A stretch of DNA of 64,000 bases, taken from Antedon mediterranea (taxonomy: Eukaryota; Echinodermata; Crinoidea; Comatulida; Antedonidae). The stretch lies in NCBI RefSeq assembly GCF_964355755.1, contig NC_092672.1, forward strand, positions 21,698,501 to 21,762,500, given 5' to 3'. The position numbers were made by a program, and so were the translations under genes. Positions 1 through 64,000 of this stretch are shown here, piece by piece; position 1 is the first letter of the stretch, and each line of letters starts with the position of its first letter. Below the pieces are notes generated by a model. That model was not told where the DNA came from. It searched no databases and saw only the letters and a program-made list of their open reading frames with translations.

Positions 1-445
1 CATTTAACAGGTTAGATCTGATATACCAATTTATTTCTGTAGGTCTGTCAGTCTTTTAGACATTTAACAGGTTAGATCTGATATACCAATTGATTCCTGT
101 AGGTCTGTCAGTCTTTTTTTATTATGATAACAGGTTAGATCTGATATACCAATTGATTCCTGTAAGTCTGTCAGTCTTTTAAACATTTAACAGGTTAGAT
201 CTGATATACCAATTGATTTCTGTAGGTCTGTCAGTCTTTTTTTTATTATGATAACAGGTTAGATCTGATATACCAATTGATTCCTGTAGATCTGTCAGTC
301 TTTTTTTATTATGAAAACAGGTTAGAGCTGATTTACCAAACCTACAGAAATCAATTGGTATATTAGATCTAATGTGTTAAATGTTTAAAATACTAAAAGA
401 CCTACAGAAATCAATTAATGTACTAGATCTAATGTGTTAAATGTT
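1..445. repeat. Tandem ~60-bp repeat array ending in inverted copies
   Basis: About five to six direct copies of a ~60-bp unit (core AACAGGTTAGATCTGATATA, then CTGTAGGTCTGTCAGTC) occupy positions 1-335. Two reverse-complement copies follow (about 338-445; core ACCTACAGAAATCAATT). The direct and inverted blocks could fold on each other. The array runs off the left edge of the window, so its full extent is unknown. No coding potential is seen. It may be one end of a foldback-type element. Confidence 0.8.
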
Positions 446-3400
446 TTATTATTTTTTCTGTCTAAACTTGCAGTCCTCTAGTTACCATACTGAGAATTTT
501 CCTCAAGTAGTAATTAAATTAAAATACTATTTATTTTTTGGCTAAAATAGCAATTATTTACTAATAAAAACTGAGCTGAGCTTGTTTCCCTCTAGTACTT
601 TTTAGGGGTTTTATAGAAATGTAATAACAGAATTCTAAAGGAAATTCCACAGAGTATTGTGAATTGTAAAAGTGCATAGACCATGCAAAAGTTGTTGTGA
701 CATCATAGCTAAAGTCAATAAGCATATTATGTGAATGAACACTAAATATGAAAATAGACTGTAAGTGTAAGGAGTGGTAGGCAATTGGTGCTACAAATTG
801 GTTGAATTTTGAGTTGATTGGTAAAGTCAGTATAGTTATCAAGGTTATCTAGTCCAAGTTGAGTCCATAATTTGTCAGTTTGCACTGTAGTTCATATTAA
901 AGCAAGAAATACTACCCTAACTATTATCAGATTAATTTATTTACAAATCTGATTTGTAATTTACAGTGTAGTATGGAAGGCTGCAATGAGTAGGTTTGAA
1001 AATAAACACTGAAATACAGGATTTGGATCAGAATGCAAACCATTTTTGTAAATGTAAAAATTACACAATTGTGTGATGGTGTTAAGAGTATGGGGGAGGG
1101 GCATGTGCTTTCACCCCTAATTAGGAATGTCAGAGCCTAAAATCTGGGCAATCCCTAGGCTTTATTGTTTTTTTATCCAGTCTCCATGCATACAGATTTA
1201 CGAAGCCAATTAAATTGGACAGAAAAGTATGAGTCAAATGTAAAATTGTCATATTAAACATTTTTTTGAACGGCAACAGATTCTATGTAAAAGATGCCGA
1301 GATTGAATTCATTTTCTTAATTTTGTTTTTCTCTTTTGTTGGGGCAGTCCCCCTTTTATTGCACATATTATGATAAACAATATGATAAAAGTTATATCTA
1401 TCTATCAATGGATATTTATGTTATACATTTTTTACTGCACTTTTAAATTTGGCCTATAGGCCTATAACACACACAAATTCCTATTAGGGAGTGCATTAAT
1501 TGTCTCTTTTATCATAATTAACCTTAAAATGCACATTTAATCTTTTTAAAGTTATATATATGCGTTATTTTTACAAAACATCAACAATTGCAGATCTAGT
1601 GTCTTTGACCAATATTAAAACCGATGTTGTAATTTCATGAATTAAGTCATAGATTGTATACCTTCCAAAACTCCTAAGCGTCAGAATCATTTTTTGTTAG
1701 GTCGTTTTCTGACAGTGTATTTATTATTATTATCAAGCAAAGTAAGAATGCAGTGGCGCACTCTCCGCATCCCATTCGTAACGATTCGTACAAAGGACAC
1801 CGCCATACAACCGCCCCTAGGCCTACCTATTGTTTAGCTGAAAGTCAGTAAGCATAAATAAAAGTGTATATACGTAAAAAATGGAACGCTGTGGTTAACT
1901 ACAGATCATCATCATAAAGGATATGTTACAGTAATAATAATATAGTACACTAACTGTGGTAACTCTGTGCATTATACATTATAGCAACCTATTTTTCTTC
2001 TAGACCACCCACCCAACTGTATCAATACCTATTTATATTTATATATTTAATTTCTTCAACACATTGATTAAAATAAATATTGAGCTACAGTATAAGCATT
2101 ACATTTTGCGCTTTTTTCAGGGCTTCCCCTAGATGTACGTTCGTAATGAACTTGAATGCAGCGCAATAAAAACTAAATACTGAGTGAATGAAATCGGCAA
2201 CAAAATGTTATATCGTCCTGCAATTAGTCATGTGTGTTTATTGCAGGGGAAAAGTATGATCGTTTTGCTCATTGGTAGCATGCTACTGTACATATGAGAG
2301 TGTCTTTTCCTGCAAATCAGAGGTGCCTTTTATCATGAATTTAATGTGCGAGAGTACCATTTCCAGCCATCTGGGGCGTCATTTAACCTTTTAAGTTCGC
2401 TTTACCACAGGTCCTGTCGACGGCCCTGGACAAGCACCTTTTTCCACCATGTGCAAACGCTAACTTGCGTGAAGCGCCCTGTTGTGACGGAAAATGTCAC
2501 CTTTAGTAGGGCTGAGTTGGTGTGGACTCTCTACAGTTGCGCCCCCTCCCCCTCCGCCCTTTCACAAAATCCTCGATCCGCCCCTGGAATACATTAATTT
2601 ATTTATTTTTTAATAGTAAAAGCCAAAGTTTTTTTTCGAAATGCTTATTGGCTGATTCAGCAGCTGGTTATCTAATGTATACGTTAGTTTTACTTTGTTG
2701 TTTGTAGGTATAGTAATCATTTTGACATATCATTTATTTCAATGGGTACATACAGCACAACTTCATTAACTGTATTAATAGTTCATAGTACACAACTGTA
2801 TTAATAATTCATTATGATCATTTTCTTTGGTTTTGCCTGTAAACATTCAGTTGGTTTGGTTTTGTCTTGTCTCTGATTATTAACTACTAATGACTTGTTT
2901 AATAATGGATTTATTCAATACCTAATTACATACAGTACTCTCTTAAATTGGTCGACTGAATATTCAATCGATACGGTTGATTTTTCAACTTTTGGCCGAC
3001 TGTGAGTAGGGACAAATCGGATTGATTGAATTAACGATTGAGAATGTTTCAATCGATTCAAAGATTGAACAATTTCAAACTAAGATGATTGGAAAAATAA
3101 TTTTTTCAACCAAAATCGATTGACTTTTTGTTTAAATACGATGATTAAAAAAGATACGTTTCTTATATATTCCATTTTGATTTTATTGAACATAACAAAT
3201 AACAGTATATTACAATAGTCAAGACACTGCTGTAGTCTTTGTCTTTCAGTATTATAATTATAAATTCAAAAACTATCTTATATGCCTGGGTGATATACCC
3301 TAATTCTTGGGAGGGCATCTACAAAGTCCACAAATATCATCCAGGAAAATATAGTGCAGCCTAAATAAAAGCCGAACCATGGCTTCTATAATGTGTCTGA

Positions 3401-4379
3401 ATGAAAGTATATGTTGAGTTATGACAATTGACAATAAATATGGCTGTCGGTATTGCAAATTTTTGTCCGGAATACTCTTTTCTAACATCTGTTGCATCCT
3501 GTAAGAATAACAAAAAGCATAACAAACTGTTATTTATATTATTTAACATATTTCATAAATGTATGCATCTTTAGTAGGCCTAGCAGTACTGTACTATCTT
3601 TATCATTGATAATTTTTTATTTTCAATATGGTCTTAAAAAGCAACGGTGAATAGTTTTGCTATTCAATCAGAAAAGAGTATCCCCAAGACTATCATATAA
3701 AACTCTTTTCTCTAATCAAGTAAATTTTGAAATTCGTAATTTTTTAAATGAAAATAAAAACTGTAGTATTAATTAATATGCTTACATGGATATGTTGAAT
3801 GAACAAATTCACAGCTTCTGATTTGGTCCATGCTCTGTAAGATTGAGACATATAGTATGCCTCATATAAATCAGCATAACAAGACCACTAGGCCTAGTGC
3901 ACAAAATAAATTATAAAACATTAATAATAATAACACAAATAGTAAAAATAATAGGCTAGTTCAGATTCAGTCAAGCCACCAATAATTAGGCAATCTTTTT
4001 CTAGCATCAGGTCGGTATGTCGAGTAGTTTCTTCTAGGTTGGAAATATTTTTTAATCCAGTCCCTGTTCAGTTTTAAAGCTTAAAAAACACGAATATACA
4101 CAATTGACATGTATAAAGACAGTGATTTAAATACAGATATACAACATATTATTATTACTTACTATCAAAAAATAAATATAAATCGTTCAAGATGATGTCC
4201 ATGTTGTTATTGTGAATTATTGCAGCCCGAAACATCATTGACATTGTGTATGTAGTCAAGCATTTTTCCTGTGCAATAGATAGAAATAATATGTTTCTAC
4301 TAAATTTTATAGTACTGTACAGTATAGCCCATCGTCATTATTTATTAATATTATAATTATTAATTATATCATAATTTAT
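446..4379. other. Gene-free AT-rich stretch
   Basis: No reading frame with recognisable protein similarity, splice-flanked exon or RNA gene could be supported here. The short ORFs look random for AT-rich DNA. It may be intergenic or an intron of an unseen gene. Confidence 0.5.
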
Positions 4380-4860
4380 TCATAGGACGCCTAGGCTAGG
4401 CCCTATGCCTACTAGAGGCTCTAGGCCTAGTAGGGCCTAGTCTAGGAAATAGTATTAAAGTAGGGCCTAGTCTTAGTAACTAGCCTAGACTAGGCAAGGC
4501 CTATTTATTATAGGCCTAGCTCTTCTCCAGCTAGACCTACTAGGCCTAGTTAGGCCTAGGCTAGCCGCGCCTACTACTAGGCCTAGTACTGCTAGCCTAT
4601 TCTATAGGTCTAGACTAGGCATAGTAGCCTACCTAGTTTAGTGAAGTGTAGAACGTCATCATAACACATTTGATTTAGTAAATCTAACCTAGGCTACTCG
4701 CTAGCTAGGCCTATAGCCTAACTCGGTAACCGGCCAAAATAAACTCGAGCCGTGACAGTACACCACACTCGCTGCTGTCACGTCAACTAGCCTACTAACT
4801 AGGGGCCTACTACTAGGCCTAGATCTGTGCTGTGGCCAGAAAATGTGCGCGGTGGTGGTG
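4380..4860. repeat. Dense TAGGCCTAG / CTAG palindromic low-complexity cluster
   Basis: Overlapping short palindromes AGGCCT, CTAG and TAGGCCTA recur many times, with units such as CTAGGCCTAG spaced by a few bases. The same motif appears sparsely elsewhere (about 5990-6070, 24650-24870, 30260-30300, 34840-34870). A GC-rich CpG-containing patch lies just downstream at about 5025-5095. No gene is evident; a CpG-rich promoter nearby cannot be excluded. Confidence 0.6.
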
Positions 4861-5471
4861 GTGTGAATGTAGGCCTCAATGTAGCGTATGCCTTAGATTC
4901 AATTTAAAATAAATGATTACCAACCTTCTAAAATAGATATTGATTCAATTGGTATATGTTACGAATACGGTAGCTCGTAAATTGTCGACAAAGAATCTAA
5001 AATACGATCGAATACACTGACTCTGAAGATCAGGCGGGCGGCCGGGCGGGAAGCGAGGCGGGGGAACAAGACAAACTTTTGTCCGCGCGCTTTCACGTCA
5101 CAATATATTAGGCGCTGATTGGATGTTGTAATCAAACTTTCTATCAGTTGAAACTTTATTTTCAACTGGAGCGTATTTCACGTTCATGAATACCATATTC
5201 AGTCTAAAAAGTTTGGTTTTAATCATCAAACGTAAATACGATCGAAATTTCCAATCGATGAATTTAAGAGAGTAGAGTAAGAAAATTACTGTTATCATCT
5301 TTTTTTTATTTTATAATTGCATTATACTGTATTTGGTTTTATAGTCAAACCTGTTTCAAGATCATTATTCATCATGCATACAGATTTACAAAATGTAAAA
5401 TTGTCTTAATAAAAATGCTAAAGTAATTTTTGTGTATTTCTTGAAACACATAAAACGGTTATGTGTTTTAA

Positions 5472-6532
5472 CACTTTGACTGCCAAACACGAAGATCTTC
5501 GTTTTTGGAAACACAACGCTTGACTGCCAAAAACGAAGATCTTCGTTTTTCGCGTTTTTTTACGAAATCCGGTAGATAGGTTAATTATTGGTATATACTA
5601 TAAATATGAACACTATATTCGGTCTGGACCGTCAATATTTTACAATTTGAAAGTAACTAATCTGGTTACGAACGACTGTCAAAATGGTACCTGTCGAAAT
5701 AACAAACACCGCTCATCACAGTAGCGCGTAGAGCGATGGCTTGGCGCATTGTGTATCGGTCGCGCGCTAGCTATGCCGCCGAAGCATTACAAAGGTTTTT
5801 GTGGATTGACATGTTTGTTTGTTATCTGAATAAAAAATAATCAAGTCATTTTCAATATGAAGTCTTTACTTTTATTATTGTATGTATACCCTAATTATTT
5901 TGGTGTTTTACTGAAAGTGACCGAGTTTCACGCAACAAACTTGTTTTGAAATGGTATGGTTATTATCATCAGTTTACTATCTCCTAGCTAGGCCTAAGGC
6001 TAGTAGTACTAGGCCTAGGCTAGCCTAGCCCTAGTCGTAAAACGGTTCCGGACCAACTTTAGGCCTGGTTAACTAGGCCTGGTGTCTTTACTATGTGGAT
6101 TTTGGCGAAACATTGATGTAAGATTGATGATTTATAAAATGTAATACATTTTTCGATAGTGATAACTTGTTTTTATAGGCCTATCGGTGCCGTGTAAGTA
6201 ACTTTTTCGTTGTTTGTTGATCTCACCGGGCGATATTTTCATATTGTGATGTCTTGCACAAAATCGCGATTATCTCGACTTTCTTGCGCGAAACTACGAA
6301 AAATTCAAAAAGTGGGTTACTTTAATTTTACTATTACGATTTACATATTGCGATTTAAAAATCGTTCTTGGTACCATTGTAAAGCTAAAATCTTTATGAT
6401 TATTTTAGTCTAAATTACATATAAATCAGATCACATACATGGTTTCAATCAGCTTTAATAAAAACATCGAATTGGGCTAAAAATGCTGGCGGTGGCAGTT
6501 TCTAACTGGAAAAACCTCTGGCAGTCAAAGTG
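5472..6532. mobile_element. piggyBac-like non-autonomous element (MITE)
   Basis: The ends are perfect inverted repeats: CACTTTGACTGCCA at 5472-5485 and TGGCAGTCAAAGTG at 6519-6532. Each is immediately flanked by TTAA (5468-5471, 6533-6536), the target duplication of piggyBac transposases. Just inside the left end a subterminal block is repeated twice, each copy holding a palindrome around CGAAGATCTTCG (about 5490-5510 and 5530-5550). The ~1.06-kb interior has no transposase ORF, so mobilisation would need a transposase in trans. Family assignment rests on TIR and TTAA only. Confidence 0.8.
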
Positions 6533-6536
6533 TTAA

Positions 6537-6796
6537 AGAAACCTATGTTGGATCGCATTGTACTTTATTTCCTTGCACCTGTTTGTAGTTTTAATCAACT
6601 ATATGATAAAACAAGGACAACCTATGGTGTAAATTTTACAGAATATATTGAATTGCCCTGGTTATCAGATAAAAGTGTTGGTCTTTTGTACAACAATTTG
6701 CATTCAACTATTAATATAGAAAAAGCATTGTATATTTTAGATTTGTTTGTATTTCAGCATTACCTACTTGTAGATCTAGAATTAATATATTATTAA
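6537..6796 (+). other. Unrecognised short open frame beside the piggyBac-like element
   Basis: An open frame of about 85 codons starts at the right edge of the MITE and ends at a TAA near 6796. I do not recognise the protein. An internal TTTGTATTTCAG at about 6745 resembles a splice acceptor, so part could be intron or exon of the host gene. The frame may equally be chance. The rest of the stretch to 6912 shows nothing. Confidence 0.15.
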
Positions 6797-6969
6797 TTGA
6801 TAGAGGAGGCATTGGTTGAGGAAAGTGTTGATAGATGAGACATTGGATTTACTCAACATCATGTTCAGTACTTTTAGTCCTAGTACTGTATTAATATTGA
6901 TTATTGTCAAAATTAGAGGAAGGGATAGTATTTAGGTTGAGTTTAAAGCCACAGTCTATATCGTGCCTA

Positions 6970-7127
6970 GCTTACCTGGATAAACCAACAAAAGCCTCTC
7001 TCTCCGACGAGAGGTAAACATTACGAAAAGAAGAACATTAATAACATTAATTTTCCCCCACCCCCCTCGGATAATGGATCAGTCCGCCACCAGTACGCCC
7101 TCAAGTGAGACACACCCACTTATCATT
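6970..7127 (+). repeat. DIRS left inverted terminal repeat
   Basis: Begins GCTTACCTGGATAAACCAAC and is nearly identical in reverse complement to 12068-12223. The outermost 16 nt (6954-6969) are unique to this side and are complemented in the internal complementary region. Confidence 0.85.
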
Positions 7128-7432
7128 TTCTTTTCGTAACGTCGTTGTGTACGTACGTCTTTTTTGGACACATTCCTGGAATTTCTGAGGAATTTGCGAT
7201 AAAGACTTTAATACTGTAGACTAGAAGAGAAGAATAACAAGAAACGAAGCTAAGTGTAGTAGATCGTTGTCTTGTAGTTGGATACGTTTAGAATCGTTAC
7301 CCTTGGCTGGTTGCCAAGAGTTAAAATATAGCGTTGTAAGCCGTTATCCAGTGTGTTCCACCTGGATAGAAATACTGGGAGAGCTTTGTTGTTCGTTAGG
7401 CTAGTGGGTAGAAGTAGGTCTGCTAGATCACC

Positions 7433-7792
7433 ATGCCTAAGCAGGAGTGTGTTAAATGTAAGGGTCCCCGCTCTACTGTGAAGTGGGACCGCCACTTGGA
7501 GTGCATAAACTGCCGCACGTGTACCGAGTTGTCTCCGTGCGATGTTTGTGTCCGCTGGACACCGTCCAAGTTTAAATCGCTCCCTAAGCCTAGAGAGCGC
7601 ACGGAAGCTGTACCACCTCCGGAGGTGAGTACCGCCGATACGGCAGGCCCTCCTGCCGTCGCGCCGGAAGTTAGCCTTCCAGATATGCCTGCACCGGCTG
7701 CGGCCTCTGCGGTTCCGGGGGTGAATGAGATTTCTCCGGGGTTACTGCAAACAAGCCATTGTTGCAGCCGTGAGAGCTCTGCCGAGGGATGA
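7433..7792 (+). pseudogene. gag: DIRS gag, N-terminal zinc-binding part (frameshifted)
   Basis: Starts at ATG 7433 and encodes a Cys/His-rich N-terminus (CVKC, HLEC, CRTC, CDVC within about 45 residues), then a Pro/Ala-rich linker, and stops at 7792. The natural continuation lies in another frame that is open from about 7725, so a +1 frame change between about 7720 and 7790 splits one gag gene. G-runs at 7717-7722 and 7737-7741 are plausible places. DIRS gag proteins commonly carry an N-terminal zinc motif; the role here is presumed nucleic-acid binding in the particle. If the indel is a consensus error, the gene would be intact. Confidence 0.7.
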
Positions 7793-8717
7793 GCCTGAGG
7801 TACCCTCTCAGAGTAGACCTCCTCCCCATGTTCCATACTTTGATGTTGGCCCACAGCAGACCTCGTTTTTCGATGGTTCGTCCGTCCGCCAAAGGGACTA
7901 CGATAGTGACAGGACGATGGCCTCGCTCTCTGACGATGATAGAGATAGCTTACGAGAGCAGGCCGGGCCAGGGGAGGAAGGTCTGCAGGCGCTAGTTATG
8001 TGGACGGTCCCCGCGGTGCTGTCCTTTCTCGGCGTCGATTTCACTTTTCGGGAGCCTAAGCATACTCCTTCGTCTAAGCGGTATTCCACTTTTGGCGTAC
8101 GCACGCCTTTTAAGAAGGTATCTTCGTGCCCGGTTACGCCTCTCGATCCAGAACTTGTGGAACGTGTGGAGCTGATCGCTAGGGAGTCCAAGATTCGTAG
8201 GCCTATGCCTTATAGCCTTTCATCGGCTTTTCCGGTGCCGCGCGTCCCGGAGGCAGCGAAGGAACGGGTCCGTGAGGACCAGAACCTGGACCCGTCCAGG
8301 ACTAATTTTTTTAAGCCTTCGGAATCCCGGACAGAGGACGTCCTTATGTCCGTCGACAGGGCCGCACGCGAGACGCTTAGAGCCGCCTCTATGGCCGGGT
8401 ACTTGCTATCTTTTCTGGCTGATCCAGAACATCCGCCCCAGGGCGATTCGGACGTGATAGCTCTACTACAGCAGATCATGGACCTGGTTGTTGATCAACA
8501 GGCAACGATCTCATTATCTGCGGCCGCGGCCCGTCGCGTTAACGTCTTGGGTGCAACTGACATCGCACCGACCGATTTCCGTAGGTTTACTACGTCTGAC
8601 TCCTTCGGGGCGCATGACTTGTTCTTTGGCTCCTTTTCACAAAAGGAGGATAAATGGGCTCGTGAGAGGGAAGCTCGTCGGGAGACAAGAGCGCTTCCCG
8701 CAAAAACGCCGAGCTAG
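7725..8717 (+). CDS. gag: DIRS gag, main body
   Basis: A 330-codon open frame containing sequence typical of DIRS gag: an FFDGSS-type motif, an acidic stretch (SLSDDDRDS), and a C-terminal helical region (RETLRAASMAGYLLSFL, then DVIALLQQIMDLV) resembling the conserved DIRS capsid segment. The first ATG of this frame lies inside the gag N-terminal frame, so it is probably a downstream fragment of one protein and not an independent gene. Its last 230 nt overlap the start of the RT frame, as is usual in compact DIRS elements, so RT may be expressed by frameshift or reinitiation. Confidence 0.75.
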   Translation: MRFLRGYCKQAIVAAVRALPRDEPEVPSQSRPPPHVPYFDVGPQQTSFFDGSSVRQRDYDSDRTMASLSDDDRDSLREQAGPGEEGLQALVMWTVPAVLSFLGVDFTFREPKHTPSSKRYSTFGVRTPFKKVSSCPVTPLDPELVERVELIARESKIRRPMPYSLSSAFPVPRVPEAAKERVREDQNLDPSRTNFFKPSESRTEDVLMSVDRAARETLRAASMAGYLLSFLADPEHPPQGDSDVIALLQQIMDLVVDQQATISLSAAAARRVNVLGATDIAPTDFRRFTTSDSFGAHDLFFGSFSQKEDKWAREREARRETRALPAKTPS

Positions 8718-10944
8718 CAATTCACGTTCAAGGACAGCCGCACGACCGCCGCCTGTCCCTGCTGCTCCTCAGCAGATGCAGCCTCCCCCGCCGCCACCGG
8801 CTCAGCCTATGCAAAGCCAGGCTTCTACATCAAGACAGGCTTCACACCCCCCTCGCGGAATGCGAAATAGGGGTGGCAGAGGCGCCACCAACAGGAGTGG
8901 TCGCCGGTATTATAATGTGAAGGCCCGGGGACGCCCGTCCCTCCAAGCGAGGGCGGGCAGGTGGCGGGGTCGCTTGAAACGGTTTTCACGGGTTTGGGAG
9001 ACCCTGACCACAGACAAATGGGTTCTCTCCACCGTGACACACGGGTATCGTATCGAATTCTCGAGCCCTCCGGTGAGCGGAGGTGCCCGACACACGAGGA
9101 CTCCATCAGAGCCGGAAAAGAGTCAAGCGCTCATGACGGGCCTCGAAGCACTGCTCCAGAAAGGAGCTGTGGTGCATGTTCAAAAAGAACAACTTACGAT
9201 CCCGGGACACGAATCCACCGTTTTCCTCGCCCAGAAAAAATCGGGCGATTGGCGACCCATCCTAAACCTCAAAAGTCTGAACAAGCGGTACATCCGGCCC
9301 CACAGGTTCAGGATGGAGACTGTCTCATCTATCCTGTTGGGGCTAAGACGAGGGGACTGGGCAGCCACAATAGACTTGAAAGACGCCTACTTTCACGTGC
9401 CTATTGCGCAAGAACACCAGAGTTGGCTGCGCTTCCGCATTCACGATCAGGTATACCAATTCGTAGCTCTGCCGTTCGGCCTCTCAACGGCCCCACGAGT
9501 GTTTACTCGTCTAGTGAGAACCCTGGCGGCGTTCTTTCATCAACACGGCATCAGAGTTTTCATGTACTTAGACGATTGGTTGATCGTGGCCCAGTCCAGG
9601 GACCAGCTGTTAAACAGCTTATCTTTTGTCCGCCTCGTGACGGAACAAGCAGGGTTCATAATAAACGAGGAGAAGTCATGTCTTCTTCCTTCTCAGAACC
9701 CTCTGTATCTCGGAGCCCAAATAAATTTGGTTACGGGCCGTGCGTGCCCATCCATCGAGCGTGTGGCCAAGGCAAGAACTGCAGTGCTACATCTTATCAA
9801 TGCTCAGGCTCCGACGGCGTACGACTGGCTACGCACCTTAGGGTCACTGGCCAGCTTCGTCGCCCTCGTTCCGTTCTGCCGGTTAAGGATGCGGCCTCTA
9901 CATCTGTACCTTCTGGCAGCATACCGCCCAAAATCACACCCTCTATACAAAGTGGTTCCAACGAATGCGTTCATTATCTCGCATCTCGAATGGTGGCTCG
10001 TGGAAGACAGGTTACTTGTGGGCACACCTATACAAAGGTCAATTCCGGATGTCCGTGTGGAAACGGACGCATCCGAAGTAGGCTGGGGCGGTCACATACC
10101 GTCTCCGGACATTCGCGTCTCCGGCCTCTGGTCGCCCGAGGAGACGCGCGCCCACATCAACCTGCTCGAACTTTGGGCAGTCGAGCACTCGTTGGAGGCT
10201 CTTCTTCCCCATCTGGCAAATCGCCATGTTCTCGTCAATTCCGACAACACAACCGTCGTGGCATACATAAACAGGCAAGGGGGCACACGGTCCCCCATGC
10301 TATGTTGCCACACGTGGACGTTGCTAATGTGGTGTATAAGACACAACATCCAACTGTCAGCGGCCCACATTGCGGGTCGTCTGAACATAGTGGCGGACGC
10401 ACTGTCCCGTCCACTTCTACGTCCTACGGAATGGCGTCTCCTTCCAATAATCGCCACCGAAATCTTCAACCACTTTGGGCGGCCCCATGTAGATCTGTTT
10501 GCGACGTCAGGCAACACGCAGCTCCCGACTTTCTGCAGTCGATATCGGGATGCACATGCGTGGGCGGTGGATGCCCTGTCCATACCATGGGACAACCTTT
10601 GGGCATATGCCTTTCCACCGATTTCAATACTGCCACTGGTCCTGACGCACATTCAGCGCCATCAATGCCGAGTCCTACTAATAGCGCCGTATTGGCCCAG
10701 GCAGCCGTGGTTTCCACTGCTACTAGGCCTTCTGTACGATCAGCCGTTACGTCTTCCGATTCGGAACGACTTGCTGACGCAGGGCCGAGCTCGGTTTGCT
10801 CTACCGAACCTCATATCCCTCGACCTGACTGTATGGCCATTGTCAGGGATCGCTTCAGAGACTCAGGCATTCCAGATGGCCCGGCCGCCCTCGCGGCGAA
10901 ATCCCGACGGGAATCCACTCTTGCTGTCTACAATAGCCGATTAA
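8488..10944 (+). CDS. pol: DIRS polyprotein: reverse transcriptase, RNase H, methyltransferase-like domain
   Basis: An uninterrupted 818-codon frame. After a Pro/Gln-rich N-terminal region comes RT (about residues 215-385) with the template-grip segment WRPILNLKSLN, the catalytic TIDLKDAYFHVP, LPFGLSTAPRVF and the YLDDW active site. RNase H follows (about 525-640) with ETDASEVGWGG, the LLELWAV glutamate, NSDNTT and a terminal ADALSRP. The C-terminal part (VDLFATSGN, DALSIPW, YAFPP) matches the methyltransferase-like tail of DIRS1-type elements, whose activity is uncertain. The RT would copy the element RNA into DNA circles. The real start is unclear because residues 1-75 overlap gag in another frame. 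No internal stop is present. Confidence 0.9.
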   Translation: MLINRQRSHYLRPRPVALTSWVQLTSHRPISVGLLRLTPSGRMTCSLAPFHKRRINGLVRGKLVGRQERFPQKRRASNSRSRTAARPPPVPAAPQQMQPPPPPPAQPMQSQASTSRQASHPPRGMRNRGGRGATNRSGRRYYNVKARGRPSLQARAGRWRGRLKRFSRVWETLTTDKWVLSTVTHGYRIEFSSPPVSGGARHTRTPSEPEKSQALMTGLEALLQKGAVVHVQKEQLTIPGHESTVFLAQKKSGDWRPILNLKSLNKRYIRPHRFRMETVSSILLGLRRGDWAATIDLKDAYFHVPIAQEHQSWLRFRIHDQVYQFVALPFGLSTAPRVFTRLVRTLAAFFHQHGIRVFMYLDDWLIVAQSRDQLLNSLSFVRLVTEQAGFIINEEKSCLLPSQNPLYLGAQINLVTGRACPSIERVAKARTAVLHLINAQAPTAYDWLRTLGSLASFVALVPFCRLRMRPLHLYLLAAYRPKSHPLYKVVPTNAFIISHLEWWLVEDRLLVGTPIQRSIPDVRVETDASEVGWGGHIPSPDIRVSGLWSPEETRAHINLLELWAVEHSLEALLPHLANRHVLVNSDNTTVVAYINRQGGTRSPMLCCHTWTLLMWCIRHNIQLSAAHIAGRLNIVADALSRPLLRPTEWRLLPIIATEIFNHFGRPHVDLFATSGNTQLPTFCSRYRDAHAWAVDALSIPWDNLWAYAFPPISILPLVLTHIQRHQCRVLLIAPYWPRQPWFPLLLGLLYDQPLRLPIRNDLLTQGRARFALPNLISLDLTVWPLSGIASETQAFQMARPPSRRNPDGNPLLLSTIAD

Positions 10945-11857
10945 AACACTTTTTCAAATGGTGCAAGCGCCAGAAGACCGACCCAATGAAAGTCACTTTG
11001 GGCCAGGTCTGCGCTTCCCTACATTACCTGTTTGAGTCAGGTCTGCAGATTCGCACCGTATCCGGCTATCGGTCTGCCTTGGGTGCAGTAATTCCGAATT
11101 TTGAAGACGGCTCGACCATCTCTTCATTCCCTGCAATTTCCAGTTTGCTTCGCGGGATGTTTCGAGAACGGCCTCCTACTAAGGCCCTGATTCCACGTTG
11201 GGACGTCAATGTCGTCCTAGCCGCTCTTATGCGTCCACCCTTCGAGCCCCTGAGTAGGGCATCACTTTACAACCTGTCTCTCAAAACTGCCTTTTTGATT
11301 GCACTAGCCTCGTGCAAGCGCAGAGGTGAACTGCACGCTCTTTCTCTGGAGCCAGGGCACATCAGGTTTGAACGGGGGGTGGCGCGCGGTTAGTTTTTAG
11401 AAAAGATTTCCTTGCAAAATCTCAGACATTGAACTTCTCGCCGCCGACTGTGTTTATTCCCACCATTGCTGCATATTCAGGGGTTGAGGAAGACAGACTT
11501 TGGTGCCCAGTGCGGGCACTAAAGTTTTACATCAAACGCACAGAGTCCATTCGGGTCTCAGCGTCACATCTGTTCATATCGACAGTTTCACCCTTCCGAC
11601 CGGCTGCTCGGTCGACACTTGCAAACTGGGTCGTGGCAGCCATCCGGGCTGGTTACGACTCCACAGATACGCCTCCTCTGGCACACCAAGTGCGTGGCAT
11701 TGCCGCTTCATGGGTGCTGTTTGCTGGGGTGCCCCTCCCAGACATCCTGCAAGCGGCATGGTGGCGATCACAGTCCACCTTCACATCCCACTACCTGTCA
11801 GATACCTCCGCAAACCAGTCTACGGTGGCTGCTTCAATCTTGAAGCCCAGACACTAG
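10833..11857 (+). pseudogene. DIRS tyrosine recombinase (one frameshift)
   Basis: ATG 10833 opens a frame with an N-terminal SAM-like core-binding region, then the catalytic domain. The first catalytic Arg lies in the CKRRGEL motif (~11313). Reading stops at TAG 11391, just after a six-G run (11374-11379). The remainder, in the -1 frame from about 11380 to 11857, carries HQVRG (His-x-x-Arg, ~11685) and the nucleophile context TSHYL (Tyr, ~11790). All catalytic residues R...HxxR...Y are therefore present but split by one 1-nt change. The enzyme would integrate circular DIRS cDNA without target duplication. It overlaps the end of the RT frame by about 110 nt. Confidence 0.85.
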
Positions 11858-11931
11858 GTACGTATAAGAATGTTTACCTTGCCTCCCGCCTCCGACTAGA
11901 CTCTAGTCCGGTGCTACACTGGCTTATGTTG

Positions 11932-12018
11932 GTTTATCCAGGTAAGCTAGGCACGATATAGACTACACAAACCAACAGTGGTGTTGGTAGTCTATGAGTG
12001 CCGCTTACCTGGATAAAC
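11932..12018. repeat. DIRS internal complementary region
   Basis: 11932-11964 is the reverse complement of the extreme left end (6954-6987). 11962-12018 is the reverse complement of the extreme right end (12206-12262). Adjacent complements of both ends are the hallmark of DIRS elements and fix the element boundaries at the sequence level. Confidence 0.9.
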
Positions 12019-12067
12019 GCCCTCCCTACCGTCCCCTCAGGCAGGTGGTCTTGAGAAATGATGACGA

Positions 12068-12223
12068 TGATAAGTGGGTGTGTCTCACTTGAGGGCGTAC
12101 TGGTGGCGGACTGATCCATTATCCGACGGGGGTGGGGGAAAATTAATGTTATTAATGTTCTTCTTTTCGTAATGTTTACCTCTCGTCGGAGAGAGAGGCT
12201 TATGTTGGTTTATCCAGGTAAGC
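12068..12223 (-). repeat. DIRS right inverted terminal repeat
   Basis: Reverse complement of 6970-7127 with only a few mismatches. It ends at the shared TTATCCAGGTAAGC core and is followed by a right-specific extension to about 12262. Confidence 0.85.
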
Positions 12224-12262
12224 GGCACTCATAGACTACCAACACCACTGTTGGTTTGTGTA

Positions 12263-12512
12263 ATCTACAGATGATCCCAATGATTGCTTCATTCTTTGCC
12301 ATTGTGATGAGCTGTCAAATTAGAGGAAGGGATAGTATAAATAGGTTGAGTTTAAAGCCACAATCTGCAGATGATCCCAATGATTGCTTCATTCTTTGCC
12401 ATTGTGATGAGCTGTCAACATTAGAGGAAGGGATAGTATTTAGGTTGAGTTTAATACCACAATCTGCAAATGATCCCAATGATTGCTTCATTCTTTGCCA
12501 TTGTGATTAGCT
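12263..12512. repeat. 99-bp tandem repeat interrupted by the DIRS element
   Basis: About 2.5 copies of a 99-100-bp unit (landmarks GATCCCAATGATTGCTTC and TTAGAGGAAGGGATAGTA) lie here. A partial copy lies left of the DIRS element at about 6912-6953. One frame is largely open for 33 codons per unit but is broken by small indels in the first copy and ends in TAG in the last. I do not recognise the peptide. It may be a decayed coding repeat or a minisatellite. Confidence 0.8.
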
Positions 12513-12719
12513 GTCACACAAGTTTCTTTTTATCATTAAGTATCTACCACTAGTATTCAAATAACTCACAATATTATCATGTTTTTATGTCTGTGAAAAG
12601 AAGCTGTGTATTTATTAATGCAGTTTACTTTAATATAAAATATTTTTATTTGAATTGAAAAATTGTTTTTTTTTATAACTTAAACAAGCATTGTACATTG
12701 TTTTTGTATTTTCTTTCAG

Positions 12720-12782
12720 TTTAGCAATACAATGGATCTCCATGGATGGCTGGTTAATCTTTGTGCAAAAAATGGTCTTGAG
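12720..12782 (+). CDS. Ankyrin-repeat gene, probable first coding exon
   Basis: A pyrimidine-rich acceptor (TTTCTTTCAG ending at 12719) precedes the exon. An ATG at 12732 gives MDLHGWLVNLCAKNGLE, and a donor GTAGGC begins at 12783. Measured from the acceptor the exon is 21 codons and phase 0 at both ends, so it could also be internal with ATG 12732 not the true start. It joins in frame to the next exon (13295), which looks like the second half of an ankyrin-type helix pair. No promoter is identifiable upstream; the DIRS element ends only 460 bp away. Confidence 0.6.
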
Positions 12783-13294
12783 GTAGGCAAGTTTACACTG
12801 TTTTAGGATAATGGCATTTAACTAAATAAATTAAATAGTGAAAAAATTAGAGTATTACAATGGATCAAAATAATCACTGTAGTGCTTCTATGCTGTTGGC
12901 TCATTTGATGTGATTGTTTTGATTTAATTATTTAACCAGCATAATACATCAACACATTAACATACAATACAACATAGAGATGAAAAATGCTGGGCAGGGG
13001 CAGCTTAAGCAAAATACATTACTGTAAATCAAGTGAGCCAGCTACCCCTCATACAAAAATAAATATAAAAAAAATAATTAAATACAAATTTCATTAAAAT
13101 TTTCTATAAAAAATAAGACAAGAAGAAAAAAATTTATTTATTTGGGCAATCTAATATTATTATAATGATAATATTATAATATAATGGCTGTAATTTATTA
13201 CAACATGGAATGTATGTTATGTTTACAATAGTATATGTATTTTAATGAAAAAATGTAACTGAATGCATATTGATCTATATGTTTTATTTCATAG

Positions 13295-13369
13295 ATTGTG
13301 GGAGAAAAAACTGCTGAAGAAATTTGCCAATTCATTGTTAGCAACAATGCTGTCAACATCCAGGAGCAG
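13295..13369 (+). CDS. Ankyrin-repeat gene exon (half-repeat)
   Basis: Acceptor TTTCATAG at 13287-13294, donor CAG|GTATAC at 13370. Exactly 25 codons, phase 0 at both ends. The encoded residues EEICQFIVSNNAVNIQEQ fit the second helix and loop of an ankyrin repeat, leading directly into DGWTAL of the exon at 26233. The intron before is 512 bp. The intron after is 12.9 kb and is filled with LINE, minisatellite and Ty3/gypsy sequence. The amino-acid pattern and splice sites together make this a real exon more likely than chance. Confidence 0.7.
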
Positions 13370-14286
13370 GTATACATTTCTTTCAGTACAATTTGATTGG
13401 CTAATACCGGATTTGAATAATGGCTTGGTAACCCAATCCCCTGTAATTGTAATTAATTTCAGAATCTGAACGATGATATAATTATTCATCTGTTAATAAT
13501 ATAATAATAATCTGATAACTAAACAAACTTTTATTAACATCATACTAGAGTAGTAGAAATATATACTTTTCATTTATTAAACTTTATCACTGAAAGAAAA
13601 ATACAAGGCACAAGACAGTGAAAAAAAGTGATGAACAGGTGTCAAACACTTCTATCCACATTGGACCCCTTGTACAAATAACAAAACATAAAAACACAAA
13701 CATTTAAGATATAAAAATAGCTGAAATTATACTATTTTCAGTTTCATATAAAGCGCAACATTTAAGACCTGGCTACAACAAGCATAATGTAGGTACACAT
13801 CTAATTGGTGAGAGTGGCTTAGGCTGCTTTTGTGCTTTCCTGGTAGCTAGTGACTATGATTTTATATTTTCTTCTTGCATTGTGTTTGTTTAATTTGTTG
13901 ATTTGTATTATATTTCGTAAATGTATCTTTTGCTTGAATAAATAATAATAAATAATATAATACCTACAATGGGAAAAGATAATACTCATGTGCATGTAAT
14001 GTCAGGGTCAAAGTTATTTAACAATTTTTCTCTCTAAAGTTTACATATAGTTTAATGAATTGTGGAATATTATTGATCTGATACAAAACGTTAGTAGATT
14101 CCAAATGGGAATAATCCTAAATCCTGGAAAATATGATTAATTTAGGGGATTTAGCTTTACACTTCACAGACTTCTTATTTAATGTTACCATTTAAGTTAT
14201 TGTAAATGTATGCTTCTTTTTTTTCTTGATAAATATAAATATGTCTAAATAAATGTTGAATGAAACTTATAAAGAGACATATCCAG
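13370..14286. other. Intron sequence without recognisable features
   Basis: First part of the large ankyrin-gene intron. It is AT-rich, with poly(A)-like runs and a TAATAATAAATAA-type tract near 13940, possibly old LINE 3' ends. No gene could be supported. Confidence 0.4.
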
Positions 14287-14689
14287 TTGAAGACCAGTTG
14301 TAAATTTCCCAGTTGTGAATTTTCCAACTGGTTTGATAATCCCAGTTGTAAATTTTACCAGTTGTACATTTTTCCCAGTTGGTAAATTTCAGTACAAAAA
14401 CAAATTACACAAACTACAAACTTATTGTTAATAAACTGTTTATTTTATTAACTTTAATATTTACAATTACAGTAGTTACTTTCAATTCTGCAGTACTGTC
14501 GTTAATTACCCCACAAAGGTCTTAACGACCTGCATAACCCCTTACATCTACACAAATGTCAGCATATCCCTGCCGTTTCCTTTTTACAGGTCCATGAAAA
14601 TTGAGATCTAGCATTTATTCAGTAATATATTTATGAAGTTATGGCCACCTTCTTTATTTAGTCATGTTGACAAAATTAGTCCTGAAAGA

Positions 14690-15130
14690 GAAAAACCAAA
14701 ACAAATTGATTAAACAATATACTGGTAGTACAAGGAATGAATCAAATTCAAATCTCAAGTATCAATTTATATACTGTTTTACTGAAAAAGGAAGATGGAA
14801 TCATATATTAATAGAAATGAAAGAATGATTATGCAAATTATGTTCTCTACAAGGAATTGAAGATGAGTATCATTTCACTTTAGTTTGTCCCTTTTATTCA
14901 GATATTAGAACTAAATATATTTTAATTTTATACAAATAACCCCTCTAAATTAAAATATATTTATCTTGTCTACTACAAATATCTCATTACTAAGCTTGGA
15001 AAATATATATATTTTTTTCATTTTAACGTAGAACAGAATTCTTAAACGCACTCTAATGTTATTGATTGAATTGTTACATTGTATATTAATTGGGCCAAAG
15101 GCCATATAAATAACTATTTTCTTGGATCAT
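14690..15130 (+). pseudogene. LINE (non-LTR retrotransposon) reverse transcriptase, 3' remnant
   Basis: Within 14832-14918 the plus strand reads CKLC...GIEDEYHFTLVCPFY, the Cys/His motif found at the extreme C-terminus of many non-LTR retrotransposon RT proteins. The frame continues as KYIL and decays. A TGGGCCAAAGGCC stretch followed by AT-rich sequence (~15087) resembles a LINE 3' UTR. The catalytic RT and endonuclease parts are absent, as expected of a 5'-truncated insertion. The family is not determined. Confidence 0.7.
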
Positions 15131-15189
15131 TCCAAGAAAGAAAGTATACATAAATATATTTATAATTTAAAATAGGAAATAAAAATATA

Positions 15190-15420
15190 TATCAAGTGTC
15201 TCCATGACCTCAGCCCCACCATGGTTGAGGGTGAGGTAAAAAAAAATGGAAAAATAGAGCTGCTCGATGGGCGGAAATGGCACTTAATTTTAAATAGAAA
15301 TTACCTCGCCCACATGGTCACTACTGGGGCTGAGAGGTGAAGAACATTTGGAAAAATAGGGTTGCTACGACGATGCAAATGGAACATAATTTGAAATATG
15401 GAAAACAAATTCTCCTAGAA
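15190..15420. repeat. Imperfect tandem pair, ~115-bp unit
   Basis: Two diverged copies share landmarks: CAGCCCCACCATGG versus GGGGCTGAGAGGTG context, then GGAAAAATAG...GCTGCT or GTTGCT and GGAAATGG...TTAATTT. Short and diverged; no coding role is seen. Confidence 0.4.
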
Positions 15421-16361
15421 GAAATTCTTTTTAAAATTAGAGCTTCTAATTAGTTACTGGAAATTGCCATTTCAAGGGTTGGGGTAGGGGTGCGGCCACT
15501 TATAATTATGAACTGAAACAACAAAGCCCCTTTCATAATGTTTTCGTTCAATTGTCTCTATATCTGGGGATCCAATAACCTGCATAGTCTCTGAAATAGA
15601 GCAACATAATTGGCCAATAGCTAGCCTCTTCGGATTTGTTGTGCTGCCTATATCGCACACACGGTAGTTTTCGAGCAGCCTTCCTATCCGAAGAGTCTAT
15701 TTAAGTCCGAAACAAAAGGATGGAAGAACTATTGTACGGAAAACCCGAACAGATCTGTTTTGTTTTGTTTTATGATATTGTGTAAGGTGATATGTATTAA
15801 ATTGCAAGATTAAACAAAATATTTTATTTTTGTTCTGTGGTATATTATTTTTTTGGTTGTTCAAAAAACACAAAATTATGCCAGATTATGCTAAAAACGG
15901 CTAAATAATGCCGCGGCATTATGCCAGATGCCATGGGCCTCTAAATAATGCCAAAAAGCATAATAATGCCAGAAATGGCAACTATGCACTGACACAAAAA
16001 CAAAGGGAGCCGTTTTTGGCCGTTGGCTTGCAGTTTTCTGATTGGTTGTTTACGGTCTGCCGGCCTATACGACGCATGCTCCATTATTTTCAAAAAGTTG
16101 TGCAGTATTTCTTATTCTTTACTCGATTTTATTTGATTTAATTTAAATAATTGTTTGTTGCAATAATATAGAATTACAAATAATAATATTAATTATATTT
16201 TGAATGGTTACGGACCATGCTTCTATTCCCGTCACCTCAACCCAGAACACCCCCCCCCCCCACCTCTCCCCTGGGTCCTCTCCCGTACTCCCACGACGTA
16301 CACCCAGCCATCCGCTTTCGCTCTTCTCCGAATTCCTTTGGTTGTTAGGAAAAAAACTAGT

Positions 16362-16755
16362 TGCAAAACCAATTGAAACAACCAGTTGATCGGTTGAAAA
16401 ACCAATTGGACCAGTTGACTAGTTGAACTCAGTTGAGCTTTGGGAATACCAGTTGGCCAGTTGGAAAAACCAGTTGACCTGTTGAAAAACCAGTTGACCA
16501 GTTTGAAAAACCAGTTGACCAGTTTGAAAAACCAGTTGACCAGTTGAAAAACCAGTTGACCAGTTTGAAAAACCAGTTGACCAGTTTGAAAAACCAGTTG
16601 ACCAGTTGAAAAACCAGTTGACCAGTTGAAAAACCAGTTGACCAGTTGGAAAAACCAGTTAGACCAGTTGAAAAACCAGTTGACCCAGTTGGAAACCAGT
16701 TAGACCAGTTGAAGACCAGTTGGACCAGTTGAAATTTACAACTGTTCTCAACTGG
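16362..16755. repeat. ~21-bp minisatellite (AACCAGTTGACCAGTTGAAA)
   Basis: About 17-18 head-to-tail units of roughly 20-22 bp, very regular between 16470 and 16640, more diverged toward both edges. One-base differences (GTTGAAA versus GTTTGAAA) mark higher-order alternation. Confidence 0.9.
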
Positions 16756-16760
16756 AATTT

Positions 16761-18064
16761 TTACCTGGGTACTGTAAGAACAAACAGATTCAGTTCTGGT
16801 AACCCTGTATAGCCTTCAGTAGAAAAGTAAAATTATACAAAATTATCAAGATGAATATCATAGATGTCCATATTACACATGCTGCGCCTTGCACGCTTTT
16901 CTCCCTAAAATCAGCCACTGGTTGTAACATGAAAATAGGTATGATGGTTTATGTGAAATAGTACGACACACACTATTATTCAGCTCTATACTAAATTGAT
17001 TTTAAATATAATATTTCAGATGATTAAGTCCTACATTATCATTCATGGTTATATTAACAAATATTTCCTATTTTCTCTCTCTCTTTTGAAAATAGATTAC
17101 TTTTTTAAGGCAAGTAATTTAGCTCATCAGCTTTTGTATTTTTGTTATATGAAAGAACGTATTTCACACAAAAGTTTGAAACGGTGGGCCCATAACAAAC
17201 AATTCAATTGTCCATTTATAAAATGTACCATAACATTAACAAACTGACAAAACCTAACCACTTTTAAATAAAGCAGCCTAAAACATGGTAGAACACTGGA
17301 GATCTTTTGCTTCCCCCTCCCCCACCAGTTCCTGAGGCCGATTGTTCAAACTTTGTCACAAACCCCTTTTTCCCTCCCTATTTTTAAAGGCTGGATCCGC
17401 CTCTGGGATTTATTAACAATTTTGTTGATATGATCATCCCAACATATTAAAGTCTGATGCTATTTTGACACCAAGATCAGTTAGTGTTCTCTGAAAGATA
17501 CAACCATTCAACTGATAAAAATATGTGATGAGATGTTTAGAATGTGATATAGAAATAATTTGAAAATTAATTTCCCATGTTACTCCATGGAATAAGAACC
17601 TCTGAGGCAAATGACAGTCATCAATGTTAATGATTGACTTGTAACATTTTCTCTATTTAAAATATACGTCATAAACCAATCATGCAAATTAATATAGATA
17701 TTGACACAAACTACTTGTAGTAGTTATCAACATGTTGGTGCACTACCCACTGCTTCTTGAGGCTGAAATCAAACCCTATCAGCTCAAGCATGTCATGAGT
17801 GGTGGTCAGCGCCAAACCCACGCATTTCATAATAAGGTCGGAAAAATGCATTTCGTAGACAACCCTACGATGTTTTTTCTGAGGTAACAAGGTGTGCAAA
17901 ATTAATGAGTCAATTTTGACTGACGGAGGACCAAGTTGTAAATTACTCGGAATCATTTATTAATAAATATTATTAATCGTTTAAATGTTTTTTTATCTAC
18001 TCGACTGATGGCGAATATATAAATAAATTAAAATTTCCCACGGTAGAGGCATGATGGCACCACA
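16761..18064. other. Intron sequence without recognisable features
   Basis: No gene, RNA or clear transposon end could be supported. Short ORFs here show no recognisable similarity. Confidence 0.4.
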
Positions 18065-18174
18065 CGGTGAACCACAATGAACTAGTAGTAGAGTAAATAG
18101 GCTTAGGCAAACTTCTAAAAATAAAACGTCCAGTCGAACCAGAAACGATGCCGACAACAAAAGATCGTTAACAT

Positions 18175-18472
18175 TGTAGTATCGACGACCCCAGGGGGTG
18201 GGCAATAAATGAATGGCCTGAACCTACCAACCGTCTGCGGGCGCCTGGATCCAGTACAAGTGACGTAGACGTCCGGGCGCCGACATGCGCCAACGGTTGG
18301 GGCAGACCAGAAATCGGGGCAGTTAGCCACGGAGTTTGCCGTGGTAACAAGAATACGGCTAGTTAGCAGTATCAGCAGTGATAGAAACTGAGGATATATC
18401 TTGGATTAATATATTACATTGGATTTGCCCCAAGCGGGAAGAAGTTCCCAGATAGGGGCCGGTGAATACAAT
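18175..18472 (+). repeat. 5' LTR
   Basis: Begins TGTAGTATCGAC and ends GAATACAAT, directly before the candidate primer-binding site. Compared with the 3' LTR it lacks a ~25-nt stretch near its 3' end (after CCCAGATAG) and has a 3-nt GAC insertion near its start. Confidence 0.85.
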
Positions 18473-18803
18473 ATTGGCGCTGCGAGCAAAAAGGATAATT
18501 ATTCCTGTATTTTTGATTGTTTTCCTGAGGAATTGGTGTGTGTGTGATAGAAGACACACTTGTTCCGCATATTATGCAAATTAGTTTCCAAGGAAAAGCA
18601 TTTGCCGCGTTATTACGGTACGGTGTGTTGCTGTTAGTATTAATTAATAGGATACAAACATTGGTGTGTCCATGAGGATTTTTATTATAATTGATTGTTA
18701 ATTAATATTTATTCTGCTTTTGGAAATCGCGAGTCGATCTCCAGCGGCGGGTTTCAAACCTTCCAGTTTAGGTATTATAGTTAATAGTAGCATCTGGATT
18801 ATC

Positions 18804-19313
18804 ATGCCTATAGACGGTAATCGCATTCGGGTGAATTTTTGTACACTCGAACAATTATGCGATATTCCGGGGATAGGAGTGGTTCGGGCGGACGAGATTT
18901 TGTCCCTTAGGACCAGATTGGGTAATATTTCGTCTGTAATAGATTTAAGTTCTATTAAGGGTCTGAGTAAGAAGCCAGAATTCTTGAACAGATTTGATTT
19001 TGCACCTAACCATATGTTGTCACCCGAGGACTTTAGTCGAATGTTGGGTTCTGTGTCTTCATTGGTAGATTATCGGAATGATTCCGCAGCCCAGCATTTA
19101 GGATCTGAGGGTGGGGCTGGTAGGGGAGGCTCTGGGGAAAAGGGAGTAGTTTTTGATAGGGCTCACCATGGATTAGGTGATATATCTTCGATGGTCCGGC
19201 GGCAGGGGTCGGCATCATCTGGGTCTGCTGGGGTTAGTAAGGGCGCCTATACAATTAAAAGTGCTCTAAAGCAGGAGGTGAGTCCCGGGAATGGCGATAC
19301 TCGTTCCCGGTAA
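18804..19313 (+). CDS. Helix-hairpin-helix-like N-terminal gag ORF
   Basis: The preferred start is ATG 18804; an upstream in-frame ATG at 18720 would add 28 unremarkable residues. The first ~55 residues read like a ComEA-type helix-hairpin-helix domain: NFCTLEQLCDIPGIG, then RADEILSLR, and a second hairpin-like SSIKGLSKKPEFL. The rest is Gly/Ser-rich. The ORF ends at 19313 and the same frame reopens at 19335. HhH domains normally bind DNA without sequence specificity, so a role in packaging or nuclear targeting of the element is conceivable. I know of no standard Ty3/gypsy gag with this domain, so the assignment is inference from motif shape. Confidence 0.55.
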   Translation: MPIDGNRIRVNFCTLEQLCDIPGIGVVRADEILSLRTRLGNISSVIDLSSIKGLSKKPEFLNRFDFAPNHMLSPEDFSRMLGSVSSLVDYRNDSAAQHLGSEGGAGRGGSGEKGVVFDRAHHGLGDISSMVRRQGSASSGSAGVSKGAYTIKSALKQEVSPGNGDTRSR

Positions 19314-19334
19314 ACTGAGCAAAACCTTAAGTTT

Positions 19335-19604
19335 ATGTCCTTTAGGGAATTCTCTCTTTCTCCAGAGAACCAGGAAGGGGGTTACTCTAGTGGGGAGGAG
19401 GCTCACGTAGGTTCCGCAGAAGAGTACGCAGCGACTCTCCAGTACAAGGCTGGGGAGATATCCGCATGTAGAGGGGGAATGAGTTTAGCGGGAATAAAGG
19501 ATATGGGACTCCGGTGTCGGAAGGGGATATCCGGCTCCACGGAGGGATTCTCAAAGGGACGAAGTTGGTACAGGCCGCCAATGGGCAAAGATGAGAGAGG
19601 GTAA
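19335..19604 (+). pseudogene. Gag linker region, interrupted
   Basis: In the same frame as the HhH-like ORF and separated from it by a single stop region (19311-19334). It encodes 89 Gly/Arg/Ser-rich residues with no recognisable domain and ends at TAA just before a nine-G run at 19610-19620. It probably once linked the HhH-like part to the capsid part. Confidence 0.4.
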
Positions 19605-19708
19605 CTCATGGGGGGGGGGGAGATAGATCAGGGAACGGGTTCCCTGGGGATGGTACTTGGGACCGTCCTGAATATCGTCCACGGGTTGAAAGACCAGGAC
19701 CCTCGCAC

Positions 19709-20982
19709 ATGCCTACTCGCCAGGAAGCGGATTGGACTTCGGACCGATTCGAGAGGTGGGATGGATACCAGGGGTCCGAGTCTCCGTATGGATGGCCATC
19801 TGGTCGTCAACGGGAGGGGCCAGGTCGTCAGGACTGGGACTATTCATGGGTCGTTCCACAACCCTGGGGTAGATACGAAGAGGGGCCAGTATTATACCAG
19901 GACCGAAGGGATAGAGGTCCAAGGGCTGGAACTAGGGGTAGTAGGTCGGGCGGTAGGCCAAGATGGGAACCTTTCCGTTCTAAGGACGTCCCGAGGAGCC
20001 TGGTATATAGAGGGAAGGATAACTGGGCTTTCTTTAAACGTAGATTTAGGGCCTTTTCGGAAGAGCATCATCTTTCGCCCTGGGAGATGAAGGAGGCTTT
20101 GTGTTGGTGCGTGGAAGGGGCTGCGGCGGACCTCTACACCAATTTAGTAACAATGGATGGGGAAATTTCCTTTTGGGATATGATTCATGCCTTTGACCAA
20201 CGGTTTACGGAGGATGAACTTCCCGAGGTCCTTCAGGCCAAATTAGAGACTGCATCCCAACAGGGAACAGAGTCAGTAGGGGAATGGGCCGATCGGGTAT
20301 TAACCCTAACTAAGAAAGCATTCAAGCCGCTTTCCAATGAATGGATACAGAGACATTCAGCTATGAAGTTCTGTATCGGGTGCCGTAACACGGGGTGGGA
20401 AAATTGGTACTTTTTGAAAATTGCGCGACTATGTCCGAGGCGCTTAGAAAGTATGATAAATTTAACAGCCTCCAATCTCTTTATGAAACTAAGTGGGGAA
20501 AAGAGATGGCGTCACTACCACCCCAGGCAAGGTCTCCATTGGTCTCGACTAGGCCGACGACACAATCACATCCGCTTTCCTCCATGCCCGTCCAACTGGA
20601 GGAGGACAACGATAGTGAGGTGGAGAGGGATCCCGTAGTGCGGTTAGTTGAGCGTAGGCCAGGGGTGGAAAATAGGGGATTTTACAGACCACCACCTAGA
20701 GGTGGGGCCGAGGCCCAGCCGGGTGGGTTAGGTAAAAGGGTTATGGCGATAGAGGCAGATTTGGCCCAGGTTAAAGGGTTGTTAAAAAGGGTCTTGGAAA
20801 TAGTAGAGGGTTGGGATCGTTTGGGTGGGGGCTCAGGGCTGTCACCTCCTCCCCAATCCACTACTACTAACTGGGACCGCTGTTTTGAATGTAATGAGGT
20901 GGGTCATTTCAAAAGGGAATGCCCAAAATTAGCGCGTCAAGCCAGGCAGGTAGGGGAACAAGAAGATCCTTTAAACGAATAG
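19709..20982 (+). pseudogene. gag: Ty3/gypsy gag (capsid plus zinc knuckle), frameshifted
   Basis: An Arg/Gly/Pro-rich start is followed by a capsid-like region (NWAFFKRRFRAFSEEHHLS, EALCWCVEGAAADLY, FDQRF, then WADRVLTL) typical of metazoan Ty3/gypsy gag. Near 20390 the frame shifts; the continuation (from 20395) holds KYDKFNSLQ, a possible coiled coil (VMAIEADLAQVKGLLKRV) and a CCHC zinc knuckle CFECNEVGHFKREC (about 20881-20922). It stops at 20982, overlapping the protease frame. Gag would assemble particles and bind RNA. The frameshift makes this copy non-functional as read. Confidence 0.8.
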
Positions 20983-22202
20983 GGGTCGGGGGTTGGGGCC
21001 TGACCACCGACTGCCAGCGTTTTGAAGGCTCGTGCGTTAAGCGGGAAGAGGTACAGGGGTACCCGGGTGGGGATCCTCTGGAGGTGTCCGTGGACATGGT
21101 TAGTCTAAAGGAAAGGGGACCATGCATAGTGGTAAATAGGGTAGAGTCGGCGAAGGCATTGCATGCCACAGTGTTTGTAAATGTGGTTCACACGGTAGCT
21201 GTAGTAGATACCGCTGCTGATTACACAATTCTCTCAGACCGGGTATTTGCCAAGCTGGATCCCGCCCCACCAATAATTGCAGAACTTTCCTTTAAATTAG
21301 CAGGGAGGGGGACTTCTATGCCGGGGTACCGGGTAGGCCCAGTCACTTTCGCATTAGGTTCCGAAGAGTACACTGAATATATGTACGTGGCGCTGGGAGG
21401 GGATTTTTTGATACCCAATCGAGCTCTTATCGATTGTGGGAAATTATTACTGTCTGTGGGAACAAGTACACTTTCGCTTCGCAAAGAGGCGGGGGAGGTT
21501 AGCCCTATGGTTGCTCGGGTGACGGTCGGCAAGCGCAGGGTGCTTCCTCCGTTTTCGGCGGGATATATACTGTGCCGGTTGGACGTAACAGGGGAGCATC
21601 TCCCCGATTATTTCAATGAACCCGACAATCAGGGGAAAGTTTTAATTCCATCTACCATTCATCGGGGTGGGACTGTTCCCAAAGTTTGCGTGGCGAATCT
21701 TACGGACAGATATGTAACACTGAAACAGGGAGAGGTTGTGGGGAATGCCACTGAGTGGGAGGGTAATCATGCGCCTTCTCAAGGGGGATCGGTGTCCACC
21801 GTAGGGGTTGACAGTGCAGAGAAATCCTCCACGGAACAGGGTGGGGTACCACAACACATGGAAGGGATGTTAGCGAATGTAAGGAAAACATTGTCCGGTT
21901 CCGAGTTCGATAGGGCGAAACAACTGCTCATTGAGTTCCAAGATGTCTTTGCGGCTCATCAATTTGATATAGGGACCTTGAAGGGTATTGAGCATACTAT
22001 CGATACGGGGGATGCGCCGCCAATCCGACAACGACTCCGACCAACTCCCATGCACTTCGCCGGGGAGGAGGAAAAGGAGATCAATAAAATGTTACAAGCA
22101 GGGGTGGTTCAGCCTTCAGTGTCCGAGTGGGCCTCTCCACCGGTGTTGGTACGCAAACGGGATTGCTCTCAGTGCGGTTCTGTATCGACTACCGGGCTCT
22201 AA
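20983..22202 (+). pseudogene. pol: Ty3/gypsy protease and N-terminal RT region
   Basis: The frame is open from 20919 to 22202 and overlaps the end of gag. The retropepsin active site reads VVDTAADYT (about 21199-21225; DTA in place of the common DTG). It is followed by a typical protease tail (LGGDFLIPNRALIDC). The linker leads to pre-RT sequence (HTIDTGDAPPIRQRLRPTP, EINKMLQAGVVQPS) found just before the RT core. A frameshift near 22165 moves the RT core into another frame. Confidence 0.75.
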
Positions 22203-23551
22203 ATAATGTTACAAGAAAGGACGCCTATCCTCTACCCTTGGTACGGGATTGTCTCGACGCTTTGTCGGGCAACACGTGGTTTACCAAATTGGATGCCATA
22301 TGGGTGTACTGGCAAATTAATATGGGGGAAAAGGATAAGAGAAAAACGGCATTCATTACCAAGTACGGGCTATTTGAATTCGTTAAAATGCCGTTCGGGC
22401 TATCAAATTGCCCAGCCACGTTTTCACGGGCTATGGGTTTAGTATTGAGGGGGCTAGCTTGGGACACCGTTCTTGCCTTTCTGGACGACATTGTAGTCAT
22501 GGGACGGACTTTTGATGAGTCGACCATTTGGGCAATGTCCGACATGTTTTAGAACGTTTCCGTGCAAGCAGCCTTAAGCTCAAGCCGAAAAAATGTATCT
22601 TTTTCCAACGGGAGGTGGAATTCCTAGGCCGGGTGGTTGGTGGGGATGCTTTATCGATTTCGGCTACAGATGTTACTGTAGTCCAGGATTGGCCCGTACC
22701 TACCTCGGTAAAGGAGTTGCAACAGTTTCTGGGACTGGCTAATTACCACCGGGAATCCATTGACCATTTTGCCGATAAGGCTGGGCCGTTGTACGGATTA
22801 CTGGGTAAAGGGGTGCCATTTGCATGGGGGCCCGAACAGCAAGCTGCTTTTGCTGGTTTAAAGTTGGCTCTCATTACACCCCCTGTTCTCACTCTTCCTA
22901 ATACCAGGGACGAATTCATTTTAGATGTGGATGCGTCAGACCTGGCGTTGGGGGGAGAACTACAAGGTACAAGGGGAACGGGAAAAGGTAATTGCGTATG
23001 CTAGCACCCGTCTTACGACGGAGCAACGCAATTACTGTACGACCCGCAAAGAATTATTGGCGGTGGTGTATTTGACGCGTCATTTTCGCCACTATCTTTT
23101 GGGTAGACCTTTCCGGGTTAGGACAGATCATAGCAGCCTGGTCTGGTTACTGTCGTTTAAAAACCCCCAAGGGCAATTAGCTAGGTGGATAGAGGAACTC
23201 AGCCTCTATAATCTTGTCCTGGAACATCGTAAGGGGGTACTACATGGGAATGCAGATGCGTTATCCCGTCAGGCCAGACCGGTTGACCACTTTGAGCAGA
23301 GGGTTGATCCCGGGGATTTGCCTTGCGGGGGATGCTCTTATTGCGTCAGGGCACATAGCCTGTGGGTCCGTTTCCGGGAGGACGTGGATGACGTAGTCCC
23401 GATTTCACAAATCCGGCAAATAGGACCGGACCCTAATGAGGAGGGGTTGGTGGACCCAGGTGGGACTACGATCGAGGTCGTACGGGGGTCTTCGTTCTGT
23501 GCCAGCAATTTGGCTCAGAACGGTGTGGTTGGGGATACTCCCGTGGCTTGA
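22127..23551 (+). pseudogene. pol: Ty3/gypsy reverse transcriptase and RNase H, broken in three frames
   Basis: RT core: RFCIDYRALNNVT, MPFGLSNCPATFSRAM and the active-site FLDDIVV (to 22552). The thumb and connection continue in a second frame from 22528 (LKPKKCIFF, LQQFLGLANYHR, DVDASD). RNase H continues in a third frame from about 22980 (RKELLAVVY, RTDHSSLVWL, GNADALSRQ) to 23551. The usual DLRSGYWQI motif is degraded (DAIWVYWQI). Order and motifs are clearly Ty3/gypsy. It cannot make an active enzyme as it stands. Confidence 0.85.
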
Positions 23552-23942
23552 GCAATTTCAAGCTAAGGTCCCGATTTAGTGGCTATCAGGGGATGGCTGG
23601 AACCGGGGAAACCGCCAGACGGGGAATTATTTAACTCCAGTCCGGCGACAAACACCTGTGGCTGAATCGGGATTGGTTACGTATCGGGGAGAACGGGTTC
23701 TGTTACATAGGGAGGGTATGTGTCAATATTTCGCTGCTCGTGCGCTCAATATTGACCGATACAACTTAACAAGTACGTGCGCCGATTGTTTTTAGTTATA
23801 CTTGCACCAGGCGCACGGCCGGGTGCCATGTTTATTATGTCAAAAGGAGCTAGCGAATCATGTGAACCCAGTCTTATGGGCCGGGTAGCAACGCTAGCCG
23901 GGTTACCCCCGGTCGACTACCTCCTTTTCAAAACCGGGGGAG
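23552..23942 (+). pseudogene. Integrase remnant with core deleted, and 3' leader
   Basis: Fragments such as HLWLNRDWLRIGENG (about 23645-23695) match the region that precedes the Ty3/gypsy integrase zinc finger. After that the sequence jumps to a short non-coding 3' segment and the purine tract. No HHCC finger or DDE core remains, implying an internal deletion of roughly 1 kb. Confidence 0.6.
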
Positions 23943-24262
23943 TGTAGTATCGACCCCAGGGGGTGGGCAATAAATGAATGGCCTGAACCTACCAACCGTC
24001 TGCGGGCGCCTGGATCCAGTACAAGTGACGTAGACGTCCGGGCGCCGACATGCGCCAACGGTTGGGGCAGACCAGAAATCGGGGCAGTTAGCCACGGAGT
24101 TTGCCGTGGTAACAAGAATACGGCTAGTTAGCAGTATCAGCAGTGATAGAAACTGAGGATATATCTTGGATTAATATATTACATTGGATTTGCCCCAAGC
24201 GGGAAGAAGTTCCCAGATAGGTAAGTCGATCTGGTCACTTTTATAAACGGGGTGAATACAAT
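23943..24262 (+). repeat. 3' LTR
   Basis: Begins TGTAGTATCGACCCC and ends GAATACAAT, followed by the AACAT target duplication. It contains a segment near 24224-24250 absent from the 5' LTR. Confidence 0.85.
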
Positions 24263-24429
24263 AACATTCTAAATATAGTTATCGGAACGTCGATCGGTGA
24301 ACCACAATGAACTAGTAGTAGTAAATAGGCTTAGGCAAACTTCTAAAAATAAAACGTCCAGTCGAACCAGAAACAATGCTGACAACAAAAGATCGTTAAC
24401 ATTCTAAATATAGTTATCGGAACGTCGAT

Positions 24430-25014
24430 CGCGCACAGACCTAGAATTTTTTTTTTCATATTATGGCAGGCCTGGAAAACGCGACGAAGATTTTTTTGTG
24501 TCTCATGACATCAAACGCGATACTCTCTCTCCAAATTAACAGTACCTATACGTAGCACATGTTTTTTTCACTCAAAATTAATTATGGTCGGGGTTAGCTA
24601 CAGAATACTAGGGCCATTTTCTTTACACAGTGACATGTCGTAATAATTGGGCCTAGGACTAGGCCTATGTTAAATCTTAACATGGAATATATTTGTTTAT
24701 GTTTACGTCGGCGTATTTATAATTTGCTAAGCCAAGGTAGGAGTAAATAATTTAGCGTAAGCCTAGGCCGCTGAAACTAGACTCCACTCTGATGTCTATT
24801 CGGTGCACGATGTCGTCTCGTCCGGCTAAATTAGGCTAACCACTAACATGTGTCATCTCCTACTAGGCCTAGCCTAGGTAGGATTTTTAGGCGGCGATTT
24901 TAATTAAATTAGTGAACAGTACATTGTTAATTTCCATTGTCCATGCGTTTTCTAAAAAGGCGATGACAATTTAGGCGCTTAGCACTTTTTTTGTGCACTT
25001 CGTGACAAAAGCAC
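24430..25014. other. Intron sequence, no gene
   Basis: Contains scattered TAGGCCTA motifs and a T-run near 24447. Nothing else is supported. Confidence 0.4.
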
Positions 25015-25415
25015 CAAACTTGGCAGAAACCTTCTTTAGGACCTAACTAACAATTCTAGAAGGGTGCCCAAAAATTTGAACAATTTAATGACGTCATAAT
25101 GTATTATGTAAAAATATCTAAAAAATATAAATTACATAAATATGTCAAGTTTGTTATCAAATCATAGCTTATGACATGTAAAATACTTCTAGCATGAGAA
25201 AATATAATTTCACAATATAATGACGTTATCAAGCCACACCCATTATATATTACATAACTTCGTGGGAAAGTTTAAGAAATCAAATTAATATGGCATGTTT
25301 GGTATTAAATTAAAGCTGACATGTACAAAACCACGGAACTATATAAAATATAATTTGAACAATATAATGATGCCATTACTAAAGCCACACCCATTATATA
25401 ATATTACATAACTTT
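25015..25415. repeat. Degenerate ~145-bp tandem repeat
   Basis: Two clear and one weak copy. Shared landmarks are ACATGTA(A/C)AA, ATATAATTT(G/C)A, AACAATATAATGA and AAGCCACACCCATTATA (about 25240 and 25375). Confidence 0.6.
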
Positions 25416-26232
25416 CAAAATTTTGAACTACTGTAGATCATTATAAAGCTCTGTCTACCACTATCAAACTTTATGTGAGAAATAAATGTGATGTGCACAT
25501 ATATGGTGATGATGATATTTGGGCATAGAGCACACTTTTTTTGTCAAACTTATGTAGTGATAGTGTCGACATAGCTTAAGATTGAGCAACATGAGAGAAA
25601 GATAAACCACAACAGGCATAGAACATGATTTTTAAACTGCCCGGTGATATGCTGAAATTTGATTAATTAATTTGAAACAATAATGATGAGGAAACATAAG
25701 AATATTTAATTTACAAATAAATTGATTGATATTTAGTCCTTATGACACTCAAATCTTAAAATATTAAACATTAATCCTCTCAACATTTTAAAAATTCTAT
25801 AAAAATGATATTTAATATAATGTTGTTTTACTCTTACTTTGTTCTATATTTATTATTGTACTGCATGTTTGTGTCTTTAATTGTTGTGTGTTTGAAATTT
25901 AGTTTTGAAATAAATGAGAAACCCTTTCAGATTCTGAAATATTTAAAGTTATTGGTGAACTGTACACAGTAGGCACATTGTAAATAAACTATAGAAATTG
26001 ATACCAAGAACTATGTTTATCCTCATTCTTTTAGAGAATCAAGAGGGATTTTGTGAAATAATCATTTAAAATTGATTGTTAATTTTAGAAAAATTATTAA
26101 AAAAATATTAACTTTTATTAAATTAAGGATATTTATATGATTATTAATATTAGTCATTTTTTGTATGTTAGATATTAAGGAATATGATGTAAATGTTGTG
26201 TAACCTTATTTATTATTTAATATTTTCAATAG

Positions 26233-26331
26233 GATGGCTGGACAGCATTAATATATGCTGCTGCAGCAGGTAATAGAACCATCTGCCAACTGGTCTTAGA
26301 TGGTGGAGCTGATGTCAATATGCAGAATAAG
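26233..26331 (+). CDS. Ankyrin-repeat gene exon (complete repeat)
   Basis: Exactly 99 nt, 33 codons, phase 0. Acceptor TTTTCAATAG ends at 26232; donor AAG|GTAGGT begins at 26332. It encodes one textbook ankyrin repeat: DGWTALIYAAAAGN (TALxxAA helix 1), ICQLVLDGGADVN (helix 2 and GADVN turn), MQNK. A single exon equal to one repeat is a common architecture in animal ankyrin genes. The repeat would form part of a protein-protein interaction solenoid; the full protein cannot be inferred from this window. Confidence 0.9.
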
Positions 26332-27720
26332 GTAGGTCATACACACAGTTTATAACATTAATTTAACCTTCAGTGAAACAAATCAATAAATTTAAACTAT
26401 TGTTTTTAGAATTTAGATGACTACCAGTACTATAAGACTTTAGGAAAATCATAGATATTATATAATATCTCTATGGAAAGATTAATTTAGTTGACAATAC
26501 ACTACTGTAGTATCCATGTTATTATACTATTGTAGTTATATTATAATAATACCAATTCTCGTAACAAACATATTTTAAATATATCTTGTACATTCTTAAA
26601 ATGAATAGAATAACACAATACTGGTGTGTGTATATAGGTCAATATAGAAATGATGAATATTATAAGTTATAAACATATGCGTAATAACTTATTTTCTTCT
26701 TTTTTACAAATTCTCAAAATATTCTGTTTAAACTTGCAATCAATTTTTTTTTATTAAGAACTTGTATACTTCAAGTTACTTGTTTACACACTGTTATACC
26801 ATAACATTAATATGTGTATTCAATAATATACACATTTATTTTCCATAATTCATTGCCGAATGCTGCTTTAGAAATAAAGTGTGAAATGAATTTTACACCA
26901 CAGTTTTTAAATATTTTTGCTATTGATTATTAATTCCCAGGGTGCTAATTTTAGTTGACTACATAAATCATCGTGTCTATTTATTCGTTTCTGTAAATGA
27001 CAATGTATTGTAGTCCTGCGGTACGTACATTTGAAATCGCCAGTTTTGTTACGCTGAAATTACTGTGTATTCGAGAACCATCTGTGGGCACGATTCGCTC
27101 GCGTACCATCTAGTAAAGTAAATTAAAATTGCATTTTCTCGAACTACTTGTCCAAAAAACTTCATTTTTGTACAAGAGTCAAGAGTTATTATTTGTGATT
27201 TAAAAACATAATTAGATTTAATATACAGGTTTTTTGATGCGAGTAGTTGAAAAGGCTTATTTCTTTTCAAATTCACCCGTGTGTTTTTCGCGTTGCTGTT
27301 CTATTGTTAGTCAACTGAAGCTATTGTTAATTGAAAGGCGGGTTACATAACCTTTACACCAAACTCGCATACACATGCTTGTGGTGAAATTAGCCTAAAT
27401 CACACACAGCATTTAAGACACACACTTTTCGGTGACTAAATCTGATGTAGAAGAATTTTACAGTAGGCGGAGGTATGCACTCTCGGAGTGGCTTCCTAGT
27501 TGTTTATGTGCATACTGTAGTAGGCTACATAATAAGCAGCACTTAGCACGATCAATTGATTGTCTACAAGATTCCAATTGTACAACTCTGTCAATAACCA
27601 ATGCTAATTACATTCAAGCAGTCAATTTGTTATCAAGCAATAGATAACAGAATTGTTTCTATGAAGTAAAATGCCCACATAAAATATCCAACACAAGTAA
27701 CAGATTTAATGTCTAAAGTA
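26332..27720. other. Intron sequence, no gene
   Basis: AT-rich; no exon, RNA or transposon end could be supported. Confidence 0.4.
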
Positions 27721-27723
27721 TCA

Positions 27724-28440
27724 TCTGTCTGTCTGTCGGTCTGTCGGTCCGGTATCACTATGCGTTTTATCGCTTTCTGACCTTATCTTGATATCAGTTT
27801 AATCTAGCTAGGTCAATTTTTCACAGTATATTCCTTATGGCCAGGAATCAATGTGGTTATGTTTTCACGGTGCGCAATAAAAAATTACGCGGTCTACGCA
27901 CGATTTAACGAAATTACGTTTGTTATCATATCTTCACAACCATGAATCACAATTAAATAAAATTTGGTACTCATAAATTTCAGGGCATAAATCATCATAT
28001 GGCAATACAATTACGTGCGTAGCGCATGTAACGCATGCGTAGGCGCGCTTAAAATTTTCAAAATTTATTTTCAATGAAATAAGAGTACGTTTCAGGCAAT
28101 TTTAAGCGTTTACAAAATTGCCATGAGTGCGCATATTTTTGCGCGCCCACTGCGCGTTAAATGTTATTGCGCACTCTTTTTGCCCGATTTCTGTTTTCTT
28201 GACTTACTTTTCAACTCGAAATTACGTTATACGAGCACGTCAAAAGTTACAGGCTACGCACGTGTAAATTAAAGAAATATAAATGTTTTTAAACATTTCA
28301 ACATTTTTAAACATGTTCAGTAATTTCAGTCAGTATAGTTCACTATGTCGGTCTGTCGGTCTTTCTGTCGGTCTGTCTGTCTGTCGGTATGTCTGTTGGT
28401 CCGGTATCACTATGCATTGTAGCACGCGACTTAATGGCTG
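27724..28440. repeat. Dispersed repeat with GTCGGTCT microsatellite ends
   Basis: Two blocks (about 27724-27775 and 28336-28440) share runs of TCTGTCGG followed by GGTCCGGTATCACTATGC. A third copy lies at 59592-59715, with the same GTATCACTATGCGTTTAGCA and ACGCGACTTATGGCTGTTGG context. It looks like an interspersed element of unknown class. Confidence 0.6.
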
Positions 28441-29892
28441 TTGGCTTTGTTAATAATAGGATTAGGAGGACCAAATCATCAATAGTTGCAAATTGTTAAA
28501 AAATGTTGAGTCTTAATTTCATTTTGTTTGCATGTTCAATCACAGCTAATGCTATAAGATCATAGAGGTAATCATTGTATTTAACTACTGTGAAGTAGCT
28601 TTGTGTCACTTATTACTGTTCTATTGATCAGATCACAGTACATAATATCTCTGATTAAAGTGAATTTATTTGTTTCATAATGATTCCTCTACATACTGTT
28701 CTTAATAACAGTGTCACTATGACAATTATTTCATTAGATAAACACACACACACACATTAAAGTAAATCTGATAAATTGTTGTCTCATGTAAATTATTTTC
28801 AAATGTCAAATAGATCTAACGTCATTCTAACAGTTTTGTTTCTTTTGCTTCTTTATTGTCAATTAACATTTTTTTTTTGGTGCATATACATACATAAACC
28901 ATTGATATTGCACCTTATTAAAACATTTCAAGGCATATTACAGATAACTAAAACTAAACAGTAAAAAAAAAAGAATGTCTACTAAACTCTGAATTACCAA
29001 TAACATGCACTCATGAATATTCTATCTTCACTATTTTATTTAGTGTTGAGATTTTTCAAATATTTTGTCTTTGTCCTTAAATTGATTTTGACCAATATTC
29101 TATCTCTGCATATAAAACCAAGTCATTTTGTATTGACACTTCATATTATAAGTATAATTATAATTCATATCAAGAATCAACTTTCTGTCAATTAAAAATT
29201 GCATGTTTCACACAAAGTTACGCGCAAATGCGCATTTAAAATTTTGAAATGCTCAAAATATAATTTTTAATCAACTTTCTATGCAAATCATGGCATGACC
29301 AATAATAAGTACTGGAGAATACTCTGTCTTTGACTTATAAAATGACTAATAACAATAACATGCAATCTGGAACGTACAAGGAGCTATCTCCTCCATCTCC
29401 TAACAAATCACAATTACACTTACAGGTTTTCCCAGACTCAGTTGTTTTTTTATTTGTGCACTTTTAAACAACATGACACATTCGCTACACTATATTTGTA
29501 CTTATTAAAGAGTTTTCCATTTCTTATCAATGACAAATGACATGCTCTACTACTGTGAAGGGTTGTTTAAACAACCGATAACATGGATCCAGTAACAGCA
29601 TATTGCATCTACAGCTTTAACAACCACAAACGTGCACTACTGTTAACAATAGTACCAGAATATTGAGGCTGGCAGTTCAAACAGCCAATAATGAATTCCC
29701 AGGCTTTTCCAGAGTTTTATCATACCCACACTTTATTCATCATCAATACAAGTGTAAATAAATATTCTAACTACTTTTAATGGATTTCATTGTAGGGAAA
29801 CACAGTTTTTAATGATATTTAAACCTTAGTTGGTGTACAAAGTTTGGGCTGTATCTCACCCTCTACTAAACGTAACAATCAACCACTAATGT
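28441..29892. other. Intron sequence, no gene
   Basis: AT-rich with no exon or transposon end that I can support. Confidence 0.35.
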
Positions 29893-30772
29893 AACATTAA
29901 CCACTAATGTATAGATGGGCTCTTAAGCTTAACATCCATAATCTCATTAACCACTAATGTATAGATGGGCTCTTAAGCTTAACATCCATAATCTCATTAA
30001 CCACTAATGTATAGATGGGCTCTTAAGCTTAACATCCATAATCTCATTAACCACTAATGTATAGATGGGCTCTTAAGCTTAAAGACCCCTTCCCTGCAAT
30101 TTTGGACGTTTTTTGGAAAATAATACATATATATCACTTTAAAAACATTAAACCATGTCATTCCTTGTCTTAAATGTACGTTTTATGGTAAATTATGATA
30201 AAAAGTGAGAAAAAATGCACTACCTAAGTAGCTCGCGGCGATCGACCTCTCGTGGACGGTCTTAGGCCTAGCCTGGCTAGGCTTAGTTTTGTAGGCCTAG
30301 CTGGTAAACATCGGTAACGTGCGAACATCGTACGCTAGCTATATACCTAGCCTGACGTTGTATAGTTGCTGCATTAATTGTCTTTCTATTTTTGCCAGAC
30401 TCCGTTGATACAAATTGGGGAAAACCCGGTATTTTCGCTGAAAAGTTAGGAGTCTTCCATTTGTTTTGGCCTCACGATCGATCGAAAAGTGGGCGAATTA
30501 CAGGTGAAAAACAAAAATATCAATCCGCGCGCAATGCATTTTGGGATTTATAGCGGGCCGCTATAATTATTAAAATCGACTTATTTTTCACATTTTTAAC
30601 CGTTTAAAGACGAAAAAAGTTATCGCAATAGGACCATATAGTATTATTTTTACATTAAATATAGTTTGTGATCTTAAATTAGATCTAAAAAACGTAGGGA
30701 ATGGGGCTTTAACATCCATAATCTCATTAACCACTAATGTATAGATGGGCTCTTAAGCTTAACATCCATAAT
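29893..30772. repeat. 50-bp minisatellite interrupted by a MITE
   Basis: Four near-identical copies of a 50-bp unit (TTAACCACTAATGTATAGAT, then GGGCTCTTAAGCTTAACATC) at about 29893-30082. One more copy follows the inserted MITE at 30709-30772. Confidence 0.9.
30083..30708 (+). mobile_element. TTAA-inserting MITE, copy A
   Basis: Ends AGACCCCTTCCCT...AGGGAATGGGGCT, flanked by TTAA on both sides (30079-30082, 30709-30712). The host 50-bp minisatellite gives the exact empty site (AAGCTTAACATCC), confirming the TTAA duplication. 626 bp with no ORF. Nearly identical in reverse complement to copy B at 34420-35048. Confidence 0.9.
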
Positions 30773-33071
30773 ATCATGATTCAATATTCTTATTTAAAAA
30801 CATTATGATGTCTTAATTTATAAGAATGTTTTCAATCTAAATATTGGGTAGTCTAAAGTATGTGATCAACAATTTTTATCATTTAAATAATATTAGAAAT
30901 TATTTAAAATGTCATGGCAAATTGTAATTTTAATTAAAAATTACCTAATAATATGTAATAACCTTAAATAAATATAGCTATGTTTTAACAGTTTTTTAAC
31001 TGTAAAAATATTGTGATTTCCTGGTTCCAAACAGTATGGTCATTATTCACTAAATATACTTTGATAACAAATAGTGCATCAACATTTATATTAAATATTG
31101 TCTGCTACTCATATCACAATCATTGCAGAATATTGGTAGGCTTACTTGCCACTTTGTAGTTTTCATGGCAAGTTTGAAATTCATTTAAAAATTGAACTTA
31201 ACATAATAAAAACTCTGTTATATATTTTGTTTTCAGACTTCAAATAGAAATTGTATTTTCTCCCACAAGTTGAAGAAATGTATTGCATTATTAGATGTAA
31301 AGGAATAGTGTAAAAAAAGAGAAATCACAGCCTTAATTCTTAAGCCACAAAAAGAGGATTCCAAAAACAAAATTATAAAAAGATGAGAATTATTTATCTT
31401 ATGAATTAACATTAAAAATGTCTTTATAGATGAAAAATTGTGGTTTATTTGTTATGCCTTTTATAGACCTAATATTTGTTTGTTTTATCTTCAATACCCA
31501 TATTCTAGGTTTCTATAGTAATTATTATCATTCAGTTTATATCATCAGTTCATATGTAATAACATTCTTCTACTGAGAACCATCAATGCATCACTTTTTC
31601 CACTTACTGTACATCAAAAGCATCACTACATTAATTTTTATGATGAACTATTACAATTTTCTTTTAAGCAAATTATTCTAATTAAAGCAATTTAAGATTC
31701 AGTTAAATACATAACATGCTAAATTGTCAACTCATCACTAAAATACTTTGATAATAACAAATAGTATTATGAAGAGGGAAACTTGAATGCCACTATTATT
31801 CCAAAATAGTGATAGGCTGCTGTGTAGTGTTTATATGACACGTTCAGTTTTGAAATTCACTAGTAAATAATAAACCTTCTTAGTTTCTGTCTATAATAGT
31901 TACTGCTAATGCAGCATATTAAAGTTTAAATTTCTAAATTAGATAATTTGAGTACATTTTTTGAGATGAGTTGGGGTTATCCCGGTGTACTAGTACATCA
32001 CAGCCACTGATCATAACTGGGCCCTCTTGGAGACAAGTCTTTGACTGAAGAGGTTGCCCAGTATAAACAAAATATTTTAATTTCAATGATGACACGTCAA
32101 CCAATAGTTTTGATCAAAACAAATTTAAGGTAAATGTACTGTATATTACTTTACATAATCTACTCGTCCTAATTTGCTAAACATTTTAGCAGCTAGAAAT
32201 ATTGCCACATAATTTTTTCAAAAAATGTGTAGTTTTTGTTTTCGTCCAATGTTGAGAGTGGCCATAACAACAATGAAATCCATAAATTATAAATAATTAC
32301 AACATTGTTTTTCATATACATGGACAATGGTGTTTAAAACCCTTTGATTTAACCCCACATTTCATAGGATACGTACATACAGTACAAACAATGGCATAGA
32401 CTCATTAGGATGTTTTTTCACAGACAGAATTAACTTGGATTTATAGATTCAACAGCAAAGTGAAGTTCTCGTTCATGTTTTATGCCACAAATTCAGACCA
32501 CTGGTTCCTTCTGAGCATGCATAATACAATTGTGTCATCATCTCCAATGAATCGTTGCTTACAAGAAATCAAAGTGGTTCTGAAGCGGGTTGATTTGACA
32601 GATTTTCATGTTAATTCATTGCTCCTTGCTTATTGTTAGTAATATTGTAATACGTCAACACAACTTCTGTAACACAAGCCAAACTAGTGCTGATCTATTG
32701 ATACACTAAGAAATCTTCTGACAGACTTCGAGCTGGTTTATATCCATTGTTAATCTAATTTTTTAAAATTTTGAATTGTTTGACTTTGGCATAACCATCT
32801 GGTATGCAAATAACCATCTGGTATGCAAACACAATAATCAAAGGCAGTGTCCTCATTATCACATTACCTGTACAAATGGTTGCACTTTATTATTAGGAAT
32901 TTAAAAGAGAAATAAATGTTACCTTTGAGTTTGTTTTTTTAAATTACAGTATAACAAAGTTTACTAAAAATACAGTATGACTCTGAGAATAAGAACATGA
33001 TGTTTGGTATGATAATTATCTATACTATGTGAAATATAATAACCTCTATGTGCTTAATATTTTAACCCAAG
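30773..33071. other. Intron sequence, no gene
   Basis: AT-rich. A short tandem duplication (ACCATCTGGTATGCAAA) sits at about 32793-32830. No exon is supported. Confidence 0.35.
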
Positions 33072-33136
33072 CTGGTCACAACCTCATATGTATGTGCCTG
33101 ATCAAGGCAGGATCAGATGTGAATGTTGCAAGCGAT
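33072..33136 (+). CDS. Possible ankyrin-repeat exon fragment
   Basis: The plus strand reads QAGHNLICMCLIKAGSDVNVASD, matching the second half of an ankyrin repeat (GHxxICMxLIxAGADVN), and is followed by a good donor GTAAGT at 33137. The only upstream AG is in AACCCAAG (to 33071), giving a 65-nt exon whose phase does not match the phase-0 pattern of the other exons. The helix-1 part upstream is degraded and a TGA occurs at 33029. It may be a decayed exon, or spliced in a way I cannot resolve. Confidence 0.5.
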
Positions 33137-34419
33137 GTAAGTCATATATTTAACAAAATATTTTATTTTTTTTTCCAATTTAAAAAGTCTAGATTAATTT
33201 TTCACAAAATCTACAAATTGGAGTAGTAAAGATTTTGTCTGATTTAATGTTGTAATTATAGTTACAACATTTTCACTCATCTTAAACCTTATTCATTATT
33301 TTAATGATTTACTTACATTAATACATATACAACAAATACAATACATTAGTTTATATTTTTGAATGACAGGTTTGTCAAATATAATTGTGGCACATTTCAA
33401 CAAATTACAGCATATAATTACTGTAGATAAAACCAAATTACATTTGCTCATAAGAGCATTATTGTTCTTCGGAATGTGCCTTGGTCTTTGCTCTATCGCC
33501 CTACTGTACACCATCTCTTGTAGTATAATATCCCACTACCCGGCCTGTGTTAAATATAAAGGCCTCCATGTATACTAATTCATATTATATTTACCTGTTT
33601 CAAATGAAAAAAATGGATAGCTAAATTGTTTTAAATTTAAAGAAATGCAGAGAATAATTTGCAAGCATCATAATTATACAGTATTTGAACATAATGAACA
33701 TAACTACCTAAAAGGTAGTCTTCTTTATTGTACCTTTTTAATATCCTAGATGTGGGTAAAGTACTTTAGAAGAATCCTCTCTCACTTCTCATCTGTGTTG
33801 GCATACATATTTTATTTGTTTTATTCTTTGACTTTATTTATATATTATCTTTCATTTACATTTAAGCATGCCTAGCCATTATTTGAAAACATTTTCTTAT
33901 CTTATTTTATGCAATGTTATTGTTATTAATTATATTCTTCAATTTAAAGTTATGATGTTGATGTTTTCAACAACAGCTAGCTATAGAAAGAAAGTTGATT
34001 GAATATAATTATATGTAAATTTTTCAGAAAATTCAGTCGATGATCACTGGTTTAAAAAAAATATAAATTTAATACAGTATTTAAAATGAATTAATGAAAC
34101 AAATTATGTATTTCTTCAATGGCTGCAAATGGTAACTGGCTGCAGACCTCTTAATTTATTTTAAAGTCAGGTTTTTCAAAATGTACCCAACTTTGTCAAT
34201 AAATGATCCAATATTGTGAAATAAGTAAATTTATTCTAATTTTAGCTTTTAATTATGTGAAAATCAGTCTCATACTTATTTTTTTTATCACGAGAGCATA
34301 ACGGTGTATTACTATCAGCAAGTTTTCAAAGGAAATAATGTTCCTCAAATTGTCTAGACTATAAAACAAGTCCTATAGTATAACAATTTGTCCTGATCAA
34401 TTTTAAATTTGAGTGTTAA
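33137..34419. other. Intron sequence, no gene
   Basis: No supported exon or repeat. Confidence 0.35.
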
Positions 34420-35048
34420 AGCCCCCTTCCCCACGTTTTTTAGATCTAATTTAAGATCACAAACTATATTTAATGTAAAAATAATACTATATGGTCCTAT
34501 TGCGATAACTTTTTTCGTCTTTAAACGGTTAAAAATGTGAAAAATAAGTCGATTCTAATAATTATAGCGGCCCGCTATAAATCCCAGAATGCATTGCGCG
34601 CGGATTGATATTTTTGTTTTTCACCTGTAATTCGCCCACTTTTCTATCGATCGTGAGGCCAAAACAAATGGAAGACTCCTAACTTTTCAGCAAAAATACC
34701 GGGTTTTCCCCAATTTGTATCAACGGAGTCTGGCAAAAATAGAAAGACAATTAATGCAGCAACTATACAACGTCAGGCTAGGTATATAGCTAGCGTACAT
34801 GATGTTCGTACGTTACCGATGTTTACCAGCTAGGCCTACAAAACTAAGCCTAGCTAGGCTAGGCCTAAGACCGTCCACGAGAGGTCGATCGCCGCGAGCT
34901 ACTTCGGTAGTGCATTGTTTCTCACTTTTTATCATAATTTACCATTAAAACGTACATTTAAGACAAGGAATGACATGGTTTAATGTTTTTAAAGTGATAT
35001 ATATGTATTATTTTCCAAAAAACGTCCAAAATTGCAGGGAAGGGGGCT
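34420..35048 (-). mobile_element. TTAA-inserting MITE, copy B (inverted relative to A)
   Basis: Ends AGCCCCCTTCCCC...GGGAAGGGGGCT with TTAA at 34416-34419 and 35049-35052. Reverse complement of copy A throughout, including the internal TAGGCCTA-rich patch, with scattered substitutions. 629 bp, non-coding. Confidence 0.9.
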
Positions 35049-35310
35049 TTAAATAAAACTTGTCTGCTAAATCTAAAACTTAGTTTTCTTCATCTCTCTG
35101 AAATAAAATATTGTTTGAATGCCTTTCTGATGAATTTGACAGTAAAACAAATGTAATGTCATTGCAAACCATTGTTTATATCACCATGGTTATAAGGACA
35201 GTTTTAAAGAAAACTGAATAGGCCAAATTTGTTTTGTTACGTTTTGTGTCCAGGATTTGAATGTACAAAATATGTGAATGATGGTCGTACAGCTCAGATG
35301 TGTTTACATA

Positions 35311-36180
35311 CCATAGGCCCCGTTTCTGCTGCCAATCCCAAATATACCGTATAAACATACCGTATAAATATACCGTATATATACCGTATATGAAATTCGT
35401 GCACCGTTTCCGCTGCACATACTTCGTGGGTGGGCTGTAAAAAAAGTTGGCTTTCATTACCCAAAATGCATTTTGTGAGACGGAAGTATGGATTGACCTA
35501 GAGTCTCGTGTAGTGAGGTTACATGACAAAAACAAAACAATGATGATTTCTCAAAACGTCTTAGCATTGCTTTCTATTTTAAATCTAATGATCAGAAGTG
35601 GCAACGAATTTACATCGCACAAACAATCTAGACATGTAGAATGGGCATTGACTACAGTACATCAATGCAAAGAAGACGACGGCATTTGCCGATAACTTTG
35701 GCGTTATTAAGTCTATCACAAATTCTGCTTTTATTTTGTTTGAGATACTTTTGTAAATCTCGGTATCTCTTCTGTTGCCATGTAGTCTCCCCCCAACCTT
35801 CGCTTCTCCCCACAATTGAATTGCAAAAATAGTTATTTCTTCAGTCCACAGTGATATTTTGATCTGTTGCTTGCTTATTATACACGTGTGTGTCAATGCA
35901 GCAGAAAAACCAAACAAACGCGTCACGCTCTGTTAGTTTTTGAGCTCGTGTCATGGGCCGGGTCACATATACGGTATATTTTGAGTGCAGCAGAAACGGG
36001 GTACGAAATATACAGTACGGTATATTTTGGAATATACCGTATAATATCCACAAACGATGGGGATATTTATGCGGTATATATACCGCATATATATACGGTA
36101 TATTTTTTATGAGACCCATTTCTGCTGCCAAAAAATATACCGTATATAAAATATACCGTATATATATATGGTATATGAGT
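35311..36180. repeat. TATACCGTATA palindrome-rich element with GTTTCTGCTGC ends
   Basis: CCCCGTTTCTGCTGCCAA at about 35317 is matched by inverted GCAGCAGAAACGGGG at 35986-36001 and by a direct copy ATTTCTGCTGCCAA at 36118-36131. Runs of ATATACCGTATA lie just inside each. The pattern suggests one ~690-bp inverted-repeat element plus a partial second copy. No target duplication could be fixed and no protein is recognisable. Confidence 0.55.
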
Positions 36181-39100
36181 GCGTAATACTGTAAATGCTT
36201 TATTTTAATTTTTTTTATTATTTACCATTAAAATATAGAATGTAGCTAATAGATTAAAAAGTCACCCATCTTCAAAATTTGATTATAAAGGAAATGTGAA
36301 ATTAATTAACATTTTGTTTTTATTTATTTTATCTTCTTCTATCTTATTCTATGATTTATATACTATAGCTGGTGTATCTGTCAGTGTTCTTTCTTCTTTT
36401 TTTAATTAAAAAATGCCCTTTTGCAGCAATGTCAAATGATCAAAGCTAAACATAATTGTCAAAAAATAATAATTATATAAGATAGTTAACCTTTCCACCT
36501 TTAATTACTTAATTACAAGCTTAATTACAAGCTTTCTTATTCATCAAAATCATCACTAAGTTTGTTTACACTTGATAAACTTTCTACAATGTAAATTATA
36601 ATATTTTAAGCACTATTAGTTATTTCAAATTTACATGGAATAATACAGTTATTTATTAATCAATAATACTCCTCACACTTATTTAAATTTTATTAATAGT
36701 GTACTGTAATTTAATAATATTGATAATTGTGGCAAATTGTTAAGTTAAATTGAGATTTGCTATTCTATTTTAAAAAACCCCAATATATTCTATAGGCTAA
36801 ATCATTCATAATTGATTGTATTTTTTAGTGTATTCAAACTTTATTTGATCATCATCAGGAATGATGATAAAATGTAAGCATTATTGTTAATATTATGGAA
36901 TGCTTTATTAAATAGGTAACAGCAGTGATCATCAGTGCTTTGCACAGTCTGTAGTATAATTAAAATGATTCCATCTTCTATCATTGTTTTATTTATTCAT
37001 CTTCTTCATCATTATAAGACAATAACAAACTCGTTTAAATATAAATCTACCCACTGTAATGTTGGTGTTGCTACATTTGTTCATATTTTAGGACAATGAC
37101 AGATTATCAATGCTTATCTTTATAGCATTCATTCAAGTATAAGCAATAATGTCAACAGTATATTATTTGGAAATCACAATATAAAAAGATCAACTTTAAT
37201 CATTTTGTAAAGTTTAATATTTCTTAACAGACTGTTCATTCTTTTAAATTAAATTTTAAATTCAAACATTAATTTATCCACAAAATATCAATTATTAAAA
37301 ATAAACTTAAAACTCTAATCGTGCCATAAGTTGATTATTGACACTATTTTAACTAAAATAAATACCGGTAACTTAAATTTAAAGTTTAGTTAGCAAAGTT
37401 CAAAAGAATGAACTAAAACACCTAATAAAAACCATAAAAGAGGCTATACGAGGATGCTTGTTTTTCTTGTCTTATCATTATTGAATGAATGTTATTGAAT
37501 AAATGTTATTGAATTGAATTCACAGCCTACACATACAATAATATACAATAATGACAACATTTGATGTTTTAATTAAGTTTAACTAAACATGAAAAACTAC
37601 AATGTGTATTCCATGCGTACTGTACACCCATTTTTTATTGTTGCAAAGTTTCAAAATGACGCAATGAACTTTACTCCGTCCATTGGATTGAATGTTAAAT
37701 TGACCAAATATAAGTCCTGATAATGAACAGAACAGAGTATGCTCAGTATACTGTGCATAAGCATGCGCAGATTAATATTTTGTGTAGATTACCGTCCCCC
37801 TTCGTCTACCCTCCTGTCATCATAAAGTCACTAGTAGGTTTTATTGTAAATTAACAGCACACTACGTGCAACAGCTAATACAGTAGTACTAATCATTGTC
37901 AGTATTTTCATTTTTGTTGTAAATGTATAGTCAACAGAGACCTCTTAGAATCAGGCTTCTGAGTCATGTCAGTCATATATTCTACTCATTCACCTTTTAC
38001 CAAAAATTTGGGATTTTTAAAATGTCTTTCTTTCCATCAAATATATTCATTTAGGACTGACAATTTCATTCTTATAGTTTCATTCTACTGTAAAACAATA
38101 ATACTCTCTTTGTCATTACATTCAGCCTCTTACATTAACATTCAAATTAATTCAGAATAAACACATTTGGATGATGAAGCCTAAAACAAAAAAACCAGAA
38201 TAAGGCCAAATAAAAAAATATACTTGTTAAGCGTCACACCCTCATAAATTTTCAGGGGCGGGGGGACGGTTTTTTTTTTTTTTTTTAACTTTTTATGGAG
38301 GTATATTTTTGCGCGGTGGACGCTTTGGCCCACTTTTTTTAGGACGAAACGTCAAACTTTTAAAATGCGAAACAGAACAAAATTGACTATGTATGAAATA
38401 TTATTGCCTAAGACAAAATTGAGAGTTTTGTATTGTTTATATCCTAGGCTAACTAATCCGTCCAAGCTGCTACCCCCGCCTCACTCATCGGCCATCCGCC
38501 GTCTCTCGCTTGACTCATCTATCCAGGAAATTCCGTATCGCGAGAAGCATGATTTGGTCTCAATAATACTAAATAGTGGGCTGATTTATAGTTTGAAAAC
38601 AGCTTACGGCATTTCTTAAGTGAATTTTTATTCAACTTATTCATTCTTGTTTGATGAATCCTTTGCCAATTGCTGTGTAAATCAGTATTTAAAGTTGTGA
38701 TGCAAAAAGTGTATGTATTCCACAGGTAAACCAGGCATAAGGAAACCCATCGCCCAACAGGACCTCGTGGTGTGCCGATCTCGAGCGCGAGATCATCGTA
38801 AACAAAATTGGTAGAGTCCATTATGTATGGGGTGTTTCCTATTTACGAACCTATAAAAAAACGCGCTTCGACCACTGTGTAGGCAAAATATTTATTTCGT
38901 TAAATCCCTAAATTGATAATCGCGTATTCTGTAATCACGTGACTGATGATGTAATCCTCAGCGACGTACTAAATGCACATGATTTAATGTGTTGGGGAAA
39001 AAGCTTGCTGTTTACCACATTACATGATTCACGGAGCTATTCGCGTTTCCTTGACGTAAATCGGCGGCGTGTAAATGAAACAATTGTTTTCACCAAATTG

Positions 39101-39372
39101 CCCATAGAGCGATCGGCGGCTAGCGTTGGCTAAGCTAAAAAGTACGTATTTTTTCAAAAATTACACTAGCCTAACAAACATTTGCTAGTTTTGAAATTTT
39201 CAACTAGCAATTATGAAGAATCTACTAGCAAAATGCTAGTTTGCTAGCGTGTATTTCGAGCCCTACTCTGGAGCTGGGCCGGGCCGCTGAACTTTCCGTT
39301 GTATATCGGTAAAAAAAAATAAAAATAAAAAGAGAGGCGGCTGGATAATCAGGAGCGGGCGGTGACGCTTAA
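36181..39372. other. Intron sequence, no gene
   Basis: AT-rich; a 15-T run near 38271. Short ORFs look random. No exon or transposon end is supported. Confidence 0.35.
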
Positions 39373-40501
39373 AATGGACCTGAAATGGATTTTCGATTTT
39401 TTTCATTTTAGAATGATGTTTTGGGGGCTATTAGGTGTTGCTAGAATGTATATTGTTACAAAATATAAATTGGCCCTTTTGGGGAAAGCCCCATTTGAAA
39501 ATCAAAAAAATTCGCGGGTGACGTCACTTTGCGAATATATTCCTATCCCTCCAATGGAAAATTTGCAGTTTTTTGGCTATAACTCTTGAAATCTATGGAG
39601 TATTTTCTAAAAAATGCTTGTGCATTTGCAGAAACGTGTTTAGAATTTTTTTAGATAAAATTATTACCGTATAAACGGTTATTCATCAAGTAAATGACGA
39701 TTTAAAATCTTAAAATCAACGTTTTTTTTCTGGCAATACCGAAGTTGGCCTGGCAACGTTGTCCGGGATACAGCTCCGTACGCAATGATGCGTATCCATA
39801 TTTTCCGTTCGTGTATTTTGTATATCGTTCGTAATTTATACTGCTAAAATTTGTTAGTTTCTTTAGTTTTTAGTTTAGCAGAATTAAATTAGTAATATGA
39901 GATGATAATTTATTTGTCACGAATCAGGCAGTTCGAAAACGAATTTTATTCATATTTTACTTTGGCTTGGCAATGAGCGCAGCAAGTTGTTGATATCGCT
40001 TTGGTCCTTGGATGCACATGAAACGGAGCCTCGCCGCATGATGTGGGTGGTGGATCGACTCAGCGCTCTGGATTGGGGGCCTAGGCCTAGTAAAGGTTTG
40101 GGAGGTAGGCCTTCTAAATTCGGGTTTTAGAACAAACGAAGTACATTTTAGGGACCTATATTTCAACAACATTAGATATTGAATAAATTAGTATTAGTGT
40201 CAACGCTTCGCATATCTTTCCAGGCCGTCGATCATTCACTGACTATCGGGCGGCATGCACGCTCTCGATATCATCGTATGTATATGTGACGTCGTGAATA
40301 TAGAGGCTTCCGACGGCCGTTGAAATAGAATATTGCAATGGCGTGAGTAATTTTCGCTAATTTACCATGGTATCTTAAAATTTCGTTTTTACTCAAAATA
40401 CTATACATTTTGTTTTTATTTGTGTGGGTTTGTGTTAATTTGATACATTTAAATAACATGTGTGAATTTCTTGAAAATCGAAATTCCATTTCAGGTCCAT
40501 T
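39373..40501. mobile_element. TTAA-flanked MITE with AATGGACCTGAAATGG ends
   Basis: The left end AATGGACCTGAAATGG (39373-39388) and right end CCATTTCAGGTCCATT (40486-40501) are inverted repeats extending about 28 bp with one mismatch. Both are flanked by TTAA (39369-39372, 40502-40505). 1129 bp, no transposase. Consistent with a piggyBac-type insertion or another TTAA-specific superfamily. Confidence 0.85.
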
Positions 40502-40611
40502 TTAACAAGTATGTTTTTTTATTTGGCCTAACTAAAATACAAATAAATTTTGATTTTTATATACATTACTTTTTACTACCTTTTATGTATAAAACATACA
40601 GTGCTAGTTAA

Positions 40612-42167
40612 AGGGGATTCTGGGTTTAAAATTGCTTTTAAATATCGTTTATTTATTAAATAACAAATATTATAACAATAGACATTTCAGAATGAAGAAG
40701 TAATAATGAGAAATTAAAAAAATTAATTTCATATACATTTTAGTTTAAAAAATTCATGCAAATTCTGTTTTTCAGCAGCTTAGGGAAGCTCATTAATATT
40801 CATGAGATATTCACAAAATCACGTCATCAGTGAATTCTAAACTCGCGACGTCATGTACGTTGTGTTTGTTCACTAATTTACATCTCTCTCCCTTGTCAAA
40901 CGACGACCATCCGATCATTGTTAAATACATTTTTTGTAGATTTTCTAAGCTAGGCCTATTGTGTAATAACAGTATCATACAGGTATATTTATTTGACATT
41001 TAATGAAATACAAAATTTAGTACAGATCATGGAGTCATAAATTATACTATTTTTATACCTCTATAGTACAGATCGTATTCGGCTTCACGTACTAGCCTAA
41101 ATCATTTTTTTTATGGGTGAGAGCCATTCTGACTAGGGATTCCATGCCACAATGGATGGCTACGTTAAAACATGGGGCCCATGGGCCTAGCTAGCCTACT
41201 AAACGATTGGCCCATAAATAACAAAACTCAGTGGATTCTAAACCCATCCTATCAACCAAACTCAATAATAAACAATATAACCTAAAACGTTCTACAAAAT
41301 CGGCTGTAAATATTGAGGCAAAACAAGGTCCGATTGCCGTCCGCACGTATGGTGTCCCGATCGTCTAGTAGGCCTAAAATAGTTTACTCTCCTAAAAAGC
41401 GGATATTGCATCAAGCAAGTAGACCTAGTAGGAAGGAGACCTAGCCGATCCGGCCCAGTTAAAAATTGAGCTAGCTAGTGTAGTAGACCCTATGCGAATT
41501 GATACTACCAGTCCTTTTACTAGGCTACACTTGTTAAAATTAGCAATACTTATGTTTACAAATATTCCAACTCTCTCATTCGAGCTATATTATCTATACC
41601 ATTCCGGTAGGTCGAATCGACCTTCAATCAAATACTGTACATCGTTCATGTTGTGATTATAGACGGGGTATACTCGACCCGACCAGTTTGGTATTGTATA
41701 CTGTATCTGCTTATCACGTGACGATGCCAGGAATGGGCAGAGAGCACGTTTATCGTCTCGCTCAGAAGGAATGTACAGACGTTACGCTTCATTGATTTTT
41801 AAGGGTTTTTCCCTATTGTCAGTGCGAAAATCGGCAAACGTAAACTGAATCTCCAAATGATTTTACACAATTGTGATGAGTTTTCATAGAAAATTGACAT
41901 TATAAAAATGGGAAGACCGACTAAAATTACATCAGATAAGCATAATTTTACAAAAGTAATTGATATGGTTAATGATAACGAGTCGTCGGAAGATCGACCA
42001 TTTCACAAATTTTCCTATTCTGTAACAGTGTCATATCGCCGTAGCTTCACTTCACAGCCTTCATTCTGCTTCACCGCTCACTTTATAATAAGTGAAACTT
42101 TTACCGTTCAAGAGACAAACAATTATATTTTATTTTTTACTATTAATTTTAAACCCGGAACCCCGCT
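40612..42167. mobile_element. TTAA-flanked element with GGGTTTAAAATT subterminal repeat
   Basis: Left AGGGGATTCTGGGTTTAAAA and the reverse complement of the right end (AGCGGGGTTCCGGGTTTAAAA) match except for two substitutions and one base of length. TTAA flanks both (40608-40611, 42168-42171). It lies 106 bp after the previous MITE. A short internal ORF (41908-42171) has no recognisable similarity. Confidence 0.65.
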
Positions 42168-42830
42168 TTAAAAGTAAATAATAGTCAACCAGAAATAAAA
42201 CTTGGTTTACTAAAGCTTTGGTTGCCAACGCAATGTAGGCGCTACGCAAGTGAGTAGTTGACCAATAACAAGCAACAGTTCCGATAATCCATCACATTGT
42301 GATTGGTCAATTTGCTTGATTTAATTTACAAAAAAAATTGGATAGACTACAGACAAATGGACAGACTAAATGTTGGGACAAACAAACTTATTACATGCAA
42401 TTATTACTCAGTAATCACCTCTGTAGTCCCATGGGTTTTCTTTTAAATAGTTATTGATTACACTGCCTTAAAATATTCTTTAAATAATAATTGTGTAAAC
42501 GAATTTGACCAGGACCTTTACCATGCCAATCCATATCAATACTTTGAGTTACAATTGTAGAAATATATATATTGATATTCATTTGTAGCTATACACTTAT
42601 AGGCTTCATTATCTTAAGATTATTAGAGTATGCGTAACAGCAGTTGATCATACGCACTGTTTATATTTTGTGTGGTGAAACGAGTACAGGGGTAGGCCTA
42701 TAGCTACAGCAGTATGATCGTAATCACTGTTTATATTTTATGTGGTGTAGTAGGTACAGGGGTAGTCCTATGCTACAGCAGTATGATCATAATCACTATA
42801 GGGCTGGAAGTCATTCAAATATATAGGGTT

Positions 42831-42934
42831 GTAATTGTATTAAAATACTGTGGAGTAGCGAATAGGACAAAACATCTGACCAATTACTCAACTCCCTGAC
42901 GCAAAGCTACTCCACAGTAGTTTAATACAATTAC
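42831..42934. repeat. 29-bp inverted repeat (hairpin)
   Basis: Arms 42831-42859 and 42906-42934 (GTAATTGTATTAAAATACTG versus CAGTAGTTTAATACAATTAC, plus the TGGAGTAGC/GCTACTCCA core) pair with one mismatch around a ~46-nt loop. Confidence 0.85.
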
Positions 42935-42962
42935 GATGCGTACTTGCGCTCGAATCTAACCA

Positions 42963-43045
42963 CTAGCCATCAGCGCAAGTGGTCAGAGGTATGAACGGCA
43001 GGCTAGTGATCTGGAGGTCGTGGGTTCGTCTCCCACCCAAGAACT
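42963..43045 (+). mobile_element. tRNA-derived SINE fragment
   Basis: A box-like CAGCGCAAGTGG (42971-42982) and B box GGTTCGTCTCC (43023-43033) are at tRNA spacing, with a stem around GTGGG...CCCAC. The cloverleaf is degenerate and there is no clean acceptor stem, so this is a SINE head rather than a functional tRNA. A poly-T-like run follows at 43045. Confidence 0.65.
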
Positions 43046-43545
43046 TTTTTCGCAAGTATTCTCAAATGTACTTAGTATGAAGTACAAATGACGTCAGAGT
43101 AGGGCAAAACATCTGAACAATCATTCAAATATACCAAACTCTATATTGTGTGGTGTCTGGTACAGGGGTATGGCTACATCAGTATGGTCATACTCGCTTA
43201 GTGCTTAGTATGTGACCTGATTTTAGTGAAGGTGACAAAGTCACATTCCTCAAATATGTATCATGTTCAAAGAGACTTTAATACCATATAACCATAACAT
43301 CTTTATTATTTTGTCTGTTTTTGTTATTGCATGCATCCATACATATGGGGAATAGAAAGTGACCGCAATTAGGATTGTACTGTGAAGTTTTAAACTATAA
43401 TTGTAACAGGTATTCTGTACTTACTAGTATAAGATATGTTTTTATTCAACTGTGATATTTTATGTAAAGGTTGTCATTTTGTTTTTTGTTTTATTAACAA
43501 AAATGTGCATTTATCTAACATATTTATTTTTAAAATGTTAAATAG

Positions 43546-43644
43546 AATGGCGAAACAGCATTGCATTGGGGTGCAGCAAATGGTCATGTTGATGTCTGCC
43601 AAATGTTGGTAGACATGGGAGCAGCAGTGGACCAACAAAATAAT
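43546..43644 (+). CDS. Ankyrin-repeat gene exon (complete repeat, altered donor)
   Basis: Acceptor TTAAATAG ends at 43545. The 99-nt, 33-codon unit encodes a complete ankyrin repeat: NGETALHWGAANGH, VDVCQMLVDMGAAVDQQNN. By analogy with the exon at 26233 the donor should begin at 43645, but the sequence there is TTAAGT, one base from the consensus GTAAGT. Unless another donor is used, the frame reads on for 23 codons to a TAG near 43716. The Polinton element sits 680 bp downstream. The ankyrin identity is clear; whether the exon is still spliced is uncertain. Confidence 0.85.
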
Positions 43645-43716
43645 TTAAGTCATAAATTAATGTTTGTATTGAGAACCATTCAGGATCAGAATCCTAAATT
43701 TTATTCTTCATTTTAG

Positions 43717-44317
43717 TTTAAAATTCTTGTTCCTCAAACAGAAGCACAAAATGTAACCTAAGAATGGAATTATTTTATTATGGTATAGAGGCTACTTGTT
43801 AATACCTTCATATTTTTTTCTTATTTGAAATTTTTATTAAATTGTCTAATTATTCTACATCTTGAATTTAACATATTTATACCATCAAGATAGTGCAGAC
43901 AAGTCAACATTAACAACAACAAAATAAACAAGTTTAAAATGCTATTTTTTGGGCTATTAAAAAGCTGCAGTTAATCTAGCAATCATTTGGTGGATTACTG
44001 TAATTTAGTTATTAATTCTCTATTAAATAAATGTCAGGAAAACTATAGCGCTTAGATTGCTTAGTGCTTGAAGTTGCTTGTTGGTATGACAACTACAACT
44101 AATGCAGATCCTGCATTGTATCTGTCTCAGAATATCCTTGTTTAATCAATCTTTTTAAAACTTTTTTAATCATTACATTAGTAATGCTAATTTTAATACA
44201 CGATTATAATATTATTGAATGCATTTCATGCATTTCTCATTTGTTTCATGCTGCACAATTTTGATGTGTCAGGCACGTTTTTGATGGTAATGGTATCTTG
44301 GACCTTGTGTGAATGGA
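43717..44317. other. Intron sequence, no gene
   Basis: No features seen before the Polinton target duplication. Confidence 0.4.
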
Positions 44318-44323
44318 TAAAAG
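44318..44323. repeat. 6-bp target-site duplication, left
   Basis: TAAAAG immediately before AGTAGTAAAAGTGGG; matched by TAAAAG at 58959-58964. Six bp is the usual Polinton duplication. Confidence 0.9.
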
Positions 44324-44389
44324 AGTAGTAAAAGTGGGACTTCAGCCCAAAGTTAACCTTGATGTATTTCCTGATTACGTAATATCCGC

Positions 44390-44531
44390 CAGGTGTTTCT
44401 AATGAAGGTCGTTTCCGCCAGGTGTTTCTAATGAAGGTCGTTTCCGGCAGGTGTTTCTAATGAAGGTCGTTCATTTCCTGTTATTGTATTAGTTATGTAA
44501 CTTCCTGCAGGTGTTTCTAATGAAGGTCGTT
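44390..44531 (+). repeat. Subterminal 24-bp repeats, left arm
   Basis: Four copies of CAGGTGTTTCTAATGAAGGT(CGTT) begin at 44390, 44419, 44448 and 44508; the first three are spaced exactly 29 bp apart. They start 66 bp from the element end. Mirrored in the right arm. Subterminal position and regular spacing suggest binding sites for an initiator or terminal-protein complex; this is inference. Confidence 0.85.
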
Positions 44532-45552
44532 CTTTTCCTGGTTTCGTACTAGTTATGTAATTTCCGCATAATAGTCCAATTTGACCAAAAATGATTTACA
44601 TGAAAAAACTATACTTTAAACAAAAAATCAAATTGATTGCAAGCTGCTGGAATTGGGGTTTTGGTTGAATGCCATTACAGTTTGTTTTTTTTTGCGGAGA
44701 GGTTATCCTGCAGGTCTAGTCAGTCGTGGTTATAACAATGGTTAACAATGGGGATAGTATAAGACAATAGAGTATATCATTTCACTAGAATTGTTATATA
44801 GATTTGTTATATATTAATATACATTATAATATAAAATTAATAAATATTAAATAAAAATGATATGGTAATTTAGTTGCTTGTGATGAGAACAAAATGGTTT
44901 ACAATGGTTGAAGTCAATAGGTGTTATGTTTCGGATTATAATACAATGGTTAACATAGGGTAAGGAAGTGAGACAATATAGTTTTTGTAAGATTTGAATT
45001 AGTCATAGAGTCAATAAAGATGCACCTGGTTAATTCAAACTAGTTAATTGAGGTTTTTGCTTGATGTATGCCGACATAATCCAAAGACATAAGTTATTTG
45101 ATCCGGATATTATAACAATGACTAAAACAAAAAGATAAGAATGAATGAAGTTAAATAATAAGTATGTCTTGATTGAACTATACCGACAGGTAATTAACCA
45201 TCTTCCGGATTTGTTAACAAAGGGGGATAAATCGAAAGCAGTGACACGGGGTGTTTGACATACTAAAGTTTAATGTGTGACGTCATGATGTTAGTTTCAC
45301 TATTTTTGATGATTTTTGTTTTCCAATGTTTAGTTTTATTGTCATTTAAATTGGTTACGTTTACAAAAAGATTTCTTTGTTTCCTTTTAAAATAAAACAA
45401 AAAGTGGGTAAAGAGGGACGCTACTGACACCATGCATAAATTTTTTTAGTGTGTATAAATATATGGGTAAATTTATAGTGAACTCATCAGTACCAGCTTA
45501 CAACGCACTAAACTCACTTCCACATTCTTGATTAAGAGAATTTTATTTTACA

Positions 45553-48500
45553 ATGGCTCATTACGAATCATCATCATCATCTTCCGATTCTAACGATAGC
45601 TTGTTTATCGAATGCCAGAGAGCAGTAGAAGCTATCGTTAGTTTATCGCGAAACAATATCGAAAATATCGATACCGACGAGGTTATCCCCGATGTTGGAC
45701 TACTAGAAGATTTCGTATAATGACCAGGATCTTGATTTAGATGTTAGCCAGAGTGTTTCTGAAGCCGATAGCCTCTCACTTTCGGATATTTGTAATAACG
45801 CTATTGAGATAGTGCAGGAGCTATCGGCTAATTTGCGTATTGATGACATAGAAGTAGGTGTTTGTTTTATTTTATTTTTTACGTAATATTTATTTTACCG
45901 TGTATAATTCTAAAAAAGTAGATTGTAATTGGGGGCATTTACAAAGTGTTTCTGCGTTTTCGGTTTATATACGTTTTCCTTTCTAATTTATCTAATTATT
46001 TTTATTTCTGTATAGTACGGTGTTGGTGCTCACACCAAATGTTTGAGTTTGAGAGGAAATGTCGAGATTAATGATTCAGCGGAGTCTTCGATTATTGAGG
46101 TAACTATCGTTTTATTTTCTTTACTACTGTTGTTGTTGTTGTTGTTGTTGTTGTCGTACAACGTCTTTTATTTCTTTTTCTTTACTGTTTTTCTCTTTTT
46201 GTTTTCAGCCTGTACCCATACAGTACGGAAGGGGCGTTAATAGAAAGAGGCTCAGAATCGAAGACGGGGAAGAAGAAGAAGAAGAAGAATTTGCCGACAT
46301 TGATACTGTTGAAGACGAGGACCTTAACCTTGATGAGGTAGAGTTGAATCACTTCTGTAGAATCGTTCAAGTAGCTGATAGGTATAATCAACGTTTTAAC
46401 GCGACTATTAGCGATTTTTTAGTAAATTTTTTAATATTGATCATATAAGTTTAGAGGTGTTTCTGCCCACACTGTATCGAATTTTCGAGCATGTCGTCGA
46501 TAATCTCTGCGTTAACGTGCATGTCGACGACATGATTCGAATAGTCATACAGGCTGAGGGGTTAGATTCACCTATCTCTATCCCTTTTGGACGGAGGGGC
46601 CATCTTACGGCTGACGTTATTTTTGCAGCCATTATGAAGGTCCTTCAGTCCAAAACGGATATTTTTATTAATAACAAATTTAAATTTAACGTTCTTCACA
46701 TGAGAATGCCTAGGGGTGGGGGCTATAGAAGAAACGGTATCGACATATTGTTAAATGCTAAATGTATAATTAAGATTAAGAATGATGATAACGAAACTAT
46801 CTGCTGCGCACGCGCTATTGTTACGGGTATTTCTATGCTCGAAGACAAAATTAACAACGTGGCTAGATGGAATAACGTTAGGCAAGGTAGGGGTCAGCAA
46901 AAAATAGCCGCCCTTCATTTACTTAGAGATTCGGTGGTTAGGGAGCAGACATGCGGCATCGAGGAAATAAAAAAGATGCAATCAAAATTACCAAATTACC
47001 AAATTATTGTCATTTCAAAAGACAATTTAAATTCTGTCATTTTTAGCGGCGATTATAGAAAGAAGCAGATATATCTTTATCATCATTCTAATCATTACGA
47101 TCTCATAACCACAATGACAGGTTTTCTAAAATTTGACTATTTCTGCGATAGATGTCATAAGGGGTATAATCACAAATACCAACACAATTGTCAATTTACG
47201 TGCGTGCTGTGTAAGCACAATGACTGCCCCTCTTCTAATTCTTTTGAAAATAGAGAGAGTAGAATAGAATGTAGAGAATGTAATAGATTTTTTAAGGATA
47301 AGCAATGTTTCACCAATCATAAAAAATCTCCTGATTCTAAAGTTTCAGTATGTGGCAAAATTAAAAATTGTTCAATTTGTAATAGGATCGTTCAAAAAGA
47401 TCACAATTGTCAAAACCGCTTTTGTAGAATTTGTAGGACTTTCGTTTCATACGATCATCAATGCTACATGGAACCGGTTGTAGCCCCTAAGCATACTGAA
47501 AGAAAGTTTAAGAATCAGGAGGCCCGTAACAGAGCTGTCACCAAATATTTCTTTTTTGATTTCGAATGCACGCAAGATACAGGCGAACACAAACCAAATT
47601 TATGCGTTCTTCAAAAAACTTGTCTTAATTGTATCGACGGTGCTAATGATTCTGCCGATTGTGACGTGTGTGGGGATAAAACAGTGGTTTTTCACGGGGG
47701 TCTGCATGCGAAGATTTCTGCAATTACGTATTCAAGATTACAAATTTAACGAAAATATTACGTGTATCGCTCACAACTTCCAGGGTTATGATAGTTACTT
47801 CGTGCTCAACTACCTGTACGAAAACTCCATTGTACCGGATGTAATTGCTCGCGGTGGTAAACTTATTTCGATTAGGACTAAAGAAACGAGCATTCGATTC
47901 ATCGATTCCCTTTCATTTCTACCCATGCCTCTATCCAAATTGCCCAAAACTTTTGGCATCTCCGAACTTAAAAAGGGTTACTTTCCTCATTATTTTAATT
48001 CTTTAGAAAACCAAAATTACGTAGGTCCTTACCCCGATTCTTCAAATTATTCCCCCGATAAAATGACTACTTCAGGTCGAGAATCTTTCTTTAAATGGTA
48101 CAACCAGAAAATTGAAAGTAATCAAGTATTAATTGATCTTAAAAAAGAACTCGTCGAGTATTGTATCAGCGATGTAGATATTCTCAGAAAGTGTTGTCTT
48201 ACTTTTAGACATCTTTTTTTGAAAGTAACTATATCGCCGAAAAACCCTCTACTCGGCGGTGTTGACCCCTTTTCAAATAATTTAATGACAATTGCCTCAG
48301 CGTGTAACCACGTATTTTCTAGAAATTTTTTAAAACCGTCCACCATCGCTCTATTTCCACCATCAGGGTATCTAACAACCGTTAACCATTCTCACTCTAG
48401 CATGGAATGGCTGTGCTACGAGTCGCATAAAAAGGGGGTCTTTATCCATCATGCTAGAAATGGAGGGGAAAAATTGTTTGGGCCTTACTTCGTCGACGGC

Positions 48501-50144
48501 TCATGTTTAGAAAGCAAAATAATTTTCGAATTTATGGGTTGTTTTTTCCACGGGTGCCAAGATTGTTATAGACCCGATTCCATTAATCCCTTCAATAACG
48601 AGACCATGTTGGAATGCTTTGTCAAGACAAGCAAGAAATCACGGTTTCTGAAGGAACAATTTCCGGATTTCGAATACGTCGAAATTTGGGGGCACGAATG
48701 GAAACGGATCAAAAAATCGTTGGCCCCAAACATTAAATCTATCGTCTCCAAAGTTCCTTTAATTAGGCAAACTTTGAATCCAAGAGACGCGTTTTTCGGT
48801 GGGAGGACTAATGCCAGTTGTTTGTTCTATAAGGTAAAACCGGGTGAAGAAATTAATTACATAGATTATACTTCCTTGTACCCTTATGTAAATAAATACG
48901 GTACCTACCCCGTAGGGCATCCTGCAATCAATGATCGCAACGACATGTCCACGGATATCAACGATTATTTCGGCTTGATAAAGTGTACAATCGAAGCGCC
49001 TAAAAAATTATTCCATCCGGTCTTACCTTATAGATCAAACGGTAAATTAATGTTTGCTCTCTGTAGAACATGCGCCGATTCCCAACAACAAACCGCTTGC
49101 AATCATTCCGGTACAGATAGAGAATTTACGGGTTCTTGGGCAACGATCGAAGTTGCTAAAGCCGTGGAAGTTGGGTACGAGATACGTAAAGTTCACGTAG
49201 TATGGCACTTTAAAAATAAAAGCGCGTACTCTGCAGATTCTCCCTCGTCCGGCCTATTTGCCTCTTACATTAACACCTTTTTAAAATTGAAACAAGAAGC
49301 TTCGGGTTGGCCTGAATGGTGTAAAACGCCCGAAGATAAACAAAAATACATTTCGGACTATCGAACCGTAGAAGGTATCGACTTGAATCATGACGACATT
49401 GCGTACAATCCTGGGCTTCGATCTCTGGCCAAATTAATGCTAAATAGTTTTTGGGGTAAATTTGGCCAGCGTGAAAATCTCACGAAAATTAAATATACGC
49501 AAGATCCTAACGAGGTTTACGATATTTTATCGAACCCTGGGATAACCGTTCATGACATAAATTTTGTTAATGATGATTTGGCGGAGGTAAAATACGAGGA
49601 CGAGGAACAATTTGTAGAAGTTAACCGAAAGGTTAACGTTGTCATTGCCGCATTTACCACAGCGTTAGCGCGTTTAAAATTGTACGAGCTGTTGGAACAA
49701 TTACAGGAGCGCGTCCTGTATTATGATACCGACAGCGTAATCTTCGTATCAAAACCCGGGGATTGGGACCCTCCCCTGGGCGACTATTTGGGTCAGTTAA
49801 CGACCGAGGTCGATCCTAAAGATGGTAAATTCATCGAGTCCTTCGTTTCTGGGGGGCCTAAGAACTACGCCTATAAATTGGATACGGGGAAGACCGTTTG
49901 TAAAGTTAAGGGTTTTACCCTTAACTTTACAAACGCTCAGAAAATTAATTTTGACACCGTCTCCAATATGGTAAGGGGTGTTGGCCCCGATACAATTAAG
50001 ACGGTTGAGAAGAATCGCATAACGCGCAAGCCAAAAACACGAAAGATAGTCAACGAAACATCGACTAAAGACTATCGAATCGTGTACGACAAAAGAATTA
50101 TTATCGAAAATTATCGCACAGTTCCTTACGGGTATGTTTGGTGA
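45553..50144 (+). pseudogene. Protein-primed DNA polymerase B, left copy (four small deletions)
   Basis: Same three-exon structure as the right copy: exons 45553-45853, 46016-46099 and 46209-50144, with donors and acceptors preserved. Compared with the right copy it has a 2-nt deletion near 45719 (immediate TAA), and 1-nt deletions in a T-run near 46431, a G-run near 47700 and an A-run near 47738. Long open pieces remain: 46457-47749 (zinc-finger and Exo I part) and from about 47740 to 50144 (Exo II to the end, including DYTSLYP, NSFWGKFGQ and YYDTDS). All four breaks lie in short homopolymers, so either neutral decay or residual sequencing error could explain them. Confidence 0.88.
49895..49935. 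repeat. Perfect 19-bp inverted repeat inside the polymerase coding sequence
   Basis: Arms 49895-49913 and 49917-49935 (CGTTTGTAAAGTTAAGGGT and its exact complement) are separated by 3 nt. They lie over the conserved KVKGF codons, and the structure is kept in the right arm at 53311-53351. Confidence 0.95.
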
Positions 50145-51372
50145 ATCACGGCCATAAATTTCTTTTTAAAAATGTAAACATACTTTGTTATAGATAATTA
50201 TTTGTTACTCTTTATACATTCTTTACCGTACTCTCCCTCTTTTTATAGTTTGAACAAAATATATTTGTAGTTTTAATGTAAATATTTTTATATCTGTTTT
50301 AATATAAATAATTTTTATACCCGTTTTTTAAAGTCGAATTTTTGCTGGTTAAGTAAATATATTTTTAAATATTTTTCCGCTTGATTTTCTTATGTCGATA
50401 CCGTTTCTCTTTTTGTAGATTAAGTACATATATTTCGTAATTTTAATTTAAATATTTTACCACTTGAATTCTTATGTCGATACCGTTTCTCCTTTTTGTA
50501 GATTAAGTAAATATATTTTTCCACTTGAATTTCTTATGTCGATACCGTTTCTCTTTTTGTAGATTAAGTAAATATTGTTATAACTGTTTTAATGTTAATA
50601 AATTTTATACTTATAATATCTATTTTTTTAGATTAAGCAATATTTTTGTAATTTTAATTTAAATATTTTACCACTTGAATTCTTATGTCGATACCGTTTC
50701 TCTTTTTTTTTTGTAGATTAAGTAAATGTTGTTATAACTGTTTTAATGTTAATAAATTTTATACTTATAAAGTCGATTTTTGTAGATTAAACAATATTTT
50801 TGTATTTTCAATTTAAATATTTTTCGACTTGAATTCTTATGTCGATACCGTTTCTCATTTTGCGGATTAAGCAAATACATTTTTGTAAAGTTATTTTTGT
50901 TTTATACGAAATTTGAAATAAATTTAATCACTGTACTTGTTTTATAATATATATACTTGTCTGTTTCTTAATGTCGTCGTTGGATACGATAAATTAAAAA
51001 ATTACAGTCACCATTACGTACGTCTTTTGTTGTTGTTGTTTGTTACCGTCATCGTTTATAGATTTATTCTTTATAAGTATGTCGATTAATTTCAGAATCA
51101 AAAACTTGTTACATAAGAAAAAAAAAAAATGGTCATGAAATTCGTTAAATAAAAAATAATTTATCAAGAATCTTTTTACATAAATTTTATTTTATCATTA
51201 AATTTGTTACATAAAAATAATTTGTCAAGAATCTTTTTGCATAAAATTTATTTTGTCATTAAGTTTGTTACATAAAAAAAAAAAAAAATAATTGTTTCAT
51301 GAATCTTGTTACATTTTTTAAATTTTTGTTTTCAACTACTTATATGAAAATTCAAGTTAAGAACGCAGTATA
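50145..51372. repeat. AT-rich minisatellite between polymerase and ATPase stub, left arm
   Basis: About five copies of a ~60-130-bp unit containing CTTATGTCGATACCGTTTCT and GTAGATTAAGTAAATAT occur between 50380 and 50880. Non-coding AT-rich sequence with repeated TTTGTTACATAAAAA words follows to 51310. Mirrored at 51880-53101. No gene is seen. Confidence 0.8.
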
Positions 51373-51504
51373 ATGACAATGACTGAGCGTTTAGTAACAC
51401 CTTTCACCGCGGTGATTAGCGGACAGACTTCCTCCGGTAACTCGGTATTTGTTAACAATCTTTTAGAAAATAATTACTTTAAAAAAATAAAACAAGTCGT
51501 TTGA
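51373..51504 (+). pseudogene. Truncated Polinton packaging ATPase (A32/FtsK-like), left stub
   Basis: ATG 51373 opens a 43-codon frame that begins as Polinton genome-packaging ATPases do: TPFTAVISGQTSSGNS is a P-loop (GxTxSGKS type) with Asn where the catalytic Lys should be, then VFVNNLLEN. The frame stops at 51502. In another frame CYGEYQ follows (51518-51535), resembling the segment after the P-loop in these ATPases, before TAG at 51539. Homology ends about 65 bp before the palindrome centre. The full enzyme, normally about 250 residues, would pump DNA into capsids; only ~20% remains. Confidence 0.75.
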
Positions 51505-51606
51505 TGATATGACATAGTGTTATGGCGAATATCAAACTTAGTTAGAGAAGTAAATACTGTTTGTGTTTACATGCGTGTCATAGTAGAGTTTGTAATTACG
51601 TTTTTT

Positions 51607-51645
51607 ACACAACTAACGACAACATAATAATACATTTCTATATTG
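51607..51645. other. Asymmetric 39-nt centre of the palindrome
   Basis: Unpaired spacer between GTAATTACGTTTTTT (ending 51606) and its complement (starting 51646). It marks the fold-back or template-switch point. Confidence 0.9.
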
Positions 51646-51747
51646 AAAAAACGTAATTACAAACTCTACTATGACACGCATGTAAACACAAACAGTATTT
51701 ACTTCTCTAACTAAGTTTGATATTCGCCATAACACTATGTCATATCA

Positions 51748-51879
51748 TCAAACGACTTGTTTTATTTTTTTAAAGTAATTATTTTCTAAAAGATTGTTAA
51801 CAAATACCGAGTTACAGGAGGAAGTCTGTCCGCTAATCACCGCGGTGAAAGGTGTTACTAAACGCTCAGTCATTGTCAT
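51748..51879 (-). pseudogene. Truncated Polinton packaging ATPase, right stub
   Basis: Mirror of the left stub (ATG at 51879). It has the same Asn in place of the P-loop Lys, so that change predates duplication of the arms or is natural to this family. In addition the P-loop Gly before it is Cys (TGT for GGT), a change unique to this arm. It stops at the same place. Confidence 0.75.
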
Positions 51880-53101
51880 TATACTGCGTTCTTAACTTGA
51901 ATTTTCATATAAGTAGTTGAAAACAAAAATTTAAAAAATGTAACAAGATTCATGAAACAATTTTTTTTTTTTATGTAACAAACTTAATGACAAAATAAAT
52001 TTTATGCAAAAAGATTCTTGACAAATTATTTTTATGTAACAAATTTAATGATAAAATAAAATTTATGTAAAAAGATTCTTGATAAATTATTTTTTATTTA
52101 ACGAATTTCATGACCATTTTTTTTTTTCTTATGTAACAAGTTTTTGATTCTGAAATTAATCGACATACTTATAAAGAATAAATCTATAAACGATGACGGT
52201 AACAAACAACAACAACAAAAGACGTACGTAATGGTGACTGTAATTTTTTATTTTATCGTATCCAACGACGACATTAAGAAACAGACAAGTATATATATTA
52301 TAAAACAAGTACAGTGATTAAATTTATTTCAAATTTCGTATAAAACAAAAATAACTTTATAAAAATGTATTTGCTTAATCCGCAAAATGAGAAACGATAT
52401 CGACATAAGAATTCAAGTCGAAAAATATTTAAATTGAAAATACAAAAATATTGTTTAATCTACAAAAATCGACTTTATAAGTATAAAATTTATTAACATT
52501 AAAACAGTTATAACAACATTTACTTAATCTACAAAAAAAAAAAGAGAAACGGTATCGACATAAGAATTCAATTGGTAAAATATTTAAATTAAAATTACAA
52601 AAATATTGCTTAATCTAAAAAAATAGATATTATAAGTATAAAATGTATTAACATTAAAACAGTTATAACAATATTTACTTAATCTACAAAAAGAGAAACG
52701 GTATCGACATAAGAAATTCAAGTGGAAAAATATATTTACTTAATCTACAAAAAGGAGAAACGGTATCGACATAAGAATTCAAGTGGTAAAATATTTAAAT
52801 TAAAATTACGAAATATATGTACTTAATCTACAAAAAGAGAAACGGTATCGACATAAGAAAATCAAGCGGAAAAATATTTAACAATATATTTACTTAACCC
52901 GCAAAAATTCGACTTTAAAAAACGGGTATAAAAATTATTTATATTAAAACAGATATAAAAATATTTACATTAAAACTACAAATATATTTTGTTCAAACTA
53001 TAAAAAGAGAGAGAGTACGGTAAAGAATGTATAAAGAGTAACAAATAATTATCTATAACAAAGTATGTTTACATTTTTAAAAAGAAATTTATGGCCGTGA
53101 T
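51880..53101. repeat. AT-rich minisatellite, right arm
   Basis: Mirror of 50145-51372, with units around AGAAACGGTATCGACATAAG between about 52390 and 52860. No gene is seen. Confidence 0.8.
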
Positions 53102-56100
53102 TCACCAAACATACCCGTAAGGAACTGTGCGATAATTTTCGATAATAATTCTTTTGTCGTACACGATTCGATAGTCTTTAGTCGATGTTTCGTTGACTAT
53201 CTTTCGTGTTTTTGGCTTGCGCGTTATGCGATTCTTCTCAACCGTCTTAATTGTATCGGGGCCAACACCCCTTACCATATTGGAGACGGTGTCAAAATTA
53301 ATTTTCTGAGCGTTTGTAAAGTTAAGGGTAAAACCCTTAACTTTACAAACGGTCTTCCCCGTATCCAATTTATAGGCGTAGTTCTTAGGCCCCCCAGAAA
53401 CGAAGGACTCGATGAATTTACCATCTTTAGGATCGACCTCGGTCGTTAACTGACCCAAATAGTCGCCCAGGGGAGGGTCCCAATCCCCGGGTTTTGATAC
53501 GAAGATTACGCTGTCGGTATCATAATACAGGACGCGCTCCTGTAATTGTTCCAACAGCTCGTACAATTTTAAACGCGCTAACGCTGTGGTAAATGCGGCA
53601 ATGACAACGTTAACCTTTCGGTTAACTTCTACAAATTGTTCCTCGTCCTCGTATTTTACCTCCGCCAAATCATCATTAACAAAATTTATGTCATGAACGG
53701 TTATCCCAGGGTTCGATAAAATATCGTAAACCTTGTTAGGATCTTGCGTATATTTAATTTTCGTGAGATTTTCACGCTGGCCAAATTTACCCCAAAAACT
53801 ATTTAGCATTAATTTGGCCAGAGATCGAAGCCCAGGATTGTACGCAATGTCGTCATGATTCAAGTCGATACCTTCTACGGTTCGATAGTCCGAAATGTAT
53901 TTTTGTTTATCTTCGGGCGTTTTACACCATTCAGGCCAACCCGAAGCTTCTTGTTTCAATTTTAAAAAGGTGTTAATGTAAGAGGCAAATAGGCCGGACG
54001 AGGGAGAATCTGCAGAGTACGCGCTTTTATTTTTAAAGTGCCATACTACGTGAACTTTACGTATCTCGTACCCAACTTCCACGGCTTTAGCGACTTCGAT
54101 CGTTGCCCAAGAACCCGTAAATTCTCTATCTGTACCGGAATGATTGCAAGCGGTTTGTTGTTGGGAATCGGCGCATGTTCTACAGAGAGCAAACATTAAT
54201 TTACCGTTTGATCTATAAGGTAAGACCGGATGGAATAATTTTTTAGGCGCTTCGATTGTACACTTTATCAAGCCGAAATAATCGTTGATATCCGTGGACA
54301 TGTCGTTGCGATCATTGATTTCAGGATGCCCTACGGGGTAGGTACCGTATTTATTTACATAAGGGTACAAGGAAGTATAATCTATGTAATTAATTTCTTC
54401 ACCCGGTTTTACCTTATAGAACAAACAACTGGCATTAGTCCTCCCACCGAAAAACGCGTCTCTTGGATTCAAAGTTTGCCTAATTAAAGGAACTTTGGAG
54501 ACGATAGATTTAATGTTTGGGGCCAACGATTGTTTGATCCGTTTCCATTTGTGCCCCCAAATTTCGACGTATTCGAAATCCGGAAATTGTTCCTTCAGAA
54601 ACCGTGATTTCTTGCTTGTCTTGACAAAGCATTCCAACATGGTCTCGTTATTGAAGGGATTAATGGAATCGGGTCTATAACAATCTTGGCACCCGTGGAA
54701 AAAACAACCCATAAATTCGAAAATTATTTTGCTTTCTAAACATGAGCCGTCGACGAAGTAAGGCCCAAGCAATTTTTCCCCTCCATTTCTGGCATGATGG
54801 ATAAAGACCCCCCTTTTATGCGACTTGTAGCACAGCCATTCCATGCTAGAGTGAGAATGGTTAACGGTTGTTAGATACCCTGATGGTGGAAATAGAGCGA
54901 TGGTGGACGGTTTTAAAAAATTTCTAGAAAATACGTGGTTACACGCTGAGGCAATTGTCATTAAATTATTTGAAAAGGGGTCAACACCGCCGAGTAGAGG
55001 GTTTTTCGGCGATATAGTTACTTTCAAAAAAAGATGTCTAAAAGTAAGACAACACTTTCTGAGAATATCTACATCGCTGATACAATACTCGACGAGTTCT
55101 TTTTTAGGATCAAATACTTGATTACTTTCAATTTTCTGGTTGTACCATTTAAAGAAAGATTCTCGACCTGAAGTAGTCATTTTATCGGGGGAATAATTTG
55201 AAGAATCGGGGTAAGGACCTACGTAATTTTGGTTTTCTAAAGAATTAAAATAATGAGGAAAGTAACCCTTTTTAAGTTCGGAGATGCCAAAAGTTTTGGG
55301 CAATTTGGATAGAGGCATGGGTAGAAATGAAAGGGAATCGATGAATCGAATGCTCGTTTCTTTAGTCCTAATCGAAATAAGTTTACCACCGCGAGCAATT
55401 ACATCCGGTACAATGGAGTTTTCGTACAGGTAGTTGAGCACGAAGTAACTATCATAAACCTGGAAGTTGTGAGCGATACACGTAATATTTTCGTTAAATT
55501 TGTAATCTTTGAATACGTAATTGCAGAAATCTTCGCATGCAGACCCCCCGTGAAAAACCACTGTTTTATCCCCACACACGTCACAATCGGCGGAATCATT
55601 AGCACCGTCGATACAATTAAGACAAGTTTTTTGAAGAACGCATAAATTTGGTTTGTGTTCGCCTGTATCTTGCGTGCATTCGAAATCAAAAAAGAAATAT
55701 TTGGTGACAGCTCTGTTACGGGCCTCCTGATTCTTAAACTTTCTTTCAGTATGCTTAGGGGCTACAACCGGTTCCATGTAGCATTGATGATCGTATGAAA
55801 CGAAAGTCCTACAAATTCTACAAAAGCGGTTTTGACAATTGTGATCTTTTTGAACGATCCTATTACAAATTGAACAATTTTTAATTTTGCCACATACTGA
55901 AACTTTAGAATCAGGAGATTTTTTATGATTGGTGAAACATTGCTTATCCTTAAAAAATCTATTACATTCTTTACATTCTATTCTACTCTCTCTATTTTCA
56001 AAAGAATTAGAAGAGGGGCAGTCATTGTGCTTACACAGCACGCACGTAAATTGACAATTGTGTTGGTATTTGTGATTATACCCCTTATGACATCTATCGC

Positions 56101-57698
56101 AGAAATAGTCAAATTTTAGAAAACCTGTCATTGTGGTTATGAGATCGTAATGATTAGAATGATGATAAAGATATATCTGCTTCTTTCTATAATCGCCGCT
56201 AAAAATGACAGAATTTAAATTGTCTTTTGAAATGACAATAATTTGGTAATTTGGTAATTTTGATTGCATCTTTTTTATTTCCTCGATGCCGCATGTCTGC
56301 TCCCTAACCCCCGAATCTCTAAGTAAATGAAGGGCGGCTATTTTTTGCTGACCCCTACCTTGCCTAACGTTATTCCATCTAGCCACGTTGTTAATTTTGT
56401 CTTCGAGCATAGAAATACCCGTAACAATAGCGCGTGCGCAGCAGATAGTTTCGTTATCATCATTCTTAATCTTAATTATACATTTAGCATTTAACAATAT
56501 GTCGATACCGTTTCTTCTATAGCCCCCACCCCTAGGCATTCTCATGTGAAGAACGTTAAATTTAAATTTGTTATTAATAAAAATATCCGTTTTGGACTGA
56601 AGGACCTCCATAATGGCTGCAAAAATAACGTCAGCCGTAAGATGGCCCCTCCGTCCAAAAGGGATAGAGATAGGTGAATCTAACCCCTCAGCCTGTATGA
56701 CTATTCGAATCATGTCGTCGACATGCACGTTAACGCAGAGATTATCGACGACATGCTCGAAAATTCGATACAGTGTGGGCAGAAACACCTCTAAACTTAT
56801 ATGATCAATATTAAAAAAATTTACTAAAAAATCGCTAATAGTCGCGTTAAAACGTTGATTATACCTATCAGCTACTTGAACGATTCTACAGAAGTGATTC
56901 AACTCTACCTCATCAAGGTTAAGGTCCTCGTCTTCAACAGTATCAATGTCGGCAAATTCTTCTTCTTCTTCTTCTTCCCCGTCTTCGATTCTGAGCCTCT
57001 TTCTATTAACTCCCCTTCCGTACTGTATGGGTACAGGCTGAAAACAAAAAGAGAAAAACAGTAAAGAAAAAGAAATAAAAGACGTTGTACGACAACAACA
57101 ACAACAACAACAACAACAACAGTAGTAAAGAAAATAAAACGATAGTTACCTCAATAATCGAAGACTCCGCTGAATCATTAATCTCGACATTTCCTCTCAA
57201 ACTCAAACATTTGGTGTGAGCACCAACACCGTACTATACAGAAATAAAAATAATTAGATAAATTAGAAAGGAAAACGTATATAAACCGAAAACGCAGAAA
57301 CACTTTGTAAATGCCCCCAATTACAATCTACTTTTTTAGAATTATACACGGTAAAATAAATATTACGTAAAAAATAAAATAAAACAAACACCTACTTCTA
57401 TGTCATCAATACGCAAATTAGCCGATAGCTCCTGCACTATCTCAATAGCGTTATTACAAATATCCGAAAGTGAGAGGCTATCGGCTTCAGAAACACTCTG
57501 GCTAACATCTAAATCAAGATCCTGGTCATTAAATACGAAATCTTCTAGTAGTCCAACATCGGGGATAACCTCGTCGGTATCGATATTTTCGATATTGTTT
57601 CGCGATAAACTAACGATAGCTTCTACTGCTCTCTGGCATTCGATAAACAAGCTATCGTTAGAATCGGAAGATGATGATGATGATTCGTAATGAGCCAT
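53102..57698 (-). CDS. Protein-primed DNA polymerase B of Polinton, right copy (intact, three exons)
   Basis: Exons 57698-57396, 57233-57150 and 57037-53102 join in phase 0 through GT-AG introns (162 and 112 nt), giving a predicted 1440 residues. The N-terminus is Ser/Asp/Glu-rich (MAHYESSSSSSDSNDS; EEEEEEE in exon 3). A Cys/His-rich region follows (~442-619). The 3'-5' exonuclease has Exo I FFDFE (~580), Exo II NFQVYD (~653) and Exo III YCISD (~780). A GCFFHGC motif typical of Polinton polymerases is near 906. Polymerase motifs are DYTSLYP (~1015), KLMLNSFWGKFGQ (~1204), YYDTDS (~1300) and KVKGF (~1361). It would copy the linear element from a protein primer. ATG 57698 is preferred because the frame is open upstream of any exon-3 ATG. 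Confidence 0.93.
53311..53351. repeat. Coding hairpin, right-arm copy
   Basis: Perfect 19-bp arms (53311-53329, 53333-53351) with a 3-nt loop; mirror of 49895-49935. Confidence 0.95.
57062..57122. repeat. Trinucleotide microsatellite in polymerase intron 2
   Basis: An ACA run at about 57093-57121 (mirror TTG/TGT run at 46130-46152) lies in the second intron; the arms differ by one triplet. Confidence 0.8.
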
Positions 57699-58750
57699 TG
57701 TAAAATAAAATTCTCTTAATCAAGAATGTGGAAGTGAGTTTAGTGCGTTGTAAGCTGGTACTGATGAGTTCACTATAAATTTACCCATATATTTATACAC
57801 ACTAAAATAATTTATGCATGATGTCAGTAGCGTCCCTCTTTACCCACTTTTTGTTTTATTTTAAAAGGAAACAAAGAAATCTTTTCGTAAACGTAACCAA
57901 TTTAAATGACAATAAAACTAAACATTGGAAAACAAAAATCATCAGAAATAGTGAAACTAACATCATGACGTCACACATTAAACTTTAGTATGTCAAACAC
58001 CCCGTGTCACTGCTTTCGATTTATCCCCCTTTGTTAACAAATCCGGAAGATGGTTAATTACCTGTCGGTATAGTTCAATCAAGACATACTTATTATTTAA
58101 CTTCATTCATTCTTATCTTTTTGTTTTAGTCATTGTTATAATATCCGGATCAAATAACTTATGTCTTTGGATTATGTCGGCATACATCAAGCAAAAACCT
58201 CAATTAACTAGTTTGAATTAACCAGGTGCATCTTTATTGACTCTATGACTAATTCAAATCTTACAAAAACTATATTGTCTCACTTCCTTACCCTATGCAT
58301 AGAGTTGATAACAACTCCCTGCCCTATGTTAACCATTGTATTATAATCCGAAACATAACACCTATTGACTTCAACCATTGTAAACCATTTTGTTCTCATC
58401 ACAAGCAACTAAATTACCATATCATTTTTATTTAATATTTATTAATTTTATATTATAATGTATATTAATATATAACAAATCTATATAACAATTCTAGTGA
58501 AATGATATACTCTATTGTCTTATACTATCCCCATTGTTAACCATTGTTATAACCACGACTGACTAGACCTGCAGGATAACCTCTTCGCAAAAAAAAACAA
58601 ACTGTAATGACATTCAACCAAAACCCCAATTCCAGCAGCTTGCAATCAATTTGATTTTTTGTTTAAAGTATAGTTTTTTCATGTAAATCATTTTTGGTCA
58701 AATTGGACTATTATGCGGAAATTACATAACTAGTACGAAACCAGGAAAAG

Positions 58751-58892
58751 AACGACCTTCATTAGAAACACCTGCAGGAAGTTACATAACTAATACAATA
58801 ACAGGAAATGAACGACCTTCATTAGAAACACCTGCCGGAAACGACCTTCATTAGAAACACCTGGCGGAAACGACCTTCATTAGAAACACCTG
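58751..58892 (-). repeat. Subterminal 24-bp repeats, right arm
   Basis: Four copies of AACGACCTTCATTAGAAACA(CCTG) at 58751, 58811, 58840 and 58869; mirror of the left set with identical spacing. Confidence 0.85.
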
Positions 58893-58958
58893 GCGGATAT
58901 TACGTAATCAGGAAATACATCAAGGTTAACTTTGGGCTGAAGTCCCACTTTTACTACT

Positions 58959-58964
58959 TAAAAG
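58959..58964. repeat. 6-bp target-site duplication, right
   Basis: TAAAAG directly after ...TTTTACTACT; identical to 44318-44323. Confidence 0.9.
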
Positions 58965-61900
58965 GCAAACAACTTTGGGGAATACATTTTTGTTATACTG
59001 ATGTTGTCACAAAAGTTTGTAGTTTTTCTGATTTCAGGATATGTTATTTGTAAAGTAATGGCATAAAATTTAAACTGAATTCAAATTCCCAGGGATGATT
59101 AAATACTTTAACATTTTCCAACCACAATTCTGTATCAAGGTGCGATGTACATACATAACATGGCTCCCTGCAAAGATAAATTATGAAACTGACAGTATCA
59201 TCACTTTTGCTTTGCATACACAACAATAGTGGCTCCTTGACGGGGAATTGATTACAATAATATTAACTACTGACATTCAATGATTGAAGTTTCTCCTTCA
59301 TCTAATGTTCAAGCAGTATTGTTATAATTTTTTTATTATTGAGAATTGTCCTATAATTTCACACATAAATTAATTATTCCCTCAGATTTGGAATCAAAAT
59401 AAAATATACATTGACTTAGTAATGTATTTAATAATTGCCCTGATTCAATACACAACTATTAACTTAGATTGTATACTGGCTTTTTCTTTTATCCAAATGT
59501 ACATATGAAAAACATAAGCACTCATTTTGAGGACTTGTGATGAGTTGAAAAACAAATAACAATATTATCAAGTTAAAGTTCAATACAATTTTAGTCGCGT
59601 GGACGCGACTCTATAGTTCACTATGTCGGTTGGTCGGTCTGTCGGTCTGTCTGTCGGTCCGTCGGTCTGGTATCACTATGCGTTTAGCACGCGACTTATG
59701 GCTGTTGGCCTTGTTTTCGTAATAGTCAAATGAATACAAAACAGAAAATATATGTAAGTTACACAATTTGTTTAAAAAGTAGCATGAAAACATATAAAAT
59801 AAAATATATGATTAAAGGTAATGACCATTACAGGAACCAGAACTTAAAATAAAATAAAATCAACAGAAATATAGAAAATAGCATATTATTTTCATCAGGA
59901 AAATTATTATATAAAAGTTTTTCTAATTAGAAACAATGGTTAAATCAAGACTATTCCACTTATATTTGAGGTAAAACATAATTTTTTGTTTAAAATAATT
60001 GCCAAACTCTGCAATCCTCCAAAAAACATAGCAAACCTCATTTAAACAACAAAAAAGTGATTGAATAAGTAGTGTACAACTCACTTGGTTTGTCAATTAA
60101 AATGTAAATATATTTTTGTTAAATACTTAAATTTGTGGTTAAGCATCATTTTTGGGTTTAAAAAATAATTTCTAAACCTTCACTCTCGAATTAGAGGGGG
60201 CGTAATCACCAGCCCAAACAATGTTACAGTACTGTATAAGTAAAACATTTTATTTTAATTTCTTTAGAATACTAATAAATTTAGATATTTTATTTGATAA
60301 AAATTGTTGGCAGCCAATAATCCAATTAAAAGACCAAGGAATGCTTCACTTATTAATTTTCCATTACAAAAATATAACAATTGTTGTGTGTAAGTTTATA
60401 TCTAATACAATTTGTTTTAGCCGTATTAATTAATAATTGGTTTGTAGTGAACCATTCACTAGCTTACTTAACTCTAAATTTAAAAAGTTTAACAATACAT
60501 CAATATTGATATAAAGTTGTATATAGCGAAACAACTTGAAAATATCATGGATAACAACATCAAAAGTTTTTTGATAAATCTAGAAAAGTACTTAATAAAA
60601 TTAATTGTTTTTAAATGCAGTATTAACAGAATTAGTGAGTTCAAGAAAAGCATGACAAGTGGTATGGTATGCATACATTTTTCAATATTTTTTTTTAAAT
60701 GGTTAAAATTAAGATTGGTAAATATTAAAATATAAAGTACTGTATATCCGTTTTGAAATACAAGATTAACTTAAAATTGTAATATGATTAGGTAAATAAC
60801 CCATCATGAATGATTAATTAATGGCGTATGTGAGATGGCTTATAATTAAGAAGCAACCTTTTTAAGAATCATGCTCTAAACCTTTACTAGAATTCAAATT
60901 ACTAATTATATTAAGCACTTCTGTTTCAGATATAAATGAGAGGCTTTATGGGAGGTAGTAATTAAGAGATTAGGTCTTTGGTATTTTTAGGTTAGAATTA
61001 CAGAGTTTTACACATTTTTGAAAAATAATTTAATTACATTCTGGCTAATTAGGTTTGTATCATAAAAATATTCATCATTAATTTTTTTAACATGAGGTGT
61101 ATTTCTACTTTCTTTACCAGGATTAATTACAGAATGTATTACTTCTCATTTTTTATGTTACATTTAATCTGATTGAATTTAGTTTTGTAGCATTTTTTTC
61201 TTTGAAATTTTACAGAGTGCAGTAATATTGTTGCTATACTTTTTATATCTTGAGATATTTGAACATTTATGAATTTGTTAAAGTTTATGCTTATGTTTAC
61301 TAACTTTGTTTAGATGGGGTAGGTAGAGTGGTGTCATCCATAGTTGTTTTAGTGTTTGGGTTTTTTTTCTTGAACTGCAAAAAGTATATAAAAAAATGTA
61401 TCCAACATTAAAATTAACTTTATAGTTTAAACGAATCAGTTTGAGAAAGATCAAAGCAAAATGCCCCTATATCTCTATATGTGCGAAAAGGGTAAAAACC
61501 CCTTAATGCAGGCTACCGTTAGACCACCTCTGGGCCTAGTAAAATTGCGGTAATATTACCGTCACGGTCTTACTGTAAGCCTGATCTGTGTGAAGAGTCC
61601 ACGATATAAGGCCTGCTTTACGCAGCGAAGCAAGGATAAATTCGGGACATTTTACTTGATTGAGAAAGACTGTGGCAATTATTTTAGGCCAAATTATTAG
61701 ATTATATCAATATATATTTTTGTAGGTAAAATAATACAATGGAAGAATACGGGCAATAATAATACAAATATAACAGATGTTGGTCCAAAGATTATTTAAC
61801 TTGCTGTAACGTACGTAAGCCTAGGCCCTAGTTAGCATAGTTCTAGCGGGAATATCCTGTGGTGTGCGCGCCTGGTGCTAGCTCATAACAGCTTCTGATA

Positions 61901-62590
61901 ATTAAATTCGCGTCTATTTGTAGGCCTAATAGATTTTGTTTCTGTATAATGGCCATCACGATCGGGCAGTTTTAGCACGGAGTGGTGTTGGGCAAAAATA
62001 TAGGTTTTATGCATCATAATAAAGACCAATAAAACTAAACGACGGACACACCAAACATCATCAGTAAACATGTGCGCGCATGGCATTTTTCGTCGGCAGT
62101 GCCCTCCATTTTTTTTTTCTAAAAAAGTGCGACCTCTATTTTATGAAGACAGTAATCTTTAAATATTGCACCTTTTAACTGTGGCCTTTCACACAGAAAA
62201 TGGTAATGGCAATAATACCAGCTTGCTTACTGGGATATTGCCGCAATTCTATGTGAAAAGGGCTTAATTCAGTCTGAATGGTCAGGAACGTCAACCATAA
62301 TCAATTATTTTTTAAATAGGTAAATGATCAGAGATGTCTGAATTGTAATACCCAATAAAATATCAAAATTGGTAGGCCTATTGTTTGTGTAAAAATAATC
62401 AATAAGTTCTGCATTAGTTTTTGTAATTCTCGTTGGTTTAGAAATCGTAGGGAAAAAAGTACAATAGTTTATAAGATGATATAAAACAATTATTAAATAG
62501 ATTATGCTTATTAAATTTGATTAAAACAATTAATTTATAATAACCGCAAAATGTTCTATGTTATTAGATTTCAGTTGACTTGTAAACAAA
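58965..62590. other. Gene-free AT-rich stretch
   Basis: Apart from the GTCGGTCT dispersed repeat at 59592-59715, nothing could be supported. A possible degenerate inverted pair (GAAAAGGGTAAAAACCCC near 61485 and GTGAAAAGGGCTTAA near 62254) may be an old transposon. No further ankyrin exon was recognised. Confidence 0.4.
59592..59715. repeat. GTCGGTCT dispersed repeat, third copy
   Basis: Shares TTCACTATGTCGGT, tandem GTCGGTCT, GGTATCACTATGCGTTTAGC and GCGACTTATGGCTGTTGGC with 28336-28440. Confidence 0.7.
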
Positions 62591-62837
62591 GCCATTCTTT
62601 TTTGTTTAATGATTTATAAAAAGCGAATCTCATAGTTCTTTTGTCAATAATAAATCTGGTTATATTTTGTAATAAAAAAAATCAATAATTGTGTTCTGAA
62701 ATGTTGTAAATAAAGCCAATTATAGAATTCTTTTTTGTTTAATGATTTATAAAAAGCGAACCTCATATAGTTCTTTTGTCAATAATAAATCTGGTTATAT
62801 TTTGTATTAAAAAAAAATAATTGTGTTCTGAAATGTT
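62591..62837. repeat. ~123-bp tandem duplication
   Basis: Two copies, about 62591-62714 and 62715-62837, share TTGTTTAATGATTTATAAAA and TCAATAATAAATCTGGTTAT with a few differences. Confidence 0.85.
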
Positions 62838-63039
62838 CATAACAGTTTTATTAAATACATTATGCGTATGACAAAGGTGGTGATTTGTTTAGAATTTCTG
62901 AATCATAAACTATCAATTGTACATTGTACCTACTTTCTGTAAGTCATGACCAACATATAGTATATATGTTTAAAGATTACCATTTTTAATCATTTTCCTT
63001 CATTAAATGCTTATTCTGGATGTCGGCAGCCGGCATAAA

Positions 63040-63540
63040 AGTTTGTTGCCTTCATAGCCTTAGCTTTTCGAATTACAATGGATCTCTGCGGCTGCGCCTA
63101 TAAATGATAATGTGTCTTAGGCATACTGTAGATCTTCACCTTGATTTTTCCAGTTCAGTGTGCATTTTTCAATCAAAATATTATTTAAGCCAAGATCAGT
63201 TTTAAATATGTCCTTTACAAGTTGCATTGGATCTTTTCCTTGATGTCACCAAATCTTAGGCTGTAGCTTCTAGAATGCCTTTCAACTGGTAGCAATTCAG
63301 CTTCCATGTAGCTATTGTATCCTGATCCTGTTTAGATTTGATGTTTCACACATTCATAGTCAAACTATCGGTTGTAGCTTTAAATTTATCCTTAGTTTTA
63401 TTTTGAAGTTCCATAACATTTCTGTTTAGCAATGCTTGTTAGCCTTGCTTTAGTGATGCTCTTTCCTTGTCAATCCTACTATTTATGTCAGCTGCTAAGC
63501 TACCCATTTCACCACTAAATGCATTCATTCAACATTTTTT
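63040..63540 (-). pseudogene. Degenerate LINE ORF1 (L1-type, Transposase_22-like) remnant
   Basis: On the minus strand, broken frames read a coiled-coil-like MGSLAADINSRIDKERASLK, then LLNRNVMELQNKTKDKF. Next come VERHSRSYSLRF and, after a frameshift, DPMQLVKDIFKTDLGLNNIL with IEKC, and finally IVIRKAKAMK. This order (coiled coil, E..SRR.NLRF-like, V.DI...LGL..I.IE.AHR-like, P.I.R) is that of L1-clade ORF1 RNA-binding proteins. At least five stops or frameshifts are present. The assignment is by motif order and I cannot test it by search. Confidence 0.55.
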
Positions 63541-64000
63541 ACTTGGGGTACCCGAGTCTAGGACTCTCTCTTCTTCTCCATCTGGACACTACAGAGCCAA
63601 CTTTCAAGTCCTACTAGTTCTTTACGCATTGTCTGCCAGCTCTGAAACATTGCATGCATATACTAGGGTAATAGGTGAACAAAGCTATAGAGAGAAAATG
63701 TTCATACTTCAATCGTCAATTATGACGTCATACACATGGTACCAATCGAAAAAAATGCGATTTATAAAGTACTACTCCTCCCTTATTCGTTGTAGTACTT
63801 CTGCTCCCGGAAATAGCAAAAAATAACCGTATTTGGTAGCAAGGTTATTGATGTGTATGTGACCTTACATCCCGTCTTCTGACGTCATTACAGCTTCTTT
63901 TGCTGTACCTCGAGTATCGCACATTCGTGCTTGTTTATTCATAGCTTGTTCAGTAGGCTCAGTTTTTTACCTATACTATGAATTTGTGTTTTTCTTGTAT
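63541..64000. other. No recognised feature
   Basis: An open frame of 119 codons (63467-63826, plus) overlaps the LINE remnant on the opposite strand and has no recognisable domain; it is probably fortuitous. Confidence 0.3.

Follow-up and report, generated by a model that had tools for sequence, protein, structure and literature searches.

Linear plasmids resembling the killer plasmids of yeast, which are protein-primed replicons, reportedly yield palindromic or hairpin, mirror-image derivatives (an observation attributed to Kikuchi et al., 1985); these plasmids are cytoplasmic and non-integrated, unlike the element described here. Self-complementary subgenomic molecules also occur as the snapback genomes of AAV, one class of which retains the replication-gene end, but the virus is unrelated and the portion of the account used here describes particles and not a transposing family (PMC8235507). 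Foldback elements such as Galileo are characterised, in the sections of PMC3573991 consulted, by very long inverted repeats, repetitive ends, near-identical TIRs within each copy and the presence of non-autonomous copies. Vertebrate Mavericks have the end motif and 6-bp target-site duplication (TSD) that are described below (PMC8097293, in part).

The element studied here lies within a window of 64,000 nucleotides (the whole stretch of Antedon mediterranea DNA analysed) and consists of two arms of 7.3 kb separated by a 39-nt spacer and bounded by Polinton/Maverick-type termini. With Polintons/Mavericks it shares (AGT)2-type ends, a 6-bp TSD, a putative protein-primed-type family B polymerase (PolB, PF03175) and an ATPase remnant, and close full-length relatives are present in the same genome. 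It differs in being wholly palindromic, with two polymerase genes, and in that integrase, capsid and protease were not found in the arms among the ORFs scanned. The features listed above for Galileo are likewise shared, the inverted repeats making up most of the 14.6-kb element, but the studied element has Polinton termini, a 6-bp TSD, whole genes in its arms and a short conserved centre, and its arms of 7.3 kb compare with at most ~1.3 kb in the Galileo copies covered by the same part of PMC3573991.

Structure of the palindrome

Alignment of the arms and comparison of the ends confirmed the original prediction of a palindrome with a 39-nt spacer, Polinton-type termini and a perfect TAAAAG duplication (Table 1). 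The terminal motif was found at each end of the element, with no third copy within the window. The arms differ by 31 substitutions over 7,273 aligned bases and by 10 indel events, the substitutions being distributed uniformly along the arm (KS p = 0.50). Mirror symmetry stops at the element ends. Given the local base composition, a 6-bp match between the flanks would arise by chance with a probability of ~5e-4. From the comparison of arms, ends and flanks, a chance origin of the palindrome and a segmental inverted duplication extending into the flanks were both ruled out.

Table 1. Features of the palindromic element, in positions of the window.
Feature	Position	Strand	Remarks
TSD, left	44318..44323	.	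TAAAAG
Terminal motif, left	44324..44338	+	AGTAGTAAAAGTGGG; (AGT)2-type Polinton/Maverick end
Palindrome arm, left	44324..51606	+	
Terminal/leader region, left arm	44356..45418	+	counterparts at other palindromic loci
Minisatellite, 29/60-bp	44385..44566	+	within terminal repeat
Polymerase B gene, left arm	45553..50144	+	interrupted by several frameshifting indels
AT-rich tandem repeats, left arm	50369..50861	+	3' of polymerase
Inner module ('chassis A')	51056..51606	+	common to other loci with same centre type
Packaging ATPase N-terminal remnant, left arm	51373..51606	+	degenerate
Spacer, 39 nt	51607..51645	.	homologous spacers elsewhere in genome
Palindrome arm, right	51646..58958	-	
ATPase remnant, right arm	51646..51879	-	mirror image; differs from left by one substitution
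Polymerase B open frame, right arm	53102..57145	-	1347 codons, PF03175
Terminal motif, right	58944..58958	-	
TSD, right	58959..58964	.	TAAAAG

Coding content of the arms

The polymerase was assigned to PolB through PF03175 (E = 2.9e-43); judged by eye, the left-arm gene may also have small upstream exons and a promoter. The right-arm copy has a derived change in a region that we take to be exonuclease II. Differences between the two PolB copies comprise 12 nonsynonymous and 4 synonymous changes, a ratio as in unselected decay. PolB relatives bearing names include those of bivalves and one sea spider. A DIRS-type element had matches of at most 51% identity, those bearing names being sea stars at 48%. 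No relative was recovered from viral_contigs, whether the query was the polymerase or a 17-protein alignment, and genome_contigs yielded two contigs labelled Solemya velum symbiont, too short to be informative.

PolB and the degenerate start of the ATPase were alone recognisable in the arms, and no integrase, capsid or protease gene was recognised, when the longer ORFs (7 of the 18 of at least 80 aa) were scanned. The element is therefore a non-autonomous derivative and not an autonomous Polinton. The presence of a polymerase end and an ATPase start in each arm agrees with the original prediction, which had put the ATPase piece at ~20% of the gene; it amounts to about a quarter to a third. This piece has already decayed in both arms. 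A word search with its 43-residue fragment found no protein relative, Pfam gave weak P-loop look-alikes and PDB chance-level matches; it was identified through a full-length relative, L017, whose ATPase ORF (8323-8958) matches Pox_A32 at 2.1e-5.

One full-length relative encodes an rve integrase, a Peptidase_C5 protease and an ATPase, with capsid genes not identified using Pfam, and has the gene order TIR-PolB-ATPase of the studied arm. The full-length copy on C10, the sole one whose ends were compared, has long, imperfect TIRs that are ~83% alike over 728 bases.

Related loci in the genome

The search proposed with the original prediction, that of the same genome (354 Mb) for full-length Polinton relatives and other palindromic copies yielded both. 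The centre, including the spacer, and the terminal region are found again elsewhere, combined with different cargo and different TSDs, and further inverted PolB pairs are present; the single defective product originally envisaged is thus not borne out. The gene carried in the arms varies with the locus: PolB, as in the studied element, an oxygenase of AlkB type, or a protein of unknown kind. Among copies with the same cargo no more than 20 kb apart, 30 pairs were convergent (PolB 4, AlkB 10, ORF225 16), none divergent and one tandem, the random expectation for neighbouring pairs being about 0.07-0.14 per cargo; most of the convergent pairs were scored at the level of gene pairs.

Palindromes with perfect TSDs were observed at C8:7.70M (13,323 bp, CGTGTC) and C1:31.30M (13,553 bp, AATGTT), as judged from their ends, centre and both-arm cargo, the intervening stretches having been read in part. 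C8:7.70M has the same centre and spacer as the studied element. The leader (Table 1) is 97-99% identical, in pieces, to the left ends of C8:7.70M, C3:23.76M and C1:31.30M over the portions compared. Lesions of the ATPase remnant are largely identical in both arms of the studied element, C8:7.70M and C3:23.76M.

Two conserved centre types were recognised. Centre B was found at 16 loci, a count that includes one 40-base match, and every one of these has an AlkB or PolB match no more than about 6 kb away; its interpretation as an unrelated high-copy repeat was dropped on these grounds. At C3:23.76M the centre has been swapped for a new sequence, which is carried by both arms. Windows placed at the predicted ends of eight leader pairs contained both termini and a perfect TSD in two cases (C1:31.30M and C8:20.17M); at the other six pairs the windows held no terminus, which was not taken as absence. 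Centre windows at eight AlkB pairs were clearly palindromic in four cases and partly so in one, with three windows off-centre.

Divergence between the arms was 0.33% (5/1502), 0.16% (2/1280), 0.09% (1/1106) and, for the studied element, 0.43% (31/7273), with 0.4-2.5% at two further loci, whereas the loci compared diverge from one another by 1.3-13.5%. The TIRs of one copy are thus more alike than those of separate copies, as in foldback-type elements. Divergence within loci being far below that between loci, the arms appear to have been made alike again around insertion. Copying of the second arm from the first agrees with the even divergence and the two-arm centre change and disagrees with C3:21.95M, where 42 differences over 3206 bases of inner arm stand against 13 over 3085 of outer arm; this unevenness is more readily explained by gene conversion in tracts than by a single round of copying.

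Origin of the palindrome

The studied element is best read as a member of a palindromic, non-autonomous, Polinton-derived satellite family, to which we assign a probability of roughly 0.6. Of the original prediction, the insertion of a self-complementary Polinton-derived molecule in the normal manner is retained, whereas its singleness is not. Each unit would comprise mirror arms, running from terminal repeat and leader through a single cargo gene (here PolB) and repeats to the inner module, joined at a short conserved spacer. The palindrome would be passed on and move as one unit, probably with integrase provided in trans by full-length Polintons and, for members devoid of PolB, polymerase likewise; the full-length relative that encodes integrase, protease and ATPase could be such a helper. 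The arms would be identical at, or shortly before, each insertion, presumably through extrachromosomal replication of the palindrome, and would drift apart afterwards, the elapsed time of the studied element corresponding to its 0.43%. The simplest copying step would be a strand-displacing, protein-primed polymerase turning at the centre, that is, snap-back, and this is a good candidate for the process that made the arms. The polymerase of phi29 switches to displaced strands and forms chimeras that are mainly inverted, according to parts of PMC1855051 and PMC4176320. Repair between terminal repeats is the alternative route by which the arms may be copied.

Several loci fit a satellite family poorly: at C3:23.76M the right arm exceeds the left by ~3.3 kb; C9:16.69M is a composite that lacks a TSD, its ends being unlike and its arms ~97% alike; C8:20.17M is bounded by TIRs and a perfect TSD, yet its midpoint is non-palindromic; C4:17.99M has two centre copies facing outward and is not a simple palindrome; C3:23.75M, C3:27.29M and C5:10.56M each hold one centre arm; and the ATPase remnant of C1:31.30M is past recognition. 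The irregular and single-arm copies of the centre would suit an alternative in which normal Polintons, once inserted, expanded their terminal repeats in place, as proposed for Galileo, through a break in one half, repair from the opposite terminal repeat, inward copying and joining of the ends mid-element, with gene conversion later homogenising the arms. That repair step is set out for Galileo in part of PMC3573991 and would keep both TSD and termini, and the patchy divergence of C3:21.95M, the right-type end retained beyond the palindrome at C9:16.69M and the long imperfect TIRs of the C10 copy all suit it. However, loci whose TSDs differ have the same spacer, which indicates that the palindrome itself is mobile; the whole arm of the studied element is evenly diverged; and the same junction would be needed independently at many loci. 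Expansion in place is accordingly a serious alternative, albeit an unlikely one.

A snap-back Polinton molecule of the defective-interfering kind that arose a single time and was inserted at the studied site would account for the anatomy, TSD and termini, and the order TIR-PolB-ATPase matches that of the full-length relative. It is improbable given that sister loci share the centre, termini and ATPase lesions, and that the joint between PolB and the inner module is rearranged, homology to sister loci stopping at about arm coordinate 6733. Related elements that naturally have two polymerases so arranged, which would speak against the original prediction, are represented in part by C3:21.95M. 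Palindromes are also a known class of library and assembly artefact, arising from missed-adapter or foldback reads. Such an error is highly improbable here, as each arm has private substitutions, the flanks are unlike, TSDs lie on both sides and homologous spacers are present at other loci; the exclusion of an assembly foldback in the original prediction was sound.

Significance

Literature searches on Polinton palindromes, inversions, foldbacks and terminal repeats, covering few subscription journals, revealed no such family in the titles and abstract openings among the matches listed. More tentatively, the satellite family may be a virus-like lineage in which the heritable unit is a half-genome, each copy being remade by arm-to-arm copying round a conserved loop. 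If so, arm differences would be erased every cycle, a gene caught in one arm would be doubled, and transcripts crossing the centre would form long hairpins that could silence helper Polintons.

A palindromic satellite family would show that a DNA virus-like transposon can exist stably as a foldback genome, in many copies and with genes aboard, each arm being a built-in template for repair of its partner. Such a family would provide natural, datable examples of possible strand switching by protein-primed polymerases, arm divergence being a clock that starts at insertion, and would make the old questions of foldback-element origin and of an extrachromosomal replicating form of Polintons directly testable.

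Structure and content of the window element

The element is a near-perfect palindrome whose arms are bounded by Polinton-type termini. Within the window, the outermost 15 bases are confined to the two element ends, and no palindromy was found beyond those ends in the flanks. The palindrome recognised in the original prediction was thus borne out in its arms, 39-nt spacer, target site duplication (TSD), termini and non-palindromic flanks. The duplicated hexamer also lies within the terminal repeat, at element bases 6-11 (window 44318-44334). The termini carry the (AGT)2 motif and lie next to a 6-bp duplication, a combination also described for vertebrate Mavericks (PMC8097293). Elsewhere in the window, a DIRS-like (7725-11857) and a Gypsy-like (18702-23551) retroelement were named by eye; reverse-transcriptase relatives were sought for the DIRS-like element only.

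Coordinates of the element, related loci and selected genes of the full-length relative (L, sequence pieces; loci named by chromosome and position in Mb)
Feature	Position	Strand	TSD or match	Remark
Window	G000 (this genome):C3:21698501-21762500			genome of 354 Mb
Arms of the window element	window 44324-51606 and 51646-58958		TAAAAG, both sides	39-nt spacer between arms
C8:7.70M	7695036-7708358		CGTGTC	
C1:31.30M	31297273-31310825		AATGTT	
C3:21.95M			CGTACA/CATACA	one mismatch
C8:20.17M			CTTGTG	midpoint not palindromic
PC4/p15 coactivator domain protein, C10 Polinton	L026:4786-5544	-	PF02229, 5.3e-22	
Bcl-2-like ORF, C10 Polinton	L017:7622-8113	-	PF00452, E = 0.001	below curated cut-off

Aligned over 7,273 bases, the two arms differ by 31 substitutions and, in addition, by 10 indel events. 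The substitutions were evenly distributed along the arm (KS p = 0.50), with 3 in the terminal 1000 bases against 4.3 expected. Within the PolB frame 12 of 16 were nonsynonymous and 4 synonymous, a split as expected if the gene were decaying without selection. The right PolB frame stays open over 1,347 codons, and the left carries several frameshifting indels. Judged against 16 homologues, both arms bear changes that look derived: the right has lost a glycine kept by 13 of the homologues, the left a glycine at another site kept by 8. Such changes point to two copies ageing separately, not to a single sequence read twice.

The polymerase is a Polinton-type PolB (PF03175, E = 2.9e-43). Relatives numbered 51, the best 17 sharing 41-46% identity with it; the few that are named belong to bivalves and a sea spider. 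Polinton-type PolB pieces on two contigs filed as Solemya velum gill symbiont (NZ_JRAA01000007.1 and NZ_JRAA01000010.1; L001, L002) are probably host DNA within a bacterial assembly. Across the genome 88 PF03175 matches were merged by hand into at least 35 PolB copies, with convergent pairs at four loci: the window element, C3:21.95M, C9:16.69M and the much diverged C5:3.33M. The last (C5:3324000-3339300; L015/L016) is an inverted pair of Polinton-like PolB with arms 99.4-99.6% alike and a centre of ~1.3 kb. The right arm of C3:21.95M is interrupted by ~5.4 kb of foreign DNA (L012:3368-7500 and L025:1-1305).

A full-length relative on C10, one copy examined end to end in two pieces (L017, L026), encodes a single PolB, an ATPase, an rve integrase with chromodomain and an adenovirus-type protease; its TSD, CCTATT, was read by eye, and Pfam named no capsid protein in it. 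The weakly matching Bcl-2-like ORF sits between PolB and ATPase, and traces of this ORF are retained in palindromic elements. The inner end of each window arm holds the start of a packaging ATPase, already degenerate: its Walker A motif is changed and its frame contains stops. Alone, this fragment gave weak matches only; it was identified from the ATPase ORF of the full-length relative (L017 8323-8958; Pox_A32, 2.1e-5; Adeno_IVa2, 2.9e-3). The two remnants are alike except for one substitution, and their lesions are mostly common to C8:7.70M and C3:23.76M, the latter lacking one stop. At C1:31.30M the remnant was no longer recognisable.

Shared centres and exchange of cargo

The inner module and spacer (centre A) were sought with a 353-base query, the last 307 bases of the arm plus the spacer, which gave 77 matches in the genome. 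The same junction recurs at C8:7.70M (98-99%), with further matches at C4:17.99M, C4:31.89M and C3:23.76M. One arm alone matched at C3:23.75M, C3:27.29M and C5:10.56M, and the copies on C1, C2, C3, C4, C6 and C9 that match at ~77-80% are older. At the 18 non-window loci examined, the long match to the arm starts at arm coordinate ~6733 or further in; outward of this point they are unlike the window element up to the terminal region. Homologous spacers, in either orientation, were recognised by eye in the window element, C8, C1:31.30M, C2:23.68M, C6:14.40M and the two C4 copies. The leader region (584 bases) matched many loci, 13 as inverted pairs on our reading of the match table; these were left out of the palindrome count because leaders also end non-palindromic elements. 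At C4:17993951-17996334 two centre A copies face apart inside an element with a leader at each end.

In place of the polymerase, C8:7.70M and C3:23.76M carry ORF225, a frame that measures 264-291 codons between stops and has no Pfam match; the right arm of C8:7.70M holds the same cargo (99.5% over 1,001 bases). C1:31.30M instead carries an AlkB-type oxygenase (PF13532, 2.1e-22), in two copies of equal score whose midpoint, 31304049, is that of the element. The piece L053 bears AlkB-type 2OG-Fe(II) oxygenase cargo at 381-794 and 1409-1789, with a Pfam match in 1409-1789 only. Across the genome, same-cargo neighbours no more than 20 kb apart comprised 4 PolB, 10 AlkB (including L053) and 16 ORF225 pairs in convergent orientation, one tandem pair and no divergent pair. 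They were drawn from 35 PolB, 36 AlkB and 50 ORF225 copies after hand-merging of fragments and omission of 11 AlkB rows weaker than 1e-15. Most were seen as gene pairs, and C8:20.17M illustrates that a pair can fall short of a full palindrome.

A second centre (B) is common to six AlkB loci, four of which allowed a clean measurement of its loop (61-64 nt), and to the PolB pairs C3:21.95M and C9:16.69M; no TSD was found at the ends of C9:16.69M. At each of the 16 loci with centre B, an AlkB or PolB match lies no more than ~6 kb away. In AlkB pairs it lies ≤2 bases from the gene-pair midpoint in 5 of 9 and 164-706 bases off in 4. Since PolB and AlkB are each found with both centres, cargo and centre have been exchanged. 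The centre B loop (L057, L058 and relatives), which is conserved between loci, contains a small internal hairpin, seen by eye, and may be a cis signal. The earlier view of the window copy as a one-off product is not supported. This copy belongs to a palindromic family with three or more types of cargo, PolB among them, and the lesions in its ATPase remnant were inherited.

Remaking of the arms

Divergence between arms was 0.43% in the window element and, over 1.1-1.5 kb at the centre, 0.33% at C8:7.70M, 0.16% at C3:23.76M and 0.09% at C1:31.30M; older loci gave 0.42-1.31% (C3:21.95M) and 2.5% (C6:14.40M). Between loci, homologous stretches differed by 1.3-1.5% (window-C8, C3-C8) and 6.4-13.5% (C1-C8). 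As divergence is mostly lower within loci than between those compared, the spacer predates the sameness of the arms, which must be remade. At C3:23.76M the old centre has given way to a different loop, of 74 nt, and to ~96 bases of new sequence that stand in both arms, a change hard to obtain unless one arm was copied from the other.

A protein-primed polymerase would start at a terminus, turn at the centre and copy its own strand, with integrase supplied in trans. We take the phi29 polymerase to be of the same broad type. According to PMC4176320 and PMC1855051, that enzyme switches to displaced strands and its chimeras are mainly inverted, often primed at short complementarities. As an account of how the form arose, the proposal that a Polinton snapped back and then integrated as ordinary elements do is a reasonable conjecture, but this copy is one member of a family.

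In the chief alternative, one terminal repeat would be repaired using its partner as template, a process proposed for Galileo (PMC3573991). Divergence at C3:21.95M is uneven, the C9 locus is composite and the C4:17.99M copies are irregular, all of which favour this alternative; as sole process it sits poorly with the even divergence along the window arm and with a spacer common to differently duplicated targets. Origin-dependent inverted-repeat amplification also makes inverted dimers, but the available text of PMC4689423 gives no reason to expect element termini with TSDs. What the loci themselves show is palindromic elements that entered separate sites, each flanked by a 6-bp duplication, together with centres held in common and arms that have been remade.
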